Shown: piece after piece, positions 1 to 43,566 of the stretch | Layout: each line of letters starts with the position of its first letter | Numbering within the stretch: position 1 is the stretch's first letter | From: a virus | Length of the DNA: 43,566 nucleotides | IMG/VR virus record: IMGVR_UViG_3300036791_001012 | Location: 1 to 43,566 of that record | Strand: one strand, 5' to 3' | Notes under the pieces: generated by a model | Told to the model about the DNA's origin: nothing | Databases searched by the model: none | The model's input: the letters and a program-made list of their open reading frames with translations, nothing else | Program-made: the position numbers and the translations under genes

Positions 1-127
1 TCGAGGAAAAACCCGCCGTTGCCGGAATTGAGCCCCTGGCTGAAGCGCAGCACGTACTGCTGCCCCAGCAGCACATCGCCGACGCCGGCTTGCGTGGCGC
101 CATCGGCCTTGTACACCGGCAGCACGG
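1..127. repeat. Terminal direct repeat, copy 1 (circular assembly overlap)
   Basis: These 127 bases are identical to the last 127 bases of the window. A tail protein reading frame continues through the join without a break. A repeat of exactly 127 is typical of a k-mer overlap left when a circular or terminally redundant genome is assembled from short reads, so it is probably not a biological terminal repeat. The unique genome would be 43,439 bp. Confidence 0.9.
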
Positions 128-371
128 CAAGGCCGTTGTAGGTCGCAGCCAGCGCGCCGGTCGAGGTCGCCGCAGCGCGGAAGCGATAGCCGCCCAGCTC
201 GTTGTAGGAGAACAGCGCCGGAAAGCCCGGCAGCGGCGCCAGCGCTATGGTGTTGGTGCCGCTGGCCAGGCAGGGGATTTCCATCCCCGCCGCCACCTGA
301 TTGAACATCTGGTCGAGATTCGACAGCGGCTCGATGCCGGTGGCGGTGCCGAAGGTGACCGGCCAGGTCAT
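1..371 (-). CDS. Tail fibre-like structural protein, N-terminal part
   Basis: This is the first 123 codons of a 444-residue protein that continues at 43439 downward. The start is the ATG at 371, which shares one base with the TGA of the upstream gene (TGATG), so translation is probably coupled. The protein begins MTWPVTFGTATGIEPLSNLD and contains YNELGGYRFRAAAT and GDVLLGQQYVLRFSQ segments, which look like an N-terminal virion-attachment region. No catalytic motif is visible. It is the last gene of the late operon, a common place for a tail fibre or receptor-binding protein, but the function is inferred from place and composition only. Confidence 0.75.
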   Translation of the reverse strand, partial: MTWPVTFGTATGIEPLSNLDQMFNQVAAGMEIPCLASGTNTIALAPLPGFPALFSYNELGGYRFRAAATSTGALAATYNGLAVLPVYKADGATQAGVGDVLLGQQYVLRFSQGLNSGNGGFFL

Positions 372-781
372 CAGTAGCTGCCCAAGGCGACGATCGAGCA
401 GGTGTCGGCGGGGTCGACATTGGCGGTGTCAACCACGGTGATGCTGCCGTTGGCGGGGATCGGCATGTCGATCCCCAGCGGCAGCGTTTGCACAATCGGC
501 GGTCCGGCAAAGTTGGCGAAGGTCGAGCCGTTCACCGCCATGATGTTGACCGTCGCGCTGGCGACGATCGCCGCCGACAGCGGCAGCCGCAGACAGATAT
601 TGCCGGCCGCGTCCTTGATCTGCAGTTGGATGGTGCGATTGCCGATCGTGGCGCTGGCCACCCACACCGCCCCGATCGACGCCAGCGCGATCGCTTGCGT
701 GAACGTCATGACCCGGCCGGCGGCCGTGACCGCCCCTGCCGGGAGCGGGATCGATACCGGGCTGCCTAACCGTGCCGACAT
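371..781 (-). CDS. Small beta-rich virion protein
   Basis: 136 residues beginning MSARLGSPVSIPLP. The chain alternates short hydrophobic strands with polar turns (TIGNRTIQLQIKDAAGNI, LPLGIDMPIPANGSITVVD) and has no signal peptide or membrane segment. The stop overlaps the ATG of the fibre-like gene by one base, so the two are probably made together. A base-plate, fibre-attachment or decoration role is plausible; I do not recognise a named family. It resembles the other 106-residue beta-rich protein at 12448-12768 in composition, though I cannot claim homology. Confidence 0.7.
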   Translation of the reverse strand: MSARLGSPVSIPLPAGAVTAAGRVMTFTQAIALASIGAVWVASATIGNRTIQLQIKDAAGNICLRLPLSAAIVASATVNIMAVNGSTFANFAGPPIVQTLPLGIDMPIPANGSITVVDTANVDPADTCSIVALGSY

Positions 782-795
782 GCTCTACCTCCTGC

Positions 796-1086
796 TCAGT
801 GCGGGGGCGACTCCATCGGGGCATGATGGTTGGGTCGAAAAATCAGCACGCGCGTCGGCACCCCGTCGAGCAGATTGCCGCCGCGCAGCTCGTGATCCAG
901 ATCGGGCCGGTCCTGCTTCATGGCGCCGTCGAACATCCCCGGCGACAGCGCCAGCTGCTCGTTGAAGTTGGAGATGTACTCCGCCTGTGCCGCCGGCTTA
1001 CGCATGGCGTCCTCCTCGTACTTGATCGCCAGCATGATCAGCAGGATCGAGCAGCCGAGCAGAAACGTACCAATGAAAAATCGCAT
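796..1086 (-). CDS. Small membrane-anchored protein
   Basis: 96 residues with one strong N-terminal hydrophobic segment (about residues 3-21, FFIGTFLLGCSILLIMLAI) followed by a polar, charged region, so a type II anchor with the rest outside the membrane is likely. A Cys at 12 sits in LLGC, but the stretch before it is too short for a normal lipoprotein signal. The start is preceded by CGAAAGGAACAGGCAC, the same GAAAGG ribosome site used by the early plus-strand genes and unlike its coupled neighbours. Position among virion and possible lysis genes would fit a spanin or holin accessory role; this is only an inference. Confidence 0.65.
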   Translation of the reverse strand: MRFFIGTFLLGCSILLIMLAIKYEEDAMRKPAAQAEYISNFNEQLALSPGMFDGAMKQDRPDLDHELRGGNLLDGVPTRVLIFRPNHHAPMESPPH

Positions 1087-1115
1087 GTGCCTGTTCCTTT
1101 CGTTGTTTGGATTGA

Positions 1116-1157
1116 TCAGTAGCGCCGACCACGGCGCGAACCTCGTCGCATCCGCAT
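1116..1157 (-). CDS. 13-residue Arg-rich microprotein A
   Basis: The peptide is MRMRRGSRRGRRY: seven of thirteen residues are Arg. It has a near-perfect Shine-Dalgarno, AAGGAGG, five bases before the ATG, stronger than most genes here. It sits between the 59-residue gene ending at 1171 and the membrane protein starting at 1086 in what would otherwise be empty sequence. A second 13-residue Arg-rich microgene with an equally strong site lies at 18030-18071. Expression is not proven, but two independent cases argue against chance. A nucleic-acid-binding or DNA-condensing role is speculative. Confidence 0.5.
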   Translation of the reverse strand: MRMRRGSRRGRRY

Positions 1158-1170
1158 AGCACCCTCCTTT

Positions 1171-1350
1171 TCAGCTGAACACCATGAACACGTCGTCGGG
1201 CAGCTCGCGCTGCGCTTCGATGAGAAATTTGCCGATGTATTCGGTCTGCTCCAGATTGACCTGTCCGGTCAACGCCAACAGCGCCTGCTCCAGCGCCTCC
1301 ACGCGACGCAGCAGCCGCGAGACATTCACTTTCTTGGTACCCTCCACCAT
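1171..1350 (-). CDS. Small helical hypothetical protein
   Basis: 59 residues starting MVEGTKKVNVSRLLRRVEAL. I chose the ATG at 1350 over a longer frame because AGGGAGG lies eight bases upstream and the upstream gene stops at 1356. Residues about 9-30 (SRLLRRVEALEQALLALTGQ) form an amphipathic helix or short coiled coil. Family unknown; it lies in the distal late operon after the proline-rich two-helix membrane protein, which it may assist. Confidence 0.65.
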   Translation of the reverse strand: MVEGTKKVNVSRLLRRVEALEQALLALTGQVNLEQTEYIGKFLIEAQRELPDDVFMVFS

Positions 1351-1355
1351 TCCGA

Positions 1356-1829
1356 TCAGCCTCCCTGGTCGCGGTTGAGCGCCCGCCACCAGATCAGCAT
1401 GACCGGCAGCACGATCAGGATCGAGAACGCGCCGGCGCCGAGCAGCCGCCACGGGTCTGGGCTGTAGATGACAAAGCCCCAGAGCAGGCAGGCGGCAATC
1501 AGCGACAGCAGCGCATGCGTCTTCGCCGCCAGGATATCGAGCAGCACCGCCGCCATCTGCGCCGAAGGTGCCGGCGGATAGACTACGGGAAGTACGGGCG
1601 CTGCAGGTACAGGGGGTCGGCGAATGAGGTCAGCCGGCGCGGGAAGTGGGGGCGGGGGCGGCGCCACCGGTGCGGGCGGGTCGGGTTGCTCAAGCTCCTC
1701 GGGACGCGGCGGCAGCATTGTTGCACGGCCTGACGCCAGAGGCACAACCGTAGGCCCGTCATAAAGCTCGGCGGGCTCGACGCCCGCAGGTAGCGGCTTT
1801 TCATTGGAAGAAACTGCCATCGGCGCCAT
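1356..1829 (-). CDS. Proline-rich protein with two membrane helices, holin candidate
   Basis: 157 residues. The first about 90 are disordered and proline-rich (PDPPAPVAPPPPPLPAPAD), followed by two hydrophobic segments near residues 105-124 and 131-150 with a short SPDPW turn between them and a charged C-terminal tail. That hairpin topology is found in class II holins, and the gene lies among late genes after the ejection proteins, but no endolysin was recognised nearby. The start overlaps the previous gene by 29 bases; an ATG at 1820 is an alternative. Holin is a guess based on topology; a virion membrane protein is equally possible. Confidence 0.55.
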   Translation of the reverse strand: MAPMAVSSNEKPLPAGVEPAELYDGPTVVPLASGRATMLPPRPEELEQPDPPAPVAPPPPPLPAPADLIRRPPVPAAPVLPVVYPPAPSAQMAAVLLDILAAKTHALLSLIAACLLWGFVIYSPDPWRLLGAGAFSILIVLPVMLIWWRALNRDQGG

Positions 1830-1998
1830 CTTCGATCTTGTGGCGAATCTGCGCCACCTTGGCCAGAAGCTCTATCGCTTTGAGCCGTTCCGCAACCGTA
1901 ATCTTCTTCAATTTCAGGGTTGCCCTGGCCTCACGTCCGGCCAAATCCAGATCGGCGTCCTTGCGGCTGGCGCGCGCCTTGTGTCCATTGGCTCTCAT
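1801..1998 (-). CDS. Small basic helical protein
   Basis: 65 residues, start ATG 1998 overlapping the upstream TGA (ATGA). The N-terminal 30 residues are rich in Arg and Lys, followed by a heptad-like helix (VAERLKAIELLAKVAQIRHKI). No known domain. Tight coupling to the 719-residue ejection-type protein suggests it is made with it, perhaps as a partner or chaperone. I do not recognise it further. Confidence 0.6.
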   Translation of the reverse strand: MRANGHKARASRKDADLDLAGREARATLKLKKITVAERLKAIELLAKVAQIRHKIEDGADGSFFQ

Positions 1999-4154
1999 GT
2001 GATCGGAATCCCGGATGGGTTATCGAGCACCGACAGCGGCCCCATGTCCTCCTCCGGCCCCGGGTCGAAGTAGGGGTAGCCCTCCGGAGTTTGCTTCAAC
2101 TGCGTGCCAGCCGGCGGCAACATCGTGTCCCCCTGTCGAGGGATGGGAGTGAGTTGTTGTCTTTTTCCGATGTCCCACAGATCAGGAGATGGGGGACGGC
2201 CTCTGCCCACAAGACCTGTTCCGACTGACCTTTCGGGGCCTTTCCTGGTTTCTCCTTCTCCAACCAACCGTCTAGCCTTGGACCTTGAGACGCCTACTGC
2301 ATCTGCAATCTCTTGCCACGGTTTCCCTTCTTGTCTGGCGCGCCTGATGAAGGCGATCGGGTTCTTGGCCGCCATGCCGGCAGTGCCGGGCATGGGGTTG
2401 AGCGCTTCCTCCGGGCTATATTTCCCCGGCTCTGTAGCCGGCGGCTTGTCTTCGGCGGCCTGCGCGGAGCCGATCGGGTTGAACTCTCGCATATTCAGCG
2501 CCTCGCCCGGGGCGGCCTTGTTGCCCGGGCCGCGCTGCAGGCCGCTCTCGTAGCCGACGGCGCCGCCGCGCGCGGCCGACGCCTTGCCCGCCAGCTGCGC
2601 GCGTGCAATGTGCGTCGCCTGCCGCGCCGCCTTGGCCTTGTTGATCGGCGCCCCTGCCAACACCGAATCGACCAGCTTCTCCACTTCGTGCTTCGTCATA
2701 AAGTCGCCGATCTTCTTGGCCGAAAATGCCGTCGCCGCCCCAGCGATGGCCAAGTTTGAGTTGAGCAACCAAGCCACCAAAGTCGGCGCCGAAGAGTGCA
2801 AACCGGTGGGCGCGAAGCGGCCGACAAAGCGCATTAGATTACGAAACAGCGTGCCCTCAACCACACGCGACATTTGATCGGCCTGTTCCGGCGTGTAGCC
2901 GCGCATGCGACTTGGGTTATCGCGGATTTTGCGCACTTCCTGACGAATGGTGTTGTCGATGTTGGCACCAGTGCCGGTCGACTTGGCGCGGTGCTCGGCG
3001 ATATCCAGCGCCGTATTCAGCTCGTCGGCCTTGGCCCCGGCGCCCCAGCTGCGTAGCGCCCGCTTATGCACAGCACCCAGGCCTGGCACCTGACGATCGA
3101 GAAACGCCCGGATGTGCTCGCGCACGATATTGGCCGCTTCGGCATCCTCGGCGCCAGTGACCTGGCTCGGCTTCACCTTGCCCAACGCTTCATGCGTTGC
3201 CACGAGGTCTCCAACCGTACGACGCACGCGGCTGGTGCTGTAGCCGCCGGATCGGTTGGTGACATCTCGATCCAAAATACTGAAAGTCTTTGGGGCCGTT
3301 TCCGGCCTGTAGCCGTCGCGTCGCAATGCCGCGTCAATGGCGGCACCGCCCATGGCCATGTCCATCTCATCGATCGGATGTTGGGACCGATCGAGAATCT
3401 TGAAGGATTTTTGTGCGTCCTCCTTGGTCTCTTCGGCGGTGGCCAGCCTGGCGCGGCGCTCCTTATAGGCCGCGCGCACGCCGCTGACGCCGGCGAGGCC
3501 GCCGCCGGCGATGCCGCCCACCGCACGCGCCAGCGGATCGTCGTCGCTTAGCTCGCCGGCAGCTTCTTCGCCCACACCAGCGCCGGCCGCGCCGGCGGCA
3601 CGGGTGCCGGCGGACTTGGTCAGCGCCTTGACCCCGCGCGCCGCTTTTACGCCTGGACGGATTTTGCTCACCAACAATTCTTCGGGGAGGGCAAAAGCCG
3701 GCACGTTCTCGGCAATCGCCTCGGCGAATTTGCCCGGCATTGTGCGCGCCCTGCCGTATTCGAGCCCGAGCTTGCGGTTGATCCATTCCGGGCTGGCGAT
3801 GTCGGTCTCCTCGGCCCGGTGCCCGGCCGCCGCGCGGCGTAGATTTTGGCCCAGCTGTTCGGGTAGAACATCCGCGAGCGCCTCCTCGCCGCTCTCGACC
3901 CCTTCCTGAATCAGTCCCGCCACCGCGCCAGGGAAGCCGGCCACGTCGACTACGCCGCGCTTGAGGCCGCGGCCGATCGATTTGGCCACGTCGAGCGAGT
4001 AGGAGGGCGCATCGACTCCAACCTGGGCGTAGTAGTCTTTTTGTGAGATTTTGCCGTCGTAGTATTTCTCGTACAGCCGGTCGGCCAGCTCCTCGTCCGG
4101 CACGTCTTTGTAGATCGGGAATTTCTGGCGAAAGGCGTCCAGCTGCTCTGACAT
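1995..4154 (-). CDS. Large internal virion / DNA ejection protein with C-terminal HTH-like segment
   Basis: 719 residues. It opens with LDAFRQKFPIYKDVPDEELA...YEKYYDGK, the short FRxKYPxYxDxxDxxLAxxLxxKYY-type module seen at the N-terminus of many podovirus internal proteins. A low-complexity Gly/Ala region lies at about 180-225, helical segments follow, and residues about 600-635 (FIRRARQEGKPWQEIADAVGVSRSKARRLV) read as a helix-turn-helix. The start shares a base with the upstream stop (TGATG). As the third of three consecutive Ala/Gln-rich genes after the hub protein it matches the position of P22 gp16. Ejection function is inferred from position and the N-terminal module; the HTH is unexpected. 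Confidence 0.75.
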   Translation of the reverse strand: MSEQLDAFRQKFPIYKDVPDEELADRLYEKYYDGKISQKDYYAQVGVDAPSYSLDVAKSIGRGLKRGVVDVAGFPGAVAGLIQEGVESGEEALADVLPEQLGQNLRRAAAGHRAEETDIASPEWINRKLGLEYGRARTMPGKFAEAIAENVPAFALPEELLVSKIRPGVKAARGVKALTKSAGTRAAGAAGAGVGEEAAGELSDDDPLARAVGGIAGGGLAGVSGVRAAYKERRARLATAEETKEDAQKSFKILDRSQHPIDEMDMAMGGAAIDAALRRDGYRPETAPKTFSILDRDVTNRSGGYSTSRVRRTVGDLVATHEALGKVKPSQVTGAEDAEAANIVREHIRAFLDRQVPGLGAVHKRALRSWGAGAKADELNTALDIAEHRAKSTGTGANIDNTIRQEVRKIRDNPSRMRGYTPEQADQMSRVVEGTLFRNLMRFVGRFAPTGLHSSAPTLVAWLLNSNLAIAGAATAFSAKKIGDFMTKHEVEKLVDSVLAGAPINKAKAARQATHIARAQLAGKASAARGGAVGYESGLQRGPGNKAAPGEALNMREFNPIGSAQAAEDKPPATEPGKYSPEEALNPMPGTAGMAAKNPIAFIRRARQEGKPWQEIADAVGVSRSKARRLVGEGETRKGPERSVGTGLVGRGRPPSPDLWDIGKRQQLTPIPRQGDTMLPPAGTQLKQTPEGYPYFDPGPEEDMGPLSVLDNPSGIPIT

Positions 4155-5653
4155 CAGTGTTTGAACATCCCTAATGGATCGACATTTTCGCCGCCGACCT
4201 GGCCTTCGGCGCCAGGCTCATCGCCCGGGAACGGCTCATTCGGCTGCGTACCAACGCCCTGCACGGTGCGCTTGGTTGCCTCACGCGACGCCAGCACCTC
4301 CTGCCACAGCCGCCGCACCTGGGTCTCATAGGCCTGCTGGCTGGTGGCAACGCTCAAGATGCCATTGGCGTGCTGCTCCAATCGGTCGTTCACGCGCGGC
4401 ACGCCCTGCGGATTCATCGCCCGCGTATAGGCGTTGATCAGCGAGAAATTCGCCAGCACGAAGTCGTTGTAGGCCGGGTCGCTCTTGCCCGCCTCGTAGG
4501 CCTGCCGCACCGTATTCCACGGCACGAATTTGCCACGCGGCAGCGCCCGGGAGGTCTGCATCGCCTGCGGGATCAATTGTTGCACCTCGTTGGTGGCGTT
4601 CTCCACATTGGTGGCCAGGGTCTGCGCCCGCCGTGCCTGCGTAGTGGCACCAGCGCGATTGGCGGCAAATTCGGTCTGCCCCTGTGCCACATCCTCGGCG
4701 CTTTTCCCTTTGGCCGCGGCCCGCTCCTCCGCCCGTTGCGCGATCTGCTCCCGCAACGCGCCAGCGTTCTTGCTGTAGCCCAAAGTCGGCATCTTGCCGG
4801 TTTTGTTGTAATAGTCGGCATAGAAGTCGAGCATCTTGCCGTCCACCGGCGCCAGTTGTTGATCAATCTGCTGCTGCTTCTGCAGAAAAGTCTCGTGCTG
4901 TTGCCAGGAGCGCTCGAGAAATTGGGCGAATTGCACGTAGTGCCCCTGCTCGGTCAGGTTATAGCCGATTTCGTCGCCGTACTCGGTCGCTACCGTCTTC
5001 GCCATCGACAGCTTGGTGGTCATGTCGAATTGTTTGCGCTTCATGATGTCGTTGTAGGCGTCAAGCCGCGCCTGGTTGTCTTCCTTCAGCCGCGCCGACG
5101 CTTCCTTCCACTCCTCCTTTTTGGCCGCGAAATCCTCGCGGCGGCCTTCGGTGAAGCCTTTGACGGCGCCGGCGAAGGCATTGAGCGCCGTGGTGGCATT
5201 GCCGCGGGCAAAGAAGCCGCCCAGCGACGCCAGCACGGTGGCAGCCTGCACCCACTCCATCGATCCCCGGCTCAGCTCCTGCGAGCTGGGCTCCTTTGGC
5301 ATCTTGTCCTGGCGTGGAAACGGCGTCGCGTTGATGTCGGCGAGGCCGCGTTTCACATCCTGCTGCGCCTGGTCGATGGCACCGCGCCGCTGCTGCATCA
5401 GCTCGTCGGCACGGGCGCCGGTCTTGTCGATCTGCTCGGTGACCTTCAGATAGGCCGGGTCGCTCATGAAGCTCGGCGGCGAGGTGCCGGGCGCGTCCTT
5501 GAGCGACGGCGGCGGCTTGTCGGCCAGTTGGCGGAACAGGTCCATGCCGACCGGGGGCGCGTCCATCGCTTCTGCCATGCCTGGATTGGTACCAAGCAGA
5601 TCGGCAAAGGTCTCGCCCGCGTCTTCGCCCTGGTAGTCACCCTTGGGGGTCAT
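4154..5653 (-). CDS. Internal virion / ejection-type protein
   Basis: 499 residues. I place the start at the ATG at 5653, which overlaps the upstream stop as ATGA; a longer frame to 5944 would only add a shadow of the upstream gene. The sequence is mostly charged helix and coiled coil: EGRREDFAAKKEEWKEASARL at about 170-190, then glutamine-rich QQHETFLQKQQQIDQQLAPVD, and RAEERAAAKGKSAEDVAQGQ. No enzyme motif is seen. It lies between two other large helical virion genes, in the position of P22 gp20. A role in genome ejection is inferred. Confidence 0.75.
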   Translation of the reverse strand: MTPKGDYQGEDAGETFADLLGTNPGMAEAMDAPPVGMDLFRQLADKPPPSLKDAPGTSPPSFMSDPAYLKVTEQIDKTGARADELMQQRRGAIDQAQQDVKRGLADINATPFPRQDKMPKEPSSQELSRGSMEWVQAATVLASLGGFFARGNATTALNAFAGAVKGFTEGRREDFAAKKEEWKEASARLKEDNQARLDAYNDIMKRKQFDMTTKLSMAKTVATEYGDEIGYNLTEQGHYVQFAQFLERSWQQHETFLQKQQQIDQQLAPVDGKMLDFYADYYNKTGKMPTLGYSKNAGALREQIAQRAEERAAAKGKSAEDVAQGQTEFAANRAGATTQARRAQTLATNVENATNEVQQLIPQAMQTSRALPRGKFVPWNTVRQAYEAGKSDPAYNDFVLANFSLINAYTRAMNPQGVPRVNDRLEQHANGILSVATSQQAYETQVRRLWQEVLASREATKRTVQGVGTQPNEPFPGDEPGAEGQVGGENVDPLGMFKH

Positions 5654-7218
5654 GCTGTTGCCCCTGCTGCGCCTTTGGCAAACTTGCTGGCATTGAGGCC
5701 GGCGATCAGGCCAAAGGACTGGAGTGCCGCGCCCACGGCGCTGTTGAAGCTGGCATCCTGCTGCACCTGCAGCTGCGCCGCCTGCATCAGCAGCTGATTG
5801 AATTGATTGTCGACATTGGCCGAGGTCGAGACCGCGTTGGTGGCGGCGCTCGCCGAGGTGAACGCAGTCTGGATCAGCTGATTGATCATCTGCGTCTGCA
5901 TGCCCAGCGCCTGTTGCTGGATTTGATTGTTGCCCTCGATCCACTGCGAGCTGTTCTTATAGTCGACGCCGGGCTGCTGTCTGGCGATCTGCTGACGCAG
6001 CTCATTCTGCCGATCGTTGACCCAGGTGTTGATCGAGGCCGCTTGCGCCGGGCTGATCTGGAAGTTGTTGGCCAGGTTGAGGTCGTTGGCCGCGGTCTGG
6101 TTGAACAGGTCGATATTGGCGCCGGCCTTGGCGGCCAGTGCCGGATCGGTGGCGCGCGCATTGTTGATCGCTTCCTGCGCCTGCGCCGGAACGCCGGGTG
6201 GCCCCTTGAGCAGATTGTAGCCGAGGAATGCGGCCGGCAGGCCCATCTGCACCAAGGGATTGGAGGCGATCGAGCCGGCTTTGCCGGCGACACCACCCAA
6301 AGTGTCGAGGAACGATGGCGGCGCGGCCGCGGCAGCGCCGCCGGCGGCGGCGTCAGCGGCCTGGGCGCCGATCGATGGCGCGAATTGGCTCGGTGCTCCT
6401 TGACTGATCAATGCCGGCACCTCGCTGGAGGCAGCGATCTCACTGCCGGCAGCATTGGGCACCGCTGACGCGAGCGGCGGCTGCGCCGGGGCAAACTGGC
6501 CGACATCGGCCAGGCCCGGCACCTGACTCGATGCCGCCACCTCGCTGCCGCTCTGCGGTGCGAACTCCAGCGCGTTGCTGGCCGCAGTCGGCAGCGACTG
6601 ATTGGCGAGCGCGAACGCCTGCGTGGTGGGGCCGGCAGCCGTCGCCGGCGTTGATGGCACGCCGAGCGCGGCGTTGATGTTCTCCGGCCCGGTAGCCAGC
6701 TCGGCCGCCGGCGAGGTGACGCCGCCGCCGGCAGCAGCGACATTGGCCGATTCGGCCGGCGCCGCCTTGAGTGCGGCGTTGATCGCCTGAATTCCCTGGG
6801 TCTGCGAAACGTCCGGTGCCGCGTCGGCGAGCGCCGAGGCCGCATCGGCGCCAAAGCTGCCGCCGCCGAGCTGCTCGCCGGCGATCGAGGCCACCTCGGG
6901 GCTGATCAGGTCGGAGGCCAAGGCCCCGCCCCCGAGCACATCAGCGGCGGTCAGCCCGGCGCCGGCGGCCAGCTCGCTGCCCGCGGCGGCCCCGGCGCCG
7001 GCCTCTTCAGCGGCGCCGAGCCCGAGTCCGATCGCGCCAAGGTCCAGACCGCCGGCCGCGACGCCGCCGGCAGCTTCCGCACCCAAGGCACCGGCACCGG
7101 CAAGGTCGGCCGCGCCGAGACCCAGGCCGACATCGGCACCGACTTCAGCGGCACCGAGGACTTCCGGGGCAAAGAACAGACTGTCGACCAGTGCGCCAAT
7201 ACCGACTTCGACTGCCAT
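5650..7218 (-). CDS. Ala/Gln-rich internal virion / ejection-type protein
   Basis: 522 residues. The first 330 are extremely rich in Ala and Gly with an internal duplication: GSEVAASSQVPGLADVG and GSEIAASSEVPALISQG, both followed by QFAP. The C-terminal 190 residues are a Gln/Asn-rich helical region (QAASINTWVNDRQNELRQQI; NNQIQQQALGMQTQMINQLI). This resembles small hydrophobic, helical ejection proteins of podoviruses and corresponds in order to P22 gp7. It starts four bases from the end of the upstream 867-residue gene and couples to the next by ATGA. No enzymatic domain is visible. Confidence 0.75.
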   Translation of the reverse strand: MAVEVGIGALVDSLFFAPEVLGAAEVGADVGLGLGAADLAGAGALGAEAAGGVAAGGLDLGAIGLGLGAAEEAGAGAAAGSELAAGAGLTAADVLGGGALASDLISPEVASIAGEQLGGGSFGADAASALADAAPDVSQTQGIQAINAALKAAPAESANVAAAGGGVTSPAAELATGPENINAALGVPSTPATAAGPTTQAFALANQSLPTAASNALEFAPQSGSEVAASSQVPGLADVGQFAPAQPPLASAVPNAAGSEIAASSEVPALISQGAPSQFAPSIGAQAADAAAGGAAAAAPPSFLDTLGGVAGKAGSIASNPLVQMGLPAAFLGYNLLKGPPGVPAQAQEAINNARATDPALAAKAGANIDLFNQTAANDLNLANNFQISPAQAASINTWVNDRQNELRQQIARQQPGVDYKNSSQWIEGNNQIQQQALGMQTQMINQLIQTAFTSASAATNAVSTSANVDNQFNQLLMQAAQLQVQQDASFNSAVGAALQSFGLIAGLNASKFAKGAAGATA

Positions 7219-7222
7219 GGCT

Positions 7223-9826
7223 CTACCCCAGCGCTGCCGTCACATCCGGCGCGTTGATATCCACCGGCGCGGTCGAGCCGGTGTCGACCACCTGGCCACC
7301 GGCACTGTTGCGATCGTTGATCGGTCCCAGAAGCGGATTGGCCAGCGCCGCCTGTGCCGCCGGCGGGAGCGGCCCCGGCACGCCGCCGGGCAAGCCACCG
7401 GTACCGTCGCCGACGCCGCCGGGGCCGAGGAAATTACCGAAGATGCCGGCTTCGGGATTGATGTTGCCGAAATTGATGTCCTCCAGCGGCTGCGGTGGCG
7501 GTGGTGTGAAACCGCCGTCCGCAGGAGGTGGCCCACCATCCGGCGAGGGAATCGGGTTGATGATGTTCCGCGGCGTCAGCGTCCCGGTCGAGGCCAGGCC
7601 GCCGCCACCATCACCGCCGCCGCCATCGGTGAGCCCGACACCATCAGCGCCGGCGAGCACCGCGGCGGCGTCCGGCGTGACCGCACCGCCGCCACCACCA
7701 GGAGCCGGCGTCGGGGCGGCGGGGCCGGCAATTCGATCGGGTGGGGCGGGCGTGGGCGGCGTTGGAACATCCGGCGGCGCCGGCGGCGTTGTCGTATCGG
7801 GCGGGGCACCGAATGTTCCTGACGGCAGAATCGTGGTGCCGGCACCAAATCCCGATGGCGGACCAGTGGGTGCCGGGCCGGGTGTGCGTTGGGTGAGAAT
7901 CGTATTCTGGCCTGTTGGGACATCGAGCACCGCCGGCGGACCACCTCCCTGCAGGCCAGCATAAGCCGGTGAGCCGATCGACGCTGGCGGCCGGCTCGGC
8001 GCCTCGGCCAAGGTTGGGGGCGCGGCGGCAGCAAAATCGCCGAGCTTGATGGGCGCTTGTTGTCCCGGCACCTGCCCGCTCAAATACGCAGTCATCTGCT
8101 CCTGGGTCAGATCGCCCTGGAAGTCGGGAGCGACTGCCGCGACCGGGTCGGCTGAAGCGACCTGCGTATTAGGCGCCCCGATCGGCCCGGTCGGATATTG
8201 CGCGGTGTCGAGCGGCGACTCCTGATCGTTGCTTGCCACTGGCGGCCCATCAGGTTGACCCGCGGTGAAACCGGTTACAGGTCCACGACCAAGCAACTGG
8301 CCTTCAGCCTGCGACGCCGTGCCAGTCGGAGTGGGACGATCGGTCAGTCCTTCCACAGTGCCGGCCCACGCCGGCATACCACTTGCTGCAGCTGCGGCTG
8401 CATCCCCGGCTAAAACGCCCTGTCGACCGCCTAGTGATTGTACGAAATCCAATGTTTGGCCCTGTGCGTCCGTGAATGCGGGGTTGAAGGCTTCGCCAGT
8501 TGCCAGGGCATTCCGTGAAACCGGGCCTTGCACCCCCGCGGCGATCTGCGCGTTGATCTGTTCTTGCGTCGGTTGCGCGCCAAATACCGGGTCCGCCTCG
8601 GCCGCCTGCGCCTGCGAAACACCGAGCAGGCTGCCGATGTCGAAGCCGCTGGCGGGCTCTTGCCCCTGCACATCGATCCAACCGCTCGCATTAGGCCCCG
8701 GCCCCCGACCCGGCGTCGGCGGCGTCGCCGGCGCAGCGTCGGGTGTTGGCGCATAAGCGGGGTCGCCGGGATCAAACGGATTGGCGCCCGGCAGGGTATA
8801 AAGCTGCCCCTCGAATGTGTCCGATGGCGGCGCATTTTGCTGCAAGGTGTCGCCAAGCCCAAAGCCAGTGGCAAAACCGGTCCCGGTTTGGCCGGGAATG
8901 TTACCGCTGATATCCGGCGCCGATGGTCTGTTGCCGGGGTCTTCTTCGCCCGGTCGCGCGCTAGCCAAAGTCGCACTGACCGGCGTGTCGCCGGAAAGCA
9001 AATCCCGCACCGACTGTTCACCGCCAGTGCCCACCCCGGCCGCCCGGGCGGCCTGGGCGACGGCGCCCGCCTCCGGCCCGGCACCGATGTCGCGCAACCC
9101 ACCGGGGGCGCCGCCCGCCGCCGCTGCGGCCTCAGAACGAAAACCGGGTGCCCCAGCGGCCGCCCCAGGATCATCGATACGACCAGGGTCGGTATAACCA
9201 GCAGTGTCGCGCGCGTCGCCGCCAAACGTGGCGCCACCATCGCCCGGCGCCGTGCCACCACCGTAAGCGCTCGTATCGCGCGCATCGCCGCCGAAGGTGC
9301 CGCCACCATCGCCCGGTGCCGTACCGCCACCCCCCAAGCCACCGAGCGCTTCCCCACGTGCGGCTTCGCGACCGGCTTCACCCGGATCGCCCGCGCCAGG
9401 GTCACCGCCACCGGGATCGCCGCCGCCGAATCCGCCGCCGCCAGCACCATCGCCATAATGCGCGGTGTCCCGGGCATCGCCGCCGAAGGCGCCGCCGCCG
9501 GCGCCGGCCGCGCCACCGCCAGCGCCGGCACCAGCACCCCCTAAACCACCGAGCGCTTCCCCGCGCGCGCTTTCGCGTGCAGATTCGGCGTCGGCTTCGC
9601 TGGTGTCGCTGGTGTCGCTGGTGTCGGCGGTATCGGATGCAGCAGCGCCGGCGTCATCCGCCGCAACGCCGTCGTCAGCCACGCCGCCATCATCAGCCGC
9701 GCCGCCGTCATCATCACCACCGCCACCACCGTCGTCGCCGCCACCATCGTCATCGTCGGAGGCGACGCGCAACAGCGTCCAGGACGGCTGCCAGTGCAGC
9801 CACCAGAGCGGATAATCATCAAACAT
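7223..9826 (-). CDS. Giant low-complexity, Gly/Asp/Pro-rich virion-cluster protein
   Basis: 867 residues. After a Trp-rich start (MFDDYPLWWLHWQPSW) comes a run of Asp and Gly (about 24-60), a DTSDTSDTS tract, then repeats of FGGDARDTxxYG (four copies between about 120 and 215) and ARGEALGGLGG (two copies). The rest is Pro/Gly/Ala-rich and probably disordered. Length and continuous frame without stops over 2.6 kb show it is coding. It overlaps the acetyltransferase stop by eight bases (ATGTTTGATGA). Function unknown; its place before three ejection-type genes suggests a virion or assembly protein. Confidence 0.7.
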   Translation of the reverse strand: MFDDYPLWWLHWQPSWTLLRVASDDDDGGGDDGGGGGDDDGGAADDGGVADDGVAADDAGAAASDTADTSDTSDTSEADAESARESARGEALGGLGGAGAGAGGGAAGAGGGAFGGDARDTAHYGDGAGGGGFGGGDPGGGDPGAGDPGEAGREAARGEALGGLGGGGTAPGDGGGTFGGDARDTSAYGGGTAPGDGGATFGGDARDTAGYTDPGRIDDPGAAAGAPGFRSEAAAAAGGAPGGLRDIGAGPEAGAVAQAARAAGVGTGGEQSVRDLLSGDTPVSATLASARPGEEDPGNRPSAPDISGNIPGQTGTGFATGFGLGDTLQQNAPPSDTFEGQLYTLPGANPFDPGDPAYAPTPDAAPATPPTPGRGPGPNASGWIDVQGQEPASGFDIGSLLGVSQAQAAEADPVFGAQPTQEQINAQIAAGVQGPVSRNALATGEAFNPAFTDAQGQTLDFVQSLGGRQGVLAGDAAAAAASGMPAWAGTVEGLTDRPTPTGTASQAEGQLLGRGPVTGFTAGQPDGPPVASNDQESPLDTAQYPTGPIGAPNTQVASADPVAAVAPDFQGDLTQEQMTAYLSGQVPGQQAPIKLGDFAAAAPPTLAEAPSRPPASIGSPAYAGLQGGGPPAVLDVPTGQNTILTQRTPGPAPTGPPSGFGAGTTILPSGTFGAPPDTTTPPAPPDVPTPPTPAPPDRIAGPAAPTPAPGGGGGAVTPDAAAVLAGADGVGLTDGGGGDGGGGLASTGTLTPRNIINPIPSPDGGPPPADGGFTPPPPQPLEDINFGNINPEAGIFGNFLGPGGVGDGTGGLPGGVPGPLPPAAQAALANPLLGPINDRNSAGGQVVDTGSTAPVDINAPDVTAALG

Positions 9827-10271
9827 CGGGCTGCTCCTGGGTGCGCAAGTCTTTGGTATAGACCAGATCGGTCAGCTCGTAGTCCATCGACTCGTAGATG
9901 TGCCCGTGCGGCTGGTGGGCGCTGCAACGCATGCAGATGATCTGCGCCCCGCGCTTGATCGCTTCGCGCTCGGCAAACTCGATCAGCTGCTTGCCCATGC
10001 CGAGCCCGCGTAGCGACGGAATCAGATAGTGCAGATCGTCGACCGCCACCTTGATGTGACGATGGTGTGGATGCGGGCGCAACACCAGCGCCATGTAGCC
10101 GACCATCTCGCCTGCGCGATGCGCCACCACGTAGACCAGCCGCCCCTTGCGCTCGGCGTCGGCATATTCGTCCACGTCAGGATTGGCGCGACCGAATTTG
10201 TGCGGCCCGATCTCCTGGAAATGGTCGGCCAGCAGCCGCGCCGGCGGCAAGCCGACATCGGCAAATTTCAC
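9819..10271 (-). CDS. GNAT-family N-acetyltransferase
   Basis: About 150 residues. The acyl-CoA-binding motif A is visible as DDLHYLIPSLRGLGMGKQLIEFAEREA, where R-G-L-G-M-G-K fits the GNAT R/Q-x-x-G-x-G/A signature, followed by a strand and YESMDYELTDLVYTK near the end. Such enzymes move acetyl groups from acetyl-CoA to an amine and are often carried in podovirus structural operons with unknown targets. The conserved part begins at VKFADVGLPP, so I place the start at GTG 10271, 15 bases after the upstream stop; an ATG at 10349 would overlap the upstream gene by 64 bases and has no ribosome site. Confidence 0.8.
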   Translation of the reverse strand: MKFADVGLPPARLLADHFQEIGPHKFGRANPDVDEYADAERKGRLVYVVAHRAGEMVGYMALVLRPHPHHRHIKVAVDDLHYLIPSLRGLGMGKQLIEFAEREAIKRGAQIICMRCSAHQPHGHIYESMDYELTDLVYTKDLRTQEQPDV

Positions 10272-10285
10272 GACCTGAAAGGAGA

Positions 10286-10639
10286 TCAGGTCACGAGACC
10301 GAGCGCCGCTCTCAGGTCCGCGTGCTCCGCTCTGTGATCGTCCATCCATTCAAACCACTGGTCCTCTTTTGATAGATCGACATTGGCCAGGTCGATGCCC
10401 GACACTCCGGTGAAGCTGCGCAGGGCCTGGTGCGCGGTCATGTGCGCCTGCAGCCAGGCCGCCTGCGTCTGGCGGCTGTCTCCCCAAATAGCAAAATTGT
10501 AGTCGGGGATAAACACGGTGGTGGGCGCGGCCTGGAACAGCTGCACGAATTGTCGGTGCTCCAAATAGTGTTCCTGCAGCCAGATCGACAACCCGGCGGG
10601 GTCGTTGGGCAGCACGAAGTCGTGGAAGAACAGCGGCAT
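10286..10639 (-). CDS. Conserved phage structural-cluster hypothetical protein
   Basis: 117 residues, MPLFFHDFVLPNDPAGLSIWLQEHYLEHRQF at the start and an acidic, aromatic-rich C-terminal half (SKEDQWFEWMDDHRAEH). No membrane segment. It starts one base after the hub gene stops and precedes the acetyltransferase. Proteins of this size and composition are common between hub and GNAT genes of short-tailed phages; their role is not known to me. Confidence 0.7.
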   Translation of the reverse strand: MPLFFHDFVLPNDPAGLSIWLQEHYLEHRQFVQLFQAAPTTVFIPDYNFAIWGDSRQTQAAWLQAHMTAHQALRSFTGVSGIDLANVDLSKEDQWFEWMDDHRAEHADLRAALGLVT

Positions 10640-10640
10640 C

Positions 10641-12431
10641 CTACGCCCCCATCCGGCCGGTCATGACGGTGACGTCCTGATACTCCAGCATCAGCGCATT
10701 GAGAAAGAAGCCGGCGCTGTTGGGGCCGGGGCCGGCAAAACTGCCTTGCAGGGTGATGCCGAGGAAGATACCCGACGAATTGATCGGCTGCCGCAGGTAG
10801 AGAAATCCGGTCGCCGCCCAGGTGACGATTTGATGCGCGTTGTTCTGCCAGGGGATGATCTGGCCGGAATTGTTGCTCCACACCACCGGAAGCGCGCTGG
10901 AAAAGGAGAACGGCAGACCGGGATTGAGATTTTCCGAGTCGGCGTTGCCGTTCATGGTCGCCAGAGTGGCGGAGTTGAGCGCCACGATGGCGTGCAGGCC
11001 TTTCTTGCCCTGCCAAATTTCCTTGTTGGCGGAGAGCGAGGTGCGCAAAATGATCGGCACCGGATTGGTGGACTGGAACAGCTGCGATACATCATTGCCG
11101 GAGGAGGAGAAGGTCTCGGCGATACCGCCGATCGGCGCCGTGACGATAGTGGTCAAGTTAGTGCCCTGGTTGGCGACAAACCAGCGATTCTGGAAGAAGC
11201 AAAGAATGAGCGAGCGGGTGCCGGCGACCGGGTCTTTGTAGCGGACCAGCAACAGGAAGGTGTGCAATGAGACATGCAGATCGTTTACGGCGGCTTGCAG
11301 CGGTTGGGATGTATCTAACGCTGCAAATATGCCGTCCATTTGTGCCGACACTTTCTCGACACTGGCGCCGAGAATGGCGTAGACGCCAACCTTGTTCGCA
11401 AACAGGATCAGTCGATTATAGGAGGCAATCGCCTTGGGAAACGGAGTCCCCTGATCCGAGCTGAGCGTGACGATGTTGAAGATGGTGTTCGACCCCGACA
11501 CCGTGACGGTGCCGATCTGCTTGATCGAATTGTCGCCGAAGATGTAGAGGAAGTTGTTGAGCGAGCGCAGGACGGTGATCTGATGCACTAGGTCGGCGTC
11601 TGTGAGTGTAGTCGAGCCCGCCGCATTAGCCGCTTTTGCGTCATCGAAACCTGTGGTCCCTGTCCACGTAAGAACGCGCGCGCCCGCCAGCCAGACCCGG
11701 CCCGCATAGACTGCAAGAGTTGTTGGCGTGAGGCTAAACTGTGGCCATACGATAGCTGTTGCAGCAGCCGTGCCACTTCCGAAGGTAACTGTGAGGGTGT
11801 CGCCGGGCTTGTACCCACTGCCTGGGGAATCGAGGATAACCGAAGTGACTGATCCACCTGTAATGACGGCGTGCGCAGTGGCGCCGGAGCCGGAGCCGCC
11901 GGAAATGGTGACGGACGGTGGGGTGGCATAGCCTGATCCTCCATTGGTGACGGCGATGTTGGGTGACACGCCGCCGGATTTGACGAAGACATGGCCGTCG
12001 TAGGTGGCATAGCCCGCCACCGGGTCGGCGATCAAGATGCGCTGGCCGGCCCACACCGTCATGTCCGGCTGCGGCGAGAAGGTGCCGTCGAAGGCGAATT
12101 GCGTGGTGACGCCGTTGGCGGCGTTGGTAAAGAAGCCGCCGCCGGCCTGGGTGAAGGAGACGATGAAGTCGGTGTTAACGCCGCCGGGCGGGGTGATGTT
12201 GGCGAAGAATTGCGAGCTGATCGTTTCGCCGGCGATCGAAGCCAGCGGCGGCAACGGCCCGTTGCAGGCCACCAGCTGATTGGGACCGACGATCTGCAGG
12301 TTCTCGCACCAGGCCAGGCGGTTGTCAGGCAACGCCTCGCGCGCCGACTGCGTGTCCATGGTTTCGAAACCGGCGAAGACAATGAATTTCTTGGTCGCCG
12401 TCTGCCGTTGCGTGATGTTGGGCGGTGGCAT
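10641..12431 (-). CDS. Tail hub-like protein (P22 gp10-type position)
   Basis: 596 residues from the ATG at 12431 (MPPPNITQRQTATKKFIVFAGFET); the longer frame to 12500 only reads through the previous gene. It is made of many short beta strands with Gly and aromatic turns, as in beta-propeller hub proteins of podovirus tails. Residues about 155-220 hold an inserted GGSGYATPPSVTISGGSGSG...SPGSGYKPGD repeat module, also present in two other virion genes here. It follows the gp4-like adaptor, the place of P22 gp10. The assignment is by order and fold impression, not by a decisive motif. Confidence 0.7.
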   Translation of the reverse strand: MPPPNITQRQTATKKFIVFAGFETMDTQSAREALPDNRLAWCENLQIVGPNQLVACNGPLPPLASIAGETISSQFFANITPPGGVNTDFIVSFTQAGGGFFTNAANGVTTQFAFDGTFSPQPDMTVWAGQRILIADPVAGYATYDGHVFVKSGGVSPNIAVTNGGSGYATPPSVTISGGSGSGATAHAVITGGSVTSVILDSPGSGYKPGDTLTVTFGSGTAAATAIVWPQFSLTPTTLAVYAGRVWLAGARVLTWTGTTGFDDAKAANAAGSTTLTDADLVHQITVLRSLNNFLYIFGDNSIKQIGTVTVSGSNTIFNIVTLSSDQGTPFPKAIASYNRLILFANKVGVYAILGASVEKVSAQMDGIFAALDTSQPLQAAVNDLHVSLHTFLLLVRYKDPVAGTRSLILCFFQNRWFVANQGTNLTTIVTAPIGGIAETFSSSGNDVSQLFQSTNPVPIILRTSLSANKEIWQGKKGLHAIVALNSATLATMNGNADSENLNPGLPFSFSSALPVVWSNNSGQIIPWQNNAHQIVTWAATGFLYLRQPINSSGIFLGITLQGSFAGPGPNSAGFFLNALMLEYQDVTVMTGRMGA

Positions 12432-12447
12432 CTTTAGAATTCCGCCA

Positions 12448-12768
12448 TCATTGATTGAACTCCCACAATGACAGCGGGTTGTTGCTGCCGGAGGCGGCAA
12501 TGGCGTTGAGCCCGGCAGTGAAGTGCGGCATGTTGCCTGGTCCCAACATCACGCCCGTCTGCGTCGCGATCGAGATCGAGCCGGCACCGCTCACCGCCGC
12601 CGCCTGGGCAGTGCCATCCTGCTTGGTGGCCGGACACACCCAGATCGTCACCGCTGATGCATTGAAGACATAAATGCCCTGACGGGTGAGATTGGCGGCA
12701 ATCACAGCCTGGCTGGCGGAGCTGCCGACCAGCGCGCCAACGACGGTGGGCGTGGCAATGGTGGCCAT
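12448..12768 (-). CDS. Small beta-rich virion protein
   Basis: 106 residues, MATIATPTVVGALVGSSASQAVIAANLTRQG. It has alternating strands and small residues, a single Cys and no charge clusters, typical of a small capsid decoration or tail accessory protein. The ATG shares one base with the stop of the adaptor gene (TGATG). Function unknown. Confidence 0.7.
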   Translation of the reverse strand: MATIATPTVVGALVGSSASQAVIAANLTRQGIYVFNASAVTIWVCPATKQDGTAQAAAVSGAGSISIATQTGVMLGPGNMPHFTAGLNAIAASGSNNPLSLWEFNQ

Positions 12769-13679
12769 CAGAAATATCCTCTCTGCACGCGGCGCCAGAT
12801 GTTCTGATAGATGTTGGGACGGCGCGGCGCGGTGCGGGTGAGGTTGAGCTGCAGCGCGCGACGCTCATACTTTTTGTCGTAGTAGTCGGCCTGATCGAAA
12901 TTTTGCGCCTTCAAGAGCGCCTTGTAGGCGGCCTGGTACTGCACCAGCTCGCTGATCGGCGGCCGCACCTGGGTGTCGACATCGCCGGGAGCGACCAGTG
13001 GAATGCACTGGGTGAAGGCGTCGAATTCGAGAATGTAGTTTTGATCGGGATAGGCCGGGTACAGATAGAGCTGATCCTGCTCCTTGTAGAGCGTCCAGCA
13101 GCCGGGCGGCCCCGACACCACGGTGTTGATGCGGAAGACGGCGTTGAAGGCGGCATAGGGCGCCCACAGCAGCATCTGCCGGCGCGAGCCCTGGCTGCCG
13201 GGCGGCACCATGTAGGACACGGTGTAGATGTCGAACAGGTTGAGCATGGCCACCGCGGTGGCGGTGGCGGTGACGCTGCCGGCGGAGAAGGTGACGTTGG
13301 GCACGGCCACATAGCCGACGCCCCACTGCGTCATCGCCACCTGCTGCACGAACATGTTGGGCGCCGTACCGGCCATCACCGCAATGCCGGTGGCCTGCGT
13401 GCCGCCGGCGGGCGGAGCGTCGAAGGTCACGGCTGGGGCAACGGCGTAGACACCGGGGTTGGTGATCTTGGCGCCGCCCACGGCGCCGAAGGTCGGGTAG
13501 GTCTCCTGATTGACGATGGTGGACAGGTTGTTGAAGTACGTGCGCACGCACCAGAAATCCAACGCCAGGCGGTTGCGCGCCTCGTTGACGTAATCGACCA
13601 GCTCCGCGGTGGTGTAGTCGATGCCGGCGGTGTCATGCACCAGGCGCTGGGTCTGCGTCAGATAATCCTGGAGCTGCAT
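12768..13679 (-). CDS. Head-tail adaptor, P22 gp4-like
   Basis: 303 residues. The N-terminus (MQLQDYLTQTQRLVHDTAGI...LVDYVNEARNRLALDFWCVR) has the helical pattern of gp4-type tail accessory factors that bind under the portal; the C-terminal part (ISELVQYQAAYKALLKAQNF and YYDKKYERRALQLNL) is the typical closing helical pair. Between them, at about residues 63-145, sits a beta module (KITNPGVYAVAPAVTFDAPP and WGVGYVAVPNVTFSAGS) that is not expected in gp4 and resembles modules in two neighbours. It follows capsid genes and precedes the hub, as in P22. Confidence 0.8.
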   Translation of the reverse strand: MQLQDYLTQTQRLVHDTAGIDYTTAELVDYVNEARNRLALDFWCVRTYFNNLSTIVNQETYPTFGAVGGAKITNPGVYAVAPAVTFDAPPAGGTQATGIAVMAGTAPNMFVQQVAMTQWGVGYVAVPNVTFSAGSVTATATAVAMLNLFDIYTVSYMVPPGSQGSRRQMLLWAPYAAFNAVFRINTVVSGPPGCWTLYKEQDQLYLYPAYPDQNYILEFDAFTQCIPLVAPGDVDTQVRPPISELVQYQAAYKALLKAQNFDQADYYDKKYERRALQLNLTRTAPRRPNIYQNIWRRVQRGYF

Positions 13680-13694
13680 GCCGCTCCCCGATCA

Positions 13695-14132
13695 TCAGAC
13701 GTTCCGCGCCTGCGCTGCGTCGGTTGCCGACAAGACCTTGTTGCCGCGCGTGCGCTTCTCCGGCGGATCGAGCGGCGGCGCCGGCTTGACCGGCAGGTCT
13801 TCGTCGGCGACCACCTCCGGCACCATCCGATACATGATCGGCTTGAATTGCAGCAGGCTCCAGAACAGCTCGGCGCGGCCCTCCTGGATCATGCCCGGCG
13901 TGTTCCAGCCAAAGCGCTTCTGACAATGCCGCTTCATCACCTCCGGGTCGACATCCTTGTGCCAGCCGAAGATGTGGAAGGCGGCGTCGATGGGATAATC
14001 CAGCGACTTGTTCTTCTCCAGCACGTAGAGGGTGCCGTCGAAGCGATCGGGAATGTCGAATTCGTTGAAGTTGTAGACGCGCAGCTGCAGGATTTGCGGC
14101 TCGCCGGTGACCAGTGCCTGTTCTTCATTCAT
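13695..14132 (-). CDS. Conserved virion-cluster hypothetical protein
   Basis: 145 residues. The central part (LRVYNFNEFDIPDRFDGTLYVLEKNKSL...HIFGWHKDVD) is well ordered and the last 30 residues are basic and Pro-rich. The start overlaps the previous stop as ATGA. Located between capsid-module and adaptor genes; a head-completion or assembly role is possible, but I do not recognise the family. Confidence 0.7.
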   Translation of the reverse strand: MNEEQALVTGEPQILQLRVYNFNEFDIPDRFDGTLYVLEKNKSLDYPIDAAFHIFGWHKDVDPEVMKRHCQKRFGWNTPGMIQEGRAELFWSLLQFKPIMYRMVPEVVADEDLPVKPAPPLDPPEKRTRGNKVLSATDAAQARNV

Positions 14133-14455
14133 CGTTGACGACCTCTCGGGTGGTGGCGGGGTTCAGGCGGATCATCGGACGGCGGCGATGCCGGCGGCGC
14201 AGCGGTCGAGGCAGGCACTCCTCCCCCGCTGGCCGCCTGCTCCTCAACCGGCCCAGCCGCTTGAGCTGCTCCACTTCCTGTCTCGTAGGCGGATTGACCG
14301 CGATCGGCCCAGAATTGATCAATGGCGTACAGCGCCGCGATCAGCTTGGCGCCTTCCAGATGCGCATTGGATTGCCGCGGCGCGGTGTTCTCCGCGTCGC
14401 GCAGTGCCTGCGCCACCTTCTCCAACAATTCGCCCTTGTCGGCCCATTCGCGCAT
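14129..14455 (-). CDS. Small helical protein with disordered tail
   Basis: 108 residues. The first 60 are helical (MREWADKGELLEKVAQALRDAENT; LEGAKLIAALYAIDQFWADRG), and the rest is Ala/Pro/Ser-rich and ends RHHPRGRQR. It starts seven bases after the upstream stop and couples to the next gene by ATGA. Family unknown. Confidence 0.65.
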   Translation of the reverse strand: MREWADKGELLEKVAQALRDAENTAPRQSNAHLEGAKLIAALYAIDQFWADRGQSAYETGSGAAQAAGPVEEQAASGGGVPASTAAPPASPPSDDPPEPRHHPRGRQR

Positions 14456-14461
14456 GGATTT

Positions 14462-15382
14462 CTACTCGTTGACGGCGGCCTGCATGATGACGTTGCTGCT
14501 GGCGGCGGCGCCGCCGAAGGTGGCGGTGGCAGTCGCGGCAGCCGGCGCCCCGGTGCCGGTGAAGGTGATGGTGCCGACGACAGTGTAGCCGGCGCCGATA
14601 TCGGTCACGACCACGCCAGTGAGGGTGCCCGACCCGGCGAGCACGCCGGCGCCGAAGTTGACCAAGGCGCCGATGGGGACCGGAAATGACGGCTGCAGAC
14701 CTTGCGCGAACCTCTGCGGCGGCATCAGCTGGATGATGCCGGGCGGTGTGCCGACCGGGTTGGCGGGATTGTTGGGCAAGGTCGGGGCGCCGGGATAATC
14801 GAGGAATTGCGGCACCACGTAGACCTGCGGCAGCGCCGCATAACCAGCGCCGACATTGACCAAAGTGGCGGTGTTGAGCGCCCCGCCGGCGGTGATGGTG
14901 GCGACTGCCGTGGCCTGGATGCCGCCGGGCGGCGGCGGATCGATCAGGATCAGCGGCGGCACCAGGAAGCCGGTGCCAGGCACGGCGACAGTGAGTGCCG
15001 GCAACGCGCCGCCGACGATGGCGTAGCCCCGCGACGTGCGGCCGCCGGCGGGCGCGGCGTTGAACACCACATTGGTGTTGGTCTGCACCGGGCCGATGCC
15101 GTTGGTGCCGCCGGAGCCTGCCGCCGTGACGGCAGCGCTGAGATTGCCGCTGGTCGTGTTGACGACCCGATAATTGTAGCCGTCAACCGAGATCGGCAGC
15201 ACGTGTCCCGTCGCCACAATGCCGCGAAAAATCCAGGCGATCGGATCCCACCACTGCATGGCGGCGTTGGCGTCGAGCTGGAACAACCAATTGCCGGCGG
15301 GTGGATAGAAATAAGAGCCGCCAGCGAGCGGGGCGACAAACGATTGTGCCGCATTGAACGGGAACGGACCACCGATGCGCAT
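14462..15382 (-). CDS. Beta-repeat virion protein after the capsid gene
   Basis: 306 residues. The first 75 (FPFNAAQSFVAPLAGGSYFYPPAG...MQWWDPIAWIFRGI) are aromatic and may form the core. The rest carries three GxGY-centred repeats: VPGTGFLVPPLILIDPPPPGG, NVGAGYAALPQVYVVPQF and DIGAGYTVVGTITFTGTG, alternating with TATATA-like strand stretches. The same module type interrupts the adaptor and hub proteins. The start lies ten bases after the major capsid stop with AGGTG upstream. A decoration or capsid-stabilising function is likely but unproven. Confidence 0.7.
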   Translation of the reverse strand: MRIGGPFPFNAAQSFVAPLAGGSYFYPPAGNWLFQLDANAAMQWWDPIAWIFRGIVATGHVLPISVDGYNYRVVNTTSGNLSAAVTAAGSGGTNGIGPVQTNTNVVFNAAPAGGRTSRGYAIVGGALPALTVAVPGTGFLVPPLILIDPPPPGGIQATAVATITAGGALNTATLVNVGAGYAALPQVYVVPQFLDYPGAPTLPNNPANPVGTPPGIIQLMPPQRFAQGLQPSFPVPIGALVNFGAGVLAGSGTLTGVVVTDIGAGYTVVGTITFTGTGAPAAATATATFGGAAASSNVIMQAAVNE

Positions 15383-15392
15383 GAGGCACCTG

Positions 15393-16403
15393 TCAGATGT
15401 TCAAGAATTGCAAATTGTCGAACTTGCCGTGCGCCTTGCACTTCACGTCGACCATCTCCAACAACGTGAGCAGCGCACCGATGTAGCCGAATTGACCGTT
15501 GGTCAAGGTCGACTCGAAGCCGGTGAAGTAAAAGCTGGCTCTCTCGTGGACATAGAGCGCCAGATAGTCAGTGTTGAGCAGATAAAGGGTGCCCTCAGGA
15601 CAATACGGGTCGGGATAGAAAGGGACTCCCGCCACATCAAGAGCGCGGAAGAGTGCTTCAACCTTGCCCTCGCCGAAGGGCAGGGCGGGGGTGACCACGT
15701 AGCGTTCATTGGGGGTGAAGTCCTGCGCCAGGGCGGTCCAGGTGCCGAAGCCCATCAGGCCCATTTTCGGAATCTCGCCGGTCACCTTGGTGACCTGGGC
15801 GATGTACTGCAGCGCCAGATTGCGCGTCGGCAGGATCGCCGAGGCGTTGTGCACGTAGGTCGACTTCCAGAATGGATTGTTGGGGCGGTTGATGGCGCCG
15901 TAGGTGGCGGCAAAGGTGCCGTCGTCGACCGCCGCCGGCAGCCCAACCATGGCCAACAGGTTGGTGCCGAGGTTGTTATACATGTCGGTGGAGAAGCGAT
16001 CGAGCGTGACGTTGGTGGCGTCGTTCATGCGCGCTTCGATCAGCGGCACTACGGAGTAGTCGAGCTGCACCAAACCCTCGAAACCGAGGAACGGAATCGC
16101 GGTCAGGTAGCCTTTCAGGTTGAATTCGGCGTTCTGCAGCCCCGGAGTCTGGCCTGGTTGATTGAAGGAGCCGTCGTAGCCGACATTTTCGATGGTCACC
16201 ATCGGGTTGCCCTGCAGCGGCACGGTGATCGGCGACAGACCACCGGTGGCGACCATGGCATGCGAGAGCATCGCCGCCATCCACGGCGTCGATTTCCACA
16301 GCTGCACGAACACTTTCGGCAGGAAGGCCCGGCGGGTGACGGCCGCAAGCTCGGCGGCGATGGCGCCTTGGGCCGGAATGATGCCCTGGCCAAATTGCGG
16401 CAT
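15393..16403 (-). CDS. Major capsid protein
   Basis: 336 residues. The N-terminal TRRAFLPKVFVQLWKSTPWMAAMLSHA, then GGLSPITVPLQGNPMVTIENVGYDG, and the terminal SFYFTGFESTLTNGQFGYIGALLTLLEMVD with aromatic and cysteine residues match a family of HK97-fold phage capsid proteins of about this length. A strong ribosome site (AAGGAGCTGACA before the ATG) fits high expression. It directly follows the scaffold candidate, the usual order. It would form the icosahedral shell. Confidence 0.85.
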   Translation of the reverse strand: MPQFGQGIIPAQGAIAAELAAVTRRAFLPKVFVQLWKSTPWMAAMLSHAMVATGGLSPITVPLQGNPMVTIENVGYDGSFNQPGQTPGLQNAEFNLKGYLTAIPFLGFEGLVQLDYSVVPLIEARMNDATNVTLDRFSTDMYNNLGTNLLAMVGLPAAVDDGTFAATYGAINRPNNPFWKSTYVHNASAILPTRNLALQYIAQVTKVTGEIPKMGLMGFGTWTALAQDFTPNERYVVTPALPFGEGKVEALFRALDVAGVPFYPDPYCPEGTLYLLNTDYLALYVHERASFYFTGFESTLTNGQFGYIGALLTLLEMVDVKCKAHGKFDNLQFLNI

Positions 16404-16418
16404 TGTCAGCTCCTTGGT

Positions 16419-16952
16419 TTACGGGCGCTGGCCGGCATGAAATGCGTCGATCATGCTGTAGGCCATGTCGGTGGCCGCCTTGTCCGGGTTCTGCATCAGG
16501 CCGGGCAGGTCGGGGAATTCCCAGGTTTGCCCGTGCCGGAACTTCGGCAGCGGCTCGCGTGACGGCGGCAGCGCCGGGCCGTCCTTGGCCGCGTGCAGAA
16601 CGGCGGCCTCCTGGTAGGTCAGGTTGGGCTTGGCCTTGAGAATTTTCTCCTCGATGTCCTTGACCACGTCCTCGCCGTGGGTCTCGACCAGCGCCTTGCG
16701 GTCCTTGGCCATGCGATTCTTCTGCCGCTGCTGGTGCTCGGTCTGCCGCGTCTGCGCCGCCTCGGCGCGCAGGCGCCGCTCCAGGTCGGCCACCGCCACG
16801 TCGGCGGGCAATCTGTAGCCGGGGTCGATTTCCTTGATCAGCTCGATCGTGCGCTGCCGGGTTTTCGGGTTGCCGGACAGCCGCTGCAGCAGCACGCCCA
16901 AGGTCATGGCGGTCTGCGGATGCATGCCGTTGACGGTACCTGGTGTGGTCAT
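16419..16952 (-). CDS. Scaffolding protein candidate
   Basis: 177 residues from the ATG at 16952, which overlaps the upstream stop by ATGA. The chain is highly charged and helical (VADLERRLRAEAAQTRQTEH; RMAKDRKALVETHGEDVVKD), with an acidic-basic coiled-coil centre and a short C-terminal region AYSMIDAFHAGQRP. Size, composition and position immediately upstream of the major capsid gene fit a scaffolding protein, but no specific motif proves it. Confidence 0.7.
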   Translation of the reverse strand: MTTPGTVNGMHPQTAMTLGVLLQRLSGNPKTRQRTIELIKEIDPGYRLPADVAVADLERRLRAEAAQTRQTEHQQRQKNRMAKDRKALVETHGEDVVKDIEEKILKAKPNLTYQEAAVLHAAKDGPALPPSREPLPKFRHGQTWEFPDLPGLMQNPDKAATDMAYSMIDAFHAGQRP

Positions 16953-17218
16953 TTGGGTTTGCCTGTGTTTTGCCGGATCGAATGCGCGAAATCCTTCACC
17001 GGCAGCTTCGACTTGCCGTCGTTGATCAGATCGAGGCCGGGATAGGCGGGTGGATTGCCGTACTGATCGGCCTTGAGGCCGGTGACCGTGCCGCGCTCGC
17101 CCAGGGTACGCTGCAGCCCTGGCGGGGTCGCGACTGCAGCGCCGCTGCCGCGACACTCCCAGGGCGATGAGGTCTCGTAGAAGTTACGGCCGCCGCCGTA
17201 GGGTTTCCTGCTCGGCAT
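16949..17218 (-). CDS. Small capsid-module hypothetical protein
   Basis: 89 residues, MPSRKPYGGGRNFYETSSPW, basic and Gly-rich with a C-terminal KSKLPVKDFAHSIRQNTGK. It begins directly after the TAA of the previous gene and overlaps the scaffold candidate by ATGA. Unknown function; coupling suggests head assembly. Confidence 0.65.
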   Translation of the reverse strand: MPSRKPYGGGRNFYETSSPWECRGSGAAVATPPGLQRTLGERGTVTGLKADQYGNPPAYPGLDLINDGKSKLPVKDFAHSIRQNTGKPK

Positions 17219-17419
17219 TTATACTGGTTTCCCCTTGCGGGTGAGGTCGCCGCGCTCCAGCCCCATCGGCCGATCGCGCTCGGGTACCTTGCTGGCGCCG
17301 GAGAAGCCGCCCAACTGCGGATACGAAGGGATGTTCTGGAACATCCCATTCTTCTTCTTGCGCTCACCGAGATCGCCCACGGCCACCTTCGGCTTCAAGT
17401 AGTTGTAGTTTTCCGCCAT
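17219..17419 (-). CDS. Small basic capsid-module protein
   Basis: 66 residues starting at the ATG at 17419, which shares a base with the upstream TGA; a GTG three bases earlier is an alternative. The sequence is basic and polar (VAVGDLGERKKKNGMFQNIP; ERGDLTRKGKPV). No domain recognised. Confidence 0.6.
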   Translation of the reverse strand: MAENYNYLKPKVAVGDLGERKKKNGMFQNIPSYPQLGGFSGASKVPERDRPMGLERGDLTRKGKPV

Positions 17420-17880
17420 CACATGCCTCCGCCAAGGGCTGCGCCGCCGCCGCCACCACCGCCGCCCATCGGCATCGGTGCCGGCCCGCCGAGCATCATG
17501 CCCGGTGGCGGCATGTTGTGACCCTGCAGCCCGCCGCCCGGCTTGGCGGCCGCGCCGATGCGCTGCGCCGCGGCTGGGGTCAGATCGTCATCGCCGGATT
17601 TGCCGAAATTGGCCTCCAGTCGGGTGACCGACTGCATCAGCGCCTGACGGCGCTTGTCCCCGACCGGAAAGTTGTTGATGGCTTTGAGCAGAATGGGGAT
17701 GACGGCCTTGATGTCGGCCATGGCGGCCGCTTCGTGGCCGGCGCCGGCGCCCGGCGACAGTGCCGGCGAAGTGCCGGGACCGGTCGGCCCGCCCATCGGC
17801 GACTTGGGCAGCCCCATGGGAGGCGCTGCACCACCGCCACCAGCCATGCCCATCGGGCTCGGCCCACCAAGAGGTGGCAT
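17419..17880 (-). CDS. Gly/Pro/Met-rich virion protein with a compact helical core
   Basis: 153 residues: low-complexity Gly/Pro/Met ends flank a helical core at about residues 52-95 (ADIKAVIPILLKAINNFPVG...QALMQSVTRLEANFGKSG). The core resembles an early 61-residue protein at 37470-37655 (see findings). A GAGGAAT ribosome site precedes the ATG. It is the first gene after the 277-bp break following the portal. Possibly a portal-associated or scaffold partner; function unknown. Confidence 0.65.
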   Translation of the reverse strand: MPPLGGPSPMGMAGGGGAAPPMGLPKSPMGGPTGPGTSPALSPGAGAGHEAAAMADIKAVIPILLKAINNFPVGDKRRQALMQSVTRLEANFGKSGDDDLTPAAAQRIGAAAKPGGGLQGHNMPPPGMMLGGPAPMPMGGGGGGGGAALGGGM

Positions 17881-17922
17881 GCCGGATTCCTCAAAGCCCC
17901 ATGCTTTGCCGGCGGACTATAA

Positions 17923-17936
17923 GCGCAGGCCTGCGC
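17923..17936. promoter_or_regulatory. 14-bp perfect palindrome in the portal-capsid gap
   Basis: GCGCAGGCCTGCGC reads the same on both strands. It lies in the largest non-coding gap of the late operon (17881-18156), just upstream of the capsid-module genes, and a TATAGT hexamer follows on the minus strand. It could be an operator or transcript structure; a matching -35 was not found. Confidence 0.35.
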
Positions 17937-18029
17937 GACTGAATAGTCACGGTAGACGCAACAAGCAGAACCCTGGACCGCTGCGCCGCAAGTCCGGGGC
18001 TCTACTTTTCCCTACCAAACAAGGGTAAT

Positions 18030-18071
18030 TCAGCGTCGCTTGCCGCGACGATGGCGTCTGCGCCGTGCCAT
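18030..18071 (-). CDS. 13-residue Arg-rich microprotein B
   Basis: The peptide is MARRRRHRRGKRR: eight Arg and one Lys in thirteen residues. The start is preceded by AGGAGGAGCAG, an essentially perfect Shine-Dalgarno. It is alone in the gap between portal and capsid-module genes. With the similar 13-residue peptide at 1116-1157 it forms a pair of extremely basic microgenes in the late operon, below the size most gene callers report. Possibly a protamine-like or RNA-binding peptide of the virion; expression and function are unproven. Confidence 0.5.
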   Translation of the reverse strand: MARRRRHRRGKRR

Positions 18072-18156
18072 CTGCTCCTCCTGTTGTTGCCCGGCATCGT
18101 ACCGGTGTTGAGAGGACAACCGCTTGAGCTTAGTTGTTGCCGGCGACCAGAAATAG

Positions 18157-19887
18157 TCACGCTACAGCGTGTGGACGGGCCTTGCCGCCGCCCGGCTTGA
18201 CCCCGGCGGCCGCCTGCTTCTCCTTCTCGGCCTGCTCCGCCTTCACCATCTTGCGCAGCCGGTGGATCAGCGCGTCGGCATTGGGCGGGTTGAGCATCCT
18301 GATCAGCATCTCACGATCGATCGCGTGCACCTTGTGCAGCAGCAGCGCCTGATCCTTCGACTCATCGGCAAACAGCGGCGAGTGCGAGTGCCCGGCGACG
18401 CGAATCTTGTTGCGCCGCTCCGCCACCTGCGCCGGCAGCAGTACCTGGCCGGTGTCGGTGCGCATGCGGTTGGTGGAATTGCGCTGAATCAGCTTGACCC
18501 CGATCTCCGCCAGCTTGACCAGCGATTCCTCCAGCCCCACCGCCACCTTGCGGATGCGGCCGGAGCCGGTCACCATCATCTTCTTCGCCTGCTTCTCGCC
18601 GCGCACGCCCTGCTCGCCGTGCCCCATCAGCATTTCGGTCAGGCCTGAGGCCTCAAGAAAGATCGAGCCTATTTCCCTGAACTCGTTGAACAGGTCGGGC
18701 GTCACCGGCGGCCGCAGCATCTCGACCTTGGCGTTGGGCAGCTGTTCCATCACCCAGGTGCCGGGGCCGCCAAGCGCATCGATCTTTTCGTCCGCCGTGC
18801 CCATCAGGCCGGAGCCAACCTTGGGCGGGTCGACGTTCTGCTCCAGCAGATCGGTGATCTGCTGCAGCCGCTCGTTGGTCCAGATTTGCAGCGGGATCAA
18901 TCTGTCGCTGTGACACTCACCCCAGAAGTAGTCCGGCCGCCGATAGGGAATGACCGGCACGAACGGGTGCTCCTGCTCGATGCCGAACAGGTTGGTCTGG
19001 CCGCGGTAGCGCGCGCCGATGTTCTCCGGGTCGGCCTTGCGCATCACCTCGATGGTCTGCCGCGAGTCGGAGAGCACGTCGTCGATGCCGTCGACCTTGA
19101 CGAACACCGCGTAGTCGTCGACCGCGTCGTCCCACACCCAGGTTTCGTGGAAGCGCGCCATGCGGTTTTCGGTATTGGCCTGGTAGGTGGCGCGCGGCTG
19201 GAAATCGGGCGAGGCGCGCCCCAGCATGGCGCCGCCGATATTGGGGCCGCCGGTGGCGTCGATGATCAAGGAGGTGAGGATCGGCGGCAAATCCTCGTCA
19301 TACGGCCCCGGATAGGCGCGCATTGATTTTATCTTGGAGGACAGCCCGGCGCGCTTGAGCCGCTGCACGGCGTTGTCCCAATTGAGATTGTAGGAGTGGA
19401 CGAACGCTTCCTGCGAGTCGATGTCGGGCTCGCTCTCGTCATAGACGCCGAAGGACGACGGCAGGATCAGCTTGCCGAACAGGTCGTCGCGGGCATCGTT
19501 CCAGCCCAGCTTGATGAACGAGGCCTCCAGGCCCAGGCTCCAATACACCGCATCGGCGTACATGTTGGCCAGGCCGCAGTCGCGGAAGGTCGCGTTCCAT
19601 TCGTCCTCCAGCGCCTCGATCTGCGCCATGACGCCGTCGTCGGAATTGCGCGGCGCGGCGAAGGCGTAGCGGCAGTGGTCGGCGGAGTAGAGGAACGCCG
19701 ACACCAGGTCGGTGTGCGCCTGCAGCCGGTTGTACTTCACCTCCAATGTATAATCGCTGGTGCCGTAGTCGAGAAAGCGCTTGCGGTTGAGATAGAGCAG
19801 ATCGCGGTCGCGGCGCGAGGACAGGCACACGTCGGTGATGCCGCAGACGGCGTCGTCGCGCGCGCGCTTGGAGGTGGGGATGATCAT
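18157..19887 (-). CDS. Portal protein
   Basis: 576 residues from the ATG at 19887, which overlaps the stop of the small gene before it (ATGA); a longer frame to 20010 would read through that gene. The sequence has the helical stem and wing pattern of podovirus portals (LVSAFLYSADHCRYAF; VWDDAVDDYAVFVKVDG; LIPLQIWTNERLQQITDLLEQ), with a long charged helical C-terminus (RKMVKAEQAEKEKQAAAG). It would form the dodecameric ring through which DNA is packaged and ejected. It follows the terminase by about 1.7 kb of small genes, an enlarged gap compared with simple phages. Confidence 0.85.
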   Translation of the reverse strand: MIIPTSKRARDDAVCGITDVCLSSRRDRDLLYLNRKRFLDYGTSDYTLEVKYNRLQAHTDLVSAFLYSADHCRYAFAAPRNSDDGVMAQIEALEDEWNATFRDCGLANMYADAVYWSLGLEASFIKLGWNDARDDLFGKLILPSSFGVYDESEPDIDSQEAFVHSYNLNWDNAVQRLKRAGLSSKIKSMRAYPGPYDEDLPPILTSLIIDATGGPNIGGAMLGRASPDFQPRATYQANTENRMARFHETWVWDDAVDDYAVFVKVDGIDDVLSDSRQTIEVMRKADPENIGARYRGQTNLFGIEQEHPFVPVIPYRRPDYFWGECHSDRLIPLQIWTNERLQQITDLLEQNVDPPKVGSGLMGTADEKIDALGGPGTWVMEQLPNAKVEMLRPPVTPDLFNEFREIGSIFLEASGLTEMLMGHGEQGVRGEKQAKKMMVTGSGRIRKVAVGLEESLVKLAEIGVKLIQRNSTNRMRTDTGQVLLPAQVAERRNKIRVAGHSHSPLFADESKDQALLLHKVHAIDREMLIRMLNPPNADALIHRLRKMVKAEQAEKEKQAAAGVKPGGGKARPHAVA

Positions 19888-20045
19888 TTGAGGCGCCACT
19901 TGATCCAGTCGGGGGGCTGGAAACGATCGTTCATCCGCAGCCGCTGAAACACCAGGCGCGGCTTCCAACCAATGACGATGGCACCAAAGGGTTTGCAGGC
20001 AAGCACCCACAATTGGCCACGGATCGGCAGTCGTTTGATGATCAT
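19884..20045 (-). CDS. Small hydrophobic/basic protein upstream of portal
   Basis: 53 residues, MIIKRLPIRGQLWVLACKPF. It is coupled at both ends by ATGA overlaps (20042-20045 and 19884-19887), good evidence that it is translated. A mildly hydrophobic centre (QLWVLACKPFGAIVIGW) is flanked by basic residues and the tail is Trp-rich. Too short for confident classification. Confidence 0.6.
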   Translation of the reverse strand: MIIKRLPIRGQLWVLACKPFGAIVIGWKPRLVFQRLRMNDRFQPPDWIKWRLK

Positions 20046-20194
20046 GGCACCGGCCCGAATATCGAGAACGCGAAGACGACGACGCCGGCGGCAGCCAGGC
20101 CCCAGCCGAACATCATCACCTCCTTGTCGAAGCGCAGCGCGCCGGTGACGCCGGCGGCAACGCCGATCGTGAACATGAGGATGCCGGTGATCAT
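20042..20194 (-). CDS. Small two-helix membrane protein
   Basis: 50 residues with two hydrophobic helices (MITGILMFTIGVAAGVTGAL and MMFGWGLAAAGVVVFAFSIF) and a short charged FDKEV turn. Starts by ATGA overlap with the zinc-ribbon gene and ends by ATGA overlap with the next. The topology suits an inner-membrane peptide; a holin-like role is possible but not indicated by context. Confidence 0.6.
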   Translation of the reverse strand: MITGILMFTIGVAAGVTGALRFDKEVMMFGWGLAAAGVVVFAFSIFGPVP

Positions 20195-20685
20195 GCGCGG
20201 CCTCCCGGCGGGGGAATGTGCCGCGCCTCGAATTTGGGGATGGCGCCGGTCGTGGTGGCGGCGCGCTTGTCGACCGGCACCCGGTTGCCGACCTGCGCCG
20301 CGACCTTGGAGGTGACTCCGGTATGGCCGCAATAGGCGCTGTCGTAGAGGCGGCCGTTGGGATCGGTCGGCAGCTCGGCGGCCCAGCCGCCGCCGCCGCC
20401 GGGGGCGTAGCGCCGGGTGCGGCCCGGCACCAGGCCGGGCATCGAGCGCGGCTGCATGCGCTCGCCCGCGCGCGGCGAGTTGAAATTCACATCGCCATAT
20501 TGTGTTTTGAGCTCGGCCACCGTCTTGTCGATGGCCGCCGTCTTGCCGCTGATGATGCCGGTGGTGCGCGGCAGCCACTTCACCCGCGTGCCGCTGCAGC
20601 GCGGGCAGGGCGGATTGTCAACGTCGACGACGGTGAACTCGTGCTGGCAGTGGCGGTTGAGGCAAAACCAGGTGCGATAGATCAA
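20191..20685 (-). CDS. Zinc-ribbon protein of the packaging module
   Basis: 164 residues. Cys 8 and Cys 13, then Cys 27 and Cys 30 (CLNRHC ... CPRC) form a probable zinc ribbon in the first 35 residues; the rest is Gly/Pro-rich with a C-terminal RHIPPPGGRA. The start is a TTG with GAGGAG four bases upstream, overlapping the previous TGA (TTGA), so coupling is likely. Zinc ribbons of this kind bind nucleic acid or protein. It may help packaging given its place between terminase and portal. Confidence 0.7.
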   Translation of the reverse strand: MIYRTWFCLNRHCQHEFTVVDVDNPPCPRCSGTRVKWLPRTTGIISGKTAAIDKTVAELKTQYGDVNFNSPRAGERMQPRSMPGLVPGRTRRYAPGGGGGWAAELPTDPNGRLYDSAYCGHTGVTSKVAAQVGNRVPVDKRAATTTGAIPKFEARHIPPPGGRA

Positions 20686-20903
20686 CGCTCCTCACGATGT
20701 GCCTGCCATGATCCAATCCTGTCATCATCGGTTAAAGGTATGTCCTTGACCACCGCCGGGGACTGCAGGCAGGCCAGGATGTCCTTCTGATACTCCAAAA
20801 TCTCCAGCAAGGCGTCGAGGATGTCCTCCTGCACCGCCAGCGGGCCGCGATCGGGGTCAGCGCGCTCGCGCTTGCGCTGCACCGCCTTTGCGTTGTCGTT
20901 CAT
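20682..20903 (-). CDS. Small acidic/charged hypothetical protein
   Basis: 73 residues starting MNDNAKAVQRKRERADPDRG at 20903; the longer upstream frame overlaps the HTH gene and is not likely. A helical stretch (VQEDILDALLEILEYQKDIL) suggests oligomerisation. It overlaps the HTH gene by 47 bases and is coupled to the zinc-ribbon gene. No family recognised. Confidence 0.6.
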   Translation of the reverse strand: MNDNAKAVQRKRERADPDRGPLAVQEDILDALLEILEYQKDILACLQSPAVVKDIPLTDDDRIGSWQAHREER

Positions 20904-21243
20904 ATTTCGGCAGCCTTTCCCAGCGCCCGGGATCGTCCAGCACCAGGGTGCCGTCGTTGAGCCGCTTCCAGCGTAGCCCAGCCCAGACCGCACGAATAGC
21001 CGCACTGAGCCGGCGCCGCTGATTGGCGGTCAGCCCCAACTCGCCGCGCAGCACCGCATATACGTTCGAGTACGGCACGCCGGCGAACTCGCACAACGGC
21101 TTGAGCGGCACAATCGGCACCTGGCGCGTCCGCCGCCGGCCGCAACCATAGTCCTGGTCGTAGCGAAACTTGCGAATCCAGTGCTTGATCTCCTCCAGGG
21201 TCAGATCGGGCTCGTCGAGACAATCTCCCGCTCGAAACATCAT
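20857..21243 (-). CDS. Helix-turn-helix protein in the packaging module
   Basis: 128 residues beginning at ATG 21243 (ATGA overlap; ATG 21240 is equivalent). The region LKPLCEFAGVPYSNVYAVLRGELGLTANQRRRLSAAIRAV at about 50-90 has the spacing of a Cro/LacI-type helix-turn-helix. Its place just after terminase and zinc-finger genes could mean a regulator of the late operon or a DNA-recognition (small terminase-like) subunit; the sequence does not decide. Confidence 0.65.
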   Translation of the reverse strand: MMFRAGDCLDEPDLTLEEIKHWIRKFRYDQDYGCGRRRTRQVPIVPLKPLCEFAGVPYSNVYAVLRGELGLTANQRRRLSAAIRAVWAGLRWKRLNDGTLVLDDPGRWERLPKYERQRKGGAAQARAR

Positions 21244-21596
21244 GGCACGCTGCCCAGGCCCTTGCATTGCGGGCAATAGGCGGCGCGCAGCTGGAATTTC
21301 CAGCCCAGCCTGGCGAAGCCGAGCACTGCATCCTTGGTGATGTCGAGCTTCTTGCGGCCGCCGCCCGCCGGATGGCGCAGCATGCGCGGGTCGCCGAACG
21401 CCACCGCGCCGCCATAGGGCACATAGATGATCGGTGATTGCGCGTGGCAGCGATAGCAGCAGGTGCGCACCGCCATCAGCGGCTGAAACCATTCGTAGAG
21501 GACGTAGCTTTTCGCCTCCACCACCGGATCGGTGTCCGGCTTGGGAACGTAGGTGACCGGCGGCGCAGCGCCGTAGAACTCGCGCGCGCGCGGCAT
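21240..21596 (-). CDS. Cysteine-rich zinc-binding candidate next to terminase
   Basis: 118 residues. Two Cys groups, TCCYRCHAQ (about 46-54) and AYCPQCKG (about 106-113), are spaced like a treble-clef or zinc ribbon with a long insert. It begins one base after the terminase stop. Unknown family; a packaging accessory or nuclease partner is conceivable. Confidence 0.65.
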   Translation of the reverse strand: MPRAREFYGAAPPVTYVPKPDTDPVVEAKSYVLYEWFQPLMAVRTCCYRCHAQSPIIYVPYGGAVAFGDPRMLRHPAGGGRKKLDITKDAVLGFARLGWKFQLRAAYCPQCKGLGSVP

Positions 21597-21597
21597 G

Positions 21598-23415
21598 TCA
21601 GGACCGCCTGCTCATCATGCCCTGCCCGTGCATGTAGTTGATGGCCATCGTCTGCAGCTGGCTGGGACCGCGTCCCTCCGCCTTCGCCTGTTCCAGGGCG
21701 TAAGTCAAGCCTATGGTCGAGAGCCGGTCGCGCACCCACTTGCGCCAGGTCTCGTGCGCCAGCGCCAGCGCCATCACCCGGTCGTCCTTCTTGCCCGCCT
21801 CGGCGGCGATCGAGCCGCCGTCGATCTTCACATAGCGCATCTCCTCCAGCAGCGGCATCGAGCGCAGGATCAGCTTGCCCTGGTCGAAGGAGTCCTTCAA
21901 GCCGGCGAAGCTGGCAAACTTGTTCATTTGATTGGTCTTGGTGTGCAGCGCCGCCGTCTGCGTCAAGGTGTCGATGCGGGTGTAGAGAAACTGCCGCATC
22001 AAGGTGAGCACGAAGCGCAGATCGTAGTCGATCTTGCCGTCCGCGGTGCGATCGAACATCTTGCTGGCTTCGCGCTTGAGCAGCTGGATTTCGTTCTGCA
22101 CCGCCTCGCCGGGGCCGCTGATCTCCAGATTGTAGGTGAAGTTGCGATAGTAGCCGCCGATGTGGGCGAGCGCCCAGGCGCACTGATAGGTGGAGACGAT
22201 CGGCGTGGCGAACTCCGCCACCTGCACCAGCTTGTCGGCATAGGCGCGGCAGACGCAGATCGCGGATTGATCGGCGTCGGGGCCGGAGCCGTAGGCGGGA
22301 TCGCAGCCGATCACGTAGTGGCCGTTGGCGTCCGCCTCCTCCCAGACCCGCAGCTCGGCATTGCGGCGGTTGACGTTGGTCACCACGGTGTCGCGCCAGT
22401 GCTCGCCGAACTCGTACTTGTAGGGCATGAACGGCCGCTGCCGCGCGGCGCGCATGGTCTCGGTGATCTGCCGCGAGGCGAAGAATTGCGTGCCGGTGGC
22501 GACAAAGGCGTCCTCCTCCACCCACGGATACATCTCGTCCATCTTGCCCTGGTCGTTGAACAGCTCGCTTTCGAGCTTCCAGCGGTACCAGGCCAGCTGC
22601 TCCGGGGTGACGCTGTAACCGTAGCGCCTGGCAACGTCGTTGGCGCGCATGCGCTCCAGCCGCGTCCATGGCCCGTTGCGGCCCTTGGGCATATACTGGT
22701 CGAACTTCTCCGATCCCTCCTCGTACCGGTAGTGATCATGCCGCCACCAGCCGACGAAGATGCAGCAGACAGTCGGATCGTTCTTCCCTTCCCGCCAACG
22801 CTCCTCCCAGAAATTGAAGCCGTTGGCGGTGGTTTCTTCGATCTTGAGGCGGTGCGGATGATGCGTACTCATAGTGGCCGCGAGTTCATTGAGATCGTCT
22901 GGCGCACCCCAAAAGGCAACCTCAGTTGCGTGTATGAAATTGTTGGCCGAGGAGCGTCCGAGACCACCCTTCACCTTGTCCTTCGTCCCCGCGACGAGAT
23001 ACTGCAGCACTGAGTTGTTGCGCAGCACGATCATGTCGCGGTTTTCCTGATCCCACTTGACCCGGTGCGTGCGCGGCAGCTTGTGGAAGATCAGCTTGAT
23101 CATGTTGCGGAAGTTGGCCTTGGCCTGGTCGGTGTGGGTGACGAAGGAGCCGAGCATGCCGGCGTGCTCGAAACACCAGAACAGGTCGACGACGATGAAG
23201 AACGTCGTCATGCCGAGCTGGCGCGCCTTGAGGATCATGAAATTCGACACCCCGCGCTCGATCGCGGCGCACATCTCATCAAGCACATGGGTCTGGGTGC
23301 CGAGCAGCTGCAGCGGCACCAGGCCGAAGTCCTTGGTCTGGATATAGATGCGCGAGCAGAACTCCAGGAACTTTTCGCGCGGGAACGGGCTGAGCCTACC
23401 GGTTGGTGTCAGCAT
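21598..23415 (-). CDS. terL: Terminase large subunit
   Basis: 605 residues. Walker A-like ILKARQLGMTT at about 61-71, Walker B region NNFIHATEVAFW near 158-169 (with T-E where many families have D-E), coupling motif IEETTANG near 192-199, and the RNase H-type nuclease signature GCDPAYGSGPDADQS near 370-384 with later acidic DDRVMAL. These are the expected motifs in the right order for the packaging ATPase-nuclease that fills the capsid. The ATG at 23415 overlaps the end of the upstream gene; a GTG codon directly before it is an alternative. Confidence 0.92.
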   Translation of the reverse strand: MLTPTGRLSPFPREKFLEFCSRIYIQTKDFGLVPLQLLGTQTHVLDEMCAAIERGVSNFMILKARQLGMTTFFIVVDLFWCFEHAGMLGSFVTHTDQAKANFRNMIKLIFHKLPRTHRVKWDQENRDMIVLRNNSVLQYLVAGTKDKVKGGLGRSSANNFIHATEVAFWGAPDDLNELAATMSTHHPHRLKIEETTANGFNFWEERWREGKNDPTVCCIFVGWWRHDHYRYEEGSEKFDQYMPKGRNGPWTRLERMRANDVARRYGYSVTPEQLAWYRWKLESELFNDQGKMDEMYPWVEEDAFVATGTQFFASRQITETMRAARQRPFMPYKYEFGEHWRDTVVTNVNRRNAELRVWEEADANGHYVIGCDPAYGSGPDADQSAICVCRAYADKLVQVAEFATPIVSTYQCAWALAHIGGYYRNFTYNLEISGPGEAVQNEIQLLKREASKMFDRTADGKIDYDLRFVLTLMRQFLYTRIDTLTQTAALHTKTNQMNKFASFAGLKDSFDQGKLILRSMPLLEEMRYVKIDGGSIAAEAGKKDDRVMALALAHETWRKWVRDRLSTIGLTYALEQAKAEGRGPSQLQTMAINYMHGQGMMSRRS

Positions 23416-23665
23416 CACGCATGGCCATGTAGACCAGGCCGAGCACGTACATCAGCTGCTGCGGGTTCTTCGGATCGAAGCTGATCAGCCCGTCGCACTT
23501 GGCGTTGGGCCAGCACTGCCTGGCCAGCTCGTTGAATTTCCTGTAGCCGGCGTCGAGGATCGGCCGCGGCGGCAGCAGCACCGGCTCGGGGTCGAGCGCC
23601 TGCAGCCGCCGCCCCGAGACTTCCGGCAGCGGATCAGGGATGGTGAACGGGCCGGCGCGGGCCAT
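23396..23665 (-). CDS. Small protein preceding terminase
   Basis: 89 residues starting MARAGPFTIPDPLPEVSGRR at 23665. The last half (GYRKFNELARQCWPNAK; NPQQLMYVLGLVYMAMRDAD) is helical. It overlaps the terminase start by 20 bases. The position fits a small terminase subunit, but there is no clear HTH and the length is short, so I leave it unnamed. Confidence 0.6.
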   Translation of the reverse strand: MARAGPFTIPDPLPEVSGRRLQALDPEPVLLPPRPILDAGYRKFNELARQCWPNAKCDGLISFDPKNPQQLMYVLGLVYMAMRDADTNR

Positions 23666-24992
23666 CGGCGTTGTCTCCGCCTTGACCAATAGCAGGAGAA
23701 CGCGCCGCCGTCATCCGCGCCCTGTGCCGCTCGCCCGCCGCCTTCCATCTGTCCTTCCAGCGCTGCAGCGCCGGCCAGCCCTCCTGCACCTGGTCGGCCA
23801 GCATGGCACCGACCTGCCAATGATCGATCATGTGCTTCTTGCCGTCCCAATGCTCCTCGTCGTAGGCCTTGAGATCGAACTCGGCCAGATTGGCGTGGTG
23901 CAGCCCCGGCACGGTGATGCGCACCGCGTAGCTGTTCCAGACGAAATCCTGCAGGCCGCGGAAGTGCAGCCTGACGCCGGTCGTCTTGTCGCCGACCTGA
24001 CGTGTGTGCGGGCGCACGATGTGAAAGATGCGCTTCTTCGCTCCCGCCTGATCGATGGTGATGTCGCGATCCTTGAAGAAGTAGGCGCTGCGCCTGGCGG
24101 CGATGTTGAAGGTGGCGGTCAGCTTGTTGTTTTTCCGCACCGTCACCTTGAGCATGCCGTAGTGCGCCACCTCGAACGAATGCGTGGCGGCGGAGAACAG
24201 CCGCAGCAGATGCACCTCCGGCGTCAGGCCGTGATCGTGCGCCCAATCCTTGAAGAATTCCGGGTAGTCCCATTCGCGGCGGGTGAAGACGGTGTTGCCG
24301 TTGCGCACACCGCGGCCGCCGCCGGCGCGGCGGTTGCGTTTGCCCTTGATCTTGATCTGCTTGCTCAGCAGCATGCGCAGCGACGACACGCTGCCGTCCG
24401 GGTGGATGCAGATGCCGAACTCGGTCGGCACCCCGCGCTTGATCTTGTCGAAAACCTTGTCGCCGGGACAGTCCCAATAGGCGGTGACCGCATAGACGGC
24501 GCCGCCGTTGACCGGCTGCAGCTCGCTCGGCGCCCCGCGCACGTCGTACTTGGTGAAGTAGATCAGCCGCGGCCACATGTTTTTCTTGCTGTCGGCCCGC
24601 GGCCGCGTCCACATCACGGCACCGAAACCCGGCAGCGTCGACTTAAACCACTCGCTGATCGGCCACTCCTCATCGCACATGATGGCCGCTTCCGGCCACG
24701 GCACCAGATTGGCGCCGACCTTGGCGTACATCAGATAGGCACCGCGATCACCTTTGCGCATGCGATCGAGCAGCACGAAGTAGTCTTCCAGCTTGTCGAG
24801 AATGTCGCCGCGGAAATTGAACTCGTACTCATTCAGCGGCGCGGGGCTTGCGGCCGGTTTTTCCCTGTGCGGGGGGGACGGCAACAGAGTGTCCGCCGAC
24901 GCGCTCGCCGGCGGCGTTGAAGATGCCGCCATCGGTGACGGTAACGACGCCATCCACCGACTTCTGATCCACGCCCACAATCTTCGCAGCAT
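23634..24992 (-). CDS. Unrecognised 452-residue protein between oxygenase and terminase
   Basis: The ordered part starts at about residue 50 (LNEYEFNFRGDILDKLEDYFVLLDRMRKGD) and runs to about 420; the first 50 residues are low-complexity. It has many aromatic residues and paired strands (FGAVMWTRPRAD; MWPRLIYFTKYDVRG; AVYAVTAYWDCPGD). I place the start at ATG 24992 with AAAGGGA upstream, giving a 164-base overlap with the oxygenase gene in another frame. No family recognised. Single-copy position just before terminase suggests a virion or packaging-related protein. Confidence 0.65.
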   Translation of the reverse strand: MLRRLWAWIRSRWMASLPSPMAASSTPPASASADTLLPSPPHREKPAASPAPLNEYEFNFRGDILDKLEDYFVLLDRMRKGDRGAYLMYAKVGANLVPWPEAAIMCDEEWPISEWFKSTLPGFGAVMWTRPRADSKKNMWPRLIYFTKYDVRGAPSELQPVNGGAVYAVTAYWDCPGDKVFDKIKRGVPTEFGICIHPDGSVSSLRMLLSKQIKIKGKRNRRAGGGRGVRNGNTVFTRREWDYPEFFKDWAHDHGLTPEVHLLRLFSAATHSFEVAHYGMLKVTVRKNNKLTATFNIAARRSAYFFKDRDITIDQAGAKKRIFHIVRPHTRQVGDKTTGVRLHFRGLQDFVWNSYAVRITVPGLHHANLAEFDLKAYDEEHWDGKKHMIDHWQVGAMLADQVQEGWPALQRWKDRWKAAGERHRARMTAARSPAIGQGGDNADGPRRPVHHP

Positions 24993-26034
24993 GTCCGTCC
25001 CTTTCGAGGTTCCACAGCAGCGACAGTTGCCTCCACTTCTCCAGGCTTCCTTGATCCTCCAGGTTGGCACATTCGATCAGGCACAGGGCGCGCGCCGTCG
25101 CCTGATCGACAACGAACGAGGCATTGTGCGTACAACGCAGCATGAAGCTGTGATCCATGGCCAGATGCGCGGCGATCCGCTCCAGCTCCACCGGGCGATC
25201 TAATATGGAAAAGTTGTAGGCCAGCTCCTCGGCTTCGCGGCCCCATTCGCCGGCGACAGCTGCGCGCGCGAAAGGGTTGGCATCAGAGAGGCGCTGTTTG
25301 AATGCATTCGTGCCGTATATCGCGTGCAGCCCGCCGCCGACACAGACCGCAGCAGGTAGGTTGCGCCCTGCGAGTAGCTGGTAGACCCGCATAAGATGAT
25401 CGTGCAGTGTGCCGCTGGCGTGCTCATGCTGGAGTGCTCCGTACCGCACCAGCCAGGACGACAGGTGCTCGAATCCAGCGCTGCGCTGCTGGCGGAATTT
25501 CAGCACCAGCACCAGGCGCAGCAGGTTGCATTTGCGCGACAGCGAGGCGGCGCGGTGCCACAGGTTGGAGGGCAGGATCATGGCGCGGTTGGGAGCGGGC
25601 CGCGCCGCCCAGATGCGCTCGCCGCGCCAGGCCAGGGTCTCGCCGCCCCAATCCGGGTGCCACTGGTCGCAGAGGAAGATGATGCAGGTCCATTCCTGCT
25701 CGCGCGCCGAGTCGGTGTGGGCGTAGCCGTCCAGGCCGTAGCTGTAGCCGTTCACATAGGCGCGCAGCAGCTTGAACGGCCCGTAGGCACCGACGTGCAT
25801 GCGGGTGCGCACGAACTCCCAGGCCTGCTTGAACAGCAGCGGCATCGAGGCGTCGCTCAGGTCGGCCAGATTCTGCTGCTCATCGTGCAGCGGCTTGTAG
25901 GACAGGTGCCCGTGCGGGTCGGTCTGGCTGTTGGACTTGCTGCCGTAGGAGAGCGGCATCTCCTTGCCGGCGAAGACCAGCAGCCGATCGAACAGCTGCT
26001 GGGGCAGGAAGTTGTTGATGACCAGCGGGTCCAT
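24829..26034 (-). CDS. 2-oxoglutarate/Fe(II) oxygenase fused to an HD-like C-terminal domain
   Basis: 401 residues. The N-terminal half is a prolyl 4-hydroxylase-like double-stranded beta helix: HTD at 106-108, distal H160 in SNLWHRAA and R173 in LLRLVLVLKF, the iron and 2-oxoglutarate ligands. The second half (about 205-330: GTLHDHLMRVYQLL...VGGGLHAIYGTNAF...) has the HD..H..H pattern of an HD-like fold resembling DUF6817-type domains. The start overlaps the preceding stop as TGATG. Such fusions are seen in phages; the substrate is unknown. Oxidative modification of a protein, lipid or nucleotide is possible. Confidence 0.75.
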   Translation of the reverse strand: MDPLVINNFLPQQLFDRLLVFAGKEMPLSYGSKSNSQTDPHGHLSYKPLHDEQQNLADLSDASMPLLFKQAWEFVRTRMHVGAYGPFKLLRAYVNGYSYGLDGYAHTDSAREQEWTCIIFLCDQWHPDWGGETLAWRGERIWAARPAPNRAMILPSNLWHRAASLSRKCNLLRLVLVLKFRQQRSAGFEHLSSWLVRYGALQHEHASGTLHDHLMRVYQLLAGRNLPAAVCVGGGLHAIYGTNAFKQRLSDANPFARAAVAGEWGREAEELAYNFSILDRPVELERIAAHLAMDHSFMLRCTHNASFVVDQATARALCLIECANLEDQGSLEKWRQLSLLWNLERDGHAAKIVGVDQKSVDGVVTVTDGGIFNAAGERVGGHSVAVPPAQGKTGRKPRAAE

Positions 26035-26255
26035 CAGTGAAACCCGTCGATGAAGCGCCGCGCCTCGTCCACGCTCCACATGTGACCACCGATCAGCAGC
26101 ATGCCGCCCATATACATGGCTGGATGATTCTTCAGCTCGGGATGCTTGTTGAGGTCGGACATCATCGATGCCAGCGCATTGGCGATATCGCCGTCGTCAA
26201 GATACTCGTGCGCCTGCTGCTTGCACCAGTCGAGATGCTGCTCGCGCGTCCTCAT
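26034..26255 (-). CDS. Conserved small phage protein (LDWCKQQAHEYLDDGD type)
   Basis: 73 residues. REQHLDWCKQQAHEYLDDGDIANALASMMSDLNKHPE...MYMGGMLLIGGHM...EARRFIDGF matches a small protein very common in phages of proteobacteria, function unknown. ATGA overlap with the upstream gene and TGATG overlap with the downstream oxygenase gene support translation. Confidence 0.75.
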   Translation of the reverse strand: MRTREQHLDWCKQQAHEYLDDGDIANALASMMSDLNKHPELKNHPAMYMGGMLLIGGHMWSVDEARRFIDGFH

Positions 26256-26437
26256 GGCGTCATCCTGTATTTGCGCATCTGCTGCTGAATGGTGGCGTCG
26301 TAGGTGCGCTTGTAGTCGTCGGCGATCTGCCGATAGGCGCGGCGCCAGTGGCGCTCGGCGACGAAGCCGCCGACGCCCATGCCGGTGAAGAAGCCGACCG
26401 CGAAGCCAGCGACCATGATGCCGAGGAAATCAAGCAT
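26252..26437 (-). CDS. Small single-pass membrane protein
   Basis: 61 residues from the ATG at 26437 (AGG four bases upstream). One hydrophobic helix (MLDFLGIMVAGFAVGFFTGM) is followed by a basic cytoplasmic-type tail (ERHWRRAYRQIADDYKRTYD). It opens the virion block after a 156-bp gap containing a hairpin. A TTG start at 26449 is an alternative. Unknown function. Confidence 0.6.
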   Translation of the reverse strand: MLDFLGIMVAGFAVGFFTGMGVGGFVAERHWRRAYRQIADDYKRTYDATIQQQMRKYRMTP

Positions 26438-26480
26438 GTGCCTGCTCAATCAAGTCCCGGCGACGACCAGACGACAAAGA

Positions 26481-26503
26481 CGGTACCGTGCGGTTTGGTA
26501 CCG
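26481..26503 (-). promoter_or_regulatory. Perfect 7-bp inverted repeat (CGGTACC/GGTACCG) in gap before late block
   Basis: CGGTACC and GGTACCG arms are separated by nine bases. This lies in the only real gap (26438-26593) between the winged-helix regulator gene and the oxygenase-terminase block, so it may be an operator, transcript processing site or attenuator. No T-run follows, so it is not a convincing intrinsic terminator. Confidence 0.4.
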
Positions 26504-26593
26504 ACCAAATGCTCGCGACGCAGCCGCCTGGTCTTCGGGTCTCGACCCGCCGGGGGGAGCCGAGCGAAAGGTGCGCCGCGAACTCCGATGTAG

Positions 26594-26941
26594 TCACAAA
26601 GCGGCGCCGCCGCGCAAGGGTTTTGCGGGCGGCGCAGTTTCAGGGTCGGTTTCCAGAGAGCGCGCACCCTGGCCCGATTCGCTGCCGATGACAAGCCGCC
26701 AGCGCCCGGGCTCGGTCACCAGGGTGAGCGGCAGGCCTGAGGCGCGCAGCACCCTGCGCAGCCGCCAGGCGGCAGCATAGAGCGACATCTCGGCATTGAG
26801 CGGACCGCCATCGGCATCCGGCCACACTGCCGCAACCAACTCGGGAGCGGTGAACACACCGGGCTCCCGGCATAGCGCGTCGAACAGCCGCTCGGCGACC
26901 TGACGCGGAAACAGGCTGGCTCTGATCTTTTCGTCAATCAT
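26594..26941 (-). CDS. OmpR-type winged-helix regulator without receiver domain
   Basis: 115 residues. Residues 8-80 (ASLFPRQVAERLFDALCREPGVFTAPELVAAVW...AAAWRLRRVLRASGLPLTLVTEPGRWRLVIG) fit the C-terminal DNA-binding domain of OmpR/PhoB regulators, including the recognition-helix and the wing strand. There is no receiver domain and the 35-residue tail is disordered. It is placed just before the oxygenase-terminase block, suggesting late-gene control. The start has no normal ribosome site: CCTCC lies directly before ATG and can pair with GGAGG 70 bases upstream. Confidence 0.75.
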   Translation of the reverse strand: MIDEKIRASLFPRQVAERLFDALCREPGVFTAPELVAAVWPDADGGPLNAEMSLYAAAWRLRRVLRASGLPLTLVTEPGRWRLVIGSESGQGARSLETDPETAPPAKPLRGGAAL

Positions 26942-26943
26942 GG

Positions 26944-27028
26944 TAGGAGGCCGGCGCCATTGTGGGTTTGCAATGGCTTCGGGGCATCTGGGGGGACGGG
27001 GGGGGGAGTGATGACCCCGCCGGCCTCC
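26944..27028. promoter_or_regulatory. 11-bp inverted repeat with a G-run, before the winged-helix gene
   Basis: GGAGGCCGGCG at 26944-26954 and CGCCGGCCTCC at 27018-27028 can form a stem enclosing a plus-strand G-rich tract (GGGG, GGGGGG, GGGGGGGGG at about 26982-27007). In the minus transcript the stem would close just upstream of the regulator start codon, and the tract could form a G-quadruplex in the plus-strand DNA. Regulation of the regulator is a reasonable inference, not shown. Confidence 0.4.
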
Positions 27029-27110
27029 ATAGGCAATAGATGTCGGTGCGCACGCCCCAACGCCAGCGGAAAATTACGCACATGTCCGCACATTTCCGCA
27101 TTGTCCACAG

Positions 27111-27377
27111 CTACGTGGCCAGCTCCCAGTCGGTCGCCAGCAAGTCGGTCTGCGAGCACAGCCAGGGAACGAAGACGCCTTGCATCGTCAGCATGCCCAC
27201 CCACGGCGCCAGCGGCGCCTCGACCATGGCCTCGGCGTGCAGCTCGCTGCATCCCGCCGGCACCAGCGCCAGCCACATGCCCTTGCCGTTCCAGCCGACG
27301 CGCCGCACCTTGCGGCCATTGCCCAGCTGCTTGACCGCCCAGCCGATGCTGTTCATCGTCCCCGGCGTTTCGCTCAT
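27111..27377 (-). CDS. tad2: Tad2-like anti-Thoeris sponge (DUF2829)
   Basis: 88 residues. The motifs RKVRRVGWNGKGMWLALVP (22-40) and FVPWLCSQTDLLATDWEL (69-87) are those of DUF2829 proteins, shown in other phages (Tad2) to bind the cyclic ADP-ribose signals made by Thoeris ThsB and so block defence; the length is typical. The gene is coupled to the upstream gene by ATGA. Its place in the early end of the minus operon fits early protection. Binding residues were not checked individually; other DUF2829 proteins of unknown role exist. Confidence 0.8.
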   Translation of the reverse strand: MSETPGTMNSIGWAVKQLGNGRKVRRVGWNGKGMWLALVPAGCSELHAEAMVEAPLAPWVGMLTMQGVFVPWLCSQTDLLATDWELAT

Positions 27378-27652
27378 CGCTCGTTCTCCTTGCCGTAGCG
27401 CGCGGCGATCTCCTCGGCATCGTCGATCGGCTGCATGCGCATGCGCGGTGGCGCTGGCGGTGCCGGCTCCGCCATCACTCCGCTCTGCACATAGCGCAGC
27501 AGCAGATTGGCGCGCGCTTCAAGCATCACCACGCCCTGCGGGATGCCCAGGTACTCGCGCGGCAGCATCGCCATCGCCAGCTTGAGGCACTCCAGCCGCA
27601 GCCGCTCCTGTTCCAGCGCGGTCTCCCACGGCACCTGCTCCTGCCCGGTCAT
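27374..27652 (-). CDS. Small helical early protein
   Basis: 92 residues, MTGQEQVPWETALEQERLRL. Helical with MLPREYLGIPQGVVMLEARA in the centre and a Pro-rich, acidic end. ATGA overlap with tad2-like gene. The first 134 bases overlap the upstream gene in another frame. Unknown function. Confidence 0.6.
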   Translation of the reverse strand: MTGQEQVPWETALEQERLRLECLKLAMAMLPREYLGIPQGVVMLEARANLLLRYVQSGVMAEPAPPAPPRMRMQPIDDAEEIAARYGKENER

Positions 27653-27959
27653 TGCGCTCCACTCCCATGACGATGGTGTCGTAGACGTCGAGGATCATCT
27701 TCCGTGCCGCCCGATGCCGCTCCTCGCCGTGCAGATAGCACTTGCAGTACGAGGCCTGCGCCAGGGTCAGGGCCATCAGCTTGGCCGCCATGCCGCAGCG
27801 GTAGACGTCGGCCAGCACCCAGGTGGCCTTGGCGATGGCGACGGCCAGCTTGCGCACATTCTCCAGCTCGACATCCAGGTCCGGCCCCAGGGTCTTGACC
27901 AGCGCTTCCACCTCCTCCGGGGACAGCCCGTCGTTCAAGTCGAATTTCGGCTGCATCAT
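27519..27959 (-). CDS. Early helical protein with long out-of-frame overlap
   Basis: 146 residues. The first about 102 (FDLNDGLSPEEVEALVKTLG...VELENVRKLAVAIAKATWVL...) look like a real helical protein; the last 44 are Gly/Ala/Arg-rich and lie opposite the next gene in a second frame. So either the overlap is real, or the ordered part ends by a frameshift into the next gene near 27652. It starts with CGAAAGGATGCA, the GAAAGG ribosome site of the plus-strand early genes. No family recognised. Confidence 0.6.
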   Translation of the reverse strand: MMQPKFDLNDGLSPEEVEALVKTLGPDLDVELENVRKLAVAIAKATWVLADVYRCGMAAKLMALTLAQASYCKCYLHGEERHRAARKMILDVYDTIVMGVERNDRAGAGAVGDRAGTGAAAAGVPQAGDGDAAARVPGHPAGRGDA

Positions 27960-28060
27960 TGCATCCTTTCGTTTGTCTGGTGGGGAGGACCGGGCGCCTG
28001 GTCTACATCCCGATCTTCAGGCGGGGCCGGCCTTGCGGCAGGCAACCTCCCCCAGAAGAT

Positions 28061-28309
28061 TCAATCCTTCTCCTGCTTCAACCCGAGCAATGCGTCGGCA
28101 ATTTCTACCAGCGCATGCTCGACTCCACTCAGCGTCTCACCCTGGAGCGGGTGATCCGAACGCAATGACTCGTTGAGCCCGTTGATTGCCTTGGACAACA
28201 TCGTCGCTGCCTGAATGACTGCATAGGCGATGGCGTAACCGCTGTCTGCGCGGGCGCGGTCCTCGAATAGATCAAGCGGCTTCAGATGCTCGCTCTCGCT
28301 ATAGTCCAC
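28061..28309 (-). CDS. Small helical early protein
   Basis: 82 residues, starting at a GTG (28309) with GGAGACAGGCAC upstream, overlapping the previous gene by 11 bases. Two helical segments (YAVIQAATMLSKAINGLNES; GVEHALVEIADALLGLKQEK). Function unknown. The following 101-bp gap (27960-28060) holds only a GACC...GGTC hairpin before the next start. Confidence 0.6.
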   Translation of the reverse strand: MDYSESEHLKPLDLFEDRARADSGYAIAYAVIQAATMLSKAINGLNESLRSDHPLQGETLSGVEHALVEIADALLGLKQEKD

Positions 28310-28808
28310 GTGCCTGTCTCCTTCTCAGCTCGGCCATCAGCTCCGCCACCGGGCGGAGAATGCCGTGCTGCTCCTTGATGAAATGCGCCGGCTCGGGGAC
28401 ATCCTCGCGCCAGAAGCGATCGTCCTTCAAATCCCAGCCCCGGCCCCAGCCGATCAGCCGGTAGACCGGGTGCATGTCGGCGCACACCAGCAGGTAGGCC
28501 CAGGTCGGATTGTCGTCGGGCTTGATGATCAGCGACTTGTCGCGATGCGGTCGGGTCTTGGCGTCGATCCAGTCCTCGTAGTCGGGCGCGTGCGCATCGT
28601 AGGGCTCCAGCGAGCGCCAGCGTATCGGGATGCCCGCCGCCAGGAAGACATACCTGCCGGCCTGCTCGCCGCGGATGCCGAGCCGCTTGAGCGCCAGCGC
28701 TTCGCGCGGGTCTTCCGAGGCGCCGCCATGCGGACGGGCGCCGCGCTTGCGCGCCTCGCGCTGATGCCGCGCCGCCACGTCATCAGCCTCGATCATCTGC
28801 TCGCGCAT
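28299..28808 (-). CDS. Conserved phage early protein
   Basis: 169 residues. The first 45 are Arg-rich (RHQREARKRGARPHGGASED), then LGIRGEQAGRYVFLAAGIPIRW, AYLLVCADMHPVYRLIGWGR and EPAHFIKEQHGILRPVAELMAEL. It reads as a compact folded domain. Proteins of this type are frequent in phages, but the biochemical role is not known to me. Confidence 0.65.
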   Translation of the reverse strand: MREQMIEADDVAARHQREARKRGARPHGGASEDPREALALKRLGIRGEQAGRYVFLAAGIPIRWRSLEPYDAHAPDYEDWIDAKTRPHRDKSLIIKPDDNPTWAYLLVCADMHPVYRLIGWGRGWDLKDDRFWREDVPEPAHFIKEQHGILRPVAELMAELRRRQARGL

Positions 28809-29061
28809 CAGGAGGTAGGCCGGAATGTGGTACGTCGTCCAGCTCCGGGATGTGCTCCTGCCATATCTGCACGAACAGCCGCGGCACGAACGCCTTGCGG
28901 GTGATCAGCATCAGCTTTTCGTAGTCGGGCGGCACGAAGGTCTTGCCGGCGACGGTGATTGGATAGATGACTTCGGTGACGGTGACCCCGCTGAATGGCC
29001 TGACTACCGCCGCGGCAACACCGGCGAGCAGAGTGCGCAGAAACCCGCGCCGCGTACTCAT
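28783..29061 (-). CDS. Tat-signal-like small protein with capsid-like segment
   Basis: 92 residues. It starts STRRGFLRTLLAGVAAAVV, which looks like a twin-arginine export signal (RR-x-F-L followed by a hydrophobic stretch and a basic residue). Residues 54-67 (TRKAFVPRLFVQIW) match residues 23-36 of the major capsid protein (TRRAFLPKVFVQLW) at 9 of 14 positions with conservative changes elsewhere. It overlaps the next gene by 26 bases and the upstream gene by ATGA. Function unknown; see findings. Confidence 0.55.
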   Translation of the reverse strand: MSTRRGFLRTLLAGVAAAVVRPFSGVTVTEVIYPITVAGKTFVPPDYEKLMLITRKAFVPRLFVQIWQEHIPELDDVPHSGLPPDARADDRG

Positions 29062-29264
29062 TGCGCGTGCTCCTTGAGCTTGCGCAGGATCAGATTGGCA
29101 AATTCGCGCGCCTGCTCGGGCGGCAGCGCCACCCAGCGCACGCTTTTTTCGAATTCGATGTAGACGACCTTGTGCCTGTCGTTCCAGGCGATGGCGGCGG
29201 CGAGCGCGCCCTCGTCGTCCTGGAGGAAATCGTCCGGCAGCCGGCCGGGCTTGAACGTGCTCAC
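29058..29264 (-). CDS. Small early protein
   Basis: 68 residues, MSTFKPGRLPDDFLQDDEGALAAAIAWND...EFEKSVRWVALPPEQAREFANLILRKLKEHAQ. Folded-looking, with a closing helix. ATGA overlap on both sides. No family recognised. Confidence 0.65.
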   Translation of the reverse strand: MSTFKPGRLPDDFLQDDEGALAAAIAWNDRHKVVYIEFEKSVRWVALPPEQAREFANLILRKLKEHAQ

Positions 29265-29467
29265 AGCTCGATCCCCAGCCCTTCGATCACCGCGTCCAGC
29301 TTCTGCGCCGTGCCCACCTGCACGCCGCCGACGATCATGACGGTGATGGTGCCGCCCTGCCGTTCCTGCGCATTGGCATCCCGCAACATGTCGACGCCGG
29401 CCACCCGCACCACGGCACGGGCGCCATCTTCGGCGGTGAACATCACATAATCGGGCTTCGGCGGCAT
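29261..29467 (-). CDS. Small early protein
   Basis: 68 residues starting MPPKPDYVMFTAEDGARAVV at ATG 29467; the longer frame upstream overlaps other genes and is a shadow. The C-terminal half has strand-helix character (GGTITVMIVGGVQVGTAQKL). ATGA overlap with the next gene. Unknown. Confidence 0.65.
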   Translation of the reverse strand: MPPKPDYVMFTAEDGARAVVRVAGVDMLRDANAQERQGGTITVMIVGGVQVGTAQKLDAVIEGLGIEL

Positions 29468-29516
29468 CAATCCCTCATCGTGACAGGCCGTAATTGTTGA
29501 AACCCGCCCGCTGCAG

Positions 29517-29711
29517 TCAGCACTGCGGGCATTTGTGCCGCCAGGTGCCGTTCGCGTCCTTGTAGGCGCGCCAGCCATCGTCCCGCGCGTCCTCCCACTC
29601 CTCGGCAAAGTCGCGCTTGTAGGAGCCGCGCCCCAGCTTGCCGGGCGGACGCACGTTGCCGCAGGTGTCGCAGACGAATTCGAAGCCCTGGCTGGTCTCC
29701 TCGTGGCTCAC
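29517..29711 (-). CDS. Small zinc-ribbon protein
   Basis: 64 residues from a GTG at 29711 (GTGA overlap with the previous stop). CDTC at 14-17 and CPQC at 61-64 form a probable zinc ribbon, with a WEDARDDGWRAYKDANGTWR stretch between that is frequent in phage early proteins. Likely nucleic-acid or protein binding. Confidence 0.65.
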   Translation of the reverse strand: MSHEETSQGFEFVCDTCGNVRPPGKLGRGSYKRDFAEEWEDARDDGWRAYKDANGTWRHKCPQC

Positions 29712-29845
29712 AGGAAGCGCACCAGGCGACGCCAGGCCTCGCTGACGACGGCACAGGCCAGGGCGGCGCCGGCGGCAATGCAGAAGCCGAACGCAAACCA
29801 GATCAGCACCGCGTTGAAGGAGAGGACATCGAACGACAAGGGCAT
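29708..29845 (-). CDS. Small single-helix membrane protein
   Basis: 45 residues, one hydrophobic segment (FNAVLIWFAFGFCIAAGAAL) and a short basic tail (SEAWRRLVRFL). GGGAGCAG lies ten bases upstream. It couples into the zinc-ribbon gene. Role unknown; the 169 bases before it (29846-30014) show no gene. Confidence 0.55.
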   Translation of the reverse strand: MPLSFDVLSFNAVLIWFAFGFCIAAGAALACAVVSEAWRRLVRFL

Positions 29846-30014
29846 CTGCACACTGCTCCCTGGAGCGCGACCGGCCGCCGGCGGCTGTCGAGACCGCTTC
29901 CCCACAAAGAGAAGCTCCGATGGCCGGCCGCGGCCCACTATCGCGCAAAGTCAAGCGCGCCGCACCCGTAAAAAACCGGAAAGGGTATCCCGCGAAGACG
30001 GCCGTGAACGGCCT

Positions 30015-30209
30015 TTAGTGTCTGCGGACCCTCGACCCGACCGGGGGTGGACCGCCGTAGCGCGCCAGCAACTGCTCCAGCTGCGGCTCCGGCAGCGCCG
30101 CCAACTCTGCCGCGCTGTGATCGGCCAGCGCCCGCCGCCAGGCCTGCGCGAGCAGCTCGCGCTCGGCCGCAATGATCGCATCGATGGTGCGCCGGCGCCA
30201 GGTGCTCAT
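30015..30209 (-). CDS. Small basic helical protein
   Basis: 64 residues from the ATG at 30209 (ATGA overlap). MSTWRRRTIDAIIAAERELL...AELAALPEPQLEQLLARYGG is strongly helical and basic. Unknown function. Confidence 0.6.
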   Translation of the reverse strand: MSTWRRRTIDAIIAAERELLAQAWRRALADHSAAELAALPEPQLEQLLARYGGPPPVGSRVRRH

Positions 30210-30325
30210 CGCAGCAACGGCGTGGCGTGGAAGAATTGGCCGATGAAGTTGAGCACGTTGTAGCTGATGAACAGGCCGATGCCGAAGGCCAGGCCGAACA
30301 GCACGTTGTTGATGAAACCCTGCAT
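30206..30325 (-). CDS. 39-residue membrane microprotein, first gene of the leftward operon
   Basis: MQGFINNVLFGLAFGIGLFI, then SYNVLNFIGQFFHATPLLR. A hydrophobic helix with aromatic residues. A strong TGGGAGGTG site lies before the ATG, and the stop overlaps the next start (ATGA). Since it opens the long leftward operon from the control region, it is probably expressed early. It might act at the membrane; nothing more can be said. Confidence 0.6.
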   Translation of the reverse strand: MQGFINNVLFGLAFGIGLFISYNVLNFIGQFFHATPLLR

Positions 30326-30606
30326 CAGGCACACCTCCCACCAAAACGAGACCAGGGGTGGAGAGACCAAGCAGGCCACAACGTCCGTCAGTTACATGTC
30401 AACGTTGTTTCAGCGGCTGACGACCCACTCAACTGAATGGCCTCTCCAACAACCTCTATACACTTTTTTTCCTGGGAGGGGGAAGGATGGGGCGCCGGCG
30501 CTGGTCGGTCGCGACCCCAGCGCCCTGAGCCCGCGTGCGCGCGCCCCGGGGGTACCCCTCCCCCCCCCAATGGCTGTCTGACAACCGGTACGGACATGGG
30601 TAGAAA

Positions 30607-30731
30607 TCAACCAACAACCAATCACCCAACGATATCAATGCATGATAGCGGACATAGTATCCGACACGGCGTTCTGACAACCATCTGCGGGGGAGAATGA
30701 CGACCAACCAACAACCAACCAACAACCAAAC
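30607..30731. repeat. CCAACAACCAA iterons
   Basis: CAACCAACAACCAA at about 30607-30620 is repeated as ACCAACCAACAACCAACCAACAACCAA at about 30702-30728, with the same short CCAAC/ACCAA units. Such unstructured direct repeats often bind initiator proteins. Their role as iterons is inferred. Confidence 0.45.
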
Positions 30732-30791
30732 AGTGCGGGGAGGGAACGATTTGTTTGCTCCGCTTTCTCTCCATCCGCGCTGGCGATACCG

Positions 30792-30843
30792 GATCACGGG
30801 ACGACTGTGGGCATCGCTGTGAGGCTATTGTCGCCCCGTGATC
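30792..30843. promoter_or_regulatory. 14-bp imperfect inverted repeat (13 of 14 pairs)
   Basis: GATCACGGGACGAC at 30792-30805 and GTCGCCCCGTGATC at 30830-30843 pair in 13 of 14 positions with a 24-base loop. No T-run follows. An operator, origin hairpin or transcript structure is possible. Confidence 0.45.
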
Positions 30844-31006
30844 GCGGCTCTTGCAGCGGCCACGGCTCGGGCTCGGCAGGGGCTCACAAAGACTGAGGAC
30901 CACGAATCGGGACCGCGACGCGCGACAGTGGGCGATTACCTGAAAACCGTGTCAAGACAATTCTCAAGTCATTGATCGCATTGGGCTCTAATGCGCGGGA
31001 TTATGG

Positions 31007-31051
31007 AACATTGTTACTATATAACAGCCGATTGCCCGCAACATTGTTGCG
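31007..31051. promoter_or_regulatory. Paired AACATTGTT operator-like palindromes, 33 bp apart
   Basis: The palindromic core AACATTGTT is centred at 31011 and again at 31044, where it extends to a 15-bp perfect palindrome (CGCAACATTGTTGCG at 31037-31051). The 33-bp centre distance is about three helical turns, so bound dimers would face the same side of the DNA. A TATATAAC sequence lies between them. These look like operators for one of the HTH proteins encoded here. Confidence 0.5.
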
Positions 31052-31153
31052 CGGCGGGTGCGGACTTGTGCGGATCATTCCGGTTTTTTACGCTATGAAG
31101 GTGCTTCATCCATGGCTATACTCTGATCATCAAGAACGGAGGTGCTGCAACGG

Positions 31154-31240
31154 ATGACACACTGCCAGGCCCCGCGGGGAGCGCCGCAAGAGCGGACAAA
31201 GCGCGGGGTCGAGGACACGGCCGCAAGGCCGCGCTGCTGA
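31154..31240 (+). CDS. Possible 28-residue leader ORF
   Basis: MTHCQAPRGAPQERTKRGVE and eight more residues follow a GGAGG eleven bases upstream of the ATG. It lies in the leader of the rightward operon and covers a GCAA-loop hairpin. It may be a leader peptide or chance; the distance from the ribosome site is long. Confidence 0.25.
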   Translation: MTHCQAPRGAPQERTKRGVEDTAARPRC

Positions 31241-31253
31241 CTTGATTGTCAGC
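31218..31253 (+). promoter_or_regulatory. Intercistronic hairpins, cassette 1
   Basis: CGGCC-GCAA-GGCCG at 31218-31231 and GCTGAC-TTGATT-GTCAGC at 31236-31253 precede GAGGACACC, the GAAAGGA ribosome site and the 31284 gene. The GAGGACAC sequence also appears just before the first hairpin. Confidence 0.55.
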
Positions 31254-31283
31254 GCCGAGGACACCCACCCGAAAGGAAGCACC

Positions 31284-31433
31284 ATGAACAGGAAATACCT
31301 GGTCCAGAAGATGACCTTCGACGCCACGCGCCCCTACGCGGTCGTGGCAACATTCCGCACCTTCAATCGAGTCGTTGCTCGCTACTCAACCGAGGAACAA
31401 GCAAAGCGCCGCGCCCGCGATCTTAACCGCTGA
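31284..31433 (+). CDS. Small basic early protein
   Basis: 49 residues, MNRKYLVQKMTFDATRPYAVV...EEQAKRRARDLNR. GAAAGGAAGCACC precedes the ATG. It ends with a basic helix. No family recognised. First credible gene of the rightward operon. Confidence 0.6.
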   Translation: MNRKYLVQKMTFDATRPYAVVATFRTFNRVVARYSTEEQAKRRARDLNR

Positions 31434-31446
31434 CGATCTTCAATCG

Positions 31447-31490
31447 GGTGTCCTCTGCGCTGACAATCGTTTGTCAGCACAGAGGACACC
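31447..31490 (+). promoter_or_regulatory. Strong intercistronic hairpin, cassette 2
   Basis: GGTGTCCTCTGCGCTGACA and TGTCAGCACAGAGGACACC pair at 18 of 19 positions with a six-base loop; GAAAGGAA follows within three bases. No U-tract follows, so it looks like a processing, stabilising or translational element rather than a terminator. Confidence 0.7.
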
Positions 31491-31506
31491 GTGAAAGGAA
31501 ATGCCA

Positions 31507-31788
31507 ATGTCACGCAAACTGCAAATCAAAAACGCTGCAATCGTCTACCAGGGTGGCATCGCCAACGTGTTCAACATGGGCGAGGCCGATGTTCTGCGCA
31601 TACAGCGATTGTTGCAAGCCGATTTTCACACCTGCGAAAGCTACATCCGCGGCCTGATCGCCGCCGGAACATCGGTGCGCGTCTACAGCTGCAACAAAGC
31701 CGGCGACATTGCCAATGCACAATGGACGCACGGCCTTGCCGATTGTCCGTTTCGCGAATCGACCAAGGCAATCGAAACCATCGACTGA
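31507..31788 (+). CDS. Conserved phage early protein (YQGGIANVF type)
   Basis: 93 residues, MSRKLQIKNAAIVYQGGIAN...FNMGEADVLRIQRLL...AGDIANAQWTHGLADCPFRE. Similar small proteins with YQAGIANVF-like cores are frequent in phages but have no known role. I chose ATG 31507 over 31501 because its spacing from GAAAGGA equals that of its neighbours. Confidence 0.7.
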   Translation: MSRKLQIKNAAIVYQGGIANVFNMGEADVLRIQRLLQADFHTCESYIRGLIAAGTSVRVYSCNKAGDIANAQWTHGLADCPFRESTKAIETID

Positions 31789-31802
31789 ACATCAATCAAA
31801 CA

Positions 31803-31832
31803 GGTGTCCTCTGTGCTGGCAATCCTGCCGGC
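31803..31832 (+). promoter_or_regulatory. Intercistronic hairpin, cassette 3
   Basis: The left arm GGTGTCCTCTGTGCTG is nearly identical to cassette 2 (15 of 16 bases), but here the stem is the local GCTGGCA-ATCC-TGCCGGC (31815-31832, one G-U pair). GAAAGGGAAAA follows. The shared arm shows the cassettes are related copies. Confidence 0.6.
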
Positions 31833-31854
31833 TTCCTTCGAAAGGGAAAACCAG

Positions 31855-31992
31855 ATGCGATACGTAGCGCACCTTGTCGCCTTGCTCCACATCGGCGCGG
31901 CCATCGAATTGGCCGATGGTTTCGTGATCGTGTGCGACACCGCCGAATGGGTCAAGCACCTCGCTATTCACCTGCTCGAATGGTGGAGGTAG
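31855..31992 (+). CDS. Small early protein
   Basis: 45 residues, MRYVAHLVALLHIGAAIELA then DGFVIVCDTAEWVKHLAIHLLEWWR. Partly hydrophobic, possibly peripheral to membrane. Preceded by GAAAGGGAAAACCAG. Confidence 0.55.
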   Translation: MRYVAHLVALLHIGAAIELADGFVIVCDTAEWVKHLAIHLLEWWR

Positions 31993-31996
31993 CCAC

Positions 31997-32068
31997 ATGG
32001 CAACCCTGTTCATCGCATTGTTGTTGTTTGCCTGGGCGTACATCGCCGCCGTTGGCATACGCTCCTAG
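31997..32068 (+). CDS. 23-residue hydrophobic microprotein
   Basis: MATLFIALLLFAWAYIAAVG then IRS. One membrane helix with a basic end. GGAGG lies seven bases before the ATG, overlapping the end of the previous gene. Too short for most gene finders; the ribosome site argues for translation. Confidence 0.5.
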   Translation: MATLFIALLLFAWAYIAAVGIRS

Positions 32069-32083
32069 GGTCTATCGGTCGGG

Positions 32084-32125
32084 GGCACGCCGCTTGCGTG
32101 CCTCTCCCGATGCACCCGAGTGCAT
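32084..32125 (+). promoter_or_regulatory. Intercistronic hairpins, cassette 4
   Basis: GGCACGC-CGCTT-GCGTGCC (32084-32102) and ATGCAC-CCGA-GTGCAT (32110-32125) stand between the 23-residue gene and the GAAAGGGAAACC ribosome site of the next gene. Confidence 0.55.
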
Positions 32126-32148
32126 CCTATCCTCGAAAGGGAAACCAA

Positions 32149-32361
32149 ATGTCGAAGCATCATGACGTGTTCAAGTCGCATGTCCTCAAGATCGCCCGCG
32201 CCGTCGAAAAGATGCCGGACGCGATCAATAACGCCTTGGGCGGCATATCGAAGGATGAGGCCCGCAAGATGATCGCCGACTACAAGCGAGCCTGCCGTCA
32301 TCCCAAGCGCTACCGTACCGGCGCCGTGCCGGACCGCAACGAAGATTGCGGGATTGATTGA
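32149..32361 (+). CDS. Small basic helical early protein
   Basis: 70 residues, MSKHHDVFKSHVLKIARAVE...ISKDEARKMIADYKRACRHPKRYRTG. Basic and helical; function unknown. GAAAGGGAAACCAA precedes the start. Its stop codon lies in the base of the next hairpin. Confidence 0.6.
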   Translation: MSKHHDVFKSHVLKIARAVEKMPDAINNALGGISKDEARKMIADYKRACRHPKRYRTGAVPDRNEDCGID

Positions 32362-32401
32362 TGGCCTGGGCGGGCGCCGCGGCGCCCGCACGGGGCATCA
32401 A
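32358..32401 (+). promoter_or_regulatory. Very stable intercistronic hairpin, cassette 5
   Basis: TTGATG/CATCAA outer arms (containing the upstream TGA stop) and a GC-only inner stem GCGGGCGCC/GGCGCCCGC form one long hairpin. GAAAGGAAGACAAG follows. No U-tract, so termination is not suggested. Confidence 0.65.
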
Positions 32402-32430
32402 ATCGATGCCTGAAGCGAAAGGAAGACAAG

Positions 32431-32697
32431 ATGCCGAGCATGTTCCAACAGAGGCATTTCGAGGCCATGGCTTCGATGATGCAACAAAACTTTCCCAAGC
32501 ACGGCGACAAGATACTGACGCATGAGGCCTACTGGCAACAGATTGTCGGTGCGCTTGTGGACGTGTTCAAGCAAAGCAACCCGCATTTCGACGAGTCGCG
32601 GTTTCGTGCCGCTTGCGTGCCGGGCGCCAATGTCCGTGCCCGCAACAATCAATCAGGTCCGGCCATGCCGTACGTAACTCCGCGGGTGACCCGATGA
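32431..32697 (+). CDS. Small early protein
   Basis: 88 residues, MPSMFQQRHFEAMASMMQQN...WQQIVGALVDVFKQSNPHFDESRFRAACVPG. Helical first part with a basic tail. Probably folded; unknown family. Preceded by GAAAGGAAGACAAG. The next gene overlaps its stop (ATGA). Confidence 0.6.
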   Translation: MPSMFQQRHFEAMASMMQQNFPKHGDKILTHEAYWQQIVGALVDVFKQSNPHFDESRFRAACVPGANVRARNNQSGPAMPYVTPRVTR

Positions 32698-32966
32698 CCT
32701 ACAACGGTTGGAAGAATTGGGAGACCTGGAATGTTGCACTGTGGTGCGACAACGAAGAATCGATCTACCACGAACGCATGCGGCAACAGCCACGCACCGC
32801 GCAAGAGGTGGAGGACTTCGTGCGTGAATGGTTTCCCGAGGGAACGCCGGATTGGAAGATCGAAGACGATCCATACGGCGCCCGCGAGGCCGTCGACTGG
32901 AGCGAAATCGCCGACCATTGGTCGGAGGACTACAAGCAGGACGAGGAGGACGAAACGGCCGCATAG
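32694..32966 (+). CDS. Conserved phage protein (NGWKNWETWNVALW type)
   Basis: 90 residues. The YNGWKNWETWNVALWCDNEE start matches a small protein (a DUF7249-like type, unsure) found in very many phages; the rest is acidic (SEDYKQDEEDETAA). ATGA-coupled to the previous gene, and its stop falls in the loop of the following hairpin. Function unknown. Confidence 0.7.
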   Translation: MTYNGWKNWETWNVALWCDNEESIYHERMRQQPRTAQEVEDFVREWFPEGTPDWKIEDDPYGAREAVDWSEIADHWSEDYKQDEEDETAA

Positions 32967-32991
32967 CGGCCGTCGCACCGTCAAGCGGTGC
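32955..32991 (+). promoter_or_regulatory. Intercistronic hairpins, cassette 6
   Basis: ACGGCCGC-ATA-GCGGCCGT (32955-32973) holds the previous gene's TAG stop in its loop; GCACCG-TCAAG-CGGTGC (32975-32991) follows, then GAAAGGATACCAG. Repeats the pattern before every gene here. Confidence 0.6.
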
Positions 32992-33019
32992 CTGAAGAGT
33001 CCAAACGAAAGGATACCAG

Positions 33020-33295
33020 ATGAGTAGCTATCGACCCATGGTCAAGGTGCAGGGCGATTGGGCCGGCAACGGTCTGCGCTTTGCCACCGAGAAGGAAGCG
33101 CTCGACAACGCGCATGCGTTGGCGATGCGCTGGTTTGCTGTCGAGGACTATCGCGCCGAGGCGTCGCCCGATCCAGTCAATTATACCTGGACGGACGGCA
33201 GGCTCGACTCGGTGCTCCCCGCCGGAGTCGTGGCGGTGCCGCTGGAAGACCCGGCGACGCTCCACAACGCGATCAAGGATGCCGTAGGCGAGTGA
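33020..33295 (+). CDS. Conserved phage early protein (FATEKEAL type)
   Basis: 91 residues. SSYRPMVKVQGDWAGNGLRF...ATEKEALDNAHALAMRWFAVEDYRAEASPDPVNYTW is a widely shared small phage fold with no known function. GAAAGGATACCAG precedes ATG. Confidence 0.7.
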   Translation: MSSYRPMVKVQGDWAGNGLRFATEKEALDNAHALAMRWFAVEDYRAEASPDPVNYTWTDGRLDSVLPAGVVAVPLEDPATLHNAIKDAVGE

Positions 33296-33306
33296 CCGCG
33301 GCCTGG

Positions 33307-33348
33307 GAGGGTGGGGCAACCCACCCTCACGGGGCACGATCCTGTGCC
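33307..33348 (+). promoter_or_regulatory. Intercistronic hairpins, cassette 7
   Basis: GAGGGTGGG-GCAA-CCCACCCTC (33307-33328) is a perfect 9-bp stem closed by a stable GNRA tetraloop; GGCAC/GTGCC (33333-33348) follows, then GAAAGGGAAATACG. Confidence 0.65.
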
Positions 33349-33365
33349 GACGAAAGGGAAATACG

Positions 33366-33602
33366 ATGCCCGAATACAACGACTATCCGATCGAGGAATG
33401 CGCGGCCACGGCCGCGCCCTATGTCGCCAGAGGCGCAACCTTCTTTCAGAAGTTCACCTGCGCCAGATGCGGCAGCCGGCAGACCTGCGACGAACCCAAC
33501 AAATTCTTCAAGACCGCCGCGTGCGAGGCTTGCGGTCACGTGACCGACATCGCCAGGCAAGGCTGCAACTACATGCTCGCCTTCGATATCGGCGGGGGCT
33601 GA
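33366..33602 (+). CDS. Zinc-ribbon-like early protein
   Basis: 78 residues. The CARCGSRQTCDEPNKFFKTA...ACEACGHVTDIARQGC pattern is a probable zinc ribbon (Cys 32, 35 and 53, 56). Likely nucleic-acid or protein binding. Preceded by the cassette ribosome site. Confidence 0.7.
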   Translation: MPEYNDYPIEECAATAAPYVARGATFFQKFTCARCGSRQTCDEPNKFFKTAACEACGHVTDIARQGCNYMLAFDIGGG

Positions 33603-33603
33603 C

Positions 33604-33690
33604 ATGATGACAATCATTTTTGCCGCGGCCTTTCTGTCGCTGTGGGCCTGGTTGCTGTGGCAGGACGAAAAGAACGACCGCCGACCGTAG
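33604..33690 (+). CDS. 28-residue membrane microprotein
   Basis: MMTIIFAAAFLSLWAWLLWQ then DEKNDRRP. A single hydrophobic helix with a charged tail, one base after the stop of the zinc-ribbon gene. The ORF starts with two ATGs and may be coupled to it. No own ribosome site is clear. Confidence 0.45.
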   Translation: MMTIIFAAAFLSLWAWLLWQDEKNDRRP

Positions 33691-33696
33691 CGCTCC

Positions 33697-33736
33697 GCGC
33701 CCGCCCCGGCGGGCGCTTTGCGGTGCGATCCGCACC
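33697..33736 (+). promoter_or_regulatory. Intercistronic hairpins, cassette 8
   Basis: GCGCCCGCC-CC-GGCGGGCGC (33697-33716) followed by TTTG and GGTGCG-ATC-CGCACC (33722-33736). The next gene begins 104 bases on, with GAAAGGAAACCGACAG. The first could act as a weak terminator, but U-run is short. Confidence 0.55.
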
Positions 33737-33840
33737 ACTTCACCGGGCTCGCGAGTTAGCTACGCCAGGATTTTCAGATCGTGGAAGGAACGGCGAGTTT
33801 GCTGCGTGAGTAATTTGAAAACACGAAAGGAAACCGACAG

Positions 33841-34146
33841 ATGCAAGAGCACTTTCTCAGCGACATGCTGGCCCAGCTGCTGGCCGATACCCTGATCGAG
33901 ACGGCACGCAAAGACGGCGTACCGCTCAAGGTCTTCATCAAGGCGGTGCGCAGGATCGAAGCCGGCTTCTCCGCTGACGCAGAGATGCAGGCCAGGATCG
34001 AGCGCGTCCTGGCCAAGCCCGACCCGCCGCGTTGGTGGGAGGAGCTGGCAACGGAACTCACCGAAAAGCTGCGGCGGCGACGGGAGCAGGAAGACGTCAA
34101 GCCCGCCGATCCGCTGGGGCCGGCGCCGACCACGTTCAAAGTCTGA
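33841..34146 (+). CDS. Early charged protein
   Basis: 101 residues, MQEHFLSDMLAQLLADTLIE...GFSADAEMQARIERVLAKPDPPRWWEELATELTEKL. Strongly helical, with a proline-rich end. No family recognised. Preceded by GAAAGGAAACCGACAG. Confidence 0.6.
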   Translation: MQEHFLSDMLAQLLADTLIETARKDGVPLKVFIKAVRRIEAGFSADAEMQARIERVLAKPDPPRWWEELATELTEKLRRRREQEDVKPADPLGPAPTTFKV

Positions 34147-34151
34147 GAACG

Positions 34152-34162
34152 CGCCAAAGGCG
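34152..34162 (+). promoter_or_regulatory. Small intercistronic hairpin, cassette 9
   Basis: CGCC-AAA-GGCG at 34152-34162 precedes GAAAGGAGCAACCA of the next gene. It is the shortest member of the series. Confidence 0.4.
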
Positions 34163-34177
34163 TGAAAGGAGCAACCA

Positions 34178-34561
34178 ATGCAACAAGACCACAAGCAACG
34201 CGGGCGCGACATCCAGGCCCAGCTCGCCGACTACACGGTGCCGCGCTCGACCTGGATCGGGCGCGGCACCAGTGCCACCGAGACGCTGTACCGCGCCGAG
34301 GAGCGGCGCTCGATCGCCATCAAGGACTGTGCCCGCGCCTGGGGCAAGGTGATGGACATCGATGTGGGCACCGGCGGCACGCCGTTCTGGAACATCGCCG
34401 TGCCGCAGGCCCTGCTCGATACCCTGGAGGCATTCGAGACCGCTGCCGCCGCAGTGGCCGCCGAGGCCTTCCTGGTGCAGCTGGGCTACAAGGTCGAGCG
34501 GCCGAGCGGCCCTGCCGGCGCCATCGAGGAGCCGGCGCGGAGCCGTGCGGCGGGGCCATGA
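34178..34561 (+). CDS. Early protein of unknown function
   Basis: 127 residues, MQQDHKQRGRDIQAQLADYT...LGYKVERPSGPAGAIEEPARSR. A compact start and Ala-rich middle. Couples into the HTH gene by ATGA. No known domain. Confidence 0.6.
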   Translation: MQQDHKQRGRDIQAQLADYTVPRSTWIGRGTSATETLYRAEERRSIAIKDCARAWGKVMDIDVGTGGTPFWNIAVPQALLDTLEAFETAAAAVAAEAFLVQLGYKVERPSGPAGAIEEPARSRAAGP

Positions 34562-34848
34562 GCCCCGCCGTCTTCCGCTCCCTCATGCGCGAGCTGGGTC
34601 TCACGCATGGCGGTACCATGGCGGCCGAGCTGCTCGGCGTGAGCAACCGGCAAATCTTCTACTACCTGGCCGGCACCCACGCGGTGCCGGCCACGGTGGC
34701 CAACATCCTGCACCTGCTGCTGATGCTGCGGGCCGTATCGCTGCCGCCGGAGGCGGTGGCGGTGGCGCTGGAGTTGCGGCCCGATTTCGAGGGGTTGGCG
34801 GACTTCTACGCCGCCAACCCACGCGATGCCCCGCTCGGCAGCGATTGA
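34558..34848 (+). CDS. Cro/CI-like helix-turn-helix protein
   Basis: 96 residues. GGTMAAELLGVSNRQIFYYLAGTHAVPATVANILHLLLML at about 19-58 fits the HTH of phage Cro/CI-type regulators. It closes the rightward early operon before a terminator, a usual place for a regulator acting on that operon. Its operators could be the AACATTGTT sites, but this is not established. Confidence 0.7.
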   Translation: MSPAVFRSLMRELGLTHGGTMAAELLGVSNRQIFYYLAGTHAVPATVANILHLLLMLRAVSLPPEAVAVALELRPDFEGLADFYAANPRDAPLGSD

Positions 34849-34854
34849 GGGGTG

Positions 34855-34888
34855 CCCCGGGGACTTAAACCCCGGGGTTAACTCTTTT
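34855..34888. terminator. Probable bidirectional terminator
   Basis: CCCCGGGG-ACTTAAA-CCCCGGGG is a perfect stem with a TTAACTCTTTT tract following on the plus strand. It separates the plus operon ending at 34848 from the minus operon ending at 34887. Confidence 0.65.
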
Positions 34889-35348
34889 ATCCCCCATCAC
34901 CACCGTTGATGATCTCGCGCAGGCGGGCGTCGACCTGGGCCACGAAGGCCGAGGTCTCCGCCGAGAAGGCGAAGTAGTTGCCGTGCTCGCGCTTCATGAT
35001 CTCCGCGCCCTGCTTGATCTGATCCTTGATCTGCAGAATGCGCTCAACCAGTTGATCCAATTCGTTGAGATGATAGGCGACCACGTCGTCGATCGCCTGC
35101 TCGATCTGCCTGCGCAAGGTGTGCGCCGCCCCGTCAGGGTCGCCAGTGGCCAGCTTGGGCGCCACCCCATCGACATCCGGCAGCAACGCGGCCGAGGGCT
35201 GCTGGTCGTAGCCCACATGCCGTTGGCCCGCCGTCGCATCGAGCTGGGCGGCCGGCGGCAGGCTGCGGAAACGGCCGCGATCGTCGCGCGAGCTACGCTG
35301 CCCGATGTCGTCGATTTCCTCTTGAATATCGCGTTCCTGGTCAGGCAT
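34887..35348 (-). CDS. Helical protein of the replication-side operon
   Basis: 153 residues. The first 50 are disordered (DIQEEIDDIGQRSSRDDRGR), then a coiled coil (HTLRRQIEQAIDDVVAYHLN, QLVERILQIKDQIKQGAEIM). Last gene of the operon. Unknown function; overlaps the HNH-like gene by eight bases. Confidence 0.65.
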   Translation of the reverse strand: MPDQERDIQEEIDDIGQRSSRDDRGRFRSLPPAAQLDATAGQRHVGYDQQPSAALLPDVDGVAPKLATGDPDGAAHTLRRQIEQAIDDVVAYHLNELDQLVERILQIKDQIKQGAEIMKREHGNYFAFSAETSAFVAQVDARLREIINGGDGG

Positions 35349-35607
35349 TTGGGGTTCCTTTCTGATGCTCTACTTGATGACAAGGGCGGCACAACCACTG
35401 CACCTGCAGTGGCTTGCTGTAGTCCTTATGATGCATTTCGGTTTTTCCTGCCCCGCACTGGCAGCGCTCGGGGACCAACAACCCCCGCCGCTTGTAGACC
35501 CCCGCGTAGCTACGGGTGATGTCCTTGCGTCGCGCCTCTGCGCTCAGTGGGTGGGTTTTCCGCCACTGTCGCATGTAAACCGCCTGATACCGCTGGGAGA
35601 GTTTCAC
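35341..35607 (-). CDS. Small HNH-like zinc protein
   Basis: 88 residues from GTG 35607 with GGAGG seven bases upstream. ERCQCGAGKTEMHHKDYSKP then LQVQWLCRPCHQVEH shows CxC...HH...WLCxxCH, the pattern of small HNH-type phage nucleases and related zinc fingers. The catalytic HH is present. A nuclease or DNA-binding role is likely; length is shorter than typical HNH packaging enzymes. Confidence 0.65.
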   Translation of the reverse strand: MKLSQRYQAVYMRQWRKTHPLSAEARRKDITRSYAGVYKRRGLLVPERCQCGAGKTEMHHKDYSKPLQVQWLCRPCHQVEHQKGTPNA

Positions 35608-35681
35608 GTGCCAACCTCCGCCTGAAGTCGCAAATCGGACGCTTCGGACAGGAACTCCGGTCTCGATTCGTTCTCCGAATC

Positions 35682-35969
35682 TTACACCTCACTTTCGAGC
35701 CCGAGCCGCTCGGCGATGGCGCCGGCGCCGCGGTGTCTACCTTCCACCCATGCGGCCAGGGCGTCGCCCAGCGTCGACTTCAGGGCAAAATGGTCGCTGT
35801 CGCGATGCCGCATCACCATCGGCTCGCCTAAATCCCTGCCAGGATCGGCGGCAAGCCGCCGCGCGGCCTCCAGGAATGGATTTGCGGTGGGGCCGGCTAT
35901 CACCCTACCCTGGAACTCGGCAAGCCACTGGCCGGCCGCGGCGGCGGGATAGACGATGACCTCGATCAT
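35682..35969 (-). CDS. Early hypothetical protein
   Basis: 95 residues from ATG 35969 (ATGA overlap). MIEVIVYPAAAAGQWLAEFQ...FLEAARRLAADPGRDLGEPMVMRHRDSDHFALKSTLGDA. Folded-looking; no family recognised. Confidence 0.6.
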   Translation of the reverse strand: MIEVIVYPAAAAGQWLAEFQGRVIAGPTANPFLEAARRLAADPGRDLGEPMVMRHRDSDHFALKSTLGDALAAWVEGRHRGAGAIAERLGLESEV

Positions 35970-36736
35970 GACCCCACCCCCGGCCGTGGTGGGGCATTCG
36001 GCAGCGCGTCCCATTGCTCCTGGGTCAGGCCGAATTTCGCACGCACGCTCTCCGGCGTCTCGTTGTGGGGCTTGCCACCGTTGCGGGCCTTCCAGCCGGA
36101 CATGTAGATGCCGCGGCTGGCCATCTCGTCCTCGATCTCGTGGATGGTCTGCTTGCCTTCCCCCCTGGCCGCCGCGTTCAAGTCCTCACGGACTCGACCG
36201 GTATCATAAGGGCGGGTTCGGCCCTCCTCGAACACGCCGATCGGCCGCCCGTAGATTTTCACCGCCTCGGCATAATTGGACAGAATAGTGCCCGGCGGAT
36301 GCTTGCCGTCCGGCCCCGGTGCCGGGTCAGCCGGCCGCGGCTGCGCCGAGGCGCGCATCTCCCGCTCGCGTTCCATCCGCTCGCGCAGCTGGACTTTCGA
36401 GCGGGCATTGTACTCGTCGATGTAGCGCCGCGGCCGCATCTGCTCCTCGCAGAAGCAGCGCACGTCGTAGGGCGTCGGCGTGGTGTTCTGCTTCGACGGC
36501 AGGCCGGTGAAGGGATCGCAGCAGTGCTCGACGATGTCGAGCGGATAGCGCAGGAAGATGCCGATGATGGCGGTGGCGAAGGCCTGTGAGTCAACTCCCG
36601 GCCTGGTGGGGAAGAATTTCAATAGCCTTCCCGTCAACGCCACCACGATCTCGCGCGCCGGCGGCGAGCCACTCCCGGGTTTCGCGCCACTCGCGTTGCT
36701 GCCTGTTCCACTCCGATTCTGGTCGCTGGTATCCAT
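35966..36736 (-). CDS. Replication-associated protein candidate
   Basis: 256 residues. The ordered core is about 30-90 (REIVVALTGRLLKFFPTRPG...IIGIFLRYPLDIVEHCCDPF...PTPYDVRCFCEEQMRPRR) followed by a long charged helix and a C-terminal domain. It follows the probable initiator gene and may be a helicase-loader-like factor, but no decisive motif was found. The first 146 bases overlap the upstream gene in another frame; AAGGACAGGCACAAA precedes the ATG. Confidence 0.6.
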   Translation of the reverse strand: MDTSDQNRSGTGSNASGAKPGSGSPPAREIVVALTGRLLKFFPTRPGVDSQAFATAIIGIFLRYPLDIVEHCCDPFTGLPSKQNTTPTPYDVRCFCEEQMRPRRYIDEYNARSKVQLRERMEREREMRASAQPRPADPAPGPDGKHPPGTILSNYAEAVKIYGRPIGVFEEGRTRPYDTGRVREDLNAAARGEGKQTIHEIEDEMASRGIYMSGWKARNGGKPHNETPESVRAKFGLTQEQWDALPNAPPRPGVGS

Positions 36737-37361
36737 TTTGTGCCTGTCCTTTGTTGTTGTTGATCCCGTTGGTCATCCAATTGCGAAAGCCGGCGTCGGG
36801 ATCGGCCACCAGCTTCGCCCTTTCCTTGCAGTGGTCCCGGTAGCGCGGGAACTCGAAATCGATCTCCGCGTCGGACTTGCCGCGCAGATGCAGGTCTTCG
36901 CGCGTCCACACACTCGGTTGCCAGTTGTCGGGGATCGGGACTGCCTGCATTCTTCCCATCGGGAGTCCGCTTTCTCGAGCAATTACATTCGGAAGCTGTG
37001 AATTGTCTGTCTCGCGCGCGAAGGCCTCTCCACGAGTCTGGGATTCTGTTTTTAGATTCTGAGTTTCAACAAGTAAGGGGGGTATGGGGGGATTTGTGAC
37101 CGGAGAGACGGTCACGCGACCGTTGAAATCGTTGGGGTTTTTTTCGTGACGCTCATGACGCGTCACGTGCGTCACGCGACCGTTGATTTCATTAGCCTTT
37201 TTTCGCGCTCTGTAGATTCGGTTACGGACTCTCGTTTGCTCTCGTTTGAGCGCGAGGCGCTCGGCGGCGGCTGCCTTCGCCTCGTGCTGCTCTTGTTCGA
37301 ACATGGCCAGAATCTGGGTCTCGGTGAGACCGGCAGCGCGCATGGCGGCGATTTCGATCAT
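36591..37361 (-). CDS. Replication protein with DnaT-like C-terminal segment
   Basis: 256 residues from ATG 37361. The first 60 are helical (GLTETQILAMFEQEQHEAKAA) with a basic, RIYRARKKANE segment; a disordered middle follows, and residues about 155-200 (PSVWTREDLHLRGKSDAEIDFEFPRYRDHCKERAKLVADPDAGFRNWMTNGINN) resemble the DNA-binding region of DnaT-like and other phage replication proteins. Likely role is replisome assembly at the phage origin; the evidence is moderate. Confidence 0.65.
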   Translation of the reverse strand: MIEIAAMRAAGLTETQILAMFEQEQHEAKAAAAERLALKREQTRVRNRIYRARKKANEINGRVTHVTRHERHEKNPNDFNGRVTVSPVTNPPIPPLLVETQNLKTESQTRGEAFARETDNSQLPNVIARESGLPMGRMQAVPIPDNWQPSVWTREDLHLRGKSDAEIDFEFPRYRDHCKERAKLVADPDAGFRNWMTNGINNNKGQAQNGYQRPESEWNRQQREWRETREWLAAGARDRGGVDGKAIEILPHQAGS

Positions 37362-37363
37362 GG

Positions 37364-37397
37364 GGGAGCCCCTCGAATGAGGAATCGCGAGGCTCCC
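37364..37397 (-). promoter_or_regulatory. Hairpin that could hide the ribosome site of the replication gene
   Basis: In the minus transcript GGGAGC-CTCG at 37397-37388 can pair with CGAG-GG-GCTCCC at 37375-37364 (ten pairs with a two-base bulge). The 3' arm contains the GAGGGG ribosome site and lies three bases before the ATG at 37361, so folding would block initiation. Confidence 0.45.
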
Positions 37398-37469
37398 ATC
37401 CTGTGACCGATCGATGACCCGTTGCAAGCCGCCAGGGCTGGTATGCTCAAGCTGAGCACATGCACAAAT

Positions 37470-37655
37470 TCACCGCAGGGCAAAACCCCGCGTCAGTGCA
37501 ATCATCGCGTCCATCACCCGCCGATGTTTGGCACTGCCGTGCGGAAACGTCATCAGCGCCCGATGCAATAATGGGATCACCGCCCGCATGTCGGCCGCCG
37601 CCTTCTGCTCGGCGGCGGTCGGTGTGCGTTTGTGCCTGCGTTTGACCGGTTTCAT
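37470..37655 (-). CDS. Small basic helical protein
   Basis: 61 residues, MKPVKRRHKRTPTAAEQKAA then ADMRAVIPLLHRALMTFPHG...AMIALTRGFALR. The second half resembles the core of the virion-cluster protein at 17419-17880 (see findings). ATGA-coupled to the Acb2-like gene. Function unknown. The 108 bases after it (37362-37469) hold only hairpins. Confidence 0.6.
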   Translation of the reverse strand: MKPVKRRHKRTPTAAEQKAAADMRAVIPLLHRALMTFPHGSAKHRRVMDAMIALTRGFALR

Positions 37656-37894
37656 TTTGGCGTCGTCGCTGCCTTCACCGCCCACATGGCAGCGTCCTCG
37701 TAGTGGGTCTGCGCCAACGACCACAGGCGCGCCTCCTCGCCACCACCGTGGCCCTTCTGCTTGTGCTCCTCGCACAGGTCGATCAGATCGGCGGTGTAGC
37801 GCTTGATCTTGTTGACCAGATCATCGCCGCTTGGATTGAAACTTTCGCGCACGCGGGCGGCGCCGAGGCTTCCGTGTTGTTGATTGGTCGTCAT
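37652..37894 (-). CDS. Acb2/Tad1-type cyclic-nucleotide sponge candidate
   Basis: 80 residues. VRESFNPSGDDLVNKIKRYTADLIDLCEEH (14-43) followed by EEARLWSLAQTHYEDAAMWAVKAAT (53-77) is the two-helix pattern with the conserved MWAVKAAT end of Acb2/Tad1 hairpin proteins. Relatives bind cyclic di- and trinucleotides of CBASS and, in some cases, Thoeris signals, and neutralise defence. The start has an AGGAGGTGAAGC ribosome site. Binding has not been shown for this copy, and which nucleotides it takes is unknown. Confidence 0.75.
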   Translation of the reverse strand: MTTNQQHGSLGAARVRESFNPSGDDLVNKIKRYTADLIDLCEEHKQKGHGGGEEARLWSLAQTHYEDAAMWAVKAATTPK

Positions 37895-38039
37895 GCTTCA
37901 CCTCCTGTTGTTGAGCTGCATATTTGTCCCTCGCCAGCGTCAGGCCGAGGTAGATGCCGAGGGCGAGCAACGCAGCATCGTGGTTGCTGTGGTCGGCCCA
38001 TTGCTGCAAGTAGAACTTGATTGTTTGATTGAGCGTCAT
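37821..38039 (-). CDS. Small protein overlapping the Acb2-like gene
   Basis: 72 residues, MTLNQTIKFYLQQWADHSNH...LLALGIYLGLTLARDKYAAQ...RKPRRRPRARKFQSKRR. A mildly hydrophobic helix with a strongly basic tail. The last 74 bases overlap the Acb2-like gene. No ribosome site is clear. Confidence 0.5.
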   Translation of the reverse strand: MTLNQTIKFYLQQWADHSNHDAALLALGIYLGLTLARDKYAAQQQEVKHDDQSTTRKPRRRPRARKFQSKRR

Positions 38040-38079
38040 CGCAACGGATTTCTTCGCGTGCGCCCAGGGCTGTGGCGTC

Positions 38080-38385
38080 TCATTTGTCCCCAGGCTCCGG
38101 CCGCACCACACGCGCCAAGGCAATCCTGATTGCCACCGCGATGTGCTCGAAAATATCTGCCGATCGCCGCCACTGCGCTTCTTCAAGCTCCGACAAGGTG
38201 ACCGTGTTCTCGCCGTTGGACTCACCCTGCAAAACCTGCATGATCAGCTCCTGCACACCAAACCAATCCGCCAGCTCATCGTCGGCGTCATCAGCATGCA
38301 CGCCGATCATGACATCGGTCGGCGTGTGCTGTAGATACAGCTCGAAGGGGTCACATTCCTCCAACCGGTAGCCGTATTTGCTCAT
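38080..38385 (-). CDS. Acidic early protein
   Basis: 101 residues, MSKYGYRLEECDPFELYLQH...VHADDADDELADWFGVQELIMQVLQG...EAQWRRSADIFEHIAVAIRI. ATGA-coupled to the RMF-like gene. No family recognised. Confidence 0.65.
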   Translation of the reverse strand: MSKYGYRLEECDPFELYLQHTPTDVMIGVHADDADDELADWFGVQELIMQVLQGESNGENTVTLSELEEAQWRRSADIFEHIAVAIRIALARVVRPEPGDK

Positions 38386-38579
38386 GCGCGCCGCTCCGCC
38401 ACCAACTCACGCTTGGCGTCGCCCCAGCCGCGCTGCCAATAGGAGCGGTACACCTTCATCCACGTCAGCTTCGGCTCCTGCGGGTACGGACAGGTGGCAC
38501 TGGAATGACCCATGCGCGCCGCCGCCTGGCCACGCTCATAAGCCACCAGCATGGCCCGGTTTTTAGTCGCTGGCCGCAT
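38382..38579 (-). CDS. Ribosome modulation factor-like protein
   Basis: 65 residues. AYERGQAAARMGHSSATCPY (13-32) and YRSYWQRGWGDAKREL (44-59) match the AYxxGxxAxxxG...CPY...W..GW layout of RMF proteins, which hibernate ribosomes by blocking the anti-Shine-Dalgarno side. Some phages carry such proteins, but the role of this one is unknown. It overlaps the GcrA-like gene by 17 bases. Confidence 0.6.
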   Translation of the reverse strand: MRPATKNRAMLVAYERGQAAARMGHSSATCPYPQEPKLTWMKVYRSYWQRGWGDAKRELVAERRA

Positions 38580-39009
38580 CCCCGTCCCCGTGCATGTAGC
38601 GGTAGTGCCAGGCGCAATAGCAAAGATGAGTCGCCGGCGCGCCGCAGTACAGATACGGCGGATCGGGCGTAGTCGGAAAACGGCAGTGCTGCGGCTCCAG
38701 CTGCGCCAGCTTGAGATTGAGCGCCTGCGGCGGCGCCGGCGGCAGCTTGATCAGGACCGGCGGCGTCGCCCGCGCCTTGTGCACACGCGGCCGCCCGCGC
38801 AGCTTGCGCACCCGCGGCGCTTTTGCCGGCTCCTTGTTGCCCGGCCCGATCGCCAGGCGCGCCCGCTTGCCGATCACGGCACTGCGCGAAAAGTCGAAGC
38901 CGGCATGGCGCAGCGCCGTGCTGGCGTCCCTGGCCGAGACGCCATCTGCCGTCAGCCGCCGCAGCAACACAGTGGCGTCCTCCGGCCAGGATGGTGAATT
39001 ACCAGGCAT
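38563..39009 (-). CDS. GcrA-like cell-cycle transcription factor homologue
   Basis: 148 residues from the ATG at 39009. Residues 7-53 (SWPEDATVLLRRLTADGVSA...SRSAVIGKRARLAI) match the GcrA N-terminal DNA-binding domain (WTxExxxLLxxL...S...AVIGKxxRL), and CRFPTTPDPPYLYCGAPATH then CYCAWHYRYM near the C-terminus fit its sigma-binding CRWP..D..FxFCG motif. GcrA regulates promoters with methylated GANTC in alphaproteobacteria. The phage copy could alter host or phage transcription. Confidence 0.75.
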   Translation of the reverse strand: MPGNSPSWPEDATVLLRRLTADGVSARDASTALRHAGFDFSRSAVIGKRARLAIGPGNKEPAKAPRVRKLRGRPRVHKARATPPVLIKLPPAPPQALNLKLAQLEPQHCRFPTTPDPPYLYCGAPATHLCYCAWHYRYMHGDGDAASD

Positions 39010-39346
39010 GGCCACCGGGCTCGCGATAGGCTGTGGGTGGATTTTCGACGGCAGCGAAAAAGCGGCAGGCGGGCGCGTAGTGCGGCACCCGCGGCGTCTT
39101 CTTCCCCATGTGCATGAGTTGTTGATACTTGCGGCACGGCGCGTCGCGCAGCCGGCCATCGCCGAGGTGGCCGTTGAACATCCAATTGCCGCACTCACGA
39201 CAGGTACGGCCGCTGTCGGGGATGGCCCACGACGCCATGCCGGGATAGGTCGAGGCGCGCATGGTGCGCGTCGCCTCGTCCTCAGTCAGCCGCAGCGGCG
39301 CGCTCAAGCTCTTTCCGCCGCCGATACCGGGCCTGCGCCTGGGCAT
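38999..39346 (-). CDS. Cysteine-rich early protein
   Basis: 115 residues from ATG 39346 (GAGGAAAGCCC upstream); an ATG at 39262 is possible. CRECGNWMFNGHLGDGRLRD then APCRKY and PACRFFAA form a Cys-rich region that may bind metal. Overlaps the GcrA-like gene by 11 bases. Unknown. Confidence 0.65.
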   Translation of the reverse strand: MPRRRPGIGGGKSLSAPLRLTEDEATRTMRASTYPGMASWAIPDSGRTCRECGNWMFNGHLGDGRLRDAPCRKYQQLMHMGKKTPRVPHYAPACRFFAAVENPPTAYREPGGHAW

Positions 39347-39626
39347 GGGCTTTCCTCTTGTTGTTGAGATCGCGCTGCCACCTCTGCTTGTCCTGCAGAC
39401 GCTCGCGCAGCTGACGGATGACCATCTCGCAGTAGCGCCGCACGTGCGCCGCGCGCGGCGGCCCGTAGCGCTCCCAACGCCAATAGGTCAGCCGCGAGAT
39501 GTCGAAGAAAAAGCAGAATTGGTCCTGCCGCAATCCCATCCGCTCGCGCAGATCGCGCAGCCGATGCGCAATGGCGATGCCGCGCGGGTCGACGGTGGTG
39601 CGCGGCTTGAGATTTCCAAGTACCAT
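39282..39626 (-). CDS. XRE-family repressor-like protein
   Basis: 114 residues from ATG 39626. RLRDLRERMGLRQDQFCFFFDISRLTYWRWERYGPP at about 22-57 has the alpha-helical HTH layout of XRE/Cro repressors, followed by a basic coiled tail. It is transcribed away from the recombination operon across a palindrome at 39633-39663 and likely represses it. No ribosome site precedes the ATG, suggesting a leaderless transcript. Confidence 0.75.
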   Translation of the reverse strand: MVLGNLKPRTTVDPRGIAIAHRLRDLRERMGLRQDQFCFFFDISRLTYWRWERYGPPRAAHVRRYCEMVIRQLRERLQDKQRWQRDLNNKRKAHAQAQARYRRRKELERAAAAD

Positions 39627-39632
39627 GTTGCA

Positions 39633-39663
39633 ACTTGACACATGGCATTCGCGCGTGTCAAGT
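39633..39663. promoter_or_regulatory. Palindromic divergent promoter-operator
   Basis: ACTTGACAC and GTGTCAAGT are perfect inverted repeats 13 bases apart. Each arm contains a TTGACA -35 box for one direction, and 17 bases on, a TCAAGT (weak -10) formed by the other arm. Distances put the transcription starts at or beside the ATGs at 39626 and 39670, both without ribosome sites. This suggests two leaderless transcripts and a built-in operator. Confidence 0.6.
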
Positions 39664-39669
39664 CGGGGG

Positions 39670-39762
39670 ATGTCACCCGACGCAGCGATCTGGCTGTTCA
39701 TGGGCGCCATGGCGCTGGTTGCCGCCTTGTGCGGGTTGGTGATCTGGAAGGCAGGCATGTGA
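39670..39762 (+). CDS. 30-residue membrane protein, first gene of recombination operon
   Basis: MSPDAAIWLFMGAMALVAAL then CGLVIWKAGM. One hydrophobic helix. No ribosome site; the predicted transcription start is at the ATG. Stop overlaps the next ATG (TGATG). Confidence 0.55.
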   Translation: MSPDAAIWLFMGAMALVAALCGLVIWKAGM

Positions 39763-39977
39763 TGGAAGCGGAGGCTGTGGCGCTCGGCATACTGCTCGGC
39801 TACGGCACGTTGCTGGTCTACGGGCTGCTGGCGCCGCTGGTGTTCTGGAACCCGAATGCACGCGACATCCCATGGCCCCAGCGCGTGCTGGTGTTCATGC
39901 TGCTGCCGTTTGCGCTCGCCGCCGGCGCGCTGCTGAATTTGTGGGATTGGTGCAGCCGGCCCTGGAGGCGCAAATGA
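39762..39977 (+). CDS. Two-helix membrane protein
   Basis: 71 residues, MEAEAVALGILLGYGTLLVY...LAPLVFWNPNARDIPWPQRVLVFMLLPFALAAGALLNLWDWCSRPWRRK. Two membrane helices with a basic C-terminus. Coupled at both ends. Function unknown. Confidence 0.6.
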   Translation: MEAEAVALGILLGYGTLLVYGLLAPLVFWNPNARDIPWPQRVLVFMLLPFALAAGALLNLWDWCSRPWRRK

Positions 39978-40156
39978 AAAAATTCGGCATCATCGCCGTC
40001 GCGCGCTATGCGCGCTCACCGGCGGATCATCGGCGGGCGGCAGCGGAGCGCGAGCGCAAGGGCGACCCCACCCGCTGCAGCACGCCGCCACGCGGGACAT
40101 CGCTGCCGCAATGGCGCATCGACCTGGGTGGGGTACCGCCGCGAGCGCCGAAATGA
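39974..40156 (+). CDS. Small basic protein before exonuclease
   Basis: 60 residues, MKKFGIIAVARYARSPADHR...AAAERERKGDPTRCSTPPRG. Basic and disordered-looking. ATGA overlaps at both ends. Unknown. Confidence 0.6.
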   Translation: MKKFGIIAVARYARSPADHRRAAAERERKGDPTRCSTPPRGTSLPQWRIDLGGVPPRAPK

Positions 40157-40944
40157 GTCTGACCGCCGAGCAGGAGGCGCTGCGCCTGGGCAAGATGACC
40201 GCCTCGCGGGTGGCGGTGCTGATGCGCGGCGATGTCGCTGGCATCTCGCGCCTGTACCTGGAGATGATCGGCGAGGTGCCGCCGGAGGATTTCGAGGACA
40301 ATTGGGCGGTGCAGCGTGGCGCCGCCACCGAGGCGGTGAACCTGCGCTGGTACGAGAAGAAGAACAAAATCCTGCTCACCCGGCGCGGCGAGGTGGTCAC
40401 ACATCCGAATTTTTTCTGGGCGGCGGCAACGCTCGACGGTTGGGACAGCGCCAACAATTGCCCGGTCGAGGCCAAGGACGTGGGCGGGCGCGAGCCGATG
40501 GAGATCATCATCGACAGGTATCAGCCGCAAATGCAGTGGCAGATGTTCTGCACGCAGGCGCAGCAGTGCGCGCTCTCCACCGTCATCGCCGGCCAGGTGC
40601 CGGTGGTCGACTACATCCCGCGCGCCGAGGACTATATCGGCGAGATGATCGGACGGGCGGATTATTTCATGATGTGCGTGACCCTGCACAAGCCGCCGCT
40701 GCAGGAGCTGTCGCCGGTCGAGCCGCCGGTGGCCACGCGCACGGTCGACATGGTCGGCAACAATCAATGGGCGCACCACGCCGTGACGTTCCTCAAGAAT
40801 CAGGAATTCCGCGATTGGTTTGAGGACGCCAAGGCGGCGCTCAAGAGCATGCTGCCGGAGGACGCAGCGCGCGCCTTCGGTCATGGGGTGCGCGTCACCC
40901 GCGACCGCGCCAACCGCATTCACGTCAGAAAGGATGACCAATGA
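40153..40944 (+). CDS. YqaJ-type viral recombinase (lambda exonuclease family)
   Basis: 263 residues. R11-L-G-K-M-T-A-S-R, E60 in RGAATEAVN, THPNFFWAAATLDGWD (D95), EAK (106-108) and QPQMQWQMF are the YqaJ/lambda exonuclease active-site elements. It would digest the 5' strand of double-stranded ends to give 3' tails for the Erf protein. ATGA-coupled to its neighbours and two genes upstream of the annealing protein. Confidence 0.85.
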   Translation: MSLTAEQEALRLGKMTASRVAVLMRGDVAGISRLYLEMIGEVPPEDFEDNWAVQRGAATEAVNLRWYEKKNKILLTRRGEVVTHPNFFWAAATLDGWDSANNCPVEAKDVGGREPMEIIIDRYQPQMQWQMFCTQAQQCALSTVIAGQVPVVDYIPRAEDYIGEMIGRADYFMMCVTLHKPPLQELSPVEPPVATRTVDMVGNNQWAHHAVTFLKNQEFRDWFEDAKAALKSMLPEDAARAFGHGVRVTRDRANRIHVRKDDQ

Positions 40945-41210
40945 AGATGAAATCTCCGAAGCTGCAGGCGCTGTTCGGCCATCTCGATCCGAGCATCGAG
41001 GGCCAGATCGTCGTCTATGACAAGCATGTGGCGATCGAGCTGAAGGAGCCGATGGACTCGCTGTGCATGCCGCCGCGCACCGCACTGCGCCTGGCCTTGG
41101 GCTTGCTGCAGGCGGCGCGGGTCGCCGGCGCCACCGACGCCGACCTGGCCGAGGTGTTGTTGAAAAGTAATTTCCCGATTGTGGAGGAAGACGATGAAGC
41201 GCAAGACTAA
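40941..41210 (+). CDS. Recombination operon accessory protein
   Basis: 89 residues, MKMKSPKLQALFGHLDPSIE...VAIELKEPMDSLCMPPRTALRLALGLLQAARV...FPIVEEDDEAQD. Position between exonuclease and annealase suggests involvement in recombination. No family recognised. Confidence 0.65.
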   Translation: MKMKSPKLQALFGHLDPSIEGQIVVYDKHVAIELKEPMDSLCMPPRTALRLALGLLQAARVAGATDADLAEVLLKSNFPIVEEDDEAQD

Positions 41211-42231
41211 GCGGCGCCCGCAGAAGCGGGTGCGCGCCGTAAAGGTACAGCTGCCGGCAGTGGTGAGCCCGCAGGCAGCCGCGGCGCAGGCGGCCTCGGG
41301 CGCGGTGCCGTCACCGGTAGCGCCGGTGTTGGCACCGATCAAACTGTCCACCAACGTCGGCCAGGCGGTGCTCAAGGTGCAGCAGGGGGTCGGCGTCATC
41401 GCCAAGAGCGGCTACAACAAATTCCAGGATTATAAATACCCGAAGTGGGAGGTGATGCTGGACACGCTATCGCCATTGATGGCGGAGGCGGGCTTGCTCC
41501 TGCACCAGAGCGAAGTCGAGCGCTCGGTGATCGAGCGCGGCGCCGGCGGCTCGGTGCTGGCGGTGGTCTACGATATCACGCCGGTGCATGCGCAGAGCGG
41601 CGAGACCTGGCCGCCGATCCGCTGGACCGGCATGTCGCGGCTGATGTCCAAGGACGGCACCCTGGACGACAAGGCGGCCGCCAAGTGCCACACCCAGGCG
41701 GAGAAATACGCCTGCATCAAGCTGTTCAAAATCCGCACCGAGGAAGCAATGCCAGACAACGACGGTGAGGATATTGGGCGGGCGCCGCAGGCGCGGCCGG
41801 ACGCCATGCGCCGCCCTTCTTCACGTGCCCGCAGTGCGGCGCCAGCGCAGTCCGCCTCCCCCTCCAACACGCCGCCGGATGGTGGTGGGGTTGCGTCTAC
41901 TGTTTCATCCCCGCCGTCCTCCGGGCAATCTAACGCCGGCATCGATCCCAACTCCAAGCCGCTCGACACCATCGCCAAGGTGCAGGCACTGGAGAAGGAG
42001 GCGCGCATGGCCGCCGAGATGGGCTCGGAGGCGTTCGCCGCGCTATGGCGGCGGCTGCGCACGCATCAGGAGCGCGAGGTGATCAAAGGCCTGGCCAGCG
42101 AGCTGCGCGGCACCATGGACGCCGCCGACGCCCGCAACACCGCCGCCGGCGCCGATCCACACACCGGAGAAATACATGATGAACGATCTGCCACCACGCC
42201 CGCCGGGTCTGGCCCGTATCCCGGCGCATGA
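41194..42231 (+). CDS. erf: Erf-type single-strand annealing protein
   Basis: 345 residues from ATG 41194 with GGAGG upstream. QAVLKVQQGVGVIAKSGYNK followed by FQDYKYPKWEVMLDTLSPLMAEAGLLLHQ is the diagnostic ERF core (LLKVQxxVGxIxK.G.NKF.DYKYxxxEdmL..L.PLxxExGL), followed by a disordered linker and a charged end. Erf proteins anneal single strands and pair with YqaJ exonucleases. Confidence 0.85.
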   Translation: MKRKTKRRPQKRVRAVKVQLPAVVSPQAAAAQAASGAVPSPVAPVLAPIKLSTNVGQAVLKVQQGVGVIAKSGYNKFQDYKYPKWEVMLDTLSPLMAEAGLLLHQSEVERSVIERGAGGSVLAVVYDITPVHAQSGETWPPIRWTGMSRLMSKDGTLDDKAAAKCHTQAEKYACIKLFKIRTEEAMPDNDGEDIGRAPQARPDAMRRPSSRARSAAPAQSASPSNTPPDGGGVASTVSSPPSSGQSNAGIDPNSKPLDTIAKVQALEKEARMAAEMGSEAFAALWRRLRTHQEREVIKGLASELRGTMDAADARNTAAGADPHTGEIHDERSATTPAGSGPYPGA

Positions 42232-42475
42232 CGCGATCGGAAACTGCACCTGCGATTCGTGCCCCTACTGGCACAATCCGCTGGCGCAGCAATTCGGCAT
42301 CTGCATCTACGATCCGCCGCAGATGGTGTTCGTCGGCCTGCAGCCGGTGCAGCAGGCGATCGTCGACCCCAAGGCGGCGATGGGCGGCCAGCAGGCGATG
42401 CCGATCGTGCTGCCCTACTCGCCGCCGCGCGGCCCCAAGGACGGCTGCGGCCGCCACCCCAAGCGCTACAGCTGA
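42176..42475 (+). CDS. Cysteine-rich protein ending the recombination operon
   Basis: 99 residues, MMNDLPPRPPGLARIPAHDA then IGNCTCDSCPYWHNPLAQQFGICIYDPPQM. Four cysteines in the first half plus a DGCGRHPKRY end may bind zinc. Starts within the erf end with GGAGAAATAC upstream. Its TGA touches the TGA of the convergent tail gene. Confidence 0.65.
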   Translation: MMNDLPPRPPGLARIPAHDAIGNCTCDSCPYWHNPLAQQFGICIYDPPQMVFVGLQPVQQAIVDPKAAMGGQQAMPIVLPYSPPRGPKDGCGRHPKRYS

Positions 42476-43566
42476 TCACAGCCATAACGATGCCATCAAT
42501 TGATTGCTATTTTGTTGATTAAAGAAATTGGCATTCGCTCCGTCGCCCGCTTCCACGGCCTGCAAAAAGTGGCCGCCGGTCGCCGAAAATGAGAGCGCCG
42601 TATTGATGGGGCTTGTTGGGATGTTGCTGGTGCCAACGATGCCAGATCGCACAGCCATTGCGGTCGCGGTGTCGACCCCCATACCACAGAAGCCGCCAGC
42701 ACTTGCGGCTACCGTCCCTACCTGGGTGATGTAATTGGCAATAATGGCTCTTTCGCTGTCGGACTGGACAAAATAAACAGCGTTTTGCCCCGAGTTGCGC
42801 GCCGCTCTGATGGTGGTGCTCGTGTAGGTGTACGATGCGCCGTTGTCGGCAACAATTGTGTTGAACAAACATTTGTTGTAGTAATTGCAGAGATATAAGA
42901 TGCCCGGCAGACCACCGGAGGCGCCGCCACCAAACTGCCAGCTGGTGGTGCCCGTGCTCGTTCCAATGGTGCTGAAAGTGCCCAGGAAAGTAGCCTGATT
43001 GACTGGCACGCTGGCGATCGTTGCCGGCCCGGTGGTGAGCATGTTGGTGGTGCCGCCGTTGGTGGCGAAACCAGCGAAATTCGCCAGCGCCACGGCGCGC
43101 GTCGTGGTGTTGGTCCATTGCACGGTGGCCAGCTTGGGCGCGCCGCCCGAGACAGTGGTGACGAACAGGTCGAAGGCGCTGTTGACCGGCCAGGCGGCAT
43201 TGCCGCCCATGGCCAGGCTCAGGCCGACGATGTCCGCCAGCGACGAGGTGAATTGCACCATCTGCACCGTGCTGCCGTTCCACACCGGCAGGAACGGATG
43301 CAGATACGGCGCGTAGTAGATCGTCTGCGCCGCCGCGTTGGTGACGAAGTTGACCGGCGCGCCGGAGGCGGTTGTCAACCGGCCACCCGGCGGCCCCCAA
43401 GGCACGCCGGCGCCGACCACGGCCGACACCGCCGGCGATTCGAGGAAAAACCCGCCGTTGCCGGAATTGAGCCCCTGGCTGAAGCGCAGCACGTACTGCT
43501 GCCCCAGCAGCACATCGCCGACGCCGGCTTGCGTGGCGCCATCGGCCTTGTACACCGGCAGCACGG
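42476..43566 (-). CDS. Tail fibre-like structural protein, C-terminal part
   Basis: Remaining part of the 444-residue protein that starts at 371. It is rich in Gly, Ala, Ser, Thr and Asn with short hydrophobic strands, as expected for a beta-structured virion protein, and ends near NFFNQQNSNQLMASLWL. Its TGA directly abuts the TGA of the convergent gene ending at 42475. The only long coding potential in the region is this frame. A receptor-binding fibre or another exposed tail protein is most likely; a head fibre is an alternative. Confidence 0.75.
   Translation of the reverse strand, partial: VLPVYKADGATQAGVGDVLLGQQYVLRFSQGLNSGNGGFFLESPAVSAVVGAGVPWGPPGGRLTTASGAPVNFVTNAAAQTIYYAPYLHPFLPVWNGSTVQMVQFTSSLADIVGLSLAMGGNAAWPVNSAFDLFVTTVSGGAPKLATVQWTNTTTRAVALANFAGFATNGGTTNMLTTGPATIASVPVNQATFLGTFSTIGTSTGTTSWQFGGGASGGLPGILYLCNYYNKCLFNTIVADNGASYTYTSTTIRAARNSGQNAVYFVQSDSERAIIANYITQVGTVAASAGGFCGMGVDTATAMAVRSGIVGTSNIPTSPINTALSFSATGGHFLQAVEAGDGANANFFNQQNSNQLMASLWL
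43440..43566. repeat. Terminal direct repeat, copy 2 (circular assembly overlap)
   Basis: Second copy of the 127-base overlap. Removing one copy restores a single continuous tail gene on the minus strand. The sequence alone cannot tell a circularly permuted headful-packaged genome from a circular replicative form. Confidence 0.9.

Follow-up and report, generated by a model that had tools for sequence, protein, structure and literature searches.

The early rightward genes of the phage analyzed here are parted by structured intercistronic RNAs of several kinds. Their probable role is to cut the long early transcript or to insulate it, giving each translation unit a protected start. These RNAs comprise a candidate hammerhead ribozyme, a second element family that appears to be new and has no Rfam entry, leaders that share a similar two-fold architecture, and a hairpin of 20 bp accompanied by two decayed copies. 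The sequence-only reading had described a hairpin device before each cistron that might control its stability, processing or translation. The conserved stems of related genomes, which carry compensatory changes, and the absence of predicted terminators at the hairpins agree with such a device; the single repeated cassette does not hold, the leaders being a mixture.

The window, that is the whole stretch of DNA analyzed, is a virus record of 43.6 kb (43,566 nt). Its late genes are read leftward and include the major capsid (15396-16403), the portal region (18157-20010) and the terminase (21601-23418). The early genes are read rightward; among them, position 40111 carries a RecE-like exonuclease and position 41179 an Erf-like protein. 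The named phages and plasmids searched yielded nothing closely related to the early region. Relatives were taken from viral metagenomes through their terminase and capsid and duplicates were dropped, which left about 12 distinct genomes or fragments with conserved gene order, 55-67% identical in the terminase and 86-93% in the capsid.

The early rightward operon extends from 31284 to 34848 and its junctions are of two sorts. Coupled junctions, where genes overlap or are at most 4 nt apart, carry no element. Wide junctions measure 53-149 nt, with a further one of 31 nt before gene 34178, and each opens a new unit with hairpins and a Shine-Dalgarno (SD) site; some of the RNA elements in these gaps are decayed or weak (Table 1). 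A hairpin had been proposed before all nine genes. Compared with shuffles, the 75-nt leaders of five (31507, 32149, 32431, 33020 and 33366) are strongly structured, and the other four (31284, 31855, 33841 and 34178) show no clear excess of structure. As had been noticed, the stop codons of two genes fall within these structures. The 32431 leader contains UGA 32359-32361, with which gene 32149 ends, as part of its outer stem, and the 33020 leader has UAG 32964-32966 in one of its loops.

Table 1. Features of the early operon; z refers to the 75-nt leader of the downstream gene, compared with shuffles
Feature	Positions	Strand	z	Remarks
Two short hairpins before gene 31284	31218..31253	+	-1.5	Not significant; one in the 31218 region, one at 31236-31253 (GCTGAC-TTGATT-GTCAGC)
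Nine GAAAGGR Shine-Dalgarno sites	31271..34169 (span)	+		31271, 31493, 31840, 32135, 32417, 33007, 33352, 33825, 34164
Hairpin of 20 bp (one mismatch) between genes 31284 and 31507	31447..31490	+	-7.8	Arms 95% complementary
Partial copy of the 31447 element before gene 31855	31803..31832	+	-1.8	Left arm retained (86% over 29 nt), right arm gone; hairpin 31815-31832
Element before gene 32149	32073..32126	+	-4.4	Outer stem UAUCGG/CCGAUG, inner hairpin, hairpin B 32109-32126 (p 0.0025); alternative folds
New-family member before gene 32431	32356..32410	+	-5.9	Seed of R1 and R2; covariation
Candidate type II hammerhead ribozyme at the junction of DUF7249 gene 32694-32966 with gene 33020	32948..33002	+	-3.6	Rfam RF02276, 29.5 bits; full core
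New-family member before gene 33366	33293..33348	+	-2.9	Seed of R1 and R2; covariation
Similarly planned pair of hairpins before gene 33841 (149-nt gap)	33687..33736	+		Found by eye; inner stem of 9 bp; 75-nt leader of 33841, z -1.8
Small hairpin before gene 34178	34149..34163	+	+0.3	No excess structure
Intrinsic terminator-like site at the operon end	34854..34878	+		9-bp GC-rich stem and T-run

Termination at the hairpins had been judged unlikely for want of U-tracts, and rightly so: there is no plus-strand U-tract terminator within the operon, and the site at its end is the sole terminator-like site on that strand between 30400 and 36000. Simple terminators were rejected on these grounds. 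An early operon with repeated double hairpins would suit attenuators relieved by processive antitermination, like the RNA sites of some lambdoid phages. This we hold to be very improbable, since U-tracts are absent, the only terminator closes the operon, and elements occupy every wide gap instead of a promoter-proximal position.

All nine starts have GAAAGG(A/G) a short distance upstream, as first reported from the letters alone, and the window holds 14 instances of the pattern GAAAGGRN{3,8}ATG, whereas shuffles predict 0.68. GAAAGG is best read as a strong SD, because it is the complement of CCUUUC, found at the 3' end of 16S rRNA in many proteobacteria. A host was looked for and not found, and to our knowledge the phage family is known from metagenomes only. 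A role for GAAAGG as a component of the new element was rejected, since other phages bearing the element pair it with different SD sequences. Two minus-strand GAAAGG sites had been added to the set, one at 27959 with a hairpin and one at 1086; upstream structure is at shuffle level at both (z -0.6 and -0.1, respectively).

The second family emerged from a plan common to the leaders of genes 32431 and 33366 and to leaders in three related genomes (G001, G002 and G027): an outer stem, GGCCU(G/A)NG, a hairpin, CNYGGGGC and the closing arm of the outer stem. A covariance model built on five seeds, R1, added two leaders from G027, with E values of 4e-4 and 0.0016, and a weakly matching one from G021 (E 0.18). 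A second model, R2, found an extra copy in G036 with 31.8 bits (E 1.5e-4), the next best score in 0.69 Mb being 17.8 bits; this copy presents, in order, a stop codon, the outer stem, the motif, a further hairpin that we call hairpin B, and an SD with its ATG. The two elements of the window are themselves seeds of R1 and R2, and their own model scores follow by construction. Pattern scans combined with the model also located the element in contigs beyond the set fetched by terminase and capsid, namely L204 (three copies), L364 (two), L169 and L192, a distribution that is a lower bound taken from the matches listed in the scans. L204 resembles L364, and L169 resembles L192. The known members amount to at least 12 seeds and one later match from several phage groups.

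Rfam 15 returned no match to the new element at E values up to 5 in the window stretch, and none in the other carriers searched. The sub-threshold Rfam matches to mir-599, MIR4371, SECIS_2, IRES_Bip, Methylosinus-1 and fluoride are meaningless here. Loci in bacterial genomes, among the primary-pattern matches listed, reach at most 26.6 bits with R1 or R2 and were taken as chance; R2 gave no match among the best 15 candidates in each of 369 genomes.

The alignment of the 12 members supports a conserved RNA structure. Its cells pair in 88.7% of cases, and changes on both sides of a pair are seen in 44 cells, against 15.0 +/- 3.1 in shuffles. Covariation reaches 0.605 against 0.182 +/- 0.031 in shuffles and at most 0.14 in slid controls, a control in which the aligned structure is favoured because it was drawn from some of the 12 members. 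The GGCCU and GGGGC strands and a G.G mismatch are nearly invariant. A U.G wobble is conserved in 11 of the 12 members and other pairs typical of RNA are present. In the members read, the element is oriented as the downstream gene and lies at or shortly 3' of the upstream stop codon, before the SD; at 33293-33348, TGA 33293-33295 of gene 33020 forms the very edge of the element. These pairs and this placement count against a DNA-level reading in which the palindromes would be cassette boundaries for recombination shuffling small early genes, their RNA folds being incidental, as does the ribozyme core that occupies a slot of this kind. Such boundaries would account for the same element before unrelated genes, for different elements before orthologues and for the duplicated arms at 31244, 31447 and 31803. 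On balance we consider them unlikely, and gene shuffling may be a by-product.

The element is also independent of the genes that it precedes. The proteins encoded after family members are mutually non-homologous among those compared, and two orthologues, G001 6230 and G027 31178 (57%), differ in their leaders. On these two grounds we rejected a gene-specific riboswitch.

The 3' arm of the outer stem doubles as the 5' arm of hairpin B, ahead of the SD, and the two folds compete. With the arm held fixed and the downstream sequence shuffled, hairpin B is better than chance (p < 0.05) in 11 of 19 elements; the combined p of 1.5e-11 is indicative only, the regions having been set by hand and several of the 19 elements being related. 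Some members, such as L364b and L204c, lack hairpin B. For 11 of 13 full elements RNAfold predicts the long hairpin, with B unformed; once the 5' arm and stop codon are masked, it predicts B or something very similar. This exchange, together with the many members whose outer stem contains or adjoins the stop codon, would fit a translation-coupled switch, in which the terminating ribosome melts the outer stem, B forms, and initiation or decay of the next gene shifts without any cutting. Such a switch would have no output, because neither fold clearly sequesters the SD, and it would leave the hammerhead-like and 31447 leaders unexplained; we regard it as improbable.

The gap before gene 33020 holds the hammerhead candidate. 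The RF02276 match extends over 32948-33010, with E 0.0033 against all Rfam and 1.0e-5 with the model alone; it is called a candidate because its score lies below the gathering score of 37 bits. According to a strict descriptor and to our reading, the core is complete: CUGANGA, GAAA, A15.1-U16.1, the cleavage-site H17 and G10.1-C11.1. The minimum free energy structure of 32948-33002 is the hammerhead three-way junction (-29.0 kcal/mol), with stems I and III looped and stem II open. Most type II hammerheads, though not all, also pair loop I with the 3' tail in a pseudoknot (PMC3088659); none was found here, the best pairing being 3 nt against 5 nt in contigs L036 and L037. The strict descriptor matches once in the window and, elsewhere in 7.15 Mb, only in L036, L037 and overlapping loci, with no match in 35 Mb of dinucleotide shuffles. 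The hammerheads of L036 and L037, contigs chosen as carriers of DUF7249 homologues, score above the Rfam threshold and lie immediately 3' of a TAA stop. No hammerhead was found in the related phages searched.

The remaining leaders are of other makes. The hairpin at 31447 may be a substrate for a double-strand RNase, and was not seen in the other loci compared. The near-identity of the left arms at 31447 and 31803, pointed out earlier, holds up. The leader of gene 31284 has, at 31244-31266, a match to the right arm of the 31447 hairpin (96% over 23 nt with arm 31446-31468) and represents a decayed element. Two decayed neighbours are what duplication of a leader would be expected to give. The 32149 leader follows the plan of the new family without the GGCCU motif: its hairpin B uses the 3' arm of the outer stem, and the element stands 3' of TAG 32066-32068, the stop of a 23-aa ORF. 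The pair at 33687-33736 overlaps and then extends past the TAG of a 28-aa ORF (33604-33691), about 100 nt 5' of gene 33841; its hairpin B alone is not significant (p 0.22), and RNAfold favours the two-hairpin fold. By eye, no integron attC core (RYYYAAC...GTTRRRY) was seen in the leaders.

We propose that the modules are interchangeable points of intercistronic processing and insulation, a reading to which we give about even credence. Each translation unit of the operon would comprise a single gene or two coupled ones, and a module between the stop codon and the next SD would part most of the units. The transcript would be cut between two hairpins: A, upstream, would become the 3' end of the message before it or protect that end, and B, downstream, would stand at the 5' end of the next message, a short way ahead of its SD. 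The hammerhead-like RNA is predicted to cut between C32974 and G32975, releasing a message that would begin with the hairpin GCACCG-UCAAG-CGGUGC and run to CGAAAGGAUACCAG-AUG. The other modules would be cut by a host double-strand RNase of the RNase III type or by another activity; in the new family, hairpin B would be set free by a ribosome that terminates at the stop codon or by cleavage of the long hairpin. The products would be protected and separately translated messages. If the hammerhead, the 20-bp hairpin and the bistable hairpin were all cut between A and B, they would yield the same product, which is the simplest account of unrelated structures in one slot.

Several observations on sequence and folding argue for this proposal: the full hammerhead core in one gap and its rarity, the same ribozyme class, above threshold, immediately 3' of a stop in two further phage contigs, the covariation of the new element with its stop-to-SD placement and above-chance hairpin B, and the confinement of elements to wide gaps, with a lone terminator last. 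The appearance of B in silico upon masking, the lack of homology among downstream genes and the published prophage hammerheads also speak for it. Against it stand the sub-threshold, pseudoknot-less state of the hammerhead, its absence from related phages and the four leaders without excess structure. The near-invariant G.G mismatch and GGCCU/GGGGC strands would also exceed the needs of a generic RNase III substrate, and some members appear to do without hairpin B. Intact hairpins might alternatively act as uncut insulators, blocking exonucleases and shielding each SD from upstream structure and translation, with independent initiation at each unit. Strong GC-rich stems in the interval separating stop codon and SD, SDs largely unpaired in the predicted folds, and independence from gene identity would all agree with this. 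A hammerhead core would nevertheless be purposeless without cleavage, and the near-invariant strands and the conserved alternative hairpin B would be left unexplained; we hold uncut insulators to be a serious contender, though a doubtful one. A bolder version of the processing proposal, in which the GGCCUGGG-hairpin-CACGGGGC element and its competing hairpin B form a new class of self-cleaving RNA replacing the hammerhead of the neighbouring gap, strikes us as a long shot. If true, the phage would cut its early transcript with at least two kinds of ribozyme.

Phage T7 has RNase III processing sites between its early genes. The present elements resemble them as irregular hairpins between the cistrons of an early operon, here with cleavage as a prediction, and stems of about 17-20 bp would fit an RNase III site without being diagnostic. 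They differ in that their sequence conservation exceeds what a double-strand RNase requires. The HDV-like theta ribozymes of gut phages are self-cleaving, associated with tRNAs and involved in transcript processing (PMC10879173). They share with the hammerhead candidate the use of a phage-encoded self-cleaving RNA in such processing, and differ in fold and in their tRNA association; an Rfam search of window positions 31100-34300 gave no match to them. In cluster K phages, the SAS motif marks the start codons of non-structural genes, and about half of its copies have an upstream inverted repeat (PMC3203893). The combination of a short start-codon motif with an upstream inverted repeat is comparable. 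However, SAS is a conserved 13-bp sequence and ESAS one 17-bp family per genome (PMC3203893), whereas the window has elements of several kinds. Kinship was rejected, as the 13-bp SAS, GGGATAGGAGCCC, has no match in the window with up to two mismatches.

Hammerheads flanking single prophage genes are already known. Their cleavage was demonstrated in vitro, in some cases also inside E. coli, and a role in transcript processing was proposed for them (Perreault et al. 2011, PMC3088659). The candidate at 32948-33002 agrees with the type II hammerheads (RF02276; PMC3088659) in core, topology, small-phage-gene setting and proposed role in making single-gene messages. It differs in being the one hammerhead-like RNA here, below threshold and without pseudoknot, the other gaps holding other structures. 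The literature still treats the purpose of hammerheads in phage genomes as an open question. That varied elements share one slot before unrelated genes points to a common cistron-separating job and not to gene-specific regulation. Comparative genomics around hammerhead-associated genes has yielded other self-cleaving motifs, and the second family, strongly supported by compensatory changes, is therefore a reasonable candidate for a new processing RNA.

The CCU(U)CGAAAGG mini-hairpin of some early operon leaders, the stretches just upstream of each gene start, also occurs in leaders of the compared genomes G001, G018 and G021 and could partially mask the Shine-Dalgarno site. A run of CCAACCAACAACCAA-type repeats is found 5' of this operon, at window 30605-30733.

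Coordinates and assignments of features in the window and in the compared phages
Feature	Sequence	Position	Strand	Assignment
DUF7249 gene	window	32694-32966		Pfam PF23907
Mini-hairpin in leader	window	31836-31850
Mini-hairpin in leader	window	32129-32143
Protein gene	window	24832-26079	-	PHROGs 'DNA endonuclease V'
Type II hammerhead	L036	4785-4840		above Rfam threshold
Type II hammerhead	L037	4582-4637		above Rfam threshold
int-alpA RNA (RF02996)	L095 in G021	5200-5298	-	Rfam score above threshold
int-alpA RNA (RF02996)	L098 in G022	16081-16171	+	Rfam score above threshold

In two other phage contigs (L036 and L037), type II hammerheads are immediately preceded by a TAA stop and followed downstream by a DUF7249 gene. 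The YNGWKNWETWN stretch of the window DUF7249 gene shares 91% DNA identity over 45 bp with cyanophage S-SKS1, a match that is unusually high for phages so distant.

An unusual disparity was observed between the capsid protein (window 15396-16403, minus strand), 86-93% identical among phages, and their terminases, only 55-67% identical. The PHROGs name of the listed minus-strand protein may be mistaken, as Pfam identifies a 2OG-Fe(II) oxygenase and DUF6817.

The int-alpA RNA is present in two related phages, G021 and G022; in G021 it lies immediately upstream of a GAAAGGAAACAAACATG start, so that a leader position is also filled by a known structured RNA.
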